Positions 1-53,151 of a stretch of 53,151 nt of DNA are shown here, one piece after another. The DNA comes from Candidatus Bathyarchaeota archaeon (lineage in GTDB: Archaea > Thermoproteota > Bathyarchaeia > TCS64), in the NCBI GenBank assembly GCA_018396865.1, contig JAGTRB010000003.1, forward strand, positions 72,575 through 125,725, given 5' to 3'. The position numbers and the translations under genes were made by a program. Within the stretch, counting starts at the first letter, position 1; every line of letters starts with the position of its first letter. The notes under the pieces were generated by a model. The model did not search any database, was not told the origin of the DNA, and worked only from the letters and a program-made list of their open reading frames with translations.

Positions 1-15
1 ATCTCACCTTATCTG

Positions 16-47
16 GGCTTTTTCTGAATTATATTCAGATATAAGCC
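16..47. repeat. Imperfect AT-rich hairpin at left edge
   Basis: The core TCTGAAT-TAT-ATTCAGA (23-39) is a perfect 7-bp dyad. It is extended by GGCTT at 16-20 and AAGCC at 43-47, giving an imperfect 32-bp hairpin. It may be a terminator of a gene outside the window or part of the dyad-rich control region to its right. No gene is seen in 1-303. Confidence 0.35.
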
Positions 48-69
48 TTCTCTGTCGAATTAAGGAAAT

Positions 70-159
70 ATTTCCCATCTATGGGAAATAAAAAGACCTT
101 TTTTCCCATTTCTAGGAAACATTCCCCAAAGGTGGAAAATGTTTCCCAAAAATGGGAAA
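70..159. repeat. Array of four TTTCCCA-type inverted repeats
   Basis: Four dyads occur in 90 bp. Positions 70-89 form a perfect 9-bp-arm palindrome (ATTTCCCAT, 2-nt spacer, ATGGGAAAT). Positions 102-119 are TTTCCCA...TAGGAAA with one mismatch. Positions 120-141 are an imperfect CATTCCCC...GGAAAATG. Positions 142-159 are TTTCCCA, 4-nt spacer, TGGGAAA, perfect. The dyad centres lie at about 79.5, 110.5, 130.5 and 150.5, so spacings are 31, 20 and 20 bp, close to whole helical turns. This suggests cooperative binding of a dimeric protein on one DNA face. The region has no gene. An origin-recognition-box role is an alternative, because the last dyad is followed by a short G run, but no cdc6 gene is visible here. 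Confidence 0.7.
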
Positions 160-303
160 AAGGGAATTGATGCAGTTGGCCATGAATCCCATCTCCTTCA
201 AGACTTGAATCCCAGAGTGTTAAGGTAGGGAGGGGTTTAATATGGAATAATGGGTCCCTAGCTTTAGGGAGGGATCAAATACCTGGAGTGGGGGGAGCAC
301 GGC

Positions 304-1209
304 TTGAGGGCTCGGAGGGGTTTCTCAGAGGCTGAGGATCGCCTATCCCAGCTGGAGGGGAAGGCGGATATGTTGAGGGGGAATATTGAGGGGTTGAAAG
401 GGGCTCTAGAATCCCTGAGGGCTGAGAGGGACCGTCTTAATGAGTCTGCCAGGCTTCTGCGCTCCGAGGCCGCGAGGTGGAGGGAGGAGAGGGATAAGGC
501 CAATCTGGAGGCCTCCGAGATCAGGAGCCGTTTGAAGCTCCACTACGAAGAGCTGAAGGAGAAGCGGAAAAGGCTTGAGGAGCTGGAAGCCATCCTAAGA
601 GAGAGGAGGAGAAGGACTCGTCCGAAGAGGGAGATAAGGGATAGGATTACACGCCTAGAATGGGAGGTCTCCACAACCCCAACCCTCGAGATGCTGCCCA
701 GGGAGAGAGAGCTTCTGGAGAAGGCGAGGGCTCTCTACGAGGAGCTCAGAGAATGCGAGGAGCTGGAGGAGCAGAGAAACATGGCATTAATGCTGCTATC
801 AGAGATAAAGGCTATCGAGATAAGAGTCAAAGAATATAAAGAAAAATTAGTCAAGTTAAGAGAAGTTAGTAAAGAAAGACATGAAAAGATGATCATAATA
901 TATAGGAAAGCAGAGGAGGAGAAGAAAAGGGCCGACAATATTCACTCAAAAATTCTTGAAAACATTTCGGAAATGAAAAAGTTTAGAGAGGAACTAAAAG
1001 AAGTATTAAAGGAGATAAATATGGTTAAAAAAGAAATTAAAGAGAAAAGCATGATTTTGGAAGCAGAGAGAAAAATTTTAATCGAAGAAAGAAAAAAAGA
1101 GATAGCTGAAAAAGCTAGAAGAAAATTGGAGGCTGGAGGAAAGATAAGCCTTGAAGAGTTAAAGATTATATTTGAAGAGAAAGAAGAAAAAGATGGGGAT
1201 GAAGGTTGA
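304..1209 (+). CDS. Coiled-coil protein, COG1340-like
   Basis: The 301-residue product is almost entirely charged heptad-like helix (Glu/Lys/Arg rich), predicted to be a long coiled coil with no membrane segment. The central RITRLEWEVSTTP stretch (about residues 116-128) and the C-terminal ARRKLEAGGKISLEEL match my memory of the archaeal COG1340 coiled-coil family, whose function is not established. The start is TTG at 304, preceded by GGGGGGAG at 290-297. The first ~180 codons are GC-rich like the neighbours, while the remainder is strongly AT-rich with lysine-rich AAA/GAA codons, an abrupt change inside one open frame. The gene stands alone; the dyad array upstream may control it. Confident that it is coding, not of its role. 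Confidence 0.75.
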   Translation: MRARRGFSEAEDRLSQLEGKADMLRGNIEGLKGALESLRAERDRLNESARLLRSEAARWREERDKANLEASEIRSRLKLHYEELKEKRKRLEELEAILRERRRRTRPKREIRDRITRLEWEVSTTPTLEMLPRERELLEKARALYEELRECEELEEQRNMALMLLSEIKAIEIRVKEYKEKLVKLREVSKERHEKMIIIYRKAEEEKKRADNIHSKILENISEMKKFREELKEVLKEINMVKKEIKEKSMILEAERKILIEERKKEIAEKARRKLEAGGKISLEELKIIFEEKEEKDGDEG

Positions 1210-1407
1210 AAAAGTAGCTGGACAATTAAATCTAAAACTATCTCAATTATTATCATTAAAAGAAATTCAATAATTTATATTAGAGCCATCCCATAAAGAG
1301 AGTACCTATGTAAAACATCTGGATATTATCTAGGGGAGAGATCTCTCCTAGGCGTTTGATTCGATAGAGCTATAATCGGGTTGAAGGATCTCTAATCGGG
1401 TGTTACC
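1210..1407. promoter_or_regulatory. Intergenic region with likely promoter for the M24 gene
   Basis: No ORF is present. GCTATAATCGGG (about 1368-1380) resembles a TATA element roughly 35-40 nt before the TTG start at 1408. The stretch TAATCGGGT is repeated near 1373 and 1393, which might be a control site. Evidence is weak. Confidence 0.25.
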
Positions 1408-2604
1408 TTGGTTAACCTGAAGATAAGCGTTGATGAGTATAGGAGGCGAATAAGAGGGGTTCGAACCGAGATGGAGAAGAGGGGCCTCGACGCCCTGCTT
1501 CTAGTCAGCGAGAAGGCGATATTCTACCTCTCTGGCTTCACCCACATAGCTACGGAGCGGCCTGCAGCCCTCCTAGTTCCCCCCGATGGAGACCTTGTCT
1601 TCATGGGGCCCCTCCTCGAGGCAGACCATTTAAGGCATCAGACCAAGCTGATAGGGGAGGTTAGAACCTACCTAGATTACCCCGGGGAGAGGCACCCGAT
1701 AGAGCTTTTCGCGGACTGGCTTAGGGATATAGGTTATGGTAGGGCGAGGATCGGCGCTGACAACCCAGCCGGCGCCACAGGAGCCTACGGGTACACGGGT
1801 CCTCCTTTGAACGAGGTCTTGAGCGACGCAACCTTCGTCAGGGCGGGCGACATAATCTGGGAGATGAGGCTAATCAAGTCAAGGGAGGAGGTTGAGCTTA
1901 TAAAAGAGAGCGCGAAGTGGGGGAACCTCGCCCATAGGCTCCTCCAAGAGTACACGGCCCCGGGGATGTGGGATGAGGAGGTCTCCCTCATGGCATCTCT
2001 CGAGGCCTCCTCGATAATGAAGAAGGCGCTGGGGCCGGATTATGAGAAGCTCCGGGGAGGGCCTCCGGCCTCCGCCGGATTCAGGGGGCAGGTTGGATGG
2101 AAGTCGGCCATGCCCCACTCCATAAGCACAGGCAGGACAATAAGGGAGGGGGATGTCCTAGTAACTGGTGCAGATGCGGATGTCGGGGGTTACCACAGCG
2201 AGCTTGAGAGGACCATGATCGTCGGGGAGCCAAGCCCGAAGCAGAGGAGGTACTTCGAGGTGATGCTCAGGGCCCAGGAGGCGGCCATGAAGGCGATGGG
2301 CCCGGGGGTCAGGTGCAGCGAGGTCGATAGGGCTGCCAGCCGCGTGATAGTTGACGCTGGGTATGGGGGGCTGATCAGGCATCATACCGGGCATGGAATA
2401 GGTTTGGAGGGGCATGAGCCTCCATGGCTGGATGTAGGGAACAACGTTGAGCTGAGGCCGGGGATGGTGGTTAGCTGCGAGCCTGGGATCTACGAGATCG
2501 GGTTCGGGGGCTTCCGCCACTCAGATACCGTGCTGATAACCGAGGATGGGGCTGAGGTCATAACCTACTATCCAAGGGAGATAGAGGAGCTTACCATAAG
2601 GTGA
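1408..2604 (+). CDS. M24 (aminopeptidase P/creatinase-like) family protein with altered metal site
   Basis: This 398-residue protein has the two-domain layout of M24 'pita-bread' enzymes: an N-terminal creatinase-like domain (about 1-150) and a C-terminal catalytic fold (about 160-398). Landmark motifs are GGYHSELERT, HHTGHGIGLEGHEPP, CEPGIYE and GFRHSDTVLITEDG. In metal-dependent members the ligands are two Asp, one His and two Glu. Here the first Asp position appears to be Gly, the second is Glu (SELERT instead of SDxTRT), and the final RIED Glu is Ser (RHSD). The His and one Glu remain. This pattern resembles metal-independent members such as creatinase, so Xaa-Pro peptidase activity should not be assumed. 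The start is TTG at 1408. It stands upstream of nreA in the same direction with its own promoter. Confidence 0.85.
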   Translation: MVNLKISVDEYRRRIRGVRTEMEKRGLDALLLVSEKAIFYLSGFTHIATERPAALLVPPDGDLVFMGPLLEADHLRHQTKLIGEVRTYLDYPGERHPIELFADWLRDIGYGRARIGADNPAGATGAYGYTGPPLNEVLSDATFVRAGDIIWEMRLIKSREEVELIKESAKWGNLAHRLLQEYTAPGMWDEEVSLMASLEASSIMKKALGPDYEKLRGGPPASAGFRGQVGWKSAMPHSISTGRTIREGDVLVTGADADVGGYHSELERTMIVGEPSPKQRRYFEVMLRAQEAAMKAMGPGVRCSEVDRAASRVIVDAGYGGLIRHHTGHGIGLEGHEPPWLDVGNNVELRPGMVVSCEPGIYEIGFGGFRHSDTVLITEDGAEVITYYPREIEELTIR

Positions 2605-2668
2605 TACTTCCCCGAGATTCCACAACATATTAATCTCCTTTTTTGCTTATCATATATCAGGTACTGGA

Positions 2669-4018
2669 TTGCCGAAGCGTATCTCCAAACGCCTCAAGGT
2701 TTTGAACAATGTATGGCTGAGGGAGCTCGCCTTATCAGATCCAAAACTGGGCATAGACCTAGACTACACTCCCGAGCAGCTGAGGCTTCAGGCTCCCCCT
2801 GGGAGCCCTTGCATCGTCTGTAAGGGTTCTAGGCTCCTCTGCGGAAAGGCGAGCTGCCCGGTTATAGCCCGCCTCACCTCTCAGCTTAAGATATGGAGGA
2901 GCATAGGGGGGTTGACCATAGAGGGCTCCTCCCCCCCAAGCGTCTTTGTCGGTCGCTTCGGCTATCCGTATGTCTACATAGGCCCCATGGCTCCTCCTTA
3001 CCTAGGTGATACATCCATCCTAGATGCTCCGGAATACTGGTTTGGAAAGAGCATCGAGGAGATAATAGGGTTCAGGACCCAGCTGGTTAGGGGTATGTAT
3101 AGGGCACATGTCAGAAGCCCAACCAAGCCTGACAGGGTGCTGGAGAAGACCAGGGAGGTGGCCTTAGCTGAGAGCTATGTGGAGACGGAGATGAGGCTTA
3201 GAAGGCCTCCCCAGAGCAGATTCTACCTAGATGACGATGTCCAGCCCCTTGGGCCCTCCGCACCCTTGGAAGGGATAGAGGTAGGAGGACTGAGGTGGGA
3301 TAGATATATGGAGAAGGCCCATTACGATACGGACCTTAAAGCCTCTGAGGCCATAATGGTGCTTTACAGCTCCAATGTGCCCTTGACTAGGATCCAGAGG
3401 GCCTTCAGCCTTGGATGCTTCGGTATAGAGAAGAACAGGAGGCTTGTCCCTACACGTTGGAGCATAACGGCAATAGATGACATGGTCTCCAAGGAGCTTG
3501 CCAGGAGGGTAAGGGATTACCCCCTCCTTAACCAGTTTGAGGTCTATGAGTCGAACTATCTTGGAAACAGGTTCATAGTCATCCTGATGCCCGACGCTTG
3601 GAGCTATGAGGCCTACGAGGCGTGGTATCCCCAGACCCTGTGGAACCCATCCACCGACCAAGTGGCTATAGTGACTGACTGGGAGGGCCACCTGGGGAGG
3701 AGCAGCTACGCCTCCATGGGGGGATGCTACTATGCGGGTAGGCTTGCGATCCTAGAGCACCTGATGAGGGTTAGAAGGCAGGCTAGGGCCTTCATCCTTA
3801 GGGAGGCCTACCCAGACTATATCCTCCCCGTCGGGGTCTGGCAGGTGAGGGAGAATGTGAGGAACGCGGTGAGGCAGCCTCCAAAGAGCTTCAACTCCCT
3901 ACAAGAAGCTCTGAGGCATGCTATGGGGAGGCTGAGCATACCCCTAGAGCACTGGTTGAGCTCTGGCTTCCTCTTGAGGAATACCCTGAAACAGAGGAAG
4001 CTAACAGAGTTCCTATGA
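2669..4018 (+). CDS. nreA: Archaeal DNA-repair protein NreA
   Basis: The 449-residue protein matches the archaeal NreA family (formerly DUF650/DUF651), linked in Haloferax to DNA-damage repair together with PCNA. An N-terminal zinc-ribbon-like Cys set is visible (C48, C51, C58, C63; CIVCKGSRLLCGKASC). The long central part contains family stretches such as SVFVGRFGYPYVYIGP and ANWSTD-like WNPSTDQVAIVTDWEG. The C-terminus ends in KQRKLTEFL, a PCNA-interacting (PIP-type) peptide. The start is TTG at 2669, with AT-rich CTTATCATATATC about 25 nt upstream as a possible TATA region. EndoQ at 10155 ends with nearly the same peptide. Identification is strong; biochemical activity of the family is not certain. 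Confidence 0.9.
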   Translation: MPKRISKRLKVLNNVWLRELALSDPKLGIDLDYTPEQLRLQAPPGSPCIVCKGSRLLCGKASCPVIARLTSQLKIWRSIGGLTIEGSSPPSVFVGRFGYPYVYIGPMAPPYLGDTSILDAPEYWFGKSIEEIIGFRTQLVRGMYRAHVRSPTKPDRVLEKTREVALAESYVETEMRLRRPPQSRFYLDDDVQPLGPSAPLEGIEVGGLRWDRYMEKAHYDTDLKASEAIMVLYSSNVPLTRIQRAFSLGCFGIEKNRRLVPTRWSITAIDDMVSKELARRVRDYPLLNQFEVYESNYLGNRFIVILMPDAWSYEAYEAWYPQTLWNPSTDQVAIVTDWEGHLGRSSYASMGGCYYAGRLAILEHLMRVRRQARAFILREAYPDYILPVGVWQVRENVRNAVRQPPKSFNSLQEALRHAMGRLSIPLEHWLSSGFLLRNTLKQRKLTEFL

Positions 4019-4020
4019 AG

Positions 4021-4027
4021 ATTTAAA
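4021..4027 (+). promoter_or_regulatory. TATA box for pheST
   Basis: ATTTAAA lies with its centre about 30 nt before the TTG at 4054 and 33 nt before the GTG at 4057. That spacing predicts a leaderless or nearly leaderless mRNA for pheS. Confidence 0.45.
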
Positions 4028-4053
4028 GGGGCTATAGAACTCCTTAATGGTGC

Positions 4054-5583
4054 TTGGTGAGGCCCTTGGATCCTAAGCTGATGGCTTCAAGCCTACATGA
4101 GAATGAGAGGAAGATAATGAGGGTTCTCAATGAAAGGAAGGCCGCCACCTTCGAGGAGTTGAGCCTCGCCACCGATCTAAACAGGGATGCGGTGGAGAAG
4201 GCCTGCGCCTGGGCTGAGTCTAAGGGGATAATAGAGGTGGAGAAGAGGAGCCGGAGGTTCTTCCAGTTATCTGAGGAGGGGGCCCTATACGCGGAGGAGG
4301 GGCTTCCTGAGAAGAGGCTGATAAGGATGGCGATGGAGGGCTTAACGGAGATTGAAGCCCTTAGGGAGGCCTTCCCCCTCCTTAACATAGCCCTGATATG
4401 GGTTAGGAGGAATGGCTGGGCCGAAGTAAAGGATGGGAGGATCGAGCTGACGAAAGAAGGGGTCGAGGCCTCAACCGAGGAGACTGTGGATGAGAGGATA
4501 ATAAAGAGGCTGAGTTTGAGCCCGACTGGAGAGGAGGAGCTAGAGGATCTGATGGATAGAGTCAGCCTCCTCCTAAGGAGGGGCCTGATCAGGAGTTCTG
4601 AGAGGGTTGAGAAGGTCGCGAGGCTGACGGAGTTGGGTATAACCTTAATCCCCTTCCTAGAGGAGGTCGAGGTGATCGCTCAGCTTACCCCTGAACATCT
4701 TCGCACCCGCTCCTGGACCAAGGCAGCCTTCCAGAGATATGACGTGAAGCTCCCCGCCCCGAGGATCTACCCTGGCAAGAGGCACTTCGTCAGCCAAGTC
4801 ATTGATTACATACGCCGATTCTGGGTTGAGCTGGGGTTCAGGGAGATGAAGGGTCCCATAGTGGAGCTCGCCTTCTGGAACTTCGACGCCCTCTTCCAAC
4901 CCCAAGACCATCCTGCAAGGGACCTAGCTGACACCTTCTACATGAAGACTCCGAGGAGCGGGAGGCTCCCAGACCCGGAGCTCGTGAGGAGGGTCAAGGA
5001 GACCCATGAGAATGGATGGACCACCGGCTCCACGGGGTGGGGCTACAGTTGGGATCCTGAGCTTGCCGGGAGATGCTGCCTCAGAACCCACACCACCAGC
5101 CTGTCAGCCCTGGCCATATCGAGGCTGAGGGAGGAGGATCTGCCGGCGAAGTTCTTCTCGGTAGGTAGGGTATTCAGGAATGAGACCATAGACTGGAACC
5201 ATCTGATAGAGTTCTACCAGACCGACGGGATAGTGATTGGGGATGGGGTCACCTTCCGCCACATGCTTGGGTACCTCAAGGAGTACCTTGAGAGGATGGG
5301 GGTGGAGAGGTTCAGGTTCAGGCCTGGATACTTCCCCTACACAGAGATGTCCCTCGAGGCCGAGGTCTGGGTTGAGGAGAAGCAGTCCTGGATGGAGCTC
5401 TTCGGAGCCGGTATGTTCAGACCAGAGGTTGTCAAGCCCCTCTTCGGAAGGGAGGTCCCAGTCCTGGCTTGGGGTCCCGGATTCGACAGGATCGTTATGA
5501 GGCATTACGGGATAAACGATCTGAGAAGGCTATACAGCAACGATCTAGGGCAGCTCAGAGAGGCGAAGATCTGGCTGAGGTGA
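4054..5583 (+). CDS. pheS: Phenylalanyl-tRNA synthetase alpha subunit
   Basis: PheS charges tRNA-Phe as the catalytic subunit of a cytoplasmic alpha2beta2 class II synthetase. The 509 residues fit the long archaeal/eukaryotic form: an N-terminal winged-helix region for tRNA contact (about 1-200), then the class II core. Core signatures are RCCLRTHTTSLSALA, the GRVFRNETIDWNHLIEFYQ motif 2 stretch, and the C-terminal motif 3 region GAGMFRPEV...WGPGFDRI. The start is TTG at 4054; GTG at 4057 is an equal alternative. pheT begins 5 bp after the stop, so the two form an operon. Confidence 0.96.
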   Translation: MVRPLDPKLMASSLHENERKIMRVLNERKAATFEELSLATDLNRDAVEKACAWAESKGIIEVEKRSRRFFQLSEEGALYAEEGLPEKRLIRMAMEGLTEIEALREAFPLLNIALIWVRRNGWAEVKDGRIELTKEGVEASTEETVDERIIKRLSLSPTGEEELEDLMDRVSLLLRRGLIRSSERVEKVARLTELGITLIPFLEEVEVIAQLTPEHLRTRSWTKAAFQRYDVKLPAPRIYPGKRHFVSQVIDYIRRFWVELGFREMKGPIVELAFWNFDALFQPQDHPARDLADTFYMKTPRSGRLPDPELVRRVKETHENGWTTGSTGWGYSWDPELAGRCCLRTHTTSLSALAISRLREEDLPAKFFSVGRVFRNETIDWNHLIEFYQTDGIVIGDGVTFRHMLGYLKEYLERMGVERFRFRPGYFPYTEMSLEAEVWVEEKQSWMELFGAGMFRPEVVKPLFGREVPVLAWGPGFDRIVMRHYGINDLRRLYSNDLGQLREAKIWLR

Positions 5584-5588
5584 TGTGA

Positions 5589-7259
5589 ATGCCCGTAATA
5601 GAGGTGAAACTGGCCGACTTCCTGGAGATGCTAGGAAGAGAAGTTAAGCTGGAGGAGGTAAGGGAGACCCTACCCATGATGGGGGTCTCCTGGGAGGGGG
5701 AGACTGATGATGGCTTCATGATAGAGGTCTTCCCGAACAGGCCTGACATGCTATCGGTTGAGGGCCTAGCCAGGGCCTATGCATCCTTCATAGGGTTGAG
5801 GAGAGGGCTCAGAACCTACGAGGCCAAGCCCTCAGATTACACCGTCATTGTAGATAGGAGGGTTGAGGCCGTTAGGCCATACTTCGCCTCAGCGGTGCTC
5901 AAGGGTATAGAGTTCGACGACGCCCTCATAAGGTCGATAATCCAGATGCAGGAGAAGCTCCACATCACCCATGGGAGGAAGAGGAGGAAGGTCTCAATAG
6001 GCCTCCACAACCTCGAACCTATAAGGTTTCCTGTCACCTATACGACCCGCCCGAAGGACTTCAGGTTCAGGCCCCTGGGCGAGATCCGGGTGATGAGCCT
6101 CGAGGAGATCCTCACGAGGACATCAAAGGGGTTGGAGTATGGCTGGATCCTGGAGGGGAAGCACGAGTACCCTATCCTCATAGACTCTAAGGGTATGGTC
6201 CTATCCATGCCACCCATAATCAACTCCGAGCATACGCGCATAGATGAGGCCACGGAGAGCATCTTCGTCGACATCACCTCCACAGACTGGAGGGCCATGA
6301 ACGAGGTGTTGAACATCATAGTCACAACCTTCGCAGATCATGGCGCCGAGATCTACACCGTCTCCAACAGGTATCATGACAGGGTGGTGGAGACCCCCAT
6401 CCTCTCACCCAGGGAGATGGAGCTGGATCCCGATTACGTCAACAAGCTCCTAGGCCTCAAGCTGAGGGATGGTGAGATCGCCTCATACCTGGAGTCGATG
6501 GGCTACGGAGTTGAGTTGGGGAACTCGTTGAGGGTTCTTGTGCCATGCTACAGGACGGATGTGATGCATCCAATAGACCTGGTCGAGGATGTGGCTATAG
6601 CCTACGGTTATGAGAGGTTTATACCGGAGATACCATCGATCCCGTCTCCTGCCGGCGAAGATACCTTAGAGGTCTTCTGTAGGCGTCTCAGGGATTTCAT
6701 GGTTGGCTTCGGCCTCCTGGAGACCATGACATTCATGATGACGAATAGGAGAAACCTCTTCGAGAGGATGTGCATGCCTCCCGAGCCTGTCGCTGAGACC
6801 GAGAACCCGAAGACGGAGGAGTACAACATCCTGAGGAATAGGCTACTACCGAGCCTCATGGAGGTCCTCAGCACGAATAAACATAACCCCTACCCCCAGA
6901 ACATCTTCGAGGTTGGAGAGGTCATCCTACTCGATGAGGGGGAGGATACAGGGGCTAGGACAGCTAAGAGGCTCGCAGTAGCCCTATGCCACTCAAAGGC
7001 CAACTTCTCGGAGATAAAGGCCCTCATGGAGTCTATCCTCAGCAACCTAGGCCTCCACGAGGTTGAGCTCGAGCCCTCAAGCCTACCATACTTCATCGAG
7101 GGGAGAGGGGTTGAAGGGAAGATAAGGGGCAAGCTCGTCTGCTGGGCTGGTGAGATAAGGCCCGAGGTGCTTGAGAATTGGGGCTTGGAGATGCCTGTCG
7201 CGGGTCTAGAGATGGATGTCGATATCGTCTATGAGTTCGCTCTCAAGATGAGAGGATGA
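5589..7259 (+). CDS. pheT: Phenylalanyl-tRNA synthetase beta subunit (archaeal type)
   Basis: PheT is the beta subunit partner of PheS. At 556 residues it is the short archaeal/eukaryotic form, lacking the bacterial N-terminal tRNA-binding extension and C-terminal anticodon-binding domain. Visible parts are the B1-like N-terminus (VEVFPNRPDMLSVEGLARA), the B3/B4 editing region (about 80-260, with KVSIGLHN and IINSEHTRI), the B5 domain (about 280-350, CYRTDVMHPIDLVEDVAIAYGY), and the catalytic-like B6/B7 module (LLETMTFMMTNRRNLFERM...NPKTEEYNILRNRLLPSLMEVL). ATG at 5589 follows TGATGTGA from the pheS stop, so translation is probably coupled. Confidence 0.96.
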   Translation: MPVIEVKLADFLEMLGREVKLEEVRETLPMMGVSWEGETDDGFMIEVFPNRPDMLSVEGLARAYASFIGLRRGLRTYEAKPSDYTVIVDRRVEAVRPYFASAVLKGIEFDDALIRSIIQMQEKLHITHGRKRRKVSIGLHNLEPIRFPVTYTTRPKDFRFRPLGEIRVMSLEEILTRTSKGLEYGWILEGKHEYPILIDSKGMVLSMPPIINSEHTRIDEATESIFVDITSTDWRAMNEVLNIIVTTFADHGAEIYTVSNRYHDRVVETPILSPREMELDPDYVNKLLGLKLRDGEIASYLESMGYGVELGNSLRVLVPCYRTDVMHPIDLVEDVAIAYGYERFIPEIPSIPSPAGEDTLEVFCRRLRDFMVGFGLLETMTFMMTNRRNLFERMCMPPEPVAETENPKTEEYNILRNRLLPSLMEVLSTNKHNPYPQNIFEVGEVILLDEGEDTGARTAKRLAVALCHSKANFSEIKALMESILSNLGLHEVELEPSSLPYFIEGRGVEGKIRGKLVCWAGEIRPEVLENWGLEMPVAGLEMDVDIVYEFALKMRG

Positions 7260-7290
7260 CCCCCCACACCATGTTCTCCCCTGGAGGGGC

Positions 7291-7298
7291 TATTAAAA
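7291..7298 (+). promoter_or_regulatory. TATA-like element for the DMT transporter
   Basis: TATTAAAA lies about 45 nt upstream of the ATG at 7339, in the 79-bp gap after pheT. It would give a short leader of roughly 20 nt. Confidence 0.35.
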
Positions 7299-7338
7299 CC
7301 GGTGTTTATCCCATCCTTTCGGGTAGGAGGCCTATCGT

Positions 7339-8208
7339 ATGAGCCGAGGGCCCAAGTTGCCTCCCAAGGCCGTCCTCCTCGTCAGCATAGCCGCAGTCTC
7401 CACGGCCTCTATCCTCATAAGGATGAGTTCGGCTCACCCCCTAGCGATAGCAGCCTACCGGATGATAATATCCACCCTCATCCTAGCCCCCTTCCTCATA
7501 CTCTCCGGTGAGCCCCATGGGTTGAGAGATCTGGATCGCAACGTGCTCTTGAAGTTGATAGGCGCCGGATTTTTCCTAGCCCTCCACTTCGCCACCTGGA
7601 TCAGCAGCCTAAGCCTCACCTCCGTCACCAGCTCTGTCATCTTCGTCCACCTCGACCCTGTATTTGTCGCCTTCATATCCCACTTCATCCTAGGGGAGAG
7701 AATAACACGGCGGATGCTCCTCGGCATCATAACAGCCGTCTCAGGGGCGTCCCTCATAGCCCTAGAAGATATAGGGCTAGGGGAGGGTAATCTACAGGGC
7801 GACCTATTGTCCCTTATAGGGGCCCTCATGCTCGGCCTCTACATCCTAAGTGGGAGGAGGTTGAGGCAGTCTTTAGACCTGCTCACCTACGTTGTGCCGG
7901 TCTACGGCACAGCCGCCACAATATTAACTGCAGGCTGCCTCATAGCAGGGGTTCCATTCACCTACCAATCAAGAGAATACATCCTCTTCACAGCCATAGC
8001 CCTAGTTCCCATGATCTTCGGCCACACCCTATACAACTGGGCGCTTAGATACCTCAAAGCCTCAATAGTCTCAACAAGCCTCCTGGGCGAGCCCGTGGGG
8101 GCTTCAATACTAGCATTCCTCCTACTCGGCGAGAAGCCCACACCAGTAATGCTCCTCGGGGCCCTCATAACACTGATAGGAATCTACATCTGCATTAGAA
8201 GTAGCTGA
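7339..8208 (+). CDS. EamA/DMT-superfamily transporter
   Basis: The 289-residue protein has about ten hydrophobic helices arranged as two EamA repeats (about 8-140 and 150-286). This is the drug/metabolite transporter layout, usually an exporter of amino acids or other small metabolites. Repeat signatures include LHFATWISSLSLTSVTSSVIFVHLDPVFVAFISHFILGE in repeat 1 (read by region) and WALRYLKASIVSTSLLGEPVGASILAFLLLGE in repeat 2. The N-terminus (MSRGPKLPPKAVLL) is cytoplasmic and basic. Substrate cannot be told from sequence. The gene is the last intact one before the decay zone starting at about 8210. Confidence 0.88.
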   Translation: MSRGPKLPPKAVLLVSIAAVSTASILIRMSSAHPLAIAAYRMIISTLILAPFLILSGEPHGLRDLDRNVLLKLIGAGFFLALHFATWISSLSLTSVTSSVIFVHLDPVFVAFISHFILGERITRRMLLGIITAVSGASLIALEDIGLGEGNLQGDLLSLIGALMLGLYILSGRRLRQSLDLLTYVVPVYGTAATILTAGCLIAGVPFTYQSREYILFTAIALVPMIFGHTLYNWALRYLKASIVSTSLLGEPVGASILAFLLLGEKPTPVMLLGALITLIGIYICIRSS

Positions 8209-8273
8209 AAGATTAAAAATCATGAAGAAATTTTAAATGGGAGAACACAAGTTTTCTCTATAATAAATAGTAA

Positions 8274-8524
8274 GTGAATTTTAATGAACAAATTGATGGG
8301 ATGATTAGGGATCGGCTCTCTAAAACAGTCCATGAGGAATGGAGATATTTAAAGCGACACCCCTACCATCAGATCGAGTTCATCCATCACTATGCACTTC
8401 TTTGGGAGATATCTACCGAAATCAGGGCTAGTATTGGACGCCGGTGGAGGCCCTGAGTAGTATACTATTGAGCTTGCTAAGCTTGAATATGATGTAGTTT
8501 TGTTGGATCTTGTTCCTGTTATGC
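8274..8524 (+). pseudogene. Broken copy of a SAM-dependent methyltransferase gene
   Basis: The opening reads MNFNEQIDGMIRDRLSKTVHEEWRYLKRHPYHQIEF, close to the start of the intact methyltransferase at 14043. After about codon 36 the frame shifts (near 8380-8395). The next frame continues with YLPKSGLVLDAGGGPE, then an in-frame TAG at 8458-8460, then YTIELAKLEYDVVLLDLVPVM. Homology to the intact gene ends near 8524. The N-terminal half including SAM motif I is thus present with one frameshift and one stop, and the rest is missing. It lies in a region holding other gene fragments. Confidence 0.85.
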
Positions 8525-8568
8525 ATTTTTTATTTCACTTCCCAGCATCCTTCTCTGCAGGTGTGCAG

Positions 8569-8610
8569 AGATGGGCATCTAGTTATCCTATAATGCCCTT
8601 CCCAAAAGAG
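8569..8610 (+). pseudogene. Fragment resembling the presenilin-type protease gene
   Basis: These 42 nt encode RWASSYPIMPFPKE, matching RWASSYPIMPFPRE (residues 34-47) of the presenilin-like protease encoded at 33316-34134 on the other strand. About 37 of 42 nucleotides agree and most differences are synonymous. Flanking sequence on both sides shows no further match. It looks like a remnant of a paralogue, or a short shared segment moved into the decay zone. Confidence 0.6.
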
Positions 8611-8714
8611 ATTTTCATAAAATGGTCAATGAAAACAACGTGCAGGTGTCTCCACTCGCTATTAGGAGATTTAGGATGCTTTCCCTCTCTTACAAAATGT
8701 TTTGAGTATACGGT

Positions 8715-9167
8715 TTACCCGAGATATATTGAGTTCATTCCCTCTTTGCATGCGATTTCATGTAATTTCTTATCCCCCGTGTAGAAGGCATCAGAGTTAA
8801 CTATTTTGGCGCTAGCTATCTGTATAGCATCTGCTATGTATATGTGGTGCTTCTCGATGTATAGGCATGATTGCCTTATGATCATATAATTTAAAGGTGT
8901 TATTCTACATATCCCTAGCTTGATTATTCTATTCAACTCGCCTAGGAATAGAGACTTTAACTTCCTATAGGTCTGAGGATCTCCAATTCTATATGATGTC
9001 CTATCGAATACGCTGATAACTTCTCCGATGTTGAGTATTGTGAAAGTCAAAATAGCATCACCATTGTAAGCTTTGAGATAGAGACTCCTTATGATCTCCG
9101 ATCCAGACTCCTTAAGATACCTCTTAGCCATAGCGCTACTGTCTAGATAACTTATCTGCCCTCTCAT
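8715..9167 (-). CDS. vapC: VapC-like PIN-domain toxin
   Basis: This is a 150-residue PIN-domain protein, the usual length for VapC RNases that cut tRNA or other RNA. The acidic Mg2+-binding positions are visible: D9 in YLDSSAMAKRYLKE, a Glu in LNIGEVIS (about 49), an Asp in IYIADAIQIASAK, and an Asp in FYTGDKKL. The start codon (9167) lies inside the end of the antitoxin gene (32-bp overlap), so the two are translationally coupled. Codon use is more AT-rich than the housekeeping genes nearby, consistent with mobile toxin-antitoxin cassettes. Confidence 0.85.
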   Translation of the reverse strand: MRGQISYLDSSAMAKRYLKESGSEIIRSLYLKAYNGDAILTFTILNIGEVISVFDRTSYRIGDPQTYRKLKSLFLGELNRIIKLGICRITPLNYMIIRQSCLYIEKHHIYIADAIQIASAKIVNSDAFYTGDKKLHEIACKEGMNSIYLG

Positions 9168-9411
9168 CCCTCATCTCCCTAATAATCTTAGCGGAATCAG
9201 TCCCCAGGTCTAATGGTTCGAAATCTATCGACTCATAATACCCCACCAGATCTTCATCCATCAAATCCCCCAGGGACTCCTCGGGGAGGCTCTCCCTTAT
9301 CAACCGTTCAAGATAATCTGAGATATCCACACCCTCCCTCGCTGCCCTCTCCTTAATCCTACGCCACAGCCTACCATCTATATTCAAGCTCGTCTTAACC
9401 CTTCCACTCAT
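9136..9411 (-). CDS. vapB: VapB-like ribbon-helix-helix antitoxin
   Basis: The 91-residue protein has an N-terminal ribbon-helix-helix DNA-binding segment (VKTSLNIDGRLWRRIKERAAREGVDISDYLERLIRE, by region 5-39) and an acidic C-terminal tail likely to wrap the toxin. It precedes and overlaps the PIN toxin gene. ATG at 9411 is followed upstream by a 15-bp direct repeat (9429-9459), a good candidate for its own operator. Family assignment of the pair is confident; the specific RNA target of the toxin is not known. Confidence 0.82.
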   Translation of the reverse strand: MSGRVKTSLNIDGRLWRRIKERAAREGVDISDYLERLIRESLPEESLGDLMDEDLVGYYESIDFEPLDLGTDSAKIIREMRDERADKLSRQ

Positions 9412-9428
9412 GCCTACATACCTTTTTT

Positions 9429-9459
9429 AGTATATACCTATTTAAGTATATACCTATTT
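9429..9459. promoter_or_regulatory. Direct-repeat operator/promoter of vapBC
   Basis: AGTATATACCTATTT occurs exactly twice, at 9429-9443 and 9445-9459, with a 16-bp period. On the minus strand this is AAATAGGTATATACT, containing TATA-like cores 18-48 nt before the vapB start. Ribbon-helix-helix antitoxins commonly bind such repeats, so autorepression by VapB-VapC is the inferred role. Confidence 0.6.
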
Positions 9460-9637
9460 CTGTCTGTAAACTAGGAGGACCTAATATAAATAGAATCAAA
9501 TATATTTTCTTGGCATGGTTATTGTTTCTAATCATGCCAATCATTAAATCTAATAGAATATTGAGCGAAGGGATGATCATGGAGGAGATTTTACGATATT
9601 TTATACTAATAATTTTGAATAAAACTCTATCGTAATA

Positions 9638-9942
9638 TTGGTTATTTCACCAGCCATTTTAGACCTACCCCCTCCCTCATCAAGAAAAGCGGTGAGGGTT
9701 CTGGAGGAGATCCGTAGGAGAATTGGCGAGATACCTACAGAGGAGCTTATAAGGTGGATAAGGGAAGAGAGGCGGAGAGGCCTAGAGTGGTCATAGACGC
9801 CAGCGTAGCAGCAAAGTGGGTCATCCCGGGGGAGCCATGTGAGGCTGAGGCAAGAGGCCTCATGGAGAAGATAGCCTCGGGAGAGGTGAAGGCATACGCG
9901 CCTCCCCTCTTATCTTTATTGGGATTTTCTTATTGTAACTGA
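9638..9942 (+). pseudogene. Degraded second vapBC pair
   Basis: Frame one (9638-9796) ends with RKAVRVLEEIRRRIGEIPTEELIRWIREERRR, typical of a VapB C-terminus, but has no proper N-terminal DNA-binding part and no ATG start. A second frame overlaps its stop from a GTG at 9787 and reads VVIDASVAAKWVIPGEP...KIASGEVKAYAPPLL, a clear VapC PIN-domain N-terminus with the first catalytic Asp. The PIN frame then leaves homology and stops at 9942, so about two thirds of the toxin, including the other acidic residues, is missing. The stop/GTG overlap preserves the original operon layout. Confidence 0.72.
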
Positions 9943-10154
9943 GGGCGATAAGGATAGCCCTAGGCTACTATTTGGCCTTCCCTATCGGGATGAGGCCATT
10001 CGGAGCCTGGCTCGCACTATCCCTAAGCAACATAGTGGGAGGGGGCGATCGCGATAACCTGGATAAGGTATGGAGATTGGACGAAGGCCATGGTGGAGGA
10101 GGAGACCGAAGGATGATGCCACATGGGAGACGAGCTCTGAGATTTGAATACGGA
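9943..10154. other. Intergenic remnant with no supported gene
   Basis: A 62-codon frame at 9972-10160 shows no recognisable family and overlaps the end of the EndoQ gene by 6 bp. The GC-rich, codon-like sequence suggests degraded coding DNA continuing from the broken VapC, but no homologue is recognised. Confidence 0.3.
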
Positions 10155-11498
10155 TCATAGGAATTCCTTTAAAGACCTCTGCTTGGCTCCCCCCTTCTCC
10201 TTCTCCACCTCAACCCTCTCAGCCTCCTCCACCTCCCCACCCGCTCCAGCCTCTCTAGCTACACCTTCACCCCTCTCCGGGAAGATTATGATCTGACCGT
10301 AGACGCCGTCATAGCCTGGGATAACCCTGACCCTTCCATCCCTGACGCGTATTATGGCCTCAGCTACAGCGGGGTCAACAACCTTCACAAGCTCATCGAA
10401 TCCAGCATCTATCAAAACTGAGTACTCATTCCCGAAGTGTGAGATGAGGAGGTTGTAGATGCTCCAGACCCTCTGCGAACTAGGAGAACTAGCACCTACG
10501 ACGGCTGAGATGACCTCGGAGAGAGGGAGGAGATGTATGTAGCCCGGTGAGCCGGGAGGCCTGAAGCCGGGTGGTCGGTCGGCGAGCTCCTCAACACGCT
10601 GCTCAACACCCTTCGTCAGCCTCCTATGACAGACAGGACACCTATCCCCAAGCCTTATCGCCTCCTCAGGTGGGAGTGAGACTCCGCATTCCCTGTGGCC
10701 TGTCCAGTGATACTTGCCGTATGCCGGGTCGGTCTCGATGGTGAACCTCAGGATATCTGGATCCCTCCTCCTAATCGAGTCCAGCAGCCTCCAGTAGCTT
10801 AGTTGTTCGAGCTCGAATACGTTCGCCTCCCTCCCGATCCTCCAAGGCCAGCTCGAATGGGAGTCGCTGTTAGAGAGCAAGACGAATCTGTCGAGGGAGC
10901 TTAGACGCCAGTTCATCCTCGGATCCGAGGATAAACCCGTCTCAAGGGCGTACACATATTTAGTCATATCCTGATAGCAGTCCTCCATCCTGTCGAAGCC
11001 GCTGAAGGCCCCGAAGACGCTGAACCAGGGAGTCCAGGCATGCGCGGGGAAAACCATATTATCATCTGAGACCTCCATAACCTCCTCGACGAGATGCGCC
11101 GCCGAGATGTCTAGGGTCGGTCTACCATCTGCCTCGAGGTCCCCATACCTGGAGAACCGATCGTTTAACTGCTCGGCCACCTCTATGCCGGGCGTCAATA
11201 TTACGTGGTGAACCTTCTTCCTCTCCCCCTTCCAGGTGAAGACCGTCGAGACCTCCCCGGTGATCATGAAATAGACCTCGGAGAGGGAGGGGTTCACAGG
11301 CCTGTACAGGCCCATCTCGGGAGAGTAGGTGAGCCTCTCCTTAATCTCCTGGAGCCACCTAGGATGGGTGAAATCGCCCGTCCCGACGAGAGATAATCCC
11401 TTAATCTTAGCGAAACGGGCTATTTCATGTATGTTCATGTTTGCGCTTGTAGCCCGACTAAACCTACTATGGATATGTAGATCAGCTATAACCCTCAA
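10155..11498 (-). CDS. endoQ: Endonuclease Q (PHP-domain DNA repair nuclease)
   Basis: The 447-residue protein starts with a PHP phosphoesterase domain (ADLHIHSRFSRATSANM, GTGDFTHP, HAWTPWFS, NSDSHS: the metal-binding His/Asp set). It follows with a zinc-finger-like CGVSLPPEEA...CPVCHRRL segment (Cys near 284, 302 and 305) and a helix-hairpin-like region, then a low-complexity linker. The C-terminus is KQRSLKEFL, a PCNA-interacting peptide. This is the layout of archaeal EndoQ, which nicks DNA 5' of deaminated bases (uracil, hypoxanthine) and is helped by PCNA. ATG at 11498 gives the HxH motif immediately at the N-terminus as expected. Confidence 0.9.
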   Translation of the reverse strand: MRVIADLHIHSRFSRATSANMNIHEIARFAKIKGLSLVGTGDFTHPRWLQEIKERLTYSPEMGLYRPVNPSLSEVYFMITGEVSTVFTWKGERKKVHHVILTPGIEVAEQLNDRFSRYGDLEADGRPTLDISAAHLVEEVMEVSDDNMVFPAHAWTPWFSVFGAFSGFDRMEDCYQDMTKYVYALETGLSSDPRMNWRLSSLDRFVLLSNSDSHSSWPWRIGREANVFELEQLSYWRLLDSIRRRDPDILRFTIETDPAYGKYHWTGHRECGVSLPPEEAIRLGDRCPVCHRRLTKGVEQRVEELADRPPGFRPPGSPGYIHLLPLSEVISAVVGASSPSSQRVWSIYNLLISHFGNEYSVLIDAGFDELVKVVDPAVAEAIIRVRDGRVRVIPGYDGVYGQIIIFPERGEGVAREAGAGGEVEEAERVEVEKEKGGAKQRSLKEFL

Positions 11499-11652
11499 AC
11501 CCTAAGCCTACCATACCTCAGTCAAAATAACTTATTTACATTTTCTTAGGAGAGCCTTATTCCCATCAAGAAAAATTATAATCTGGATAGAGATGAACTC
11601 AAAAATGGTATCTTGCAAATATTATGATTAATGTGATCAGAGAAAGGGTTAA

Positions 11653-12843
11653 GTGTCTTTAAGCTGGATTGATCTGTGGGCGTTGATGGGATCCGATCCC
11701 CTGAGCATGGCCGAGGAGTTCATGACCGATTTCGCTTATCAGACGGGGATTCTTGGTAGTGGGAGGCCGAAGAGATACCTCTGGACCGATGCCTTCGCGG
11801 TCTGCAATTTCCTTGAGCTCTACCGTAAGAGGGGGGATGAAAGGTACAGGCAGCTTGCACTAAAAACCGTCGATCAGGTCCACCTCATCCTCGGAAGGCA
11901 TAGGGAGGACGACTCCAGAAGGGGCTGGCTGAGCGGGCTGAGCGATGAGGAGGGCCTCAGGCACCCAACAATAGGGGGCTTGAGGATAGGTAAGAGGCTC
12001 CCAGAGAGGAGGCCCGGTGAACCCCTAGATGATGTTTTGGAATGGGAGAGGGACGGCCAATACTACCACTATCTCACCAGGTGGATGCATGCATTGAATA
12101 GGGTCGGAGGGGAGCTGGGAGACCTAAGATACAACCTGTGGGCCATCGAGCTCGCTAAGAGGACGCATGAAGCCTTCGTCTACAGGGCCCCATATGGTGG
12201 GAGGCGCATCTACTGGAAGATGAGCATAGACCTATCCCGACCCCTGATCACCTCGATGGGCCAACACGACCCATTAGACGGCTTCGTCGTCTACAACGAG
12301 ATCCAAGCCTCTGCTCCAGAGGAGGAGGGCTGGCCAGACCTCACCAAAGAGATCGGGGAGCTTGAGGAGATCTGCGGGGAGATGGATTGGACAACGGACG
12401 ACCCACTTGGCATAGGAGGCCTCCTCTGGAACGCCTACCTCCTAGCCAAGCTCATCTCAAGCGGCCGCATAGAACGTGTGGATCTTCTACTCGAGGTTTT
12501 AAGCTCCTCCCTACTAGGCCTAGAGTCATACTCAGAATCCGGAGCCCTCAGGCTTCCAGCTAGCAGAAGGCTTGCCTTTAGAGAGATGGGGTTAACCATC
12601 GGACTCAAGGCTGCAGAGAGGCTTCAAAGGCTGGCCTCATCAGACCCGAGGCTCTCAAGCGACGAAGAGCTACTCTCAATGGTTAAGGGTTTAACCTACC
12701 ACACCAGGCTGTCCGATGAGATCGAGAGATTCTGGCTTAAACATATAAATAGGGAGAACGAACTCTGGAGGGAGCATAAGGAGATCAACATGGTTATGCT
12801 CGCCACAAGCCTAGCGCCAGGCAGCTTCCTAGGAGAAGACTGA
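11653..12843 (+). CDS. Uncharacterised protein, possible (alpha/alpha) barrel fold
   Basis: The 396-residue soluble protein has no signal peptide. It contains repeated helical segments with aromatic and acidic patches (YLWTDAFAVCNFLELYRKRG, GQYYHYLTRWMHALNRVGG, LRYNLWAIELAKRTHEAFV, DPLGIGGLLWNAYLLAKL). Their spacing resembles six-hairpin glycosidases or epimerases. I recall similar proteins of unknown function in methanogens and other archaea. A role on sugars is only an inference, from the fold impression and from the amino-sugar island 2.4 kb downstream. The start is GTG at 11653 after GAAAGGGTT. It is monocistronic. Confidence 0.7.
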   Translation: MSLSWIDLWALMGSDPLSMAEEFMTDFAYQTGILGSGRPKRYLWTDAFAVCNFLELYRKRGDERYRQLALKTVDQVHLILGRHREDDSRRGWLSGLSDEEGLRHPTIGGLRIGKRLPERRPGEPLDDVLEWERDGQYYHYLTRWMHALNRVGGELGDLRYNLWAIELAKRTHEAFVYRAPYGGRRIYWKMSIDLSRPLITSMGQHDPLDGFVVYNEIQASAPEEEGWPDLTKEIGELEEICGEMDWTTDDPLGIGGLLWNAYLLAKLISSGRIERVDLLLEVLSSSLLGLESYSESGALRLPASRRLAFREMGLTIGLKAAERLQRLASSDPRLSSDEELLSMVKGLTYHTRLSDEIERFWLKHINRENELWREHKEINMVMLATSLAPGSFLGED

Positions 12844-13215
12844 AACCGAAATAAAGTAGAAAAGTAGAGAATCTATAAATCTGATGTGCTTTAATCCATC
12901 TAGTGATTTTTATCTTTAAATGCATACAGATATAGAGCATTCCCTTGCTCCGTTCGAGATGATTCATTATAGGGCTGAGGGCTCCCCTTGAACTGGGAGG
13001 TCTAGACAGGTAGGGGTTGAGGTTGAAGCTGATGAAGCCGCCTCCAAGAGAACTGAAAATCGGATTTAGAAGAGATTATAGGGATTAAAAAGATAAGAAA
13101 AGGGAAAAACATAGGCGAAATTGCCTCTATTACCTATTTAACCCTTATTTAAATAGACATTTTCCTGTAAAAGAAGGCTCGAGTCAAAATTTCATGATTA
13201 AGCCGAGAAGGCGAA
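12844..13215. other. Intergenic region upstream of the GYD gene
   Basis: About 370 bp without a plausible ORF, AT-rich near its end. Nothing specific is recognised before the palindrome at 13216-13246. Confidence 0.4.
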
Positions 13216-13246
13216 GATATAAATTTTTGAAATCAAAATTTATATC
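13216..13246. promoter_or_regulatory. 31-bp palindrome overlapping the GYD gene promoter
   Basis: GATATAAATTTT (13216-13227) and AAAATTTATATC (13235-13246) are perfect 12-bp inverted arms around a 7-nt spacer TGAAATC. The left arm contains the likely TATA box (ATATAAATT), with the ATG at 13259 about 37 nt from its centre. An operator that would block TBP binding is the simplest reading. Confidence 0.65.
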
Positions 13247-13258
13247 GGAGCTGAGATT

Positions 13259-13549
13259 ATGCCAATATATATTCTTCTTTCAAAGCTCACGGCGGAGGGA
13301 AGAAAAACAGTAAAGGAAAAACCTGAAAGGATAAAAGAGGTAAATAAGGAGATAGAATCTTGGGGAGCTAAGGTCATTCATCAATACGCAGTCCTCGGCC
13401 CATACGACTTCGTTAACGTCGTTGAGGCACCAGATAATCAGGCCATCGCCCGCGTTTCGGTGGAGCTTGGATCCCGCGGAACTGTCGAGATAATGAGCAT
13501 GCCCGCCATACCGATAGATGATTTCATATCGATGCTGAAGAAGAAATAA
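13259..13549 (+). CDS. GYD-domain protein
   Basis: This is a 96-residue alpha/beta protein of the GYD family (PF08734-type), small ferredoxin-like-fold proteins widespread in archaea and bacteria with no fixed function. The family signature appears as VLGPYDFVNVVEAPD (GxYDxV variant) at about residues 46-60, and the C-terminal VEIMSMPAIPIDDF is typical. The start is ATG at 13259, and GGAGCTGA upstream may serve as a ribosome site. It stands alone behind a strong palindrome, so it is probably regulated. It may act as a ligand sensor or dimer partner; this is not established. Confidence 0.85.
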   Translation: MPIYILLSKLTAEGRKTVKEKPERIKEVNKEIESWGAKVIHQYAVLGPYDFVNVVEAPDNQAIARVSVELGSRGTVEIMSMPAIPIDDFISMLKKK

Positions 13550-13999
13550 ACCTGAGAACTCCATCCCCCTTTTTCTGCCACAAAGGAAGACTGATGGATT
13601 CATCCCATCGGCCTCCATCCTCAAGGCTTTAGATGTGATGGCTGTCTCCAAAACGAGGGCTACAACACCCTCTCCCGGCCTCATCCCCCCTCATACCCTA
13701 AGGCTTAAGATCCTTTATTAGCTCACAGAGAGACCAGCGATACACCGGGCTGGAGGAGGAGCTTTGCAGAGGCATCCATAACCTCAGCGGCCTAAATAGG
13801 TCTCCATAAAGGCCTCAAGCTTTGATCTTCGGGTTTCACAACTCGGGGAGGGAGCATATCCCAGATATGAATCTAAAACTCATTCTCCCTATGAGCCAAC
13901 CAGTTAATCGAACCCTTTCAGCTATCACCATCTCACGCTATCCCTATATTTACTCGCAACTTTTATTCACAATTCATGATCAAAATATAAGAGAGAAAA
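13550..13999. other. Intergenic region, possible gene remnants
   Basis: About 450 bp. A T run at 13568-13573 may terminate the GYD transcript. The minus strand between about 13600 and 13690 reads PGEGVVALVLETAITSKALR, which looks protein-like, but its frame runs through the GYD gene and no family is recognised. No gene is called. Confidence 0.3.
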
Positions 14000-14008
14000 T
14001 TTATATAA
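14000..14008 (+). promoter_or_regulatory. TATA box for methyltransferase gene
   Basis: TTTATATAA is followed 23 nt later by GGAGGGG (14031-14037), a strong ribosome site 5 nt before the ATG at 14043. The layout predicts a leader of about 10-15 nt. Confidence 0.55.
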
Positions 14009-14042
14009 CCTTTCCAATATTTATGCATAAGGAGGGGTGTTC

Positions 14043-14876
14043 ATGAGTTTTAATGAACAGATTGATGACATGATCAGAGATTGGTTTTCAAAAACAGCTC
14101 GTAGAGAGTGGAGGCGTCTAGTGCAAGATCCCTATCATCAAATAGAGTTCATCGTCACAAACCACTTCCTAGAAAAATATCTTCCAAGGTCAGGATTAGT
14201 TCTAGATGCTGGTGGAGGCCCAGGGAGGTATACCATCGAATTGGCGAAGCATGGCTATGACATGGTTCTGCTGGATCTGGTTCCTGAGATGCTCGAACTT
14301 GCGGAGAGGAGGACTAGGAGGATGGGAGTCTCTAGAAGGGTGAAGCGGTTTGTCCAGGGTTCGATAGAGGACCTTTCAATCTTCGCCGACGGGTCCTTTG
14401 ATGCGGTTCTATGCTTGGGAGGGCCTCTCTGCCATCTTTTAAATGTTGAGAGGAGGGAGAAGGCCGCTTCAGAGCTCGTTAGGGTGGCTAAAAGGGGGGC
14501 ACCGATCTTCGTTTCAGTCATCAGCAGAATTGGAGTTCTGAAAACCATACTCATTAGAATTCAGGATCATATTAAGTACGTGAATCATCACTGGGAGAAG
14601 GGAGACTATATACCCGGTCTATATGGTGAGGGCTTCACAGCGGCACACTGGTTTCTGCCGGAAGAGCTGCAAGATATATTCGAAAGGCAAGGAGCGGAGA
14701 TAGTGGAGATGGCAGGCTTAGAGGGGCTCTCCTCACATCATAGAAGAGAAACAAACAGGCTTCATAGGGACCCAGAAAAATGGAGGATCTGGATTGAAAT
14801 GATCCTGAAAACTTGCACACACCCATCGATTATTGGAAGTTCAGAACACTTTTTACTGGTATGCAGAAGACCTTAA
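14043..14876 (+). CDS. Class I SAM-dependent methyltransferase
   Basis: The 277-residue protein has a methyltransferase domain with motif I LVLDAGGGPGRYTIELAKHG (about residues 49-68), acidic loop LLDLVPEM, and motif IV-like FDAVLCLGGPLCHLL. Homologues are typical small-molecule methyltransferases; the substrate is unknown. I place the start at ATG 14043, not the upstream GTG at 14037, because GGAGGGG ends at 14037 and would overlap that GTG. A degraded copy of the 5' half lies at 8274-8524, about 5.8 kb upstream. Confidence 0.85.
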   Translation: MSFNEQIDDMIRDWFSKTARREWRRLVQDPYHQIEFIVTNHFLEKYLPRSGLVLDAGGGPGRYTIELAKHGYDMVLLDLVPEMLELAERRTRRMGVSRRVKRFVQGSIEDLSIFADGSFDAVLCLGGPLCHLLNVERREKAASELVRVAKRGAPIFVSVISRIGVLKTILIRIQDHIKYVNHHWEKGDYIPGLYGEGFTAAHWFLPEELQDIFERQGAEIVEMAGLEGLSSHHRRETNRLHRDPEKWRIWIEMILKTCTHPSIIGSSEHFLLVCRRP

Positions 14877-14951
14877 ACATCTCAAGTTTATCAAATGTTA
14901 CTTGGCGAGAGAGCCTATTTATCTGAAGTCTCTTCGCTTGGTTAAAAGTAA

Positions 14952-14985
14952 GCTTCTCCTCCAGCGGTCAGACCCGAGGAGAAGC
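14952..14985. other. Perfect 10-bp stem-loop downstream of the methyltransferase
   Basis: GCTTCTCCTC (14952-14961) and GAGGAGAAGC (14976-14985) are exact inverse complements around a 14-nt loop. No T tract follows, so it is not a classical terminator. The 371-bp gap 14877-15247 otherwise holds only a 70-codon frame with no recognisable product. Confidence 0.5.
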
Positions 14986-15219
14986 AATCCTCGAGAGGCA
15001 TCGTCTTCTAATATCTCATTTTATAAATTGCGGATTTTTAGGTAGAGGACATCCGACATTGAAAATGTGAGGCCTATGATTCTCGACATCGAATTGAGTT
15101 CCATAGATTTTGGCTCCCTCTTCTTATAGAGAACCCTTTATAACTATTCTGAAGATCACTCATAAAATCATCTAATATTTATATGAAAATTCCTGAAGAG
15201 ATCTTTTTAGAGCGACTAA

Positions 15220-15226
15220 TTTAAAA
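15220..15226 (+). promoter_or_regulatory. TATA box for the GH20 gene
   Basis: TTTAAAA is centred 25 nt before the ATG at 15248 and no Shine-Dalgarno is present, which predicts a leaderless mRNA. Confidence 0.5.
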
Positions 15227-15247
15227 TATGGAAAGCTTCAATCTGGC

Positions 15248-16897
15248 ATGTGGGAGTTGTTGATAAGCATCGTCCCAGAGCCTAAGATTCTAGAGTTCAA
15301 GGGTAATTGGTTCACCTTCAATGGCTTCGAGAACTTCCCAGAGTTTCTGGCCCAAGAGTTCAAGGTTCCAAGGGGGAACTGGAGCATCGGTTTCAAGCCT
15401 GCGAGGGAGGGGACTGGAATCCAGGTTAGAGATAGAGAGATAGAGCTCTGGGGTGATGAGGGGATCTGCTATGCCTCGATCCTCCAGCTGATCATGCAGG
15501 GGAGAGGGAGACTGCCAGAGGTGACCATCCTAGAGGATCTGAGATTCAGATTTAGGGGTTTCCACCTCGATATAGCTAGGGGAGGCGTCCCAAGGGTTGA
15601 GACCTTCAAGAGGATCCTCAGATGGCTATTCATCCTCAAATACAATTATCTGGCCATATACCTTGAGGACCTCTTCCCCTGGAGGAGGTATCCCCAGATA
15701 GGGGGGCTGAGGGGGAGGCTTCAAGAGGAGGAGTTGAGGGAGGTCATAGAATATGGGGAGAAGCTTGGAGTAGAGGTTCTCCCCTCCCTAGAGCTCTCCG
15801 GCCACATGGAGAACATCCTAACCCTCCCAGAGTTCAAGGCCTATAGCGAATGGCACAATCCGAGGGAGGGATGCCTAGCCCTGGGAGACCCTGAGGCCAG
15901 GGAGTTCGCTTACAGCCTCCTCGAAGAGGCCCTAGAATTCTTCCCATCTAGATACATCCACCTGGGAGGGGATGAGACCTGGGCCCTGGGGAGGGGGAGA
16001 AGCCTCAACAGGACCTGGAGATTCGAGGGGCCGAGGCTATACGAGGAGCACCACAGCAGGATGATCAAGATGGCCATAGCGAAGGGTAAGAAGCCCATCC
16101 TCTGGGGGGACATGATAACCGGGATGCACCTCAGGGGGGAGGAGGAAGAGGTGTGGGCTGGGTTGATGGAGAGCCCGATCTGGAGGGAGGCCCTAATAGC
16201 CAACTGGGACTACACCCCAGCCCATAAGCAGCACTTCAGGAAGAGGATAGGGATGCTCAAGGATAGGGGAATCCAGCAGATAGCATGCCCGGGGCTATCC
16301 AACTGGAACAGATACTACCCGAACTATCAGACGGCCCTCGAGAACCTGAAGAGCTTCCTGGAGGCTGCGAGGGAGGAGGGACTCCAAGGCTTCCTCATCA
16401 CAGCCTGGGGGGATGACGGAGAGGAGTGCCTCTTCTCGCTTCTAGAGCCTCTAATGCTTGCAGCCATAGAGTTCGCGGAGGGGGGAGGCAAGTGGGAGGA
16501 GAAGTGGCTCGCGTTGAGCGGAGAGGGAGAGGAGGCTCTGAGGGCTAGAACATTGTTAGGATCTCCTCAGGTCTCAGATATGCTGAAGCATGTAGTCTTC
16601 AGGGACTCCATATACCACAGGCTGAGCAGCCAAGAAAAGGAGGAGATTAGAAAGGTATGGGAGGAGGTTCTGAGAGGGGTTGAGAGTACACCTCTGCCAG
16701 AGGACCTCAGCTTCATCCGTCGAATGCTGGAGGTAGGGGTGAGGATCCTCAGAGGCGAGGCGACGGCCTCCGACTACCTCACCCTTTCAAACCTCTACTC
16801 CCAGCTCTGGCTCGAGGAGAGGAAGCCCGAGGGGCTTGGTAGGATAATCGAGAGGTTCTGGGGAGCCGCAGGAAGGGAGGATCTCCATCTTCCATGA
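15248..16897 (+). CDS. GH20 family beta-N-acetylhexosaminidase
   Basis: GH20 enzymes remove terminal beta-linked GlcNAc/GalNAc by substrate-assisted catalysis. This 549-residue protein has the N-terminal GH20b-like domain (about 1-95) and the TIM barrel beginning FRFRGFHLDIARGGVP. It contains LKYNYLAIYLEDLFPW, the catalytic Asp-Glu pair D242-E243 in YIHLGGDETW, and the conserved barrel tryptophans (ILWGDM, LITAWGDDGEE). No signal peptide is visible, so a cytoplasmic location is inferred. It opens the amino-sugar island and is convergent with the PIG-L deacetylase (40-bp gap). Together with NamZ it could split GlcNAc-MurNAc units; chitooligosaccharides or glycan GlcNAc are alternatives. Confidence 0.88.
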   Translation: MWELLISIVPEPKILEFKGNWFTFNGFENFPEFLAQEFKVPRGNWSIGFKPAREGTGIQVRDREIELWGDEGICYASILQLIMQGRGRLPEVTILEDLRFRFRGFHLDIARGGVPRVETFKRILRWLFILKYNYLAIYLEDLFPWRRYPQIGGLRGRLQEEELREVIEYGEKLGVEVLPSLELSGHMENILTLPEFKAYSEWHNPREGCLALGDPEAREFAYSLLEEALEFFPSRYIHLGGDETWALGRGRSLNRTWRFEGPRLYEEHHSRMIKMAIAKGKKPILWGDMITGMHLRGEEEEVWAGLMESPIWREALIANWDYTPAHKQHFRKRIGMLKDRGIQQIACPGLSNWNRYYPNYQTALENLKSFLEAAREEGLQGFLITAWGDDGEECLFSLLEPLMLAAIEFAEGGGKWEEKWLALSGEGEEALRARTLLGSPQVSDMLKHVVFRDSIYHRLSSQEKEEIRKVWEEVLRGVESTPLPEDLSFIRRMLEVGVRILRGEATASDYLTLSNLYSQLWLEERKPEGLGRIIERFWGAAGREDLHLP

Positions 16898-16937
16898 TGC
16901 TCCACCTTGGGATCTCGAGGCTGTTCGAATCTTTAGG

Positions 16938-17804
16938 CTAATCGACTGAGGCATCCTGCAGAAGCCTCTCCAACCTATCAGAGACATCCCTTCTAAACCT
17001 ATCAATATATCCAATCACATAGTCCACGATACTCAACTTGGGCTCCCTTATCAAGGGGGTCAGGTCCATCGCATAGACTAAGGCGGAGCTGGCGTCTGGT
17101 GCCTGAGGGTTATTATACGTGGCGTGAGACCTCCTCCTCCCAATAGCCGCAAGGTCGTATCTCTTACCCCCAAGTATTTGTGAATCATAAACCCCTAGAA
17201 GGGCTTGAGAGAGATTCTCATGGGCTGAGACATCCAGGACGACCTTATCCTCATCCAACATCCAGTCGAGATCCCTCCAGACCTCACATCCATAAAGCCT
17301 CTTGGGATGAGACTCCTCCGGTAGCATCCTTAAGGCCTCTATAACCCTCAGGGCTACAGCTACATGGGTATCATGCTTGTCCGCAGGGTTGTGAGTATAT
17401 ATCGTCTTAGGCCTCGCAAGCGATATCAGATCCCTCAGATCCATCACGACATCCAGACTCCTTGAACCCCTAAGCTCAGAGCTAGGATAATCGAGGAATA
17501 CTACACCACTATACTCCCCAACCACCGAGGCCTTCCTCTGCTCCTTCATCCTGACCCTCCGAATCTCCTCATCGGAGTAGGAGGCATACGGGCCTCCTCT
17601 AGGGCTGCCTCTCCCATCTGTCACAGTCACACCTAGGAAGCCCCTCCCATCAGCCATAAAGCACTCTAGAATCCCGTGGATGGCCATTATCTCGAGGTCG
17701 TCCTGATGGGCGCATATGCCCATATGGGTCGTCCTCCTCAGAGCCTCGTCGAACGGCCTGCCATCTGGAACATAGAACTCAGCTGTATCTCTCCTAAACT
17801 TCAT
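16938..17804 (-). CDS. PIG-L family deacetylase
   Basis: The 288-residue protein has the zinc-binding motifs of PIG-L/LmbE deacetylases: AHQDDLE (about 32-38, variant of AHPDDxE) and THNPADKHDTHVAVA (HxxDxHDxH-type, about 137-151). Known archaeal members deacetylate GlcNAc or diacetylchitobiose; others act on GlcNAc conjugates. In this island it is a candidate for the deacetylation step normally done by NagA, for which no gene is visible. The start is ATG at 17804. It lies downstream of, and in the same direction as, a broken SIS-domain gene (17948-18510), so the two were probably an operon. The substrate (free sugar, sugar phosphate or muropeptide) is undetermined. Confidence 0.85.
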   Translation of the reverse strand: MKFRRDTAEFYVPDGRPFDEALRRTTHMGICAHQDDLEIMAIHGILECFMADGRGFLGVTVTDGRGSPRGGPYASYSDEEIRRVRMKEQRKASVVGEYSGVVFLDYPSSELRGSRSLDVVMDLRDLISLARPKTIYTHNPADKHDTHVAVALRVIEALRMLPEESHPKRLYGCEVWRDLDWMLDEDKVVLDVSAHENLSQALLGVYDSQILGGKRYDLAAIGRRRSHATYNNPQAPDASSALVYAMDLTPLIREPKLSIVDYVIGYIDRFRRDVSDRLERLLQDASVD

Positions 17805-17881
17805 CTATAGTCTCCTCATCTTCCCTTTTCATCCTGGGAAGTTTAAACCTTCTTGTAAGAAGCATATTTTTACTTAGAACA

Positions 17882-17895
17882 TTTAATATATTAAA
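17882..17895. promoter_or_regulatory. 14-bp palindrome TTTAATATATTAAA
   Basis: A perfect AT palindrome lies 78-91 bp upstream of the PIG-L start in the 143-bp gap before the SIS pseudogene. It contains TATA-like sequence on both strands. It may be a promoter that now serves the deacetylase alone. Confidence 0.3.
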
Positions 17896-17947
17896 CTCTA
17901 AAAGAACAATTATTTACCCAAATGATAGAATTTTTGAAATATAAATT

Positions 17948-18510
17948 TTAATATACCTTTTTCAATAAATCGAATTCTCGAAAGTTCACCAATCTCAAAT
18001 CTGGGATCATCATCTCATTGATTGGCTCCTTATTCCTAAATCTACCCTCCCTAATCCTCACGGATAGGATCCCGGTGTAGGTCTTCGTAGCCGTCACAGC
18101 ATACTCCCTATCAGCATGGGTGAGCAGGGTGTGATCCGAGATCTCGGTGAGGGTGCTCCCAGGCTTGTTTGTGAGAGCTACAACCATTATACCCTTCTCA
18201 GATACGGCCCACAGCGGCCTCCAGAATGTCTGAGATCTCCCCGGACTGGGAGATCGATAGGAGGGGAGACCTCCTAGAGATCGAGGGGGTATCCAGGCCT
18301 CGAACTCTGAGGCCGGAATTGTGCTGGTTATCATACCGGTCAATGTGGAGAGGGCGAGGTCCCCCGCAAGCCCTGCATGGTAGCTCGTCCTGCTCCCCGT
18401 GATGTTGATCAACTCGCATCTCCGCTAGTCTATAATCTCAGTGATCCTTCTCACCTCATCATCCTCTTTGATCATGGTATCCTCTAGCGCCTTCGACTGT
18501 TACCATATCT
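17948..18510 (-). pseudogene. Broken SIS-domain sugar isomerase/deaminase gene (GlmS/GlmD-like)
   Basis: Reading the minus strand, segments in different frames give QSKALEDTMIKEDDEVRRI, a TAG stop, GSRTSYHAGLAGDLAL, ASEFEAW, then in another frame LLSISQSGEISDILEA, then back to MVVALTNKPGSTL, TLLTHADREYAVTATKTYTG. These are the successive signatures of the first SIS domain of GlmS-isomerase-like or archaeal GlmD (glucosamine-6-P deaminase) proteins. Disruptions are the stop near 18428, a frameshift near 18261-18275 and a compensating one near 18205. The second SIS domain is missing, since only 143 bp separate the end from the PIG-L gene. Orientation matches PIG-L. Confidence 0.85.
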
Positions 18511-18706
18511 ACATCATCATTCTAAGTGGGGATCCCCTTCCTCCCCCCAACGCGCTACTCCTATTCCATGGAACCATACAATCTAGGAGAAACCTTCAAA
18601 AAAGTTATCTACATTCATGAGATAAAGATTGGATCAAAAATTTAGATGCTTAAGAACCCAGCTAAAAAGCTAAAAAGCTGAATATGTATATGGAAGTGAG
18701 AACTCA
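18511..18706. other. Upstream region of murQ
   Basis: No gene is seen. AGCTAAAA is tandemly repeated (about 18661-18679, AGCTAAAAAGCTAAAAAGCT) just before the murQ start, and a short dyad TTATCT...AGATAA lies near 18612-18632. Either could be part of the murQ-anmK promoter; no clear TATA box can be assigned. Confidence 0.3.
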
Positions 18707-19699
18707 ATGTGTCCTGAGTCAAAAGAGCCAGAGGATAAGGTGAGAGCTGAATTTGAAGATTTTAATGTAGAGCTTGAAGATGCTCCAACGGAGCGGAGAA
18801 ATCCAGAGACATTGAATATAGATAGGAAGAACCTTCTGGAGATCCTTGAGGTTATAAACTCTGAAGATGTGAAGGTTCCCGAAGCCGTTAGGAGGGAGAT
18901 CCCAAACATAGCCAGGGCAGTCGAGCTCATAATAGAGGGGCTGAAGCTAGGAGGACGCCTCATCTTTGTCGGAGCGGGCACGAGTGGGAGGATTGGGGTC
19001 ATGGAGGCGGCCGAGATCCCACCCACATTCGGAACTCCCCCTCACCTCATACAGGCGATAATTGGTGGTGGGAGGAAGGCCCTCTACCGCTCGATGGAGA
19101 GGGCTGAGGACGATGAGGATGAGGCAAGGAGAGAGATACACTATAGAGATGTCTGCTGGAAGGATGTCGTCTTGGGGCTAAGCGCATCTGGGAGAACCCC
19201 ATTCACCCTAGCGGCGATGAGGGAGGCGAGGAGGCTCGGGGCTAAGCTCATAGCCGTGACGGTAACCCCCAACTCGGAGATCTCCAAGATAGCGGATGTG
19301 GCTATCACGCCGGAGGTGGGGCCCGAGGTCATAGCCGGATCCACGAGGATGAAGGCTGGAACAGCCGAGAAGCTCATCTTGAACATGATCTCGACTGCGG
19401 CCATGATAAAGATGGGGAAGGTCTACAGCAACCTGATGATAGACCTAAAACCACTGAACGAGAAGCTCAGATCCAGGGCTAGGAGAATAATCCAGGCCCT
19501 AACCGGGGTGGACGGGAGAACAGCGTATGAGGCTTTTGAGGAGTCCGGAAGGGATCTCAAGACGGCCTTAGTGATGATAGAGGCTAAAACAGGTAGGAGG
19601 CAGGCCAGGAGGGCTCTGAGGGAGAGCTCTGGAGACGTTAGGAGAGCGATAGAGATAGCCCGAGAGATGGCGGGAGACCGTAAGAGAGCTGGGTTATAG
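18707..19699 (+). CDS. murQ: N-acetylmuramic acid 6-phosphate etherase
   Basis: MurQ removes the lactyl ether from MurNAc-6-P, giving GlcNAc-6-P and D-lactate. The 330-residue protein shows all family landmarks: TERRNPETLNIDRKN, GRLIFVGAGTSGRIGVMEAAEIPPTFGTPP (by region 84-112), LGLSASGRTPFTLAAM, GPEVIAGSTRMKAGTAEKLI and KVYSNLMIDLKPLNEKL. Glu103 (AAEIPP) and Glu134 (ERAEDD) are 31 residues apart, as are the functionally important Glu83 and Glu114 of E. coli MurQ. A C-terminal UBA-like helical segment is present. ATG at 18707 is used. anmK follows 23 bp later in the same direction. MurQ is a bacterial recycling enzyme, so its presence here suggests transfer. Confidence 0.95.
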   Translation: MCPESKEPEDKVRAEFEDFNVELEDAPTERRNPETLNIDRKNLLEILEVINSEDVKVPEAVRREIPNIARAVELIIEGLKLGGRLIFVGAGTSGRIGVMEAAEIPPTFGTPPHLIQAIIGGGRKALYRSMERAEDDEDEARREIHYRDVCWKDVVLGLSASGRTPFTLAAMREARRLGAKLIAVTVTPNSEISKIADVAITPEVGPEVIAGSTRMKAGTAEKLILNMISTAAMIKMGKVYSNLMIDLKPLNEKLRSRARRIIQALTGVDGRTAYEAFEESGRDLKTALVMIEAKTGRRQARRALRESSGDVRRAIEIAREMAGDRKRAGL

Positions 19700-19722
19700 G
19701 CTTCCTGGTCAGGGGTATAATC

Positions 19723-20931
19723 ATGGCTCACCCTTCATTCATGGAGAGGTTGAGGGAGAAGAAGACCAGAAGGATCATAGGATTGATGTCAGGCACCTCC
19801 GCGGACGGAGTATCAGCGGCGATCGTGGAGGTTGAAGGACACGGCCTAGAGACCAACCTCAAGCTGGTCACCCATAGAGTCTATCCCTATCCCCCAAACC
19901 TCCGGGAGGGGATCCTCGAACTCTTCGATCCCGAGAGATCAAGGGTGGATATGATCTGCCGGATGAACTTCGCTCTGGGCCTATTCTACGCGGAGTGCGT
20001 CATGAAGCTACTCGAAGAGGCGGGCCTCGAGGCCGAGGATATCGACCTCATAGGCTCCCATGGGCAGACCATATATCACGAACCCGAGGTCAGGGATGTC
20101 CATGGATATAGGACGAGGTCAACCCTACAGATCGGGGAACTCGCGATGATAGCGGAGAGGACGGGGATAACAACGGTGGGAGACTTCAGGAAGAGGGATG
20201 TGGCAGCTGGAGGGGAGGGAGCCCCCCTATCAGCATATATGGACTATATCCTCCACAGACACCGGGAGCATAGCAGGGTTCTTCAGAACGTAGGGGGTAT
20301 AGCAAACCTAACCTATATACCTGCAGGGGCCTCCCCCGCGGATGTGATAGCCTTCGACACAGGCCCAGGAAACATGGTGATAGATGCTATCGTGGAGCAT
20401 TACACTAATGGAGCTCTCCACTACGATGAGGATGGAAGGATCGCGGCGAGGGGAAGGGTGAACGAACTCCTCCTCCAAAGGCTCCTCGAGGACCCCTACT
20501 ACAAAAGGGAGCCCCCGAAGACAACGGGCAGGGAGAGATTTGGGAGGAGCTACGCCCTCAGACTGATCGAGGAGGCTGAGAAGAGAGGCCTAGCCTTCGA
20601 GGACCTGGTTGCCACAGCTACGGCGCTGACCGTCGAGACTATAGCAAAGGCCTACAATATGTTCATACTCCCAAGGGGAGCAATAGACGAGATATACGTA
20701 TCCGGAGGAGGGGCGAGGAACAAGACGCTCATGGATTGGCTGAGGGAGAGGATGAAGGGCATAAGGATCTCAGAGTACGACGTTTTAGGAATATCCTCAG
20801 AGGCCAAGGAGGCGGTTCTGATGGCACTGCTGGCCAATGAGCACATCTTCGGGAATCCATCAAACCTCAGAAGTGCGACTGGGGCTGGCAGGGAGGTGGT
20901 CCTTGGGGTCCTAGTCCCCGGCACTCCCTAG
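19723..20931 (+). CDS. anmK: Anhydro-N-acetylmuramic acid kinase
   Basis: AnmK opens 1,6-anhydro-MurNAc and phosphorylates it, giving MurNAc-6-P, the MurQ substrate. The 402-residue protein has the ASKHA-type fold with IGLMSGTSADGVSAAIVEVEG (by region 19-38), DLIGSHGQTIYHEP, GDFRKRDVAAGGEGAPLSA, NVGGIANLTYIP, AFDTGPGNMVID, and the C-terminal EIYVSGGGARNKTLMDWLRE and GISSEAKEAVLMALLANE. ATG at 19723 follows CAGGGG. It is second in the murQ operon, so the two consecutive steps are coupled. It ends 8 bp before the end of the convergent namZ gene. In bacteria its substrate comes from lytic transglycosylases. Confidence 0.95.
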   Translation: MAHPSFMERLREKKTRRIIGLMSGTSADGVSAAIVEVEGHGLETNLKLVTHRVYPYPPNLREGILELFDPERSRVDMICRMNFALGLFYAECVMKLLEEAGLEAEDIDLIGSHGQTIYHEPEVRDVHGYRTRSTLQIGELAMIAERTGITTVGDFRKRDVAAGGEGAPLSAYMDYILHRHREHSRVLQNVGGIANLTYIPAGASPADVIAFDTGPGNMVIDAIVEHYTNGALHYDEDGRIAARGRVNELLLQRLLEDPYYKREPPKTTGRERFGRSYALRLIEEAEKRGLAFEDLVATATALTVETIAKAYNMFILPRGAIDEIYVSGGGARNKTLMDWLRERMKGIRISEYDVLGISSEAKEAVLMALLANEHIFGNPSNLRSATGAGREVVLGVLVPGTP

Positions 20932-20939
20932 GGGTCGCC

Positions 20940-22103
20940 TCACTTAGGGTAGAGAAGATAGCCTTCCCTCATCTCAGCGAAATCTATGAGCTCTTCCTGA
21001 AAGCCCCCGACGATATCATCGACCGGTGTTCCCCTGGAGAGCGCCTCACGGATCTTGTCGGTCCCTGTGAGGAGGTCGAAATAGTGGTATGGACCCTTCT
21101 TAACCCATTCAAAATCTTCAGGGTGGAGGGTGAGGATGGAGTCGATGATGTGGAGACCGGCCTCGAAGGGTTTGTAGATGCGCCTATCTCTCAGATGTAT
21201 CTGAACCCCTCTACACCTCTCCTGGGAGTACTTCGAGAAGGTTGGAGTGAAGGAGCACTCTCTGAAGAGGGCTCCGGGAATTCTCCTCCCACTCAGCTCT
21301 AATGCGAGCCTCGATGAGTCTATCCACGGTGCTCCGATAACCTCGAAGGGCTTGGTCGTCCCCCTCCCCTCGGATACATTCGTCCCCTCGAGGAGGCATG
21401 TCCCGGGATAGATCGTCGCCGTCTCTAGGGTCGGCATGTTGGGGGAGGGTTGAATCCAGAGGAGGCCCGTCTCATCATACCACAATTCTCTACTCCATCC
21501 CTCCATCCTGATCACTTCAAGGTCCGCCCCTATCCCGAACTCCTCGTTGAAGAGCAGGGCGAGTTCCCCGACGGTCATCCCATGCCTGACAGGGATCGGA
21601 TAGCGGCCCACAGGAGAGCTGAAGAGAGGGTTCAGGATATTCCCTTCCAAAGCGACGCCGTTGATCGGATTTGGACGATCAAGAACTAAGAACCTGACTC
21701 CAGCCTTGGAGGCAGCCTCCATAGCATATGACATCGTATAAATGTATGTGTAGTATCTCACCCCCACATCCTGTACATCTAAGAGCAGCGCATCGAGATC
21801 GCCGGGCAATTCCATCCCGGAACCCTCAGCCCCCCGGTAGAGGCTGTATATAGGCAGACCCGTCTTCCCATCTATCTGGGATTCAATGGGGATGGCGTCT
21901 TGGATGTCGCCCCAGAGCCCATGCTCCGGGGAGAATAGAGCGGCAAGCCTCACCTCCGGGGCGCCATGGAGTAGGTCGATACAATGCCTCAGGTCTCCAG
22001 TTACACCAGTCTGATTGGTTAACAGTCCAACCCTCATCCCCATTATCGGGCTGTAGGAGGATGAGATCAAGACCTCTAATCCGACCCTAACCCTAGGCCC
22101 CAT
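20940..22103 (-). CDS. namZ: Exo-beta-N-acetylmuramidase homologue (NamZ, DUF1343)
   Basis: NamZ-type (GH171) enzymes release MurNAc from the non-reducing end of peptidoglycan fragments. The protein shows GMRVGLLTNQTGVTGDLRH, LFSPEHGLWGD, LLLDVQDVGVRYYTYIYTM, VLDRPNPINGVALEG, MTVGELALLFNEE and SEGRGTTKPFEVIGAPW, the DUF1343 landmarks in order. I choose ATG 22103 (about 387 residues) because GGAGGT lies 6 nt upstream and homology begins there; the frame opens further at 22142. It overlaps the kinase stop by 11 bp, so translation is coupled. Bacterial members are often secreted, but no signal peptide is visible here. Substrate specificity is inferred from family and neighbours. Confidence 0.9.
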   Translation of the reverse strand: MGPRVRVGLEVLISSSYSPIMGMRVGLLTNQTGVTGDLRHCIDLLHGAPEVRLAALFSPEHGLWGDIQDAIPIESQIDGKTGLPIYSLYRGAEGSGMELPGDLDALLLDVQDVGVRYYTYIYTMSYAMEAASKAGVRFLVLDRPNPINGVALEGNILNPLFSSPVGRYPIPVRHGMTVGELALLFNEEFGIGADLEVIRMEGWSRELWYDETGLLWIQPSPNMPTLETATIYPGTCLLEGTNVSEGRGTTKPFEVIGAPWIDSSRLALELSGRRIPGALFRECSFTPTFSKYSQERCRGVQIHLRDRRIYKPFEAGLHIIDSILTLHPEDFEWVKKGPYHYFDLLTGTDKIREALSRGTPVDDIVGGFQEELIDFAEMREGYLLYPK

Positions 22104-23118
22104 CCTCTTGACCTCCGATCCCATCGAATAGCTCAGGATCAAGAACCCCCTGGAAGTCTTGGAGGGATGTCTCTATAGATTCGAGTATTATCTCATTGAC
22201 CTCCACTCCAGCCTCCCTCAAGGCCATGAGAACTGCGCCCACCGCAGGCTTGAACCTAGGCTTTATAACCCGGCATCCAGGGGAGGAGGACCTGATCCTC
22301 TCCGCCAGAGGCTCAGCCATCAGGTCCCTTGCTTCGAAGATCCCTCCCACAAGGGCTAATGGAAACTCCTCATCCTTCATCCCCAGCCCCCTTATCACCG
22401 CGAGGGCTAAAATCTCAAGCTCCTCCAGAGCCCTCTCTAAAATCTCCTTGGAGACGGGGTCGCCACTCCTAGCAGCCTCAAGGACGATCGGGGCTGCGGA
22501 CGCCACCTCATAGACCCTATCTTCACATCCATAGATCCTCTCTATGAGCTCGTATACGTCGCCGACCTCGAAATGGGACATAAGCCTCTCAAGGAGCACG
22601 GTTCCCCCACCCCTCCCATCCTGCGCCCTGAGGGCTGAGGCCAGCCCCCTCCTCCCTATGTCGAACCCACTCCCCTCATCCCCTAGGAGGTAGCCCCACC
22701 CCCCTGCCCTCCTCCTCTCTCCAAACCTATTAACTCCATATGCTATGGAGCCTGTTCCAGATATGACCACTATTCCCGGTTTACAGGCTGTTGCTCCGGC
22801 CAATGCGATCGCGGCGTCTGTATCTACGAAGACCCTTTCCGCTACGCCGAGGTCCTCCATTATACCCTTTAAGATGCTTTTCCCTCTCGATCCCTCAGCC
22901 CCAGCCATACCTAGGTAGGCGACCTCTGCCCTCATCCCCCAGTACCCCCCGAGAGCTCCCTTAACCGCCTCTTCAATAGACTCTCTAGCCTTCTCAACCC
23001 CTATGGTTATATAGTTGGATGGTCCTCCCAGACCTGCCCCCAGAAGCCTCCCCCTCAAATCTGATAGGAGGCAGAGGGTCTTACTTGCACCTCCATCTAT
23101 GCCTATTATGTAACTCAA
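22093..23118 (-). CDS. BadF/BcrA-type N-acetylhexosamine kinase (MurK/NagK-like)
   Basis: The protein belongs to the BadF/BadG/BcrA ATPase family that includes eukaryotic-type GlcNAc kinase and bacterial MurK (MurNAc/GlcNAc kinase). It has the phosphate-1 loop IIGIDGGASKTLCLLSD, VDTDAAIALAGA with the catalytic Asp, VISGTGSIAYG, GGWGYLLGDEGSGFDIGRRG (sugar-site region) and LVGGIFEARDLM. I place the start at TTG 23118, preceded by GGGGAG and directly followed by the conserved motif; the frame is open to 23178 without homology. It precedes and overlaps namZ, so the sugar released by NamZ could be phosphorylated directly and passed to MurQ. Whether it prefers MurNAc or GlcNAc cannot be read from sequence. 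Confidence 0.87.
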   Translation of the reverse strand: MSYIIGIDGGASKTLCLLSDLRGRLLGAGLGGPSNYITIGVEKARESIEEAVKGALGGYWGMRAEVAYLGMAGAEGSRGKSILKGIMEDLGVAERVFVDTDAAIALAGATACKPGIVVISGTGSIAYGVNRFGERRRAGGWGYLLGDEGSGFDIGRRGLASALRAQDGRGGGTVLLERLMSHFEVGDVYELIERIYGCEDRVYEVASAAPIVLEAARSGDPVSKEILERALEELEILALAVIRGLGMKDEEFPLALVGGIFEARDLMAEPLAERIRSSSPGCRVIKPRFKPAVGAVLMALREAGVEVNEIILESIETSLQDFQGVLDPELFDGIGGQEDGA

Positions 23119-23133
23119 GGCTCCCCATAGTAT

Positions 23134-23166
23134 GTTCTTCGAGCATTTTTCTAATTTTCGAAGAAC
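23134..23166. promoter_or_regulatory. Inverted repeat upstream of the kinase-namZ operon
   Basis: GTTCTTCGA (23134-23142) and TCGAAGAAC (23158-23166) are perfect 9-bp arms around a 15-nt AT-rich spacer, 16 bp before the proposed TTG start. It is placed to act as an operator for a sugar-responsive regulator. No regulator gene is visible in the island. Confidence 0.5.
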
Positions 23167-23344
23167 CTCTCGAAACACTCCTCTTCAAGCTTCCTGAAGG
23201 CTCGATCATCTCCAGATGCAGGTCAGCTGTCAAGTCATTTCCCTTACTGAAACGCTGTTTAGGGATGAAAATCTCTTTCTTAACAGCTGCTCTTATGAGA
23301 GTAAATTTAGGAAACTCAAATTTACAATAATTTCATAGATTCTT

Positions 23345-23388
23345 CTTAAAAACTTCAAAAAATTAACAAAACTTTTTCATTTTATTAA
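23345..23388 (-). terminator. T-rich terminator of the helicase gene
   Basis: Just past the helicase stop, the minus strand carries several T runs (GTTTTGTTAATTTTTTGAAGTTTTT). Poly-U tracts of this kind end many archaeal transcripts. Confidence 0.4.
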
Positions 23389-23391
23389 TAA

Positions 23392-25293
23392 CTAATAATT
23401 TAAAAAACTTTCAATCTCCCTTTTCATATCATCTCCACCACTTTTTATTAATTTAAAGTTTAATTGTATATAATCAGGTAGAAGATTCATGAATTGTTTG
23501 TATCTTTTATCTCCGAGTATGAAGACGGCTCTGTCATCCTTCGACCTTAGGGCTCTTCCGAGAGATTGGGAGGCCCTCTTTAAGGCTGGGAGAATGTAGG
23601 CGTAGAATGTGCCCTTCCTATCTCCATATATTTTCTGGTAGTACTTCAGGTATAGCCTTGTTCTCATCGTCAATTTGTCGAAGGGGACGCCGACCAAGAA
23701 TATTCCCTCGAGCTCCCTCCCGGGGAAGTCCGCCCCCTCCGCGTATCTTCCAGTCATTGTAGCACATAGCACCCCCTTCTCATCGCTGTATGCACATTCT
23801 TTAAACTCGTCGAGCATCTTTCTGCTAAGCCTGCCTGAGATCCCCTGCTTCTCAATGAAGAGCCTCCTCCCGCTGGCCTTTACGGCCTCCTCAAGACCAT
23901 ATCTTAGGAGGGCCTCCTGTATCCTGTAGCTTGAGGAGAAGACTGCAAGATTCGTGTTCAGGCAGTCTATGAAGCCGTTTATCGAGGATATGTATGATCT
24001 CGCCATCTCCTCCTCGAGTTCCTCCCCCTCCGTTGTGAGGTCCTCTACTATCAGGGAGAGTGAGTTCCTCTCATTGAATTGGGATGGGAAGATCCTACCA
24101 GAGTATTCCTCTAGCCCTATTATCTCGGCGAAGGGCTCTATCGGCTTTATGGTTCCAGAGCAGAATATGCAGCGGTGGAACCTCCTCCACACATTCCTCA
24201 GGGTTTCGCCCGACCTCATATCCCACATCTCTACGGCGAGGTTCCTCCTCTTCTCCCGTGAGGCTAGGAAGACGACCCCCTCTGTGTTGAGGTTTCTCAG
24301 GGCTGAGATCCAGAAACCGCTCAGCCTGTAAAGGCTTGATCTTGGGGCCTTTCCATGAGCTATCTTCTTCCTTCTTATATTTGTTCCCAGCTTCATCAAT
24401 CTCTGGGTCATATAATAAAAGGTTTCAATTTCTCCTGCGCAGTATTCTATGCACTCTTTTACATTAAATTCTACCTCATCTTCCATAATGCTCCTGAGGG
24501 TCTTGACGAAGTAGTTATCCATGAGGCGTAAGAACTCTTTCAGGTCCTCATATCTGGTGGGATAGGCTTCGTTGAACTCTCTTGAGGCATGCCTCAATGT
24601 TCCCAGGGTGATCCTATCCGAGTTCAGGTTCGAGCATGCCTTCTGGAGGTTGTGGGCCTCATCTACGACCAGGTAGGATTCCTTGTAGCTTATCCAGCGG
24701 CGCATAGCCCAGCTTATGGCCTCATCTAGGATGTAGTTGTAGTTCAGGGCAACCACATCCGCGTATGGGATCAGGCTGGACTGGAGCATGTAGGGGCATA
24801 CCTCCCTCTCCTCACAGTACTTCAAGATCTCTGAATAGAGCCTTGGGGCCCCAGCGGCCCCTCTGAGGAGGGATGATTTGAGCCTCAAGAAGTTGAGGCG
24901 GTATCTACAATCCTTACTGGTCCTGCAGATGAATGATACATCCTCATGCCCTAATTCTCCCCTGATCTTTAGGTCCCTCAGGAGGAGGCACATATCCCTT
25001 TTACCCCTGAAGGAGATGCCGAAGATCTTACCTTTACTCTTCCCATGTATTACCTTCAACTCCTCAATCGGCCTATCTGTCTCGGTTCCTGTTCGGACTG
25101 CCCATATGATCTGCCTCCCCTCCCGCCGGGCCAATGGTATCAGGGCGGCGAGTATTAGAGGGGTCTTCCCATAGCCTGTGGGGGCGTCCACGACAACGTT
25201 CCTCTTACTGGCCTCCTCCCTGACATAGGAAAGGAGTTCTAGCTGCCCCTCCCTCAACTCGTATGGAAAATAGGTGAGAGGGTCCCCCGACAA
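23392..25293 (-). CDS. XPD/Rad3-family iron-sulfur DNA helicase
   Basis: This is a 633-residue superfamily 2 helicase. Walker A is APTGYGKT (residues 37-44) and the DEAH box is in YLVVDEAHNL (about 230-240). An Fe-S domain insertion is indicated by cysteines at 102, 123, 129, 160 and 166, four of which probably bind a 4Fe-4S cluster. The C-terminal motor has FCSGTIKPIEPF, GVLCATMTGRYAEGADFPG (motif V region) and ASQSLGRALRSKDDRAVFILGD (motif VI, with QSLGRALR). XPD relatives unwind DNA 5' to 3' in repair. The frame starts with TTG at 25293. It is divergent from the P-type ATPase with a 265-bp gap. Confidence 0.9.
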   Translation of the reverse strand: MSGDPLTYFPYELREGQLELLSYVREEASKRNVVVDAPTGYGKTPLILAALIPLARREGRQIIWAVRTGTETDRPIEELKVIHGKSKGKIFGISFRGKRDMCLLLRDLKIRGELGHEDVSFICRTSKDCRYRLNFLRLKSSLLRGAAGAPRLYSEILKYCEEREVCPYMLQSSLIPYADVVALNYNYILDEAISWAMRRWISYKESYLVVDEAHNLQKACSNLNSDRITLGTLRHASREFNEAYPTRYEDLKEFLRLMDNYFVKTLRSIMEDEVEFNVKECIEYCAGEIETFYYMTQRLMKLGTNIRRKKIAHGKAPRSSLYRLSGFWISALRNLNTEGVVFLASREKRRNLAVEMWDMRSGETLRNVWRRFHRCIFCSGTIKPIEPFAEIIGLEEYSGRIFPSQFNERNSLSLIVEDLTTEGEELEEEMARSYISSINGFIDCLNTNLAVFSSSYRIQEALLRYGLEEAVKASGRRLFIEKQGISGRLSRKMLDEFKECAYSDEKGVLCATMTGRYAEGADFPGRELEGIFLVGVPFDKLTMRTRLYLKYYQKIYGDRKGTFYAYILPALKRASQSLGRALRSKDDRAVFILGDKRYKQFMNLLPDYIQLNFKLIKSGGDDMKREIESFLNY

Positions 25294-25558
25294 GGCTGCA
25301 ACAACTTTGAACAGGAAGATGATTATATATATTTCTAAAAAGCGATTTTCATTAAAACATGAAATAAAATAAATAATTGTGAAGCTCTATTTTTAATTCC
25401 AGATATGTTCATCTTAAGCTAGGATCTTTCAAAGAAGCGCTGAGAAAGCCTAATAGAGACGTTAATGTCTTTTAATTTCTTCTTATCCGGTCATCTCCCC
25501 CAAAACTTATATTCGGTCTCTTCTTTCATGGGTTATCCAGAGTCCGAAGGTTAGGAAG
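25294..25558. promoter_or_regulatory. Divergent promoter region helicase/P-type ATPase
   Basis: 265 bp with no gene. It is AT-rich near 25318-25410, fitting the helicase promoter. ACTTATATTCGG at about 25505-25516 is a possible TATA element about 48 nt before the ATPase start. Confidence 0.3.
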
Positions 25559-28378
25559 ATGTCTGAGCCCTGGCATGCTATGGAGATCGAGGAGGTCCTA
25601 GATGCCCTAGGAGCCAGCCGTAATGGCCTAACTAGCAAGGAGGCCTCTGAGAGGTTAAAGATGTATGGATTCAATGAGATCATGAGAGTTAAGCGTAGAA
25701 CAGCTCTTCATATGTTTCTTGATGAATTCAAGGATATATTCATACTTCTCCTGATTGCTGCTACCATCTTCTCCGCCGCTATAGGATACTATGAGATGCT
25801 TCACGGGGGGGAGTTCATGGAGTCCTTCGCAGACACCATCACCATAAGCGCCATAGTTCTCCTCTGCGCGGTGACGGGCTTTGTCCAGGAGTATAGGGCA
25901 GAGAAGGCCATAGAGGCCCTGAAGAGGCTGGCGGCCCCCAAGGCCAGGGTGATAAGGGATGGTCTGGAGGCCATAATCCCGGCCAGGGAGGTGGTTCCCG
26001 GAGATATCCTTGCTCTAGAGGAGGGAGACCATGTGCCAGCCGACGCACGCCTAATCGAGGTTGTCGAGCTCAGGGCTAACGAGGCCGTTTTAACTGGGGA
26101 ATCCACACCCGTCGAGAAGACCCTAACCATCCTCGATGAGGGCGCTCATGTTTCTGAGAGGCGGAACATGGTCTTCTCCGCCACCCACATAGTCTATGGG
26201 AGAGGGAAGGCCGTAGTAACGGCGACAGGCATGAAGACCGAGTTCGGGAAGATAGCCGAGCTAGTCCAGATGGCGGAGGAGGAGGAGACGCCTCTTAAGA
26301 AGAAGTTAGACAGGTTCGCGGGCAGGATAGCCAGGGTCGTCGTAGCCGTCTGCATCGTGATCTTCGCCCTCGAGGCCTTCGAGGTGGCCATGCAGATGCA
26401 CTTCGAGGCAGAGGGCTTCATACAGGCTTTCATGTCATCAATAGCCCTAGCCATCTCAGCCGTACCTGAAGGGCTCCCAGCCATAGTGACCATATCTCTC
26501 GCCCTTGGGGCCAGGGAGTTCGCGAAGAGGAATGCCATTGTTAGGAGGCTCTCATCCGCCGAGAGCCTGGGGGCAGTTACTGTGATATGCTCGGATAAGA
26601 CTGGAACCATAACTAAGGGGGAGATGACCGTCCGCCGCCTATATGTGGACTTGAAGACCATAGAGGTGACAGGAGTGGGCTATGAGCCTAGGGGGGAGTT
26701 CCTCCAAGGCCAAGATCCACCTAAAGCTGAAGATCTGGATCTCCTGCTCAGGATCGGATGCCTCTGCAACAACGCCAGCCTGAGGAGAAAGGATCAGGGA
26801 GGCTCTTGGGAGATCTTCGGGGACCCGACTGAGGGGGCTCTCATCGTCGCAGCTGCGAAGGCAGGGCTTGAGAAGGAGGACCTGGAGAAGACATACCGAA
26901 GGGTGGGAGAGATACCATTCACATCGGAGAGGAAGAGGATGACGACGATCCATAAAACACCTGAGGGAGAAATATATGCTTACATGAAGGGGGCCCCCGA
27001 AACAGTATTAGAGAGATGCAATCGCATAATTGAAAACGGTAAAGAGAAAAGATTAACTAAAAAGAGGCGTGAAGAAATACTTAAAATAAATGAGAACTTC
27101 GCTGGAGATGCGTTGAGGGTCTTATCGATGGCGTATAGGAGGCTTCCTCAGGACCTCAAGGGGTTCGATGAGGAGACCGTTGAGAAGGATATGGTCTTCG
27201 TGGGGCTGCAGGGTATGATAGATCCCCCAAGGGAGGAGGCGATAGAGGCCAACAGGCTATGCCAGAAGGCTGGTATAAAGACGGTCATGATAACCGGAGA
27301 CCATAAACTCACCGCGATCGCCGTTGCGAGGGATGTAGGGATATTCAGGGAGGGAGACCTAGCCCTCACAGGAGCCGAGATGGCGGCGATGGGCGATGAA
27401 GAACTCGACGAGATAGTTGAGAAGGTGACCGTTTACGCCAGGGTTTCACCAGAGCACAAGTTGAGGATAGTGAACGCCCTGAAGAGGAAGGGGCATATAG
27501 TCGCCATGACGGGGGATGGAGTCAACGACGCCCCGGCGGTGAAGGCGGCGGATGTGGGGGTTGCCATGGGGATAACTGGGACAGATGTGACGCGAGAGGC
27601 CTCGGACCTCATATTGACCGATGACAACTTCGCCACCATAGTGAAGGCCGTCGAGCAGGGGAGAGCCATATACGACAACATAAGGAAATACGCCCGATTC
27701 CTGCTGGCCTGCAACTTCGACGAGCTCCTGGTCATAGGGACCTTCGCTATACTTGGCGGAATATTTGGGGCTGAGCTTTTCCCCCTACCCCTCCTACCGG
27801 CCATGATCCTATGGATAAACCTCGTAACTGATGGGGGTCCAGCCATAGCCCTTGCGACCGACCCCCCAGATGTGGATGTGATGGAGAGGCCTCCACGCAA
27901 CCCCGATGAGGGGATCCTCCACGGGATGGGGGCCTTCATAATAACATCCTTCATACTCCAAGCGGCTGGGACATTCCTGGTATTCTGCCTGGAATATTAC
28001 GTCTGGCCCTCCCACCCCTGGAACTTCCCCTGGGGGATAGATGAGGAGGCTAGGAGGCTGACCTATATGGAGGCGGCGACGACGGCCTTCGTACAGGCGG
28101 CCATGTTCGAGCTGTTCGTAGTCTGGAACTGCCGCTCAGAGAGGCACAGCGTCTGGAGAATGGGAAGAAAGGCCCTTGAGAACAGATTCTTCGTAGTAGC
28201 AGTGCTGGTCTCATCAGCCCTAACCCTTGGGATAACCTATATACCGATAACCCAGAAGCTATTCCACCTCACAGCCCTCAACCTGAGAGACCTTGCCTAT
28301 GTGATAGGCGTGGCAAGCTGGGGGCTCTTCGTACTTCCAGAGTTCCTGATGGGAAGGAGGGTCTGGAAATGGTCTTAG
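25559..28378 (+). CDS. P-type ATPase, Ca2+-transporting (P2) type
   Basis: The 939-residue cation pump has an N-terminal cation ATPase domain, LTGESTPVEK in the actuator domain, SAVPEGLPAIVTISLALGA in M4, and the phosphorylation site CSDKTGTITKGEMT with Asp346. These are followed by MKGAPETVLERC in the nucleotide domain, GDGVNDAPAVKAADVGVAMG in the P domain, and M6 region ILWINLVTDGGPAIALATDPP. The M4 PEGLP and M6 NLVTDG motifs fit SERCA/PMCA-like Ca2+ pumps, although Na+ or H+ transport is not excluded. About ten membrane helices are visible. ATG at 25559 follows GGAAG. It is followed 69 bp later by a surface protein gene. Confidence 0.93.
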   Translation: MSEPWHAMEIEEVLDALGASRNGLTSKEASERLKMYGFNEIMRVKRRTALHMFLDEFKDIFILLLIAATIFSAAIGYYEMLHGGEFMESFADTITISAIVLLCAVTGFVQEYRAEKAIEALKRLAAPKARVIRDGLEAIIPAREVVPGDILALEEGDHVPADARLIEVVELRANEAVLTGESTPVEKTLTILDEGAHVSERRNMVFSATHIVYGRGKAVVTATGMKTEFGKIAELVQMAEEEETPLKKKLDRFAGRIARVVVAVCIVIFALEAFEVAMQMHFEAEGFIQAFMSSIALAISAVPEGLPAIVTISLALGAREFAKRNAIVRRLSSAESLGAVTVICSDKTGTITKGEMTVRRLYVDLKTIEVTGVGYEPRGEFLQGQDPPKAEDLDLLLRIGCLCNNASLRRKDQGGSWEIFGDPTEGALIVAAAKAGLEKEDLEKTYRRVGEIPFTSERKRMTTIHKTPEGEIYAYMKGAPETVLERCNRIIENGKEKRLTKKRREEILKINENFAGDALRVLSMAYRRLPQDLKGFDEETVEKDMVFVGLQGMIDPPREEAIEANRLCQKAGIKTVMITGDHKLTAIAVARDVGIFREGDLALTGAEMAAMGDEELDEIVEKVTVYARVSPEHKLRIVNALKRKGHIVAMTGDGVNDAPAVKAADVGVAMGITGTDVTREASDLILTDDNFATIVKAVEQGRAIYDNIRKYARFLLACNFDELLVIGTFAILGGIFGAELFPLPLLPAMILWINLVTDGGPAIALATDPPDVDVMERPPRNPDEGILHGMGAFIITSFILQAAGTFLVFCLEYYVWPSHPWNFPWGIDEEARRLTYMEAATTAFVQAAMFELFVVWNCRSERHSVWRMGRKALENRFFVVAVLVSSALTLGITYIPITQKLFHLTALNLRDLAYVIGVASWGLFVLPEFLMGRRVWKWS

Positions 28379-28453
28379 AATACATAAAAATTTGAGTGAT
28401 TCCATTTTAAAAAAATATAAAGAGCTATTACATTAATTTATGATTGATTGAAA

Positions 28454-31126
28454 ATGAATCTGATCAAGATATTAACATTTTCGGCGGTTCTCACGCTGGC
28501 CCTCTCGGTGATGGTGCACGCTGCGACTTTGAGCCCTATAAGGGGGGCCTCGGTCATAGCCTCCGGAGATAATGGATATGGCTTATCCGAGACCGACCTA
28601 GACGGCATCTTCAGGATAACAGAGGGCATCGGTGAAGGGACATACGTGGTGACAGTTAGGGCAAAGGGATACATCTCAAAGGAATTAGAGAATATAGAGG
28701 TTAAAGCCCTTAAGGAGACGGACGTCGGTGATATCATCCTGGAACCATCAGCGGTAATAAAGGGGGTGGTTCAGACCCCTGACGGCATACCGGCGCCCTC
28801 AGTACCCATCGCCTTGAAGGACTCATCTGGAAATGTGGTCACATGGACAGCAGCTTCTAGCGACGGATCCTTCACATTTGACACCGATGTGAGAAACGGG
28901 ACATACAGCGTAGAGGCCTACGCCTTCTCCTTCGAGGGGGTGGATTATCAGACGGTTAGCATAGGATTCACCCAGATCACCATCCCAATCCCCCGAGGGG
29001 GAGCCTCATACCTAGAGGGATACGCATCCGGATCGGTCCAGGGCATCAAAGCCCTCCAGGGTGAGAGGGTTGAAGGCGTGGTGGTCAGGCTCAGACTCTC
29101 AGGCATAATCTCTGGAAAGGTCACGGACCTCAAAGACAACCCAATACCCGGCGTGTTCGTATACGCCTACCAGCCCGAGAGCAGAGGCCTATCAGGCTTC
29201 TTCTCAATAACAGGGAGAGATGGAAGATACAGGATAGCTAACAACCTAGCGACAGGGGACTACAACGTGACCTTACTGTTTCCTAAGGGCTATGTCTGGA
29301 GCTTCATGAACGCTAAGAGGGTCCATGTTGAGGCTGGAAAGGAGACATCTAACGTCGACTTCAAGCTCGAGAGGTCAGGGATAATCTCAGGCCTGGTCCT
29401 ATACAGCGACAATACCCCAGCGGCTAATGCATCCATCGTGGCAGGCTCGATGGATGGGGAATACTTCGGCTTCACGGCCTCGAATGTCGACGGCTCCTTC
29501 AAGATAGACTCGGGCCTGGGAACAGCAACGTATCAGGTTATGGCTTTCGCCCAAACCGCCTTCAGCATGCCGATAACGGTTCAGGTGAAGGCCGGGGAAG
29601 AGACGAAGGATGTCAAGCTGATCATCAGGGCGACCGGAGTGGGGATGGCTATCATAGAGGGTAGAGCCGTAGACGAGAAGGAGAACCCCCTTGAAGGGGT
29701 TAGGATCACAGCCTTAGGCAGGTCGGAGCAAACGGGGAAGGATGGGAGCTACAGGCTTATGGTGCCACTCCCAGAGGGTGTGACTACCACTAATACCACC
29801 GTTGAAGCCTATAAAGCAGGGTATAAACCCGCCTTCAGGAATGTGAAGGTATCCGTAGGGGAGACGGTTAAAGATGTGAACTTCAAGCTGGAAACCTTAA
29901 GGCTCGGGGTCATAAAGGGTAGGGTCCTAGCCTCGGTGCCAGCTCCACCCATAAAGAAGACGGCATCTCTATCCCTAGCCCTCTCCTCCCAGACCGTTAA
30001 TGTGGGAGACCAGGTCACCATCTCAGGAAACATAAATCCCAGCCTCCCTGGTGAGGTCTCGATACTTGTAGCCTCGGACACCATCTTCGAGGAGGTTGCC
30101 AAGGTGAGCATGAAGGATGGAGGATACACATACAGCTACAAACCCTCGAAGGCTGGGAGCTACAGGATAAAGGCATCTTGGCCAGGGAACGCGGAGTATA
30201 GCCCAGCGGAATCAACGGTTTTGACGTTGAGTGTTGAGAAATTATCTTCAAAGGTATCGGTATCCGCCTCGAAGACCAGCGCGGGTGTGGGTGAAACTGT
30301 TAAGGTATCTGGCTCGATATCCCCCTTCAAGACCTCCACCGATGTCGTTATAGTTGTCTTAAGCCCCACGGATACAAAGGAGTACAGGGTCTCCTCCACA
30401 GACGGTAAGTTCGAGTACAGCTTGAAGCTCGAGTCTAAGGGGACTTGGAGGGTTAAAGCTAGGCTTCCTGAGGGCCCCACCTACGCCGCAGCGGAGTCTA
30501 GCGAGATCCAGATAAATGCAGAGGAGGTGAAGGCTGAGGAGAGGAGGTGCATAATAGCCACCGTCACCTTTGGCTCGGAGGTAGCCCCTGAAGTTAGCCT
30601 CCTCAGAACATTCAGGGACGGCCTCATACTCTCCACAGAAGCCGGTAGAAGCTTCTATGTAGCCTTCGACGCCTTCTACTACTCCTGGAGCACTCCGGTG
30701 GCCAACCATATAGAGGGAAACCCATTGCTGAAGCCCATCGTTAAAGCTCTGATATATCCACTTCTCGGGATCCTAAGGCTCACATCGATAGCTACCTCAC
30801 AGTTATTCGGGTTGAACTCTGAGTTAGCATCGGTACTCGCTGGCTTTATAGCATCATCGCTTATAGGGGTCATCTACCTCTCGCCAATCCTTTTAGCCAT
30901 CTCAGCTATCGCCGAGAAAAGAGGTAGACTGCTTAAACCATCGACGAAGATCTTGGAGATCTTTTGGCTCTCCTCAGCTATATCCCTTACCATTATAGGT
31001 TTAGGATTGACCCTAAATAGCAGGCAACTGCTGATAATCTCAACATCTTCCTATGTACTTTCGATCTTAGCCTCTACATCAGCCTCGATCCTATATCTGT
31101 ATATGGCAGTGAGACACAAAATTTAA
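28454..31126 (+). CDS. Large surface protein: carboxypeptidase-regulatory-like repeats, Ig-like domains and CFI-box C-terminus
   Basis: The ~890-residue secreted protein has a signal peptide (KILTFSAVLTLALSVMVHA). Several tandem CarboxypepD-regulatory-like/SdrD-type beta domains follow (repeated GxISGxVxDxxxNPxPGVxV and DGSYRL patterns, about 20-500). Then come a proline-bearing linker and two bacterial-Ig-like domains (about 500-600 and 600-690; paired SLALSSQTVNVGDQVTISG and SVSASKTSAGVGETVKVSG). Near residue 700 is CIIATVTFGSEVAPEVSLLR, a CFI-box motif (CFIATAxxGS-like), followed by FRDGLILSTEAGRSF and three to four C-terminal membrane helices. I prefer ATG 28454 over TTG 28448. It is probably a cell-surface adhesion or substrate-binding protein; the role is unproven. 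Confidence 0.82.
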   Translation: MNLIKILTFSAVLTLALSVMVHAATLSPIRGASVIASGDNGYGLSETDLDGIFRITEGIGEGTYVVTVRAKGYISKELENIEVKALKETDVGDIILEPSAVIKGVVQTPDGIPAPSVPIALKDSSGNVVTWTAASSDGSFTFDTDVRNGTYSVEAYAFSFEGVDYQTVSIGFTQITIPIPRGGASYLEGYASGSVQGIKALQGERVEGVVVRLRLSGIISGKVTDLKDNPIPGVFVYAYQPESRGLSGFFSITGRDGRYRIANNLATGDYNVTLLFPKGYVWSFMNAKRVHVEAGKETSNVDFKLERSGIISGLVLYSDNTPAANASIVAGSMDGEYFGFTASNVDGSFKIDSGLGTATYQVMAFAQTAFSMPITVQVKAGEETKDVKLIIRATGVGMAIIEGRAVDEKENPLEGVRITALGRSEQTGKDGSYRLMVPLPEGVTTTNTTVEAYKAGYKPAFRNVKVSVGETVKDVNFKLETLRLGVIKGRVLASVPAPPIKKTASLSLALSSQTVNVGDQVTISGNINPSLPGEVSILVASDTIFEEVAKVSMKDGGYTYSYKPSKAGSYRIKASWPGNAEYSPAESTVLTLSVEKLSSKVSVSASKTSAGVGETVKVSGSISPFKTSTDVVIVVLSPTDTKEYRVSSTDGKFEYSLKLESKGTWRVKARLPEGPTYAAAESSEIQINAEEVKAEERRCIIATVTFGSEVAPEVSLLRTFRDGLILSTEAGRSFYVAFDAFYYSWSTPVANHIEGNPLLKPIVKALIYPLLGILRLTSIATSQLFGLNSELASVLAGFIASSLIGVIYLSPILLAISAIAEKRGRLLKPSTKILEIFWLSSAISLTIIGLGLTLNSRQLLIISTSSYVLSILASTSASILYLYMAVRHKI

Positions 31127-31436
31127 CAACATTTTCCATACATTTTTATATCCATAAAAACATCAAACTATTTGATATTTATACCACTGTAATATATCTT
31201 TAGAAAAAGTTATTGTAGAACTCAAACCTAACAATCATTAAATAGCAACCTATTCCACTCGCCTTCAAGGTTCTTAGCCTCATATCCATCCCATCTGCCT
31301 GAACCCCCACAATCTTCTTATTCTGGCTTTTCCCTCATCAAATTGATAGTATTGGGAATCCATCCTCCCCGCAGGATAGGTCACATATTCATTCTCAGGA
31401 GAAGGATAGGTCATATTTTCAAAATGAGGGTTAGAA
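31127..31436. other. Intergenic region with a near-direct repeat before the retropepsin-like gene
   Basis: AGGATAGGTCACATATTC (31373-31390) and AGGATAGGTCATATTTTC (31403-31420) match at 16 of 18 positions with a 30-bp period, ending 16 bp before the next start. They may be a paired operator. The minus strand of the same stretch is open (31280-31594), but no family is recognised and it overlaps the next gene. Confidence 0.45.
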
Positions 31437-31871
31437 ATGGCGGTTAGAGTGAAGTTGAGGATAAGGGCTAAGGGGAGTGGGGGAGAGGCGGTATCCCCCG
31501 CTCTGGTTAACTCTGGCTTCGAGACGGAGAAGCCCCAGCTCCTCATCCCCGTGGGCCTAGCGAGGGTCTTGGGGCTCTGGCCTCCCCCCATCACGAGTTT
31601 GATAGCTGAGCTTGGGACTGCCGGAGGGCCGGTAAGGAATTACCTTGTGCCCAATGCCCTAGAGGTCTCCATTCTCACTGAAGAGAGGACAACTGAGCCA
31701 GTGGAATGCGACGCTATAATATCCCATATAGAGGAGGAGGTTCTCATAAACGATAAACTCAGCGATGAATTGAAAATTGTGATGCTGAAGCCCGGCGCAG
31801 GGATATGGAGGTTCACGGATGATCCAGAGGGGCTGAGCAGGAGGAGTGAGCCTCCAAGATATTGGATCTGA
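31437..31871 (+). CDS. Small retropepsin-like (clan AA fold) protein, catalytic Asp replaced
   Basis: This 144-residue soluble protein reads SPALVNSGFETEKPQLLIPVGLARVLGLWPP near its N-terminus. It is reminiscent of the ALVDTGA...xIPxxLAxxLGL pattern of single-domain retroviral-type aspartic proteases. The expected catalytic Asp is Asn25 (LVNSG). The later DAIISHIEEEVLINDKLSDELKIVM fits the second half of that fold. I recall similar uncharacterised proteins in archaea. If the fold reading is right, it would be a non-catalytic or altered member. ATG at 31437. It is isolated, and function is unknown. Confidence 0.6.
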   Translation: MAVRVKLRIRAKGSGGEAVSPALVNSGFETEKPQLLIPVGLARVLGLWPPPITSLIAELGTAGGPVRNYLVPNALEVSILTEERTTEPVECDAIISHIEEEVLINDKLSDELKIVMLKPGAGIWRFTDDPEGLSRRSEPPRYWI

Positions 31872-32037
31872 AAACATTTTCCTGATAACTTTGATCTATC
31901 ATCAACAATTTATAAAATAAATTTTATCAATAATTCTAAAACTAAGGGTGTAGAAAAGAATCGATCAGGTGGAGATTTCAGAGCGACTAGGATCTTCCAA
32001 TGAGGGATTTGCAAAGAGGTTTCCCGCATCTCAACCT
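31872..32037. other. Intergenic region between convergent genes
   Basis: 166 bp, AT-rich, between the retropepsin-like gene and the threonine synthase-like gene. Nothing specific is seen. Confidence 0.3.
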
Positions 32038-33261
32038 CTAACTCAACGATCCCTCTAGGAAAGGCCTGACATCCCTGAGAGATTTAAGCTCATAGGGCCT
32101 CCTCAATCTTGGGAGGGCTGGGTCTATGTCCTTGATACCTGCGCCTGTTATTATGAGGACCACCCTCTCATCCGGCTCTATGGTTCCTTCCTCAACGAGC
32201 TTCTTTGCACAGGCGACTGGGAGGGCTGCCGCGGGTTCTGCGAAGACCCCCTCCCTCTCGGCCAGGATCTTCTGGGCCTTCAGGATCTCCTCGTCCGAGG
32301 CTATCTCAGCGGTGCCACCAGACTCTTTAAGGATCCTCAAAGCCCTCCTCCCACTCGGGGGGTCTGGGTTGGATATTGCTGAGGCTATGGTTCTGGGCTC
32401 TGGGTTGGGCTCCACCTGATCTAGACCCTTCATAAAGCTCCTAACTATCGGGGAGTTCCCCTCCGCTTGAAGTAATCCCATCTTAGGCAGCCTCTCAATC
32501 ATGCCCAATTCCATAAGCTCCAGCCACCCCTTCCATATCGAACTGAAGTTCCCAGCCGAGCTCGTCGGCACAAGAACCCAGTCGGGCACCTCCCACCCAA
32601 GCTGCTCCGCCACCTCAAAGGAGATGGTCTTCTGGCCCTCAACCCTCATAGGGGCGTCGTTATGAACCATATATAGCCCCAGCCCCCTCCCAGCCCTTAA
32701 GGCCTCCCCGCAGATCTCTGGATAGGGGGCGTCGACGGAGGCGACAGCTGCACCGCAGATCAGGGTCTGGGCCACCTTCCCCAAGGGGGTGCCCTTGGGG
32801 ACAAGGATGACGCATCTGATCCCTCCCCTGGCGGCATAGGCTGCTAGGGAGGCTGCCATGTTGCCCGAGGAGGCGCAGCCAACAGCTCCTGCCCCAATCT
32901 CCAGGGCCATGGAGACGCCTACGCTCGAGCCCCTATCCTTGAATGACCATGTGGGGTTCCTCGTCTCATCCTTTATGTAGAGCTCCTCCAGGCCCAGTTC
33001 CCTCCCCAGCCTCTCAGCCCTTATCAGGGGGGTTCCCCCCTCCTGTAGGGTGACTATGTTTTCCGGGTTTGAGATTGGGAGGATTATCCCATACCTCCAC
33101 ATCCCTAAGCCCCTGAAGCCATCCCCCATCTTCCTTCGGATCCTCTGGTAATCGTAGACCACTTCGAGGGGGTAGTCGCAGCGGCTGCACCTGTATGCCA
33201 TCTCCTCAATTCGATGCTCCTCGCCGCATACTCTACAGACCAGTTTAAGGGACGAGTTCAT
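32038..33261 (-). CDS. thrC: Threonine synthase-like PLP enzyme
   Basis: The 407-residue PLP fold-type II enzyme has an N-terminal zinc-ribbon (CRVCG...CSRC, about 9-33) seen in archaeal threonine synthases. LQEGGTPLIRAERLG is the substrate-side signature, the PLP-binding lysine sits in PTWSFKDRGSSVGVSMA, and the glycine-rich phosphate cup is represented by SSAGNFSSIWKG. Further matches are CASSGNMAASLAAYAARGG and ITGAGIKD. The reaction is O-phosphohomoserine to threonine. Some paralogues of this family carry other activities, and no other threonine pathway genes adjoin it, so the assignment is likely but not certain. ATG at 33261. Confidence 0.85.
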   Translation of the reverse strand: MNSSLKLVCRVCGEEHRIEEMAYRCSRCDYPLEVVYDYQRIRRKMGDGFRGLGMWRYGIILPISNPENIVTLQEGGTPLIRAERLGRELGLEELYIKDETRNPTWSFKDRGSSVGVSMALEIGAGAVGCASSGNMAASLAAYAARGGIRCVILVPKGTPLGKVAQTLICGAAVASVDAPYPEICGEALRAGRGLGLYMVHNDAPMRVEGQKTISFEVAEQLGWEVPDWVLVPTSSAGNFSSIWKGWLELMELGMIERLPKMGLLQAEGNSPIVRSFMKGLDQVEPNPEPRTIASAISNPDPPSGRRALRILKESGGTAEIASDEEILKAQKILAEREGVFAEPAAALPVACAKKLVEEGTIEPDERVVLIITGAGIKDIDPALPRLRRPYELKSLRDVRPFLEGSLS

Positions 33262-33315
33262 CCCTCCGGTTTCAATGGGTACCCGTGAAGGTATATTTAG
33301 GAATGATAAAAACAG

Positions 33316-34134
33316 CTATCCCCCTCCCCCTAGTTGGAATGTGAGAAGGGGGAGGACGCCTAGGGCTAGGGGTATGGGGAGGCCGGGGAAGGAGCCTAAC
33401 CTGCTGGCTATGAGGAGGGTGAGGATGCCTCCAATTATCATCAGGGTGGAGGTTAGGAGGGCCGTTGTAAACCCGAAGAACCTCATCGTGTGAGATGCCA
33501 ATATGGAATAGAACACTATATCCCCTACCCCCACGTCAACCCCTTCTAGGCGTACGGCTGCTCTCAGATCCTCCAGGCCTCTTCCTCTAGCCGCTCCTGC
33601 CCACCTGGAGAAGAATATATCATAGAGAGCGAAGATCGCCAGGAGTAGAAGGATGCTCGAGGTGGGGGAGTTGACCCCTATGAAGGCCCCAAGAACCGTC
33701 CCATAGACTAGGTATATTAGGGCCGTAACCTCCTCCGGTGGGGGGACCACGACGGACAGGGTGGAGAGGACGACGAAGAACATAAGGAGCCATGATAGAA
33801 GGGTTGATGGTAGGCCTCCATGGGCCTCGAGGGCACCTCGAGCTGTGAGGACAGCTATGAAGGCACCAAGTAGGATTAAGCCCCTAAGCAGTATAGCCCT
33901 GGCGTATCTAATGGCTGAGGCCAGAAAGGCCGATGTGATGATGGATGGGATGGATATCAGGAGGACGTTGAGGAGCACCTCCGCCGGGGTCTTCTCCCTT
34001 GGAAAGGGCATTATGGGATAGCTAGATGCCCATCTCATGAGGGCTGAGGATATGACTAGGGAGAGGAGGAGGACGGCAGCGATTAAGGCCGCCGTTAGGA
34101 GCCCCTGCCTCGATACCTCCACATTACTTGACAA
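33316..34134 (-). CDS. Presenilin-like intramembrane aspartyl protease (A22 family, PSH)
   Basis: The 272-residue protein has about nine hydrophobic helices. It shows the paired catalytic motifs of presenilin/signal-peptide-peptidase homologues: Tyr171-Asp172 (LYDIFF) and G202-V-G-D205 (GxGD), plus a C-terminal PLAL (255-258) in the position of the PAL motif. These enzymes cut membrane-spanning peptides inside the bilayer. Its start overlaps the end of oppF by 11 bp, so it is the distal gene of the transporter operon, a notable arrangement. It could clear signal peptides or transmembrane anchors, perhaps of the binding protein; this is inference. A 14-codon fragment resembling residues 34-47 lies at 8569-8610. 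Confidence 0.85.
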   Translation of the reverse strand: MSSNVEVSRQGLLTAALIAAVLLLSLVISSALMRWASSYPIMPFPREKTPAEVLLNVLLISIPSIITSAFLASAIRYARAILLRGLILLGAFIAVLTARGALEAHGGLPSTLLSWLLMFFVVLSTLSVVVPPPEEVTALIYLVYGTVLGAFIGVNSPTSSILLLLAIFALYDIFFSRWAGAARGRGLEDLRAAVRLEGVDVGVGDIVFYSILASHTMRFFGFTTALLTSTLMIIGGILTLLIASRLGSFPGLPIPLALGVLPLLTFQLGGGG

Positions 34135-35107
34135 TGTGACAGGCGACCAAGTGCCCCTCCTCCACCTCTACCAGCGCAGGCTCCTCCCTCTCACATATAT
34201 CTAGGCGGAATGGGCATCTCGTGTGAAACCTGCATCCCGGTGGAGGGTCTATGGGGCTGGGTATCTCCCCCCTCAGGAGGACCCTATCCCTCTTAACATC
34301 TGGGTTGATGTCAGGGAAGGCCGAGATTAGGGCCTTCGTGTAGGGGTGCTGGGGATCCTGGAACACATCCTCAGAGACCCCCTTCTCCATTATCTTCCCG
34401 AGGTACATGATCGCCAGCTTATCACTCATGTACCTTACGACGGCCAGGTTATGGGCTATGAGGAGGTATGTCAGCTTGAACTCCCTCTTCAGCTCTTGGA
34501 GTAGGTTTAGGATGGTTGCCTGGATAGAGACATCTAGGGATGAGACGGGCTCGTCGGCCACGATGAACTTGGGCTTCAGGGCGATCGCCCTAGCTATGGC
34601 AATCCTCTGCCTCTGCCCCCCGCTGAACTCGTGGGGATACCTATCAACGAAGTATCTCCCAGGGTTAAGGCCGACCGTGTCTAGAAGTTCTATGACCCTC
34701 CTTCTCCTATCCTCCCCCTTCAATCCCAAATGGATGGTCAGTGGCTCGCCGACGATCTCCTCAACGGTCATCCTTGGGTTGAGGGAGGCGTAGGGGTTCT
34801 GGAAGACCATCTGCATATCCCTCCTAAGCCTCCTCCTCTCCTCCTCCCTCAAGGAGAAGATGTCCTTTCCATCGAAGAGTACCTTGCCCTCTGTGGGCTC
34901 GATGAGCTGCATTAGGACCAGGCCTGTCGTCGTCTTTCCACTACCGCTCTCCCCAACTAGGCTGAAGGTCTCACCCCTTCCTATCTCAAGGTCTATGGAA
35001 TCCACGGCCCTAACCCACCTCCTCTCCCTGGAGAGGAGCTTATCTATCCAGCTCTTCTCAACGGGGTAGTACTTCTTCAGCCCCTTGACCTCAACCATAG
35101 GCTCCAT
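34124..35107 (-). CDS. oppF: Oligopeptide ABC transporter ATPase, OppF/DppF type
   Basis: The 327-residue ATPase shows Walker A GESGSGKTT, signature SGGQRQRIAIARAIAL, Walker B FIVADEPVSSLDVS and the switch His in LIAHNL. The C-terminal oligopeptide/dipeptide domain contains PPGCRFHTRCPFRLDIC, with the conserved cysteines of that domain. The F-type N-terminus VEVKGLKKYYPVEK is typical. It starts 2 bp after the oppD stop and its end overlaps the presenilin-like gene. With OppD it powers uptake through OppB/OppC. Confidence 0.93.
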   Translation of the reverse strand: MEPMVEVKGLKKYYPVEKSWIDKLLSRERRWVRAVDSIDLEIGRGETFSLVGESGSGKTTTGLVLMQLIEPTEGKVLFDGKDIFSLREEERRRLRRDMQMVFQNPYASLNPRMTVEEIVGEPLTIHLGLKGEDRRRRVIELLDTVGLNPGRYFVDRYPHEFSGGQRQRIAIARAIALKPKFIVADEPVSSLDVSIQATILNLLQELKREFKLTYLLIAHNLAVVRYMSDKLAIMYLGKIMEKGVSEDVFQDPQHPYTKALISAFPDINPDVKRDRVLLRGEIPSPIDPPPGCRFHTRCPFRLDICEREEPALVEVEEGHLVACHIVK

Positions 35108-35109
35108 CT

Positions 35110-36099
35110 CTATCTAGCCTCCCCCATCACAGGATGATGGCAGAGAACGTAGTGTCCCTCCTCCAGCTCTAGGAGCTGGGGGTCCTCCTTGCACCTCTCA
35201 TCGGCATATTTGCACCTTGGGTAGAACCTGCACCCTGGAGGGGGGTCAACGAGATCTGGGACAGAGCCCTCGATCCCTATTAGCCTCTCCTTCCTGAATC
35301 CGACCCTAGGGATGGATTCTAATAAGCCGATGGTGTAAGGATGCCGAGGCTTCCAGAGGATCCTCCTGATGTCGGAGTACTCAACGATCTTCCCGGCGTA
35401 CATCACCGCGACCCTCTCACATAATTCGGCTATGACGCCGAAGTCGTGGCTTATTATCAGGGACGACATCCCTAGCTCCTTCTTCAGGTCCTTCATCAGC
35501 TCGAGGAGCTGGGCCTGGATTATCACATCTAGGGCCGTGGTCGGCTCGTCTGCTATCATCAGCTCGGGGTGGCATGAGAGGGCCATGGCCATCATAGCTC
35601 TCTGCCTCATCCCCCCGCTGAGCTGGTGTGGATAGCTCATGGCGACATCCCTTGGGGAGGGGATCCCAACAACCTCTAGGGTGGATATGACCTTCTCCCA
35701 GGCCTCTTTCCTGCTGAGCCTCTGGTGTCGAATCACGCCCTCGGCTATCTGGTCTCCTATCCTCATCACGGGGTTGAAGAAGGTCATGGGGTCTTGGAAG
35801 CTCATGGCTATCTTCGCTCCCCGGATCTCCCTCATCTCAGCCTCGGAGAGCTTCAGGAGGTTCCTACCCCTCAGGAGGATCTCACCTCCCACTATTCTTC
35901 CAGGAGCTGGGACAAGCCTCATTATTGAGAGGGCCGCTGTGGACTTCCCGCAGCCAGACTCGCCTACAAGGCCGACGGTCTCCCCCTCAAGCACCGTGAA
36001 GCTTATCCCGTCCACGGCCTTAACCGTACCCCTCATGGTTGGGAAGTAGGTTCTGAGATCCCTGACCTCTAGAACTGTCTCTCCTCCTCCCATGGTCAC
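35110..36099 (-). CDS. oppD: Oligopeptide ABC transporter ATPase, OppD/DppD type
   Basis: The 329-residue ATPase has Walker A GESGCGKST, signature LSGGMRQRAMMAMAL, Walker B MIADEPTTALDVIIQAQLL, switch His (IISHDFGV) and a C-terminal PPGCRFYPRCKYADERC segment. The D-type phrase RTYFPTMRGTVKAVDGISF is present. GTG at 36099 overlaps the oppC stop by 4 bp (GTGA), showing translational coupling; ATG 36093 is an alternative two codons later. Confidence 0.93.
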   Translation of the reverse strand: MTMGGGETVLEVRDLRTYFPTMRGTVKAVDGISFTVLEGETVGLVGESGCGKSTAALSIMRLVPAPGRIVGGEILLRGRNLLKLSEAEMREIRGAKIAMSFQDPMTFFNPVMRIGDQIAEGVIRHQRLSRKEAWEKVISTLEVVGIPSPRDVAMSYPHQLSGGMRQRAMMAMALSCHPELMIADEPTTALDVIIQAQLLELMKDLKKELGMSSLIISHDFGVIAELCERVAVMYAGKIVEYSDIRRILWKPRHPYTIGLLESIPRVGFRKERLIGIEGSVPDLVDPPPGCRFYPRCKYADERCKEDPQLLELEEGHYVLCHHPVMGEAR

Positions 36100-36974
36100 C
36101 TCTCCCTGAGCCTTGGATTCAGGGCGTCGTTAAGCCCGTCTCCGATGAGGTTGAAGGCCATGACGGTTATGAATATGGCTGCACCCGGAAAGGCAGCCAT
36201 CCACCAGGCCCTCCTGACATACATCTGGGCTATGCTGAGCATCCTACCCCAGCTGACGAGGCTTGGGTCTCCTAATCCGAGGAAGCTGAGGCCAGCCTCT
36301 GTGAGGATGGCAGAACCCACCTGTAGGGAGGAGTTGACTATGACTGGGTAGATCCCATTCGGCAGGAGGTGCCTGAATATTATCCTTAGGTGGCTAGCGC
36401 CGACCACCCTAGCGGCCTGCACGAACTCCTGCTCCCTGAGGGAGAGGAAGGTAGACCTGAGGAGGCGGGCTGTCCCAGGCCAGGTCATGAATCCTATGAC
36501 AAGCACCACGTTTCTCAGGCTGCTTCCGAAGAGGGCGACTATGAGGAGGATCAGGAAGAAGTTGGGGATTATCAGAAGCATGTCGGTGAACCTCATGAGG
36601 ATGTCCTCGACCTTTCCCCCGTAATAGCCTGATATGGCCCCAACGATTATTCCGATAGAGGAGGCTATGAAGACGGCGGAGAACCCCACCAGGAGGGATG
36701 TCTTACTGCCGAACATTATGAGCTTCAGGATATCCCTGCCTAGGTCATCCGTGCCGAAGGGGTGTGAAGATGATGGGGGGAGGAGGACCTCGCTGGGGTA
36801 GATCCCAAAGGGGTTGTAAGGGTCTAGACGGTCTGTGAGCACCGCGATGGCTGTGAGGGCTATCAATATTCCGAAGCCCAGAACAGCCGGTCTATTCCTG
36901 CTGTAGGACCTCCAGAAGCCCCTTAAACCATGGGAATATCTCTCAAGCCTTCCCAGGTATGCCCTCGTCACCAT
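36096..36974 (-). CDS. oppC: Oligopeptide ABC transporter permease, OppC/DppC type
   Basis: The 292-residue permease has an N-terminal OppC_N segment (RNRPAVLGFGILIALTAIAVL), HPFGTDDLGRDILKLIMFGSKTSL, six or so membrane helices, and the EAA loop EFVQAARVVGASHLRIIFRHLLPN that contacts the ATPases. ATG at 36974. It follows oppB with a 10-bp gap and overlaps oppD. The products of oppB and oppC form the membrane channel. Confidence 0.93.
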   Translation of the reverse strand: MVTRAYLGRLERYSHGLRGFWRSYSRNRPAVLGFGILIALTAIAVLTDRLDPYNPFGIYPSEVLLPPSSSHPFGTDDLGRDILKLIMFGSKTSLLVGFSAVFIASSIGIIVGAISGYYGGKVEDILMRFTDMLLIIPNFFLILLIVALFGSSLRNVVLVIGFMTWPGTARLLRSTFLSLREQEFVQAARVVGASHLRIIFRHLLPNGIYPVIVNSSLQVGSAILTEAGLSFLGLGDPSLVSWGRMLSIAQMYVRRAWWMAAFPGAAIFITVMAFNLIGDGLNDALNPRLRER

Positions 36975-36984
36975 TTTGCCAGCC

Positions 36985-37953
36985 TCACTTATATCTCACC
37001 CTCGGATCCAATATTGCATATAGGATGTCTACTATGAAGTTCGCTAGGACAACAGTTATCGAGACTATGATGAATATACCCATCAAGACTGGATAGTCCC
37101 TTGTGATTATTGAGTCGTAGACGAGCCTCCCGATACCTGGCCAGGAGAAGACGGTCTCGGTAAGCGTAGCCCCCGTTAACATTAGGCCTAGATTTAGGCC
37201 CAGTACCGTCGTAACAGGAAGCATCGCGTTCCTGAAGGCATGCCTATAATATACAGCCCTATCATCCAGCCCCTTCCCCCAAGCTGTCGTTATGTAGTCC
37301 TTCCTCAGCTCCTCCAGCATACTGGCCCTCGTCAACCTCGTATACAGGGCTAGGTATGTGGTTCCCAGGGTCGTCGCAGGAAGTATGAGGTGTCTAAGGG
37401 TGTCCATCACCGCCTCCCACCCCTCCAGCTCCGCCCCTATGGTCGACATACCCATCGTGGGAAGCCAGCGGAGGTAAACCGAAAAGACTATTATTAGGAG
37501 CATCCCAAGCCAGAAGGTTGGTATGGAGTACCCCAAGACGGATATCGTTGAGGCTAGGTTATCCACAAGCGAGTAGGGTCTTTTAGACGATGAGACTCCG
37601 AGGAATATTCCAAGGATGAAGGCGAACATTATGCTCGTCGTCATTAGGAGGAGGGTGTTGGGAACCCGTTCAAGGATGACATGGAGGACTGGGGCCCTGT
37701 ACCTGTAGGAGGTGCCGAGGTTCCCGTTGAAGACATTCATGATGTATATAAGGAGCTGCTCGTGGAGGGGCTTGTCAAGCCCGAACTCCCTTGTCAGCTT
37801 CTCGATATACTCCTTCGGGACGACTTCACCACCTCCTACGAGGTAGTCTATTGGGCTTCCCGGGGCAAGGTGCATGAGGGTGAAGTTTATTACGATGGCG
37901 AAGACGCATAGGGGGATGAGCTGGGGGATCCTCCTCAGGACATACCTCCTCAT
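36985..37953 (-). CDS. oppB: Oligopeptide ABC transporter permease, OppB/DppB type
   Basis: The ~322-residue permease opens with RRYVLRRIPQLIPLCVFAIVINFTLMHLAPG, typical of OppB/DppB. It has the conserved FGLDKPLHEQLLIYIMNVFNGNLGTSYRY segment by region (about 54-82), six membrane helices and the EAA loop DYITTAWGKGLDDRAVYYRHAFRNA. I prefer ATG 37953 to TTG 37959, as homology begins there. The gene lies 43 bp downstream of the binding protein gene in the same operon. Confidence 0.92.
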   Translation of the reverse strand: MRRYVLRRIPQLIPLCVFAIVINFTLMHLAPGSPIDYLVGGGEVVPKEYIEKLTREFGLDKPLHEQLLIYIMNVFNGNLGTSYRYRAPVLHVILERVPNTLLLMTTSIMFAFILGIFLGVSSSKRPYSLVDNLASTISVLGYSIPTFWLGMLLIIVFSVYLRWLPTMGMSTIGAELEGWEAVMDTLRHLILPATTLGTTYLALYTRLTRASMLEELRKDYITTAWGKGLDDRAVYYRHAFRNAMLPVTTVLGLNLGLMLTGATLTETVFSWPGIGRLVYDSIITRDYPVLMGIFIIVSITVVLANFIVDILYAILDPRVRYK

Positions 37954-37996
37954 CGACAAGACATGACACCACTCGGGAGAAAAAGGGGAAGGATAT

Positions 37997-39943
37997 TTAC
38001 ATCTTCCTTCTTCTCACGAAGAAGTAGCCTGCCGCTGCCGCAATAGCTATGATGACCACCGCGACGGTCGCATAGAGGCCTATGGGAGGCGGAGGCGTCG
38101 GGATCTTCAATGCAGCCTCGGCTGAGGATACGGCTGTATCATACTTTCCTTCCGAGAGGGCCTTCTTAGCCTCTTGGAGCTTCGCTAACGCCTCGTCAAC
38201 CTTCCCCCAATTGCCAGCTTGGTACTCCTTCAGCTTGGATTCAACCTCCTTTATCTTCGCCTCTGCAGCCTCAGGGGTTGCTAGGCTCCCCTTCGTCCAC
38301 CACACCCTGTCGAAGTGGTTGCAGTACCAGTAGGCCCCGGTCTCATTCAAGCCTCTATATTCCGTCCTAGCAGCCGCGAATAGAACCCTCTCCTGGATTG
38401 GTATAATGGGGAGGTCCTCCATCATTATCATCTGCATTCTCTTGAACAGCTCAGCCCTCTTAGCTGGGTCCACGGTCTTCCTGGACTCATCCCAGAGCCT
38501 GTCGACCTCAGAGTTGTTATACCTCACGAACTGCCAGCTCCCTGGGGCTATCGCTGAACTGTGATAGTAGACGAATAGCCTATCGGGGTCGGGTCCGGTC
38601 GCGTGGCCGAACCATGCTAGGTCATAGTCGTACTTGACTGTTATCCACTCCTTCAGAGTGGGCCAATCGGCCGAGACCAACTTGACCTTTATCCCGACCT
38701 TATCGAGTTGAGATTTTATTATCTCTGACCCCCTCTCTCTCGGTGTGTCTCCAGCGGTGTAGTAGAGTCGGAGCTCGAACCTGTACCCGTCTGGACCCCT
38801 TGGATAGCCCGCCTCGTCTAGGAGCTGCTCAGCCTTCTTAGGGTCATACTCGTACTTCGGGACATTGGGCTCGTAGAAGTCCTTGAGGGCCGATGAGACC
38901 CAGCTGTGCTGCACCTTTCCGAACCCTCCTAGGGCCAGGTCTATTATCTCCTGTCGGTTGATGGCGTGGAGGATGGCATGCCTCACCTTCTTATTCATCA
39001 GTATAGGATTCTCATTCCCCGCTGGGCTGGTTCCCTGGTTCATTCCCAGATAGTTCGTCAACCCCAACGCTGTGAAGATGGGGAAGACGTAGATGCCCTC
39101 TATTCCCTGGAGCCTCTTCACCTCGGGCTCCGGGACCATGTTTATGGCTCCAGCCTCCCCAGTCTCAAGCGCAGCTATCTGGGAGGCTGTATTGGGGGCA
39201 ACCTTGTATATGATCCTGTCCAGGTAGGGTAGGCCCTTTATGTAGTAGTCCTTATTCTTCTCCAAGACGATCCGGTCCCCCTTCACCCACTCGACGAACT
39301 TGAAGGGACCTGAACCGATAGGCTTCTCGTTATACGGGTTATTCCAGATGTCGGTGCCCTCATACAGGTGCTTTGGGATTATCATATGGTTCCTCCAGAA
39401 GGCGAACCCTAGGGGCATGAGGATGGGGCTGGGCTCCTTGAGGTGGAATACGACGGTGTAGTCGTCAGGAGTGGTTATATTATCTATCACGGCGAAGAAT
39501 GGGCGCTGGGGTAGGGCCAGCTTTGGGTCTAGGTAGAGGTCGAAGGTGAACTTGACATCGGCTGAGGTGAGGGGCTTTCCATCATGCCATTTCACATTCT
39601 TCCTCAGGTAGAAGGTATAGGTCAACCCGTCAGGGGATATCTCCCACCTCTCCGCTAGGTCTGGCCTGTAGACCAGGTTCCCCTTCTCGTCTAAGCCTCT
39701 GTCTATGAGGGAGCTGAAGATCTGGTTCGCGACAAGGAAGGAGGGATCATCGATTGTTAGGAGGGGGTTGAGGGTGCTCGAGTCGCTTATCCTCAGGAAG
39801 ACGAGGGTTCCACCATACCTTGGGGCCTCGGCCTGAGATACATCATTTGGATTTATTGGGGCGACTGCAACCCCTGAGATTGATGAGAGAAGTAGAATCG
39901 CCGAGAGTATAGCAACCGAATACGTGTAAGATATCAGTTTCAT
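37997..39943 (-). CDS. Oligopeptide ABC transporter substrate-binding protein, C-terminally membrane-anchored
   Basis: The ~648-residue SBP_bac_5 (OppA/DppA-like) protein has a signal peptide (MKLISYTYSVAILSAILLLSSI) and RYGGTLVFLRISDSSTLNPLL at the mature N-terminus. Further matches are LAERWEISPDGLTYTFYLRKNVKWHDGKPLTSADVKFTFDL by region, and KKVRHAILHAINRQEI. The C-terminal tail is a helical stalk (about 560-610), PTPPPP linker, hydrophobic helix and RRRKM, an archaeal-style anchor holding it outside the membrane. The frame is open to 40159, but ATG 39943 is chosen because the signal peptide begins there and the upstream stretch lies over a D-aminoacylase pseudogene. Ligand could be peptides, muropeptides or sugars; not determinable. 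Confidence 0.9.
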   Translation of the reverse strand: MKLISYTYSVAILSAILLLSSISGVAVAPINPNDVSQAEAPRYGGTLVFLRISDSSTLNPLLTIDDPSFLVANQIFSSLIDRGLDEKGNLVYRPDLAERWEISPDGLTYTFYLRKNVKWHDGKPLTSADVKFTFDLYLDPKLALPQRPFFAVIDNITTPDDYTVVFHLKEPSPILMPLGFAFWRNHMIIPKHLYEGTDIWNNPYNEKPIGSGPFKFVEWVKGDRIVLEKNKDYYIKGLPYLDRIIYKVAPNTASQIAALETGEAGAINMVPEPEVKRLQGIEGIYVFPIFTALGLTNYLGMNQGTSPAGNENPILMNKKVRHAILHAINRQEIIDLALGGFGKVQHSWVSSALKDFYEPNVPKYEYDPKKAEQLLDEAGYPRGPDGYRFELRLYYTAGDTPRERGSEIIKSQLDKVGIKVKLVSADWPTLKEWITVKYDYDLAWFGHATGPDPDRLFVYYHSSAIAPGSWQFVRYNNSEVDRLWDESRKTVDPAKRAELFKRMQMIMMEDLPIIPIQERVLFAAARTEYRGLNETGAYWYCNHFDRVWWTKGSLATPEAAEAKIKEVESKLKEYQAGNWGKVDEALAKLQEAKKALSEGKYDTAVSSAEAALKIPTPPPPIGLYATVAVVIIAIAAAAGYFFVRRRKM

Positions 39944-40040
39944 ACCGGTTTCCGAACCCTTAATGATCTTTATCTTATAGATAAATCCATCGGACAATAT
40001 ATTTGATAAAGCTTTAAGTTTGGAATTGAGCCTCCGATTT

Positions 40041-40273
40041 AATAAACTGGTCGATTGATAGGGAGGTAAAGGCTTTAAGGCCGATATCGACATCAGGAAT
40101 GGCGTCGTCGAGAGCATATGGGATCTAGGTGGAGAGAGGCGAGAGGATAATAGATGCAAGGGAGTTGATTGTGGCTCCTGGCTTTATAAATGTTCATTCA
40201 CGCTCGGATATTATCCTTTTATTTCATCCTCATGCCTACAACGCTATTTGCCAAGGGATTTTGGAGTTCTAGC
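40041..40273 (+). pseudogene. D-aminoacylase (N-acyl-D-amino-acid amidohydrolase) remnant
   Basis: Frame one from 40065 reads GKGFKADIDIRNGVVESIWDLGGE. After a one-base shift near 40135-40143, another frame reads ERIIDARELIVAPGFINVHS then RSDIILLFHPHAYNAICQG and a stop. This matches the N-terminus of D-aminoacylases (pattern ADIAIxxGxIxxIGDLxG...AExVIDAxGLxVAPGFIDVHSHSD). The metal-binding HxH is changed to HSR, stops (TGA, TAG) precede frame one, and the catalytic barrel beyond about 70 residues is absent. The gene was divergent from the opp operon. Such enzymes release free D-amino acids from N-acylated forms. Confidence 0.78.
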
Positions 40274-40387
40274 TGGAAGGATCTTGAGGAGGCATCCGGC
40301 GCTGGAGAGGGTGGAGGTGGCTTAACCCCATTCGATTGAAAGCTCTTTAACCCCATTAATTATCTCTAAAAAGAGGGTAGACCAATC
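40274..40387. other. Gap before the M14 gene
   Basis: The sequence may continue the D-aminoacylase remnant, but no homology is seen. CTTTAACCCC/ATTAATTATC near 40351-40367 is AT-rich enough to carry the promoter of the M14 gene. Confidence 0.25.
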
Positions 40388-41752
40388 TTGTATGAGGATG
40401 TGATAAAAGGAGTTCCTGATTATAGGGAGTTCCTACTCGTTGATGAGTTGAATGAGAGTTCAACGGCTCTGGCTGAGGAGCACCCCGAGATAGTGGATCT
40501 CTTCGAATTAGGCTTCTCGAGGAAAGGGGAGCCCATAAAGGCGTTAAGGGTTGGGGATGGGAGGCTTAAAGCAGTACTAATAGGCTTCCCCCACCCAAAC
40601 GAGCCCATAGGCAGCCTCACAGTCGAGTACCTCTCAAGGAGGCTGGCTGAGGATGATGAGCTCAGGAGAGAGCTAGGATTCACATGGTATTTCATAAAGG
40701 CTGCAGATATCGATGGGGCACGGCTTAATGAGGGATGGTTCAAGGGCGAATACGACAACATAAGGCACATGCTCAACTTCTATAGGACCCCCGGATATAG
40801 ACAGGTTGAGTGGACCTTCCCAGTGGAGTATAAAACCCTTAGGTGGAGTACGCCCTCCCCGGAGACCCGGGCCGTGATGAACCTGATAGATTCTACCAAG
40901 CCTGACCTTGTCTATTCTCTCCACAACTCAGCCTTCGGAGGGGTCTACTTCTACGTCTCAGAGCCTTGCCCATCTCTGTATCCCCGCCTCCAGGGGTTGG
41001 CGGCTTTAGAGGGGCTCCCCCTCCACCTAGGTGAGCCGGAGGCGCCTTATATGAGGCGGCTGGACGACGCGGTATTCCAGCTTCCCCCGATGAGCGAGAT
41101 TTACGACTTCTACGAGAGGCATGGAACCGAGGATCCAGCTAATATAATTAATCATGGGACGAGTGCCATGGAGTACGCCAAGGGGGTGAGCGGGGCCTTC
41201 ACCATCATCTGCGAGTTACCCTACATCTACGACGAGAAGATCTTCGACACCAGGTCCACCGATATGGGGAGGAGGGAGGCGGTTCTCAGGGGCATAGAGC
41301 TGTCCATGGAGGTTTTCAAGAGGGTTGAGAGGAGCTGGAGGGCGGTGGAGGGAGACCTGGACTCCTCCTCACCCTTCTACGAGGTGGTTCTAGAATATCT
41401 TAAACGGCATGAGCGTCAGATGGAGGCCAAGCGGAGATGGGCGGAGAGGGATCCATCCCTAGATAGGCCCGCCACAGTTTCCGAGCTCTTCAACAACATC
41501 ACCATAACCAGGTACTATTCAATGAGAACTATAGGCCAGCTGATCCGCCTAATAGATGACAGCTTGAAGAAATGCGCTAAAGATGGGTTAAGGTCGGAGA
41601 GGTCTTTACTAATGGAGGAGCTTCATAGGATGAATTCTGATCTGGAGAGGGAGTCAAGATACAGAGTTATCCCTCTTAAGAAGCTGGTGAGAGTACAGGT
41701 TGGAACAGCTCTTGAAGCCATGGAATATCTACGTTCTCGGCCTTCATCCTAA
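40388..41752 (+). CDS. M14-family zinc carboxypeptidase
   Basis: The 454-residue protein contains the M14 zinc site: H69-x-x-E72 in IGFPHPNEPIGS and H179 in YSLHNSAFGG, with a candidate catalytic Glu at about 276 (TIICELPY). Arg/Asn substrate contacts may lie in AADIDGARLNEG. M14 members include carboxypeptidases and enzymes that cut gamma-D-Glu-meso-diaminopimelate bonds of murein peptides (MpaA-like), so a muropeptide role is possible but not shown. No signal peptide is visible, so it is probably cytoplasmic. The start is TTG at 40388. The C-terminal ~120 residues form a helical extension not typical of minimal M14 domains. Confidence 0.82.
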   Translation: MYEDVIKGVPDYREFLLVDELNESSTALAEEHPEIVDLFELGFSRKGEPIKALRVGDGRLKAVLIGFPHPNEPIGSLTVEYLSRRLAEDDELRRELGFTWYFIKAADIDGARLNEGWFKGEYDNIRHMLNFYRTPGYRQVEWTFPVEYKTLRWSTPSPETRAVMNLIDSTKPDLVYSLHNSAFGGVYFYVSEPCPSLYPRLQGLAALEGLPLHLGEPEAPYMRRLDDAVFQLPPMSEIYDFYERHGTEDPANIINHGTSAMEYAKGVSGAFTIICELPYIYDEKIFDTRSTDMGRREAVLRGIELSMEVFKRVERSWRAVEGDLDSSSPFYEVVLEYLKRHERQMEAKRRWAERDPSLDRPATVSELFNNITITRYYSMRTIGQLIRLIDDSLKKCAKDGLRSERSLLMEELHRMNSDLERESRYRVIPLKKLVRVQVGTALEAMEYLRSRPSS

Positions 41753-41894
41753 GTTGAAGGATGCGGATGGGTTTCCCGACAAATCGATGATATATTCGGC
41801 CTCGTGGCGAATGGTAAGAGTAAGGTCACCCCTCTAGGGCCAGAGGAAAATCCAAATCTCGAACACCTATCCTGTATAGTTCTCATCCATCAGA

Positions 41895-42029
41895 TCATCG
41901 ATATGCCCCTTTAAAGCCATTCTCCTTAATCCAGGTATAATTGAGGAACGCGTCATTATCGCCGACTATAACTATCCTTTCTAATTCAGCTATCAAGGCC
42001 TCATCGACAGCATTAAGTTGGATAGACAA
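41895..42029 (-). CDS. Possible leaderless small protein (44 aa), unrecognised
   Basis: A TTG at 42029 opens a 44-residue frame including AVDEALIAELERIVIVGDND and FLNYTWIKENGFKGAYR. TTTAAA at 42053-42058 lies about 26 nt upstream, the spacing expected for a leaderless archaeal gene. No family is recognised. It could equally be the tail of a decayed gene; the gap 41753-42130 has no other candidate. Confidence 0.25.
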   Translation of the reverse strand: MSIQLNAVDEALIAELERIVIVGDNDAFLNYTWIKENGFKGAYR

Positions 42030-42130
42030 AACTAAATGCCCTCACAAATGTTTAAATTTCCTTGAGCTGGCGATAAAATCTAGTTCCACGTAGACCGTAA
42101 AAATTTTCAATTACATGGCGAAGTATTGTA

Positions 42131-43585
42131 TTGAGGAGTTTGTCTCAGGATCTTGCTAGATTTATTCTGGAGGAAGCCTCGAGGAGAGGCGCCAGCTACT
42201 CCGATGTAAGGATCGTCAGCATAGAGAACGAGGTTTTGAATGTTAGGAACGGCTCCCCTGAGCAGGTTGAGCTTCAGGGGCTGAGGGGGTTTGGAGTTAG
42301 GGTTATAGTGAACGGCTCATGGGGCTTCGCAGCCTCCGTCGACCTGAACAGGGATGAGGCCGTTAACGTGGTTAAGAGGGCTGTTGATATAGCTCGGGCA
42401 AGCTCTAGGCTGAAGAAGGGGGATGTGGTTCTGGCCTGGGAGGATGCTAGGAGGGCTGAGTACTCCACACCGTACAAGAAGGACCCTTTCGAGGCTCCCC
42501 TTGAGGAGAAGCTTGAGATATTGATGGATGCAGAGAGGAGCCTCGCGGCATGCTCCCCCCTGATAAAGACCTCTAACAGCTATTACCGTGGCTACAGGGA
42601 GAGGAAGCTCTTCATGAGCAGCGAGGGCTCAGAGATCTCCCAGACCATAACCTGGTGCGGCGGGGGCATAATGGCGGTGGCCGTGAGGGGGGGCGAGGTC
42701 CAGGTTAGGTCTTACCCCTCCTCCTTCCGGGGGGACTACTCGACCTCCGGCTACGAGTACTTCGAGTCCCTCGCCCTAGTAGACCACGCGGAGGAGGTTG
42801 GAGGAGAGCTGGTGAAGCTCATGGACGCTGAGAGGTGCCCCTCGGAGGAGATGGACCTGATCCTCACAGGAGACCAGCTGGCCCTCCAGATACATGAGAG
42901 CTGCGGCCACCCCACCGAGCTTGACAGGGTGATGGGGACTGAGGCTGATATGGCCGGTACGAGCTTCCTCACCCCAGATAAGCTCGGTAGGTTCATGTAC
43001 GGCTCGAAGAACGTGAACCTCGTTGCCGACGCCACGGTTCCAGGGGGGCTGGGAACCTTCGGCTACGACGACGAGGGGGTTAAAGCCAAGATGGTCTACT
43101 TGGTCAGGGAGGGCCTCTTCGTAGGCTACCAGACCTCGAGGGAGACGGCTGCAGCCCTAAACCTGAGGGAGAGCAGCGGGGGGATGAGGGCAGACTCCCC
43201 TCTCTCCCTCCCAATAATCAGGATGACGAACATAAACCTCCTTCCAGGAGATTGGAAGGCCGAGGAGATCATCGAGGATACCAGGGATGGGATTCTTATG
43301 ATGACAAACAGGTCCTGGAGCATAGATGACAAGAGGATAAACTTCCAGTTCGGCACGGAGGTGGGCTGGAGGATAAGGGACGGGAGCAGGGAGGGCCTAG
43401 TTAAGAACCCGACATATATGGGTGTGACCCCCAGGTTCTGGGGCTCCTGCGACGCTGTGAGCGGGGACGACTGGAGAATGTGGGGAACCCCGAGCTGCGG
43501 TAAGGGTGTGCCAGGACAGGTGATGTATGTGGGCCACGGCTGCGGAACTGCGAGGTTCAGGAGGACCCGGGTGGGGCTGATATGA
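42131..43585 (+). CDS. tldD: TldD metalloprotease
   Basis: TldD is the catalytic subunit of the TldD/TldE heterodimer, which degrades unfolded or modified peptides inside a closed chamber. The 484-residue protein carries the zinc-binding HESCGH (H255, E256, H260) followed by PTELDRVMGTEADMAGTSF, plus GDWKAEEIIEDTRDGILM and GKGVPGQVMYVGHGCG near the end, the third ligand region. The start is TTG at 42131, with TTG at 42140 possible. tldE follows 15 bp later. Confidence 0.92.
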   Translation: MRSLSQDLARFILEEASRRGASYSDVRIVSIENEVLNVRNGSPEQVELQGLRGFGVRVIVNGSWGFAASVDLNRDEAVNVVKRAVDIARASSRLKKGDVVLAWEDARRAEYSTPYKKDPFEAPLEEKLEILMDAERSLAACSPLIKTSNSYYRGYRERKLFMSSEGSEISQTITWCGGGIMAVAVRGGEVQVRSYPSSFRGDYSTSGYEYFESLALVDHAEEVGGELVKLMDAERCPSEEMDLILTGDQLALQIHESCGHPTELDRVMGTEADMAGTSFLTPDKLGRFMYGSKNVNLVADATVPGGLGTFGYDDEGVKAKMVYLVREGLFVGYQTSRETAAALNLRESSGGMRADSPLSLPIIRMTNINLLPGDWKAEEIIEDTRDGILMMTNRSWSIDDKRINFQFGTEVGWRIRDGSREGLVKNPTYMGVTPRFWGSCDAVSGDDWRMWGTPSCGKGVPGQVMYVGHGCGTARFRRTRVGLI

Positions 43586-43600
43586 CCGGAGGTGATTTGA

Positions 43601-44977
43601 ATGGTCTTAGATAGGCTTCTAGATGTGGCCGAGAGGGCTGTTAAAACGGCTTTGAGGATGGGAGCCCACCAGTCCCAGGCATCATCCTTCATCCTCGACG
43701 CAGCCCTAACAAGGTATGCGAACTCCCAGATCCACCAGAACGTCGCCTACAGGTCCGGAGGGGTCTCCGTCAGGGTGGTCCTCTCAGACAGGAGGATGGG
43801 AGACATAGAGGCCTTCACCCTCGAGGAGGAAGGGGTTGAGAAGGCCGTTGAGGACGCCTTAAGGATAGCCAGGGCGTCGAGGCCAAATCTAGACTTCAAA
43901 GGCCCACCGGAGCCAGAGCCTTGGAGCCCATTGGAGGGGGCCTTCGACGATGAGACCTCCCTCTGCACACCTCAGGACAGGGTTCAGATGGTGAGGGAGG
44001 CCATTGAGACAGCCCACGCCAGGTCGCCCCTGGTGAGGGCTGTGGCTGGAAACCTCTCCACAAACTCGGCTTACTTCGCAGTGGTCAACTCTCTCGGGGT
44101 CTCGGCCAGGGCCTCCCTAACCACCGCCGGCATGAAGACCACGGTCATCTCCGAGCTTGAGGGGACTGAGGGGTTCAGCACGGCTGAGAGCTACTCTAGA
44201 AGGGTGGGGGATATAGACCCAATCCAGCTCGCTGGGGAGGCGGCTGAGAGGTCCGTTAAAGGGGTTAAACCTGCGAGGGTTCAGCCCGGGGATTATGAGG
44301 TCGTCTTATCACCACTCGCCGTTAGGGTTCTCTTCTCCTACATATCCGGCATGGGGTTCTCAGCATCCTCATACCAGGATGGGAGCTCCTTCGTCAGATA
44401 CTTCTCAGGCCAGAGGGTCTTCGACATTAAGCTGAACGTTAAGGACGACGCGTTGGACCCAAGGACCCTCTACATGCTCCCCGTGGACGGGGAAGGGGTT
44501 CCAAAGAGGAGGATGAACCTCATAGCAGCAGGCGAGGCGCTCTTGGAGGGTATCTGCTACGACTCCCTCAGGGCTGGCAGAGAGGATAAGAAGAGCACGG
44601 GCCATTCACCTCCACCCATCGGAAGGAGGCTCCTCGACCGCCCCGTCCCATACAACGTCATAGTGGAGCCTGGAGACTCGAATATGGATGAGATGATAGA
44701 GGAGACGAAGAATGGGCTATTCATAACCGACCTATGGTACATAAGGCCAGTCGAGCCCACGAGGATCGTCCTAACAGGGCTTACCAGGGATGGGACCTTC
44801 CTCATAGAGAATGGAGAGCTGTCGAAACCGGTCGTCAACCTAAGATTCACAGACAGCATGCTCTCAGCCCTATCCGAGATTCCCCTCCTGGGCAAGGAGG
44901 TTAAGACCTTCGAGACCAACGCGGTTCCGGCGATGAAGCTGAAGAAGATGAGGTTCGTGGGAGTATCAGCATATTAG
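43601..44977 (+). CDS. tldE: TldE/PmbA partner protein
   Basis: The 458-residue protein is homologous to TldD across the fold but lacks the HExxxH metal site, as expected for TldE/PmbA. Landmarks are SGGVSVRVVLSDRRMGDIEAFTLEE, VVNSLGVSARASLTTAGM, PYNVIVEPGDSNMDEMIEETKNGLFI by region, and IENGELSKPVVNLRFTDSMLSAL. ATG at 43601 follows GGAGGTGATTTGA. It forms an operon with tldD, probably ended by a T run at about 45000-45006. Confidence 0.92.
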   Translation: MVLDRLLDVAERAVKTALRMGAHQSQASSFILDAALTRYANSQIHQNVAYRSGGVSVRVVLSDRRMGDIEAFTLEEEGVEKAVEDALRIARASRPNLDFKGPPEPEPWSPLEGAFDDETSLCTPQDRVQMVREAIETAHARSPLVRAVAGNLSTNSAYFAVVNSLGVSARASLTTAGMKTTVISELEGTEGFSTAESYSRRVGDIDPIQLAGEAAERSVKGVKPARVQPGDYEVVLSPLAVRVLFSYISGMGFSASSYQDGSSFVRYFSGQRVFDIKLNVKDDALDPRTLYMLPVDGEGVPKRRMNLIAAGEALLEGICYDSLRAGREDKKSTGHSPPPIGRRLLDRPVPYNVIVEPGDSNMDEMIEETKNGLFITDLWYIRPVEPTRIVLTGLTRDGTFLIENGELSKPVVNLRFTDSMLSALSEIPLLGKEVKTFETNAVPAMKLKKMRFVGVSAY

Positions 44978-44998
44978 CCTCTAAAAATCTTAACCCTC

Positions 44999-45008
44999 TA
45001 TTTTTTGT
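44999..45008 (+). terminator. T-run terminator of tldDE
   Basis: CTATTTTTTGT lies about 25 nt after the tldE stop. Poly-U termination is common in archaea; no stem is seen. Confidence 0.4.
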
Positions 45009-45088
45009 AGAATTCTATCAAAACCATATGTTACTATCTAATTCAGATACTAAATAATGAGATGGTAGAATAGAGTGAAGATAGTGCT

Positions 45089-45301
45089 AGAATCTTAATA
45101 GAAAATTTAAATAGAAGTTTATAGAATGTCAAGCAAGAATCTTAATAGAAAAACAAACAATGTTTTATTGATAAACGACGAAAGTGGTGATCCCTTTTTA
45201 CATATTTAATTAGATGCGATGATCCTCTGTTAGGAGTTGAATAGAGTCTTATGGGCGATTGGAGATTAAGTGATTGAGATGCTCCATGGAGATGCTCCAT
45301 G
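45089..45301. repeat. Two short direct repeats in the gap before the beta-propeller gene
   Basis: AGAATCTTAATAGAAAA occurs exactly at 45089-45105 and 45136-45152 (47-bp period). A 13-bp unit GAGATGCTCCATG is repeated in tandem at 45276-45288 and 45289-45301. The 397-bp gap 44978-45374 has no supported gene. The tandem unit lies 74-99 bp before the next start and could be a binding site. Confidence 0.6.
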
Positions 45302-45374
45302 TTCTTAGATGTTGAACAGTCATTCTAAAGCCTAGCATTATATCAACCATAGTTCAACTATTAATTGGTAGGGA

Positions 45375-47273
45375 ATGTTCGATGAGTTAAATTTGAGTAG
45401 GACTGTATCCTATGCCTTCGCTCTACTCCTGCTGGGCAGCCTTTGGGGGGTGGCCTTATCCAACTGGAGGAGCATATATCTCCCTAACGAGCCTTATTTG
45501 GATTCCAACTCTCTGAAAAGGTTCTCCTCTGAAGATGAGTTGAGAGCCTTCCTTAATAGGAGCTATCTAGGGAGGGCGATATTCCATGGACCCTTGGGTT
45601 TTCGGTTGCCCGGAGGGTCAATATCATTTGGTCAGGCTTTGAGTGCGAAGACGATGGCTATACCTGAGGCTTCCGATTATTCCGTTACCAATATCCAAGT
45701 TGAGGGGGTTGATGAGGCAGACTTTGTAAAGACGGATGGTAAATACATCTACCTCGTCGCAGACAGCTCCATCGTGATCGTTAGGGCATATCCTCCAGAA
45801 AAGGCGGAGGTTCTCTCCAGAATCTCCCTAAACCGCTCTGTTGGAGAGATTTTCTTGAATGGAGATAGGCTGGCCATCCTCCTCCGAGAAAAGTTGCCAC
45901 ATTATGTTTTTACATCGTGGAGGTTGATTGCTCCACGGTTTGAGACATCGACCATTGTCAAGATCTTCGACATCTCTGACAGGGCCCATCCCGTGGAGGA
46001 GAGGAGCATAGAGGTTGATGGATATTATGTGAGTTCGAGAATGATAGGGGAGTACATCTACCTAGTCACAGTTCAACCTGCCTATCTTAATTGTAGTGAT
46101 GTAGTCATCCCCAAGATAAGGACTAGGGAACTTGTCGTAACCATTCCGGTATCCTCAATATACTATGCTAATTATACTGACAGTTCATACGCCTACACGA
46201 ACATCTTCTCTATGAGCCTATTGGATCCGGGAAAGCCCTTAAACCACGAGTCCTTACTTGTAGGGGCGTCAAGCTGTATCTATGTATCCACCAGCCACAT
46301 CTACATAACGGTCCCGAGATATGAGCAAATGGGGTCTGGGAGGGTTGAGAAGACCTCCATCTACAGGATAGGGATAGAGGGTGGGAAGATAATTTACATG
46401 GCCGGGGGTGTGGTCCCCGGATGGGTTCTGAACCAGTTCTCCATGGATGAGTTCAACGGCTACTTCAGGATAGCCACAACGATAGGTAGGTACTGGGGCG
46501 AAGCGGTGAGGCCTAGGAATAATGTGTATATCTTAAACTCCAGCTTAGGGATCGTTGGGAGGCTTGAGGGGCTGGCTCCAGGTGAGGAGATCTACTCAGC
46601 CAGGTTTATGGGTTCCAGGTGCTATCTCGTGACCTTCAAGAAGGTTGACCCCCTCTTCGTCTTGGACTTGAGCGACCCCGCAAATCCGAAGGTGCTCGGC
46701 AGGCTGAAGATCCCGGGATACTCCAACTACCTCCACCCATATGATGACAGCCACCTGATAGGCATAGGAAAGGAGACCGTCGAGGCTGAGGGAGGAGGCT
46801 TCGCCTGGTATCAAGGTGTGAAGATCTCCCTCTTCGACATCAGCGACGTGGAGAACCCTAAGGAGTTGGCAAAATACGAGGTTGGGGATAGGGGAACAGA
46901 CTCTCCAGCTCTTAGGGATCATAAGGCGCTGTTACTCATTAGGTCCAGGAGCATGCTCGTGCTCCCGATATTAGAGGCTAGGATAAACCCAGAAGCCTAT
47001 CCTGGAGAGATTCCACCTAACGCCCAGGGCAACTACGTATATCAGGGGGCCTACATCCTCAGGGTATCCCCGGAGGGAATAGAGCTCCTGGGAAGGATCA
47101 CCCACATGGATGATGTTGATGATCTGGCCAAGAGCGGTTTCTACTTCGAATCTCCCTACTCTGTTAAGAGGGCGCTCTATATCGAGGATACAATTTACAC
47201 TATATCAGACAGTATGATTAAGATGAACAGTCTAGATACCCTAAAGGAGATCAACCGGGTCATTCTTCCATAG
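45375..47273 (+). CDS. Secreted/membrane-anchored beta-propeller domain protein
   Basis: The 632-residue protein starts with an N-terminal membrane helix or signal (VSYAFALLLLGSLWGVALS). It contains the PF09826-type beta-propeller signature TNIQVEGVDEADFVKTDGKY (about 105-124), followed by repeating propeller blades such as IVKIFDISDRAHPVEERSIEVDG, FVLDLSDPANPKVLGRLKIPG and ISLFDISDVENPKELAKYEV by region. Such proteins are frequent in archaea and some bacteria, with unknown function at the cell surface. ATG at 45375 follows GGTAGGGA. It is monocistronic. Confidence 0.85.
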   Translation: MFDELNLSRTVSYAFALLLLGSLWGVALSNWRSIYLPNEPYLDSNSLKRFSSEDELRAFLNRSYLGRAIFHGPLGFRLPGGSISFGQALSAKTMAIPEASDYSVTNIQVEGVDEADFVKTDGKYIYLVADSSIVIVRAYPPEKAEVLSRISLNRSVGEIFLNGDRLAILLREKLPHYVFTSWRLIAPRFETSTIVKIFDISDRAHPVEERSIEVDGYYVSSRMIGEYIYLVTVQPAYLNCSDVVIPKIRTRELVVTIPVSSIYYANYTDSSYAYTNIFSMSLLDPGKPLNHESLLVGASSCIYVSTSHIYITVPRYEQMGSGRVEKTSIYRIGIEGGKIIYMAGGVVPGWVLNQFSMDEFNGYFRIATTIGRYWGEAVRPRNNVYILNSSLGIVGRLEGLAPGEEIYSARFMGSRCYLVTFKKVDPLFVLDLSDPANPKVLGRLKIPGYSNYLHPYDDSHLIGIGKETVEAEGGGFAWYQGVKISLFDISDVENPKELAKYEVGDRGTDSPALRDHKALLLIRSRSMLVLPILEARINPEAYPGEIPPNAQGNYVYQGAYILRVSPEGIELLGRITHMDDVDDLAKSGFYFESPYSVKRALYIEDTIYTISDSMIKMNSLDTLKEINRVILP

Positions 47274-47295
47274 CAATATTGAAATGATCCATCAT

Positions 47296-47330
47296 TTCTG
47301 ATTTTTGTGTCCAACTGCAATCTTTTTAGA
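47296..47330 (+). terminator. T-rich tail of the beta-propeller gene
   Basis: GATTTTTGTG and ATCTTTTTAG lie 20-60 nt after the stop. They are plausible poly-U termination signals; the second may also belong to the serS promoter. Confidence 0.3.
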
Positions 47331-47361
47331 GAGGTCTATCCTTTAGAGGCGTGATAGAGGT

Positions 47362-48663
47362 ATGCTGGACATAAGGCTGGTCAGGGAGAATCCGGATCTC
47401 GTACGCCAGAATATCGCTAGGAGGAACGATCCCGAGAAGCTTAGGCTCCTGGACGAGGTCATAGAGCTGGACAGGAGGTGGAGGGAGCTTACCACCAAGG
47501 TGAACGAGCTTAGAAGGAGGAGGAACGAGCTGAGCGGGGAGATAGGGCGCCTCATAAAGGAGGGTAGAGACCCCTCGGAGTTGAGGAGGATGGCTGAGAT
47601 GATTCCAGGCATGATCAAGGAGGCTGAGGCTGAAAGGGATGAGTGCTGGGAGAGGGTTAGGAGCGGTTTGATGAGGCTGCCCAACCTCCTCCACGAGTCG
47701 GTGCCATATGGCGTTGATGAGAGCCAGAACGTCGAGGTGAGGAGGTGGGGTGAACCTCCTAGATTCTCCTTCCAGCCCAGGAGCCATGTCGAGGTCGCCT
47801 CCTCCCTGGGCCTCATAGACTTCGAGAGGGCGGCGAAGGTCTCTGGAGCGGGTTTCTACTACCTAAAGAATGAATTGGTCCTCCTCGACTACGCGATAAT
47901 CCGCTTCGCTATAGATCACCTCCTCTCTAAGGGCTACACCCTCATAGAGCCCCCCTTCATGCTCAGGAGGAGGCCATATGAGGGGGCCACAGACCTCTCA
48001 GACTTCGAGAAGGTGATGTACAAGGTTGAGGGGGAGGACCTGTACCTGATAGCGACGAGCGAGCACTCCATCGCGGCCATGTTCATGGATGAGGTCCTCA
48101 ACGCCGAGGATCTACCCATAAGGCTCGTGGGGGTGAGCCCATGCTTCAGGAGGGAGGTGGGGACCCATGGGAAGTATACGAAGGGCCTCTTCAGGGTCCA
48201 CCAGTTCAACAAGGTCGAGCAGTTCATATTCTGCCTCCCCGAACAGAGCTGGACGCTTCACGAGGAGCTCCAGCGGAACAGCGAGGAGCTATACCAGAAG
48301 CTAGGCCTCCACTACAGGGTGATGAACGTCTGCACCGGGGACATAGGAAGCATAGCCGCTAAGAAGTATGACATAGAGGTCTGGATGGCTGATGGGGTGT
48401 ACAGGGAGAGTGGGAGCAACAGCAACTGCACAGACTATCAGGCAAGGAGGCTTAACATCAGGTACCGGCTTAAGGAGGGTCAGCCCCCAGCAGGCTATGT
48501 TCACACACTGAATAACACCGCCCTAGCCACAAGCAGGACGATGCTCGCCATCCTAGAGCAGTACCAGCAGGATGACGGCTCGGTGCTGGTCCCAGAGCCG
48601 CTGAGAAAATACATGAATGGGATGGAAAGAATAGAGGGGATACTGAACCCCCTTAAGCTCTGA
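47362..48663 (+). CDS. serS: Seryl-tRNA synthetase
   Basis: SerS charges tRNA-Ser (and tRNA-Sec where present). The 433-residue protein has the N-terminal tRNA-binding coiled-coil arm (about 30-105), then the class II core. Core regions are motif 2 CFRREVGTHGKYTKGLFRVHQFNKVEQF, EVWMADGVYRESGSNSNCTDYQARRLNIRYR, and motif 3 HTLNNTALATSRTMLAILEQYQ. It is the common SerS type, not the rare methanogen form. ATG at 47362 follows GATAGAGGT. Confidence 0.96.
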   Translation: MLDIRLVRENPDLVRQNIARRNDPEKLRLLDEVIELDRRWRELTTKVNELRRRRNELSGEIGRLIKEGRDPSELRRMAEMIPGMIKEAEAERDECWERVRSGLMRLPNLLHESVPYGVDESQNVEVRRWGEPPRFSFQPRSHVEVASSLGLIDFERAAKVSGAGFYYLKNELVLLDYAIIRFAIDHLLSKGYTLIEPPFMLRRRPYEGATDLSDFEKVMYKVEGEDLYLIATSEHSIAAMFMDEVLNAEDLPIRLVGVSPCFRREVGTHGKYTKGLFRVHQFNKVEQFIFCLPEQSWTLHEELQRNSEELYQKLGLHYRVMNVCTGDIGSIAAKKYDIEVWMADGVYRESGSNSNCTDYQARRLNIRYRLKEGQPPAGYVHTLNNTALATSRTMLAILEQYQQDDGSVLVPEPLRKYMNGMERIEGILNPLKL

Positions 48664-48748
48664 ATTCCTTAAACCCTTCCTCTACCCACAGCGGGCTTAA
48701 GACAGGTTTTATGAAGAGGTCTCGCTTGAGTTTTCAACGTCCTGAACC

Positions 48749-49891
48749 CTATTCTGGTTCTCGTCCCCCCTCTTCAATAAGGGTGGCTATCAGGATCACA
48801 TCTACTGCCGCCCCTGCGAGGTTGATCAGGATAGGGATGTCGAAGCCGAAGGCGTCGTAGAGGAGGCCCCCGATGAAGGGGGCTGGGAAGGCTATGAGGC
48901 CCCTAGAGGCCATATAGGTTCCTATGCTGAGCCCTAGGCCTCCTGGCTCAGACCTTGCAGCTATCCAAGCCTGCTCAGCTGGGACCCAGAGGGCGGCCGA
49001 GACCCCCCAGAGGAGATGGACTAACAGGAGAAACTCAAGCCTCTTAGAGATGAGGATCCCAGAGAGGAGGGCGCAGCTTATCACTTGGGATATTATCATG
49101 AGCCTTCTATAGCCAGCTCTGTCCACCACCCTACCAATAGGGATGGCTGAGACCGCCCATGAAGCGGTCATGAAGGAGGCCATTAAGCCCAACATGGATG
49201 GGGAGTAACCATAGCTCTTGGACAGCATCCCGAAGAGGATTCTGGACCCCAATCCAAAGGAGAAGGCGTCTACAGCCATGGCCACATAGAAACCCCTTAG
49301 GTGTGGGGGAGGAAGGATCCTGAAGTTTGACCGTTTTTGGTCTCCCCTTGGGCGCTGCTCCTCGCGGTAGTACCTAGCGATGATGTAGAGGGCGGTGAGG
49401 CCTACTATGATTGAGATGAGGAAGGCCTGTCTGTAACCATATATTGAGGCTATGAATCCCGCTCCTAAGGGGGCGAAAAGCCCCATGGCCATGTATGAGG
49501 CGCTCACATAGCTGTAGGTTCTGCCGAGCCCTCCGGCTCCAGAGGACTCCGCGACCAGGCTGCTCCATACTGGCTCAGCCGCCATGGATAGACCTATAAA
49601 TATGAATCCTAGGAGGAGGAGCTCCCATGATGCTGCTAAGAGGAAACAGGACAAAGCTAGCACCAGGCTCAGCTCCCTAAGAAAAAGGAACAGCCTCCTG
49701 CCTTTGGAGTCGGAGGCCCGGCCCAGGAAGGGCTGGGCTGAGTAGGAGATGAAGTCTCGGAGGCTCTCAAAGCCTCCTATTACCCTCATCGGGGTGCCTA
49801 GGCTCAGGGCGAAGGGCTGCCAAAGAACTCCCATATGGATCTGGATGCCTCTTAACGCAGCCAGCAGGAGGAGCAGTAGTCTACCACTCAA
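48749..49891 (-). CDS. MFS-type transporter
   Basis: The 380-residue protein has about 11-12 hydrophobic helices. The conserved MFS loop between helices 2 and 3 appears as GRASDSKGRRLFLF (about 57-70), with a related copy in the second half (GRVVDRAGYRRLMII). A soluble central loop carries REEQRPRGDQKRSN. Substrate is unknown; drug or metabolite export and sugar uptake are both possible. The start is TTG at 49891, with homology beginning almost at once. It is convergent with serS (85-bp gap). Confidence 0.88.
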   Translation of the reverse strand: MSGRLLLLLLAALRGIQIHMGVLWQPFALSLGTPMRVIGGFESLRDFISYSAQPFLGRASDSKGRRLFLFLRELSLVLALSCFLLAASWELLLLGFIFIGLSMAAEPVWSSLVAESSGAGGLGRTYSYVSASYMAMGLFAPLGAGFIASIYGYRQAFLISIIVGLTALYIIARYYREEQRPRGDQKRSNFRILPPPHLRGFYVAMAVDAFSFGLGSRILFGMLSKSYGYSPSMLGLMASFMTASWAVSAIPIGRVVDRAGYRRLMIISQVISCALLSGILISKRLEFLLLVHLLWGVSAALWVPAEQAWIAARSEPGGLGLSIGTYMASRGLIAFPAPFIGGLLYDAFGFDIPILINLAGAAVDVILIATLIEEGGREPE

Positions 49892-50015
49892 ACCCTATGC
49901 CTCCCAGTCATTCTCAAGCTCTATGGACCTCTCCTCAGGCCTTGAGGGAAATGATCCTCGCCTAATAAAGCGATAGCCCCGTCAAATATCTGGTGATTAT
50001 GCTTCCTCCGGGAAG
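49892..50015. other. Gap before the M32 gene
   Basis: About 124 bp between divergent genes, holding the promoters of both. Nothing else is recognised. Confidence 0.3.
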
Positions 50016-50024
50016 GTTTAAAAC
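50016..50024 (+). promoter_or_regulatory. TATA box for the M32 carboxypeptidase gene
   Basis: GTTTAAAAC is centred at 50020, so transcription is expected near 50045. That falls after the ATG at 50035, which argues for a start at TTG 50044 or ATG 50068. Confidence 0.45.
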
Positions 50025-50034
50025 ATGAGGATCC

Positions 50035-51603
50035 ATGAAACCCTTGGAGGAAGACACTGGCTTGTCGATGGATTCCCTGAAGGTGGCATACGAGGGGCTT
50101 ATGGAGAGGGCTAGGGAGCTGATAATCCTAGACTCGGCTATGGCGGTCATCCACTGGGATATGGAGACCATGATGCCACCAGCTGCTGTCTCCTTGAGGA
50201 GCCAGCAGCTCTCATTGATCGAGAGGATTATGCACAAGATGCTCACGGACCCCAGAGTTGGCTCTCTTCTTAAGGAGATATCTAGCCACCCCCTCATAGA
50301 GAGCCTCGATGATGTTCAGAGGAGGAATGTCCACCTCATCGGGAAGGCATATGAGGAGGCTGTGAGGCTCCCTGAGGAGCTCGTGGCTGAGACGGCCAGG
50401 CAGAGGGCCATAACCATAGATATCTGGAAGAAGGCTAAGGCCTCAAAGGACTACAAGCCCTTCAGCCCCCATCTGGAGAGGCTCTTCGAGCTTAGGAGAA
50501 GGGCTGCGGAGCTCCTGATGGAGGTGAAGGGGGTTAAAACTCCATATGACGCCCTTATAGACATCTATGAGCCTGGGATGGCGTCCGACACCATAGCTGA
50601 GATCTTCAGCGAGCTAAGGCCTAGGTTGATCAGGATAATGGATAGGTGCATCTCCTCAGGCCAGCCAGACACGTCCTTTCTTCGAAGAAGGGTTCCAGTA
50701 GAGATCCAGAGGAGGATCTCAGAGGCTCTCGCATCCTTCATAGGGTATGATATCAACTCCAAGGAGGCTTGGGGTAGGATCGATGAGACCGAGCACCCCT
50801 TCACAACAGGATACTACGACGATGTCAGGATCACCACCCACTACTACGAGGACCAGTTCACATCAAGCATATTCTCAGTGCTCCATGAGGGGGGACACGC
50901 CATCTATGAGCGGGGCCTCCCTAGGGAGTGGATGTACCAACCTGTAGGGTCCTCATGCTCGTATGGGATCCATGAGTCCCAGTCCAGATTCGTCGAGAAC
51001 ATAGTTGGCAGGAGCAGGGAGTTCTGGAGCTATTTCCTACCCAAGCTCAAGGGGCTGACAGGGAGCACGCTGGAGGATGTGAGCCTCGAATCCTTCGTCA
51101 GGGCTGTGAACAGGGTTGAGCCATCAAAGATAAGGATAAGGGCGGATGAGGTGACCTACGGCCTCCACATAATAATCAGATTCGAGCTTGAGAGGAGCCT
51201 CTTCAACGACGAGGTCGGGGTGTCTGAGCTCCCATCCGCATGGAACGAGAGGTATGAGAAGTACCTTGGGGTGGAGGTGGAGGATGACTCTGAGGGGGTT
51301 ATGCAGGACACCCACTGGGCTGGGGGCTCATTCGGATACTTCCCGAGCTACACCCTCGGCAATATATACAGCGGCCAGATCCTCAAGGCGATGGAGAGGG
51401 ACCTCCCCGACTGGAGGAGCCTCATATCCTCGGGAAGCTTCAAGGAGGTTAGGAGCTGGCTGACCACCCACGTCCACAGATACGGAAGACTCTACGACCC
51501 AGCCGACCTAATAAAACTCGTATCGGGGTCAGAACTCACCATAGACCCCTTCATCAGATACCTTGAGGAGAAATACTCCACCCTATACGGCTTCAAGGCC
51601 TGA
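50035..51603 (+). CDS. M32-family metallocarboxypeptidase (Taq type)
   Basis: Thermostable carboxypeptidase Taq relatives remove C-terminal residues from peptides in the cytoplasm. The 522-residue protein has the HEXXH zinc site HEGGHAIYERG (H284, H288) and the downstream third ligand Glu in GIHESQSRFVENIVGRSREFW. It also has the family segments RIRADEVTYGLHIIIRFELE and LGNIYSGQILKAM. The TATA position and homology suggest the protein may begin at ATG 50068 (MDSLKVAYEGL), removing 11 residues. taw1 follows 5 bp after the stop. The role is probably peptide turnover, in line with the other peptidases here. Confidence 0.93.
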   Translation: MKPLEEDTGLSMDSLKVAYEGLMERARELIILDSAMAVIHWDMETMMPPAAVSLRSQQLSLIERIMHKMLTDPRVGSLLKEISSHPLIESLDDVQRRNVHLIGKAYEEAVRLPEELVAETARQRAITIDIWKKAKASKDYKPFSPHLERLFELRRRAAELLMEVKGVKTPYDALIDIYEPGMASDTIAEIFSELRPRLIRIMDRCISSGQPDTSFLRRRVPVEIQRRISEALASFIGYDINSKEAWGRIDETEHPFTTGYYDDVRITTHYYEDQFTSSIFSVLHEGGHAIYERGLPREWMYQPVGSSCSYGIHESQSRFVENIVGRSREFWSYFLPKLKGLTGSTLEDVSLESFVRAVNRVEPSKIRIRADEVTYGLHIIIRFELERSLFNDEVGVSELPSAWNERYEKYLGVEVEDDSEGVMQDTHWAGGSFGYFPSYTLGNIYSGQILKAMERDLPDWRSLISSGSFKEVRSWLTTHVHRYGRLYDPADLIKLVSGSELTIDPFIRYLEEKYSTLYGFKA

Positions 51604-51608
51604 TCGGT

Positions 51609-52574
51609 ATGGGAATCCCCGAGGAGCTCAGAAGGGTTTATAGGAGGCAGGGCTACCAGCTCGTGGGGGCGCACAGCGCTGTCAAGACCTGCCACTGGAC
51701 GAGGAGGAGCCTGAACACCGGGGGAGAGGAGCACTGCTACAAGCAGAGGTTCTACGGCATACCATGCCATAGGTGCCTCCAGATGACCCCAAGCCTAGGC
51801 AGATGCCTCCAGAGCTGCGTATTCTGCTGGAGGGCCCAGCCGGGCGACCTAGGCATAGACTGGGGACAGACAAGTTTTCCACTGGAGGAGGCTGAGGAGC
51901 CCGAGGCCATCGTGGAATCATGCCTGGAGGCCCATAGAAGGGCCATCAGGGGATTTGGGGGAAACCCAAGGGTTCCAAGGGGGTTCCTAGAGGAGGCCCT
52001 AAACCCGGTCCACGCGGCCATAAGCCTAGAAGGGGAGCCAACCCTCTACCCATACCTAGGAGAGCTCGTCGAGGCCTTCTCCAACCACGGGTTCAAATCA
52101 GTCTTCATCGTGACCAACGGCCTCAGGCCTGATGCCCTCTCAACCCTCAGCCGTGAGCCTAGCCAGCTCTACGTCAGCCTCTGCGCCCCTGATGAGGAGA
52201 CCTACAGGAGGACATGTAGGCCCCTAATCCCGGACGGGTGGAGGAGGCTCATGGAGACCCTGGAGCTACTGAACAGCTTCAAATGCCCAACGGTTCTAAG
52301 GCACACCCTCGTCCCCGGGTTGAATATGCACAACCCCTCCGGATACGCAAAGCTCGCATTGATGGCTGGAGCAACATACCTAGAACCCAAGGCTGCCAAG
52401 TCGGTCGGCTTCGCGAGGCGCCGCTTCAGCTACGATGAGATGGCCTGGCACAGAGATATCCGTGCCTTCGCAGAGGAGCTGGCTAGGGAGTCGGGTTACC
52501 GCATCTTGGACGAGCAGCCCCAGAGCTCCATAGTCCTCTTGAGCAGGCTTGATAGGCCTAGGAAGCTCTACTAG
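51609..52574 (+). CDS. taw1: 4-demethylwyosine synthase (TYW1/Taw1), radical SAM
   Basis: TYW1 builds the tricyclic wyosine base at position 37 of tRNA-Phe from methylguanosine and pyruvate. The 321-residue archaeal form (no flavodoxin domain) has the radical SAM triad C66-LQS-C70-VF-C73, followed by W. It also has further cysteines C28, C43 and C56, consistent with the second Fe-S cluster of archaeal TYW1. Other family segments are ISLEGEPTLYPYLGELVEAF and LYVSLCAPDEETYRRTCRPL. ATG at 51609 follows the M32 stop closely, suggesting co-transcription. PheST, which charges the same tRNA-Phe, lies 44 kb upstream. Confidence 0.95.
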   Translation: MGIPEELRRVYRRQGYQLVGAHSAVKTCHWTRRSLNTGGEEHCYKQRFYGIPCHRCLQMTPSLGRCLQSCVFCWRAQPGDLGIDWGQTSFPLEEAEEPEAIVESCLEAHRRAIRGFGGNPRVPRGFLEEALNPVHAAISLEGEPTLYPYLGELVEAFSNHGFKSVFIVTNGLRPDALSTLSREPSQLYVSLCAPDEETYRRTCRPLIPDGWRRLMETLELLNSFKCPTVLRHTLVPGLNMHNPSGYAKLALMAGATYLEPKAAKSVGFARRRFSYDEMAWHRDIRAFAEELARESGYRILDEQPQSSIVLLSRLDRPRKLY

Positions 52575-52724
52575 AAGAACTAAAAAACATTTCAATACCT
52601 ATAGTAGAGCTTCTATATCGCTTGATATCTTCATTAAATTATTAGGGAAGTTTTTAGAGTAGATATATATTTGGTAAGGGTAAATGATTGAAAAAAATGG
52701 GAAATGGAGTTTTTGGATTTTAAT
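52575..52724. other. AT-rich gap after taw1
   Basis: 150 bp with no gene between convergent transcripts. The minus-strand T-rich tail after the surface protein and ATTTCAATACC after taw1 probably hold terminators. Confidence 0.3.
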
Positions 52725-53151
52725 TTACCTCTTTTTCTTTATAGATATTACTGTAGACACCATTATTGTAATTAAGACAATTAATACATACCAATATGAT
52801 AATGATTCCATAAATTTGATTATGGAAGGGTTAGCATTAGTTTCAGGAACTATTTTTCCTCCAACTGGAGGTGGTGAGTATAATATTTTTATTTCATGTT
52901 CTGAATGAGTGTATGAGAAATATATGAAAGTATTTTCTTTATCATAAGGCTGGTTCATTGTTCTGAATGGAATAGGCTCATCATCTAAAAGAACTGAGAA
53001 CCTTCCTTCATCCCCCCACATTCCCTCAAATAAAATGTTTGGTATCATGACCCTGCAGAACCCAGAGGAATATCTAAGACCAGTAACCCTAAAGCTGATC
53101 AGGAATATAGTTCTATTAAGTCTAAAATCAGAGACAACAGAGTTGCTAACT
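52725..53151 (-). CDS. C-terminal part of a surface protein (runs off the window)
   Basis: The minus-strand frame is open from the window edge and reads SNSVVSDFRLNRTIFLISF, RVTGLRYSSGFCRVMIPNIL, then FSVLLDDEPIPF and TFIYFSYTHSEHEIKI, a linker, and a final membrane helix YWYVLIVLITIMVSTVI followed by KKKR. I recognise this tail from large secreted archaeal proteins, where an Ig-like domain (GFCxVxIP, YFTYTHSxHxIxI) precedes a C-terminal anchor. The internal Met at 53048 is not the true start; the N-terminus lies beyond the right edge. The plus-strand frame at 52684-52908 is its shadow. Confidence 0.7.
   Translation of the reverse strand, partial: VSNSVVSDFRLNRTIFLISFRVTGLRYSSGFCRVMIPNILFEGMWGDEGRFSVLLDDEPIPFRTMNQPYDKENTFIYFSYTHSEHEIKILYSPPPVGGKIVPETNANPSIIKFMESLSYWYVLIVLITIMVSTVISIKKKR

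Follow-up and report, generated by a model that had tools for sequence, protein, structure and literature searches.

A regularly spaced array of TTTCCCA dyads as candidate operator of an adjacent Sso10a-family winged-helix gene in Bathyarchaeota

The repeats at the left end of the window (the whole stretch of DNA analysed here, 53,151 nucleotides from C3:72575 onwards) are, we believe, in all likelihood the operator array of the adjacent gene, which encodes a winged-helix protein of the Sso10a family; in some relatives the same protein would also run a small regulon of microproteins. The initial annotation had taken these inverted repeats for a cooperative binding platform, either an operator array or, should an Orc1/Cdc6 gene lie to the left, origin-type repeats. 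There is good support for the operator reading: within its genome the array has no counterpart, relatives conserve it, and it is locked in register to the promoter of a gene for a DNA-binding protein, with which it co-occurs; the promoter as a whole is shared with further genes. These findings point to an undescribed gene-control circuit. Through them the Sso10a family, known from non-specific chromatin proteins, gains a precise candidate DNA target together with a small set of target genes, and the promoter model also uncovers genes for micropeptides of 34-38 aa.

The array and its neighbouring genes

The array sits between divergent genes, and its elements and flanks are as follows (window coordinates unless marked otherwise).

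71-88: dyad 1, TTTCCCATCTATGGGAAA, perfect; its centre at -35.5 relative to the winged-helix gene's TATA
102-119: dyad 2, TTTCCCATTTCTAGGAAA, one mismatch (13/14 positions); slot -66.5
122-139: dyad 3, TTCCCCAAAGGTGGAAAA, two mismatches (12/14 positions); slot -86.5
142-159: dyad 4, TTTCCCAAAAATGGGAAA, perfect; slot -106.5
51-68, minus strand: degenerate promoter-proximal slot (-15.5), made up of a TTTCC half-site and, abutting the BRE on its upstream side, a conserved block of TTCG..AGA type
35-54, minus strand: BRE/TATA element of the winged-helix gene, CAGAGAAGGCTTATATCTGA on that strand; TATA at about 38-45
1-7, minus strand: first codons of the HTH_45/Sso10a-family winged-helix gene (106 aa); the remainder lies beyond the left edge of the window, the whole gene being L004:17262-17582
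304-1209, plus strand: divergent neighbour, a 301-aa coiled-coil protein with weak DUF7121 and SMC-like coiled-coil matches below the cut-offs; context only

Both the sequence and a repeat finder give four 18-bp dyads of the form TTTCCCA-N4-TGGGAAA, set 31, 20 and 20 bp apart from start to start, confirming both the centre spacing and the span (71-159) described initially. The additional copy at 51-68, which the initial annotation did not contain, is mainly a left half and lies one step nearer to the winged-helix gene than dyad 1. The counts are well above expectation: exact TTTCCCA-N0-10-TGGGAAA occurs twice in the window against 0.01 expected, and at up to 2 mismatches there are four dyads against 0.24 expected, every one of them in the array, a number that none of 100 shuffles reached. 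Scattering of the motif over the genome, named at the outset as grounds for doubt, is rejected. In the 1.83-Mb genome (43 contigs) the exact dyad is restricted to this array, four of the seven sites at up to 2 mismatches are array members, and at up to 3 mismatches the 66 sites fall below the 112 of a reversed control; there is therefore no background of scattered sites. We also rejected a structured RNA, since Rfam at gathering scores gave no match in window positions 1-20000 and 20000-53151, and a tRNA search of L004 and of the window came back empty.

Extension of the contig to the left, as the initial annotation had advised, uncovers on the minus strand not an Orc1/Cdc6 gene but the 106-aa winged-helix gene. 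Its product belongs to the Sso10a family: it scores 72 bits (cut-off 60) against NCBIfam NF053610 'Sso10a family chromatin protein' and 67.5 bits (cut-off 25.5) against Pfam HTH_45 (PF14947), its sequence matches Sso10a structures at E 1.2e-5, and its predicted fold resembles 1r7j and 4hw0. The AlphaFold2 monomer is a winged helix (mean pLDDT 80.4) with a short C-terminal helix (residues 64-80), whose best Foldseek match is 1r7j (Sso10a; E 1.3e-6, TM 0.63/0.74). It does not have the Lrp HTH and C-terminal RAM domain of Lrp family regulators: a Pfam scan returned only HTH_45 and one weak match below the cut-off. The winged-helix gene is followed at short distance by a family-2 glycosyltransferase gene and then by a 63-aa peptide with a hydrophobic stretch (L004:15968-16159), and we infer that the winged helix, the glycosyltransferase and the small membrane peptide form one operon in this genome.

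Farther to the right the window holds an archaeal Nre gene (2669-4018, plus strand; PF04894/PF04895) and a PIN-domain gene (8715-9167, minus strand), the latter overlapped by a small upstream gene (9136-9411, minus strand) that resembles a VapB-type antitoxin by appearance only, with no Pfam match.

Association with the winged-helix gene across Bathyarchaeota

Homologous loci were collected by scanning named genomes with an alignment of 17 homologues. Among the best 80 of 207 loci, 32 were taken as Bathyarchaeota (L070 included), and the window and a second copy in the congener G001 bring the set to 34. A palindromic matrix was trained on the Bathyarchaeota upstream regions with no constraint on spacing, and a site was called at a score of at least 6 bits within 300 bp upstream; the upstream site count leaves out L092, which is too short. 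At least one such site precedes 32 of the 34 Bathyarchaeota genes, and the matrix finds 81 sites in 10,031 bp of upstream sequence versus 49 in 160,121 bp elsewhere in the same loci. In three loci that are weak or empty within 300 bp (L085, L087, L116) the promoter lies further up, before small ORFs, and L110 is the sole one of the 34 without an array promoter. The array is thus kept in relatives, its absence from which the initial annotation had held would count against it.

The congener G001 carries two tandem copies of the winged-helix gene with three dyads upstream of each, and the coiled-coil gene adjoins just one of these arrays; a relative of the 63-aa peptide directly follows the second copy. 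Within Bathyarchaeota, then, the array goes with the winged-helix gene and not with its right-hand coiled-coil neighbour. It is not a feature of every HTH_45 gene, a possibility we rejected because dyads are rare upstream of homologues outside Bathyarchaeota (14 matrix sites in 13,977 bp; 15 regions inspected by eye). A scan of repeat offsets gives peaks at 30 and 20 in Bathyarchaeota and an 18-bp peak in Methanosarcinales. In Methanolobus psychrotolerans (L135), at roughly 90-120 bp before the HTH_45 gene, a 14-bp motif (ATTAATGTGGGG..) is repeated three times head to tail; its sequence is unrelated to that of the dyads. In G027 (L048:6161-6996) and G051 (L054:4202-5060) two divergent HTH_45-type genes have the dyads between them; the second gene is of a different subtype (PTRIMY motif), which suggests paralogues under shared control.

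Promoter register and the 10-bp lattice

Across the Bathyarchaeota loci the BRE/TATA consensus is TAGAGAAGCCTTATATCTGA, and counted from this element the dyad centres most commonly stand at -35.5, -65.5, -85.5 and about -105.5, less commonly at -15.5, -45.5, -55.5, -75.5, -95.5, -125.5 and -155.5; a few (e.g. -161.5, -188.5) are off the lattice or at its edge. The window dyads are at -35.5, -66.5, -86.5 and -106.5 from TATA. No dyad overlaps TATA, and all sites lie upstream of the BRE. Conservation peaks in the segment spanning the first dyad to TATA (TTcC..TTTCG.TAGA...), the half-site at slot -15.5 included, and in two relatives of one genus (L071, L076) this slot holds a scoring dyad.

Distances between sites cluster at 19-22, 29-31, 39-41, 49-52 and 60-61 bp. 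The best lattice period is 10.02 bp (bootstrap over clades 9.8-10.12), with R 0.80 for 18 clade representatives and 47 sites, related loci not being independent, and with R falling to 0.46 at 10.5. None of 2000 random placements equalled the observed R, and among column-permuted matrices run on the same DNA one of 300 equalled it (mean 0.41). The lattice table leaves out L117, which has no usable anchor; the de-duplicated spacing test drops 8 near-duplicate loci, and spacing results were computed both with and without them. Relaxed B-DNA has 10.5 bp per turn. The spacings had been described initially as about 3, 2 and 2 helical turns: the regular grid stands, but its period is 10.0 and not 10.5 bp, so the turns are only approximate. 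A 10.0-bp step would suit a contiguous row of protein or overwound DNA, and the difference suggests that the spacing is dictated by a row of protein and not by relaxed DNA. Gain and loss of whole 20- or 30-bp units by recombination may, on the other hand, keep such spacing without selection.

Exact dyads are also found by pattern in four distant members of the class (G034, G050, G054, G058), not beside the winged-helix gene, and we read these as chance because their number fits the reversed-control rate (6 genomes). In G008 a repeat-rich surface-type protein is preceded by a dyad (L052:2409) that misses the lattice, lying at about -47.5 when placed by hand, and was likewise treated as chance.

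The register bears as well on the second reading offered initially, namely replication-origin repeats bound by Orc1/Cdc6 in an ORB-like manner, to which we attach next to no probability. AT-rich repeats between divergent genes would be in keeping with an origin, and the main point in its favour is a replication gene pair 12.6-15 kb to the left of the array on the same contig, which is not evidence of an origin at the array itself:

L004:2468-3019, plus strand: GINS-type gene (Sld5 domain, narrowly over the cut-off), with MCM directly behind it
L004:3016-5082, plus strand: MCM

The dyads, however, are in register with a TATA box, relatives carry up to several array promoters at unrelated loci, and GC skew taken in 1-kb steps over 20 kb has no clear switch, although this is a weak test. 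Nor did the anticipated Orc1/Cdc6 gene turn up to the left: the only Orc1/Cdc6 match of the genome is on another contig (G000:C7:33517-33732), and the 3.2 kb around it (L003) contain no dyad of at least 11/14.

A composite promoter shared with micropeptide genes

From 23 sequences we built a profile of the composite promoter that covers 98 positions and uses sequence alone, and ran it against 61 relatives and against 256 genomes of the class. At E<=1e-5 the latter search returned 66 rows, of which 5, overlapping or next to an array already counted, were dropped, leaving 61 distinct places in 31 of the 256 genomes; 14 non-Bathyarchaeal genomes searched with the profile gave no hit below E=0.02. 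Some relatives have several composite promoters per genome, before different genes and in register with TATA. Within 900 bp behind the 61 places we find the winged-helix gene in 36 cases, the winged-helix gene plus a peptide gene in 3, a peptide gene alone in 11 and other or unread genes in 11, so that 39 places precede a winged-helix gene and 14 precede genes for 34-38-aa peptides. Among the 61 relatives a winged-helix match (E<=1e-9) is present in 21/21 promoter-bearing genomes versus 7/40 others (Fisher p 1e-10), an association that is partly circular because the model was trained on winged-helix promoters, the peptide promoters being its independent part. Seven of the 28 genomes with such a match have no promoter hit.

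These counts speak to the possibility that some other, unlinked regulator has the dyads as its operator and would control the winged-helix gene and the peptide genes together. Eleven of the 61 array promoters do stand before peptide genes with no adjoining winged-helix gene, and linkage alone is no proof of binding. The winged-helix gene is nevertheless by far the commonest target (39/61) and is itself of DNA-binding type, and with its presence in 21 of 21 promoter-bearing relatives an autoregulator is the simplest account; we therefore consider an unlinked regulator unlikely.

A separate search with the peptide family (34-38 aa, e.g. MKRRVLGYLLSAGSVYLTMSFLTKVFLNLINNLTLSVI) yielded 14 strong hits (E<=2e-13), spread over three genera and 7 of the 256 genomes. 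All 14 are preceded by the promoter and by one dyad or more, and three are in one apparent operon with the winged helix. Differences among nine peptide genes of 114 nt fall on codon positions 1, 2 and 3 at 33, 16 and 51%, and the two genes for one identical pair of peptides differ at four third positions only; such a third-position bias is the signature of real genes. The tested members match no Pfam or NCBIfam model, and their hydrophobicity suggests one membrane segment. The common stand-alone peptide is absent from the window's own genome. A weak match in G006:C242 has neither promoter nor array and was set aside.

Other short reading frames adjoin the winged-helix gene: hydrophobic peptides of 33-34 aa after it in G028, G030 and G031, an ORF of 36-39 aa together with one of 31 aa before it in G003 and G018, and ORFs of 29-32 aa before it in G041, G094, G114, G225 and G226. 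Behind the array promoters of G003/G018 (L194, about 180 bp after the promoter element; L231) we also noted a second type of hydrophobic peptide, of 31 aa, with the pattern M.A(E/D)S(V/I)..(V/I)IG. In several families (G114, G094, G210, G213; L221, L223, L227, L228) the winged-helix gene is followed by a membrane-type protein of 93-110 aa that carries a conserved (S/L)DY.TT...FYETH motif, and in G020/G013 (L198, L199) a 117-aa protein of unknown family lies about 37 bp after a short form of the promoter.

One might see in this arrangement an autoregulated pair resembling toxin and antitoxin, the winged helix being antitoxin and repressor and the hydrophobic micropeptide the toxin, considering the small autoregulator-like gene, the multi-site operator and the hydrophobic peptides of 25-39 aa that adjoin it in some operons. 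We hold this to be very unlikely: 11 of the 14 peptide genes stand alone under the same promoter, gene order varies, the window's genome is without the common peptide, and no site lies over TATA, contrary to expectation for a simple repressor.

Proposed mode of regulation

Our preferred reading remains an operator array bound by the adjacent protein. From the arrangement of the sequence we infer that the winged-helix protein is the binder of the dyads, and cooperative binding at the array is plausible. Each 18-bp dyad would be the site of one winged-helix dimer, and three or four neighbouring dimers, held to a fixed grid of 10 bp with BRE/TATA as its reference point, would make up a short nucleoprotein row on one face of the DNA upstream of this element. 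The protein would thereby control its own operon of winged helix, glycosyltransferase and small membrane peptide, and in several relatives the stand-alone genes for 34-38-aa peptides as well. The effect might be activation, turning perhaps to repression when the protein level is high. Activation appears the likelier sign from site geometry, because all sites are upstream of the BRE and none lies over TATA; by analogy with the archaeal Lrp regulators compared below, we favour activation or dual control slightly over simple repression.

If one takes the model further, an Sso10a-type chromatin protein would have turned into a sequence-specific regulator that forms a short filament on 10.0-bp slots and has a dedicated regulon of membrane micropeptides, and the peptide could feed back, making this a membrane-sensing or peptide circuit. 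We put this forward tentatively and regard it as rather doubtful.

A site of centromere type needs to be considered too: the winged helix would assemble first at the dyads and spread from them, in the manner of AspA on plasmid pNOB8, and would serve segregation or chromatin instead of transcription. The weak Foldseek matches include AspA and the pNOB8 centromere-binding protein; AspA is reported to bind a palindromic site ahead of its own gene and to cover 200 bp by spreading (PMC5120986), and Sso10a2 is described as forming filaments (PMC4941522). Against these likenesses, a scan of five genes neighbouring the winged helix gave no ParA/ParB, relatives have several arrays per genome, and the fixed distance to TATA and the reuse at peptide genes indicate promoter control. 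We see only a very slim chance that the array is such a site.

Comparison with known systems

The general logic of the proposed circuit is known from Ss-LrpB of Sulfolobus solfataricus; the protein family, the lattice and the microprotein targets are new as far as we found. A search of the open-access literature for a described operator in Bathyarchaeota, an uncultured archaeal group, found none, and an Sso10a-type regulator with such a lattice and microprotein targets was not found in that literature. Ss-LrpB, according to published reports (PMC4046817, PMC2995911), has three sites in its own control region, and its autoregulation passes from positive to negative with concentration. The present system is like it in that the regulator gene's control region contains several palindromes at regular intervals, in the two- or three-turn spacing, in the small number of further target genes and, as proposed here, in one dimer per site. 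Ss-LrpB, as described there, is an Lrp-like protein with a 15-bp site (TTGCAAAATTTGCAA) and metabolic targets, whereas here we have an Sso10a-family protein, an 18-bp TTTCCCA dyad, a 10.0-bp lattice across many genera and microprotein co-targets. For archaeal Lrp activators a review describes a site whose position, just upstream of the BRE, is constrained, and centres that lie two or three turns apart (PMC2995911); in the placing of the site the present promoters resemble them.

Two further small archaeal winged-helix proteins invite comparison. AspA of pNOB8 has as its target a palindrome ahead of its own gene, from which it spreads along the DNA, but works in segregation with ParB and ParA (PMC5120986); here there are no such adjoining genes, and the sites keep register with a promoter. 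The pSSVx protein Stf76 has two sites in its own promoter and, unlike the protein considered here, belongs to a plasmid-virus.

The closest relatives are Sso10a1 and Sso10a2 (PDB 1r7j, 1xsx, 4hw0), which share the NCBIfam model and Pfam HTH_45 and give the best fold match; the family dimerises through a long antiparallel coiled coil, and in the predicted monomer of the 106-aa protein the C-terminal helix (residues 64-80) is short. In the published account, the characterised Sso10a proteins bound DNA 'without apparent sequence specificity', bending, bridging or coating it, and Sso10a2 forms stiff filaments (PMC4941522), whereas here a conserved, specific candidate operator and a small regulon accompany the gene.
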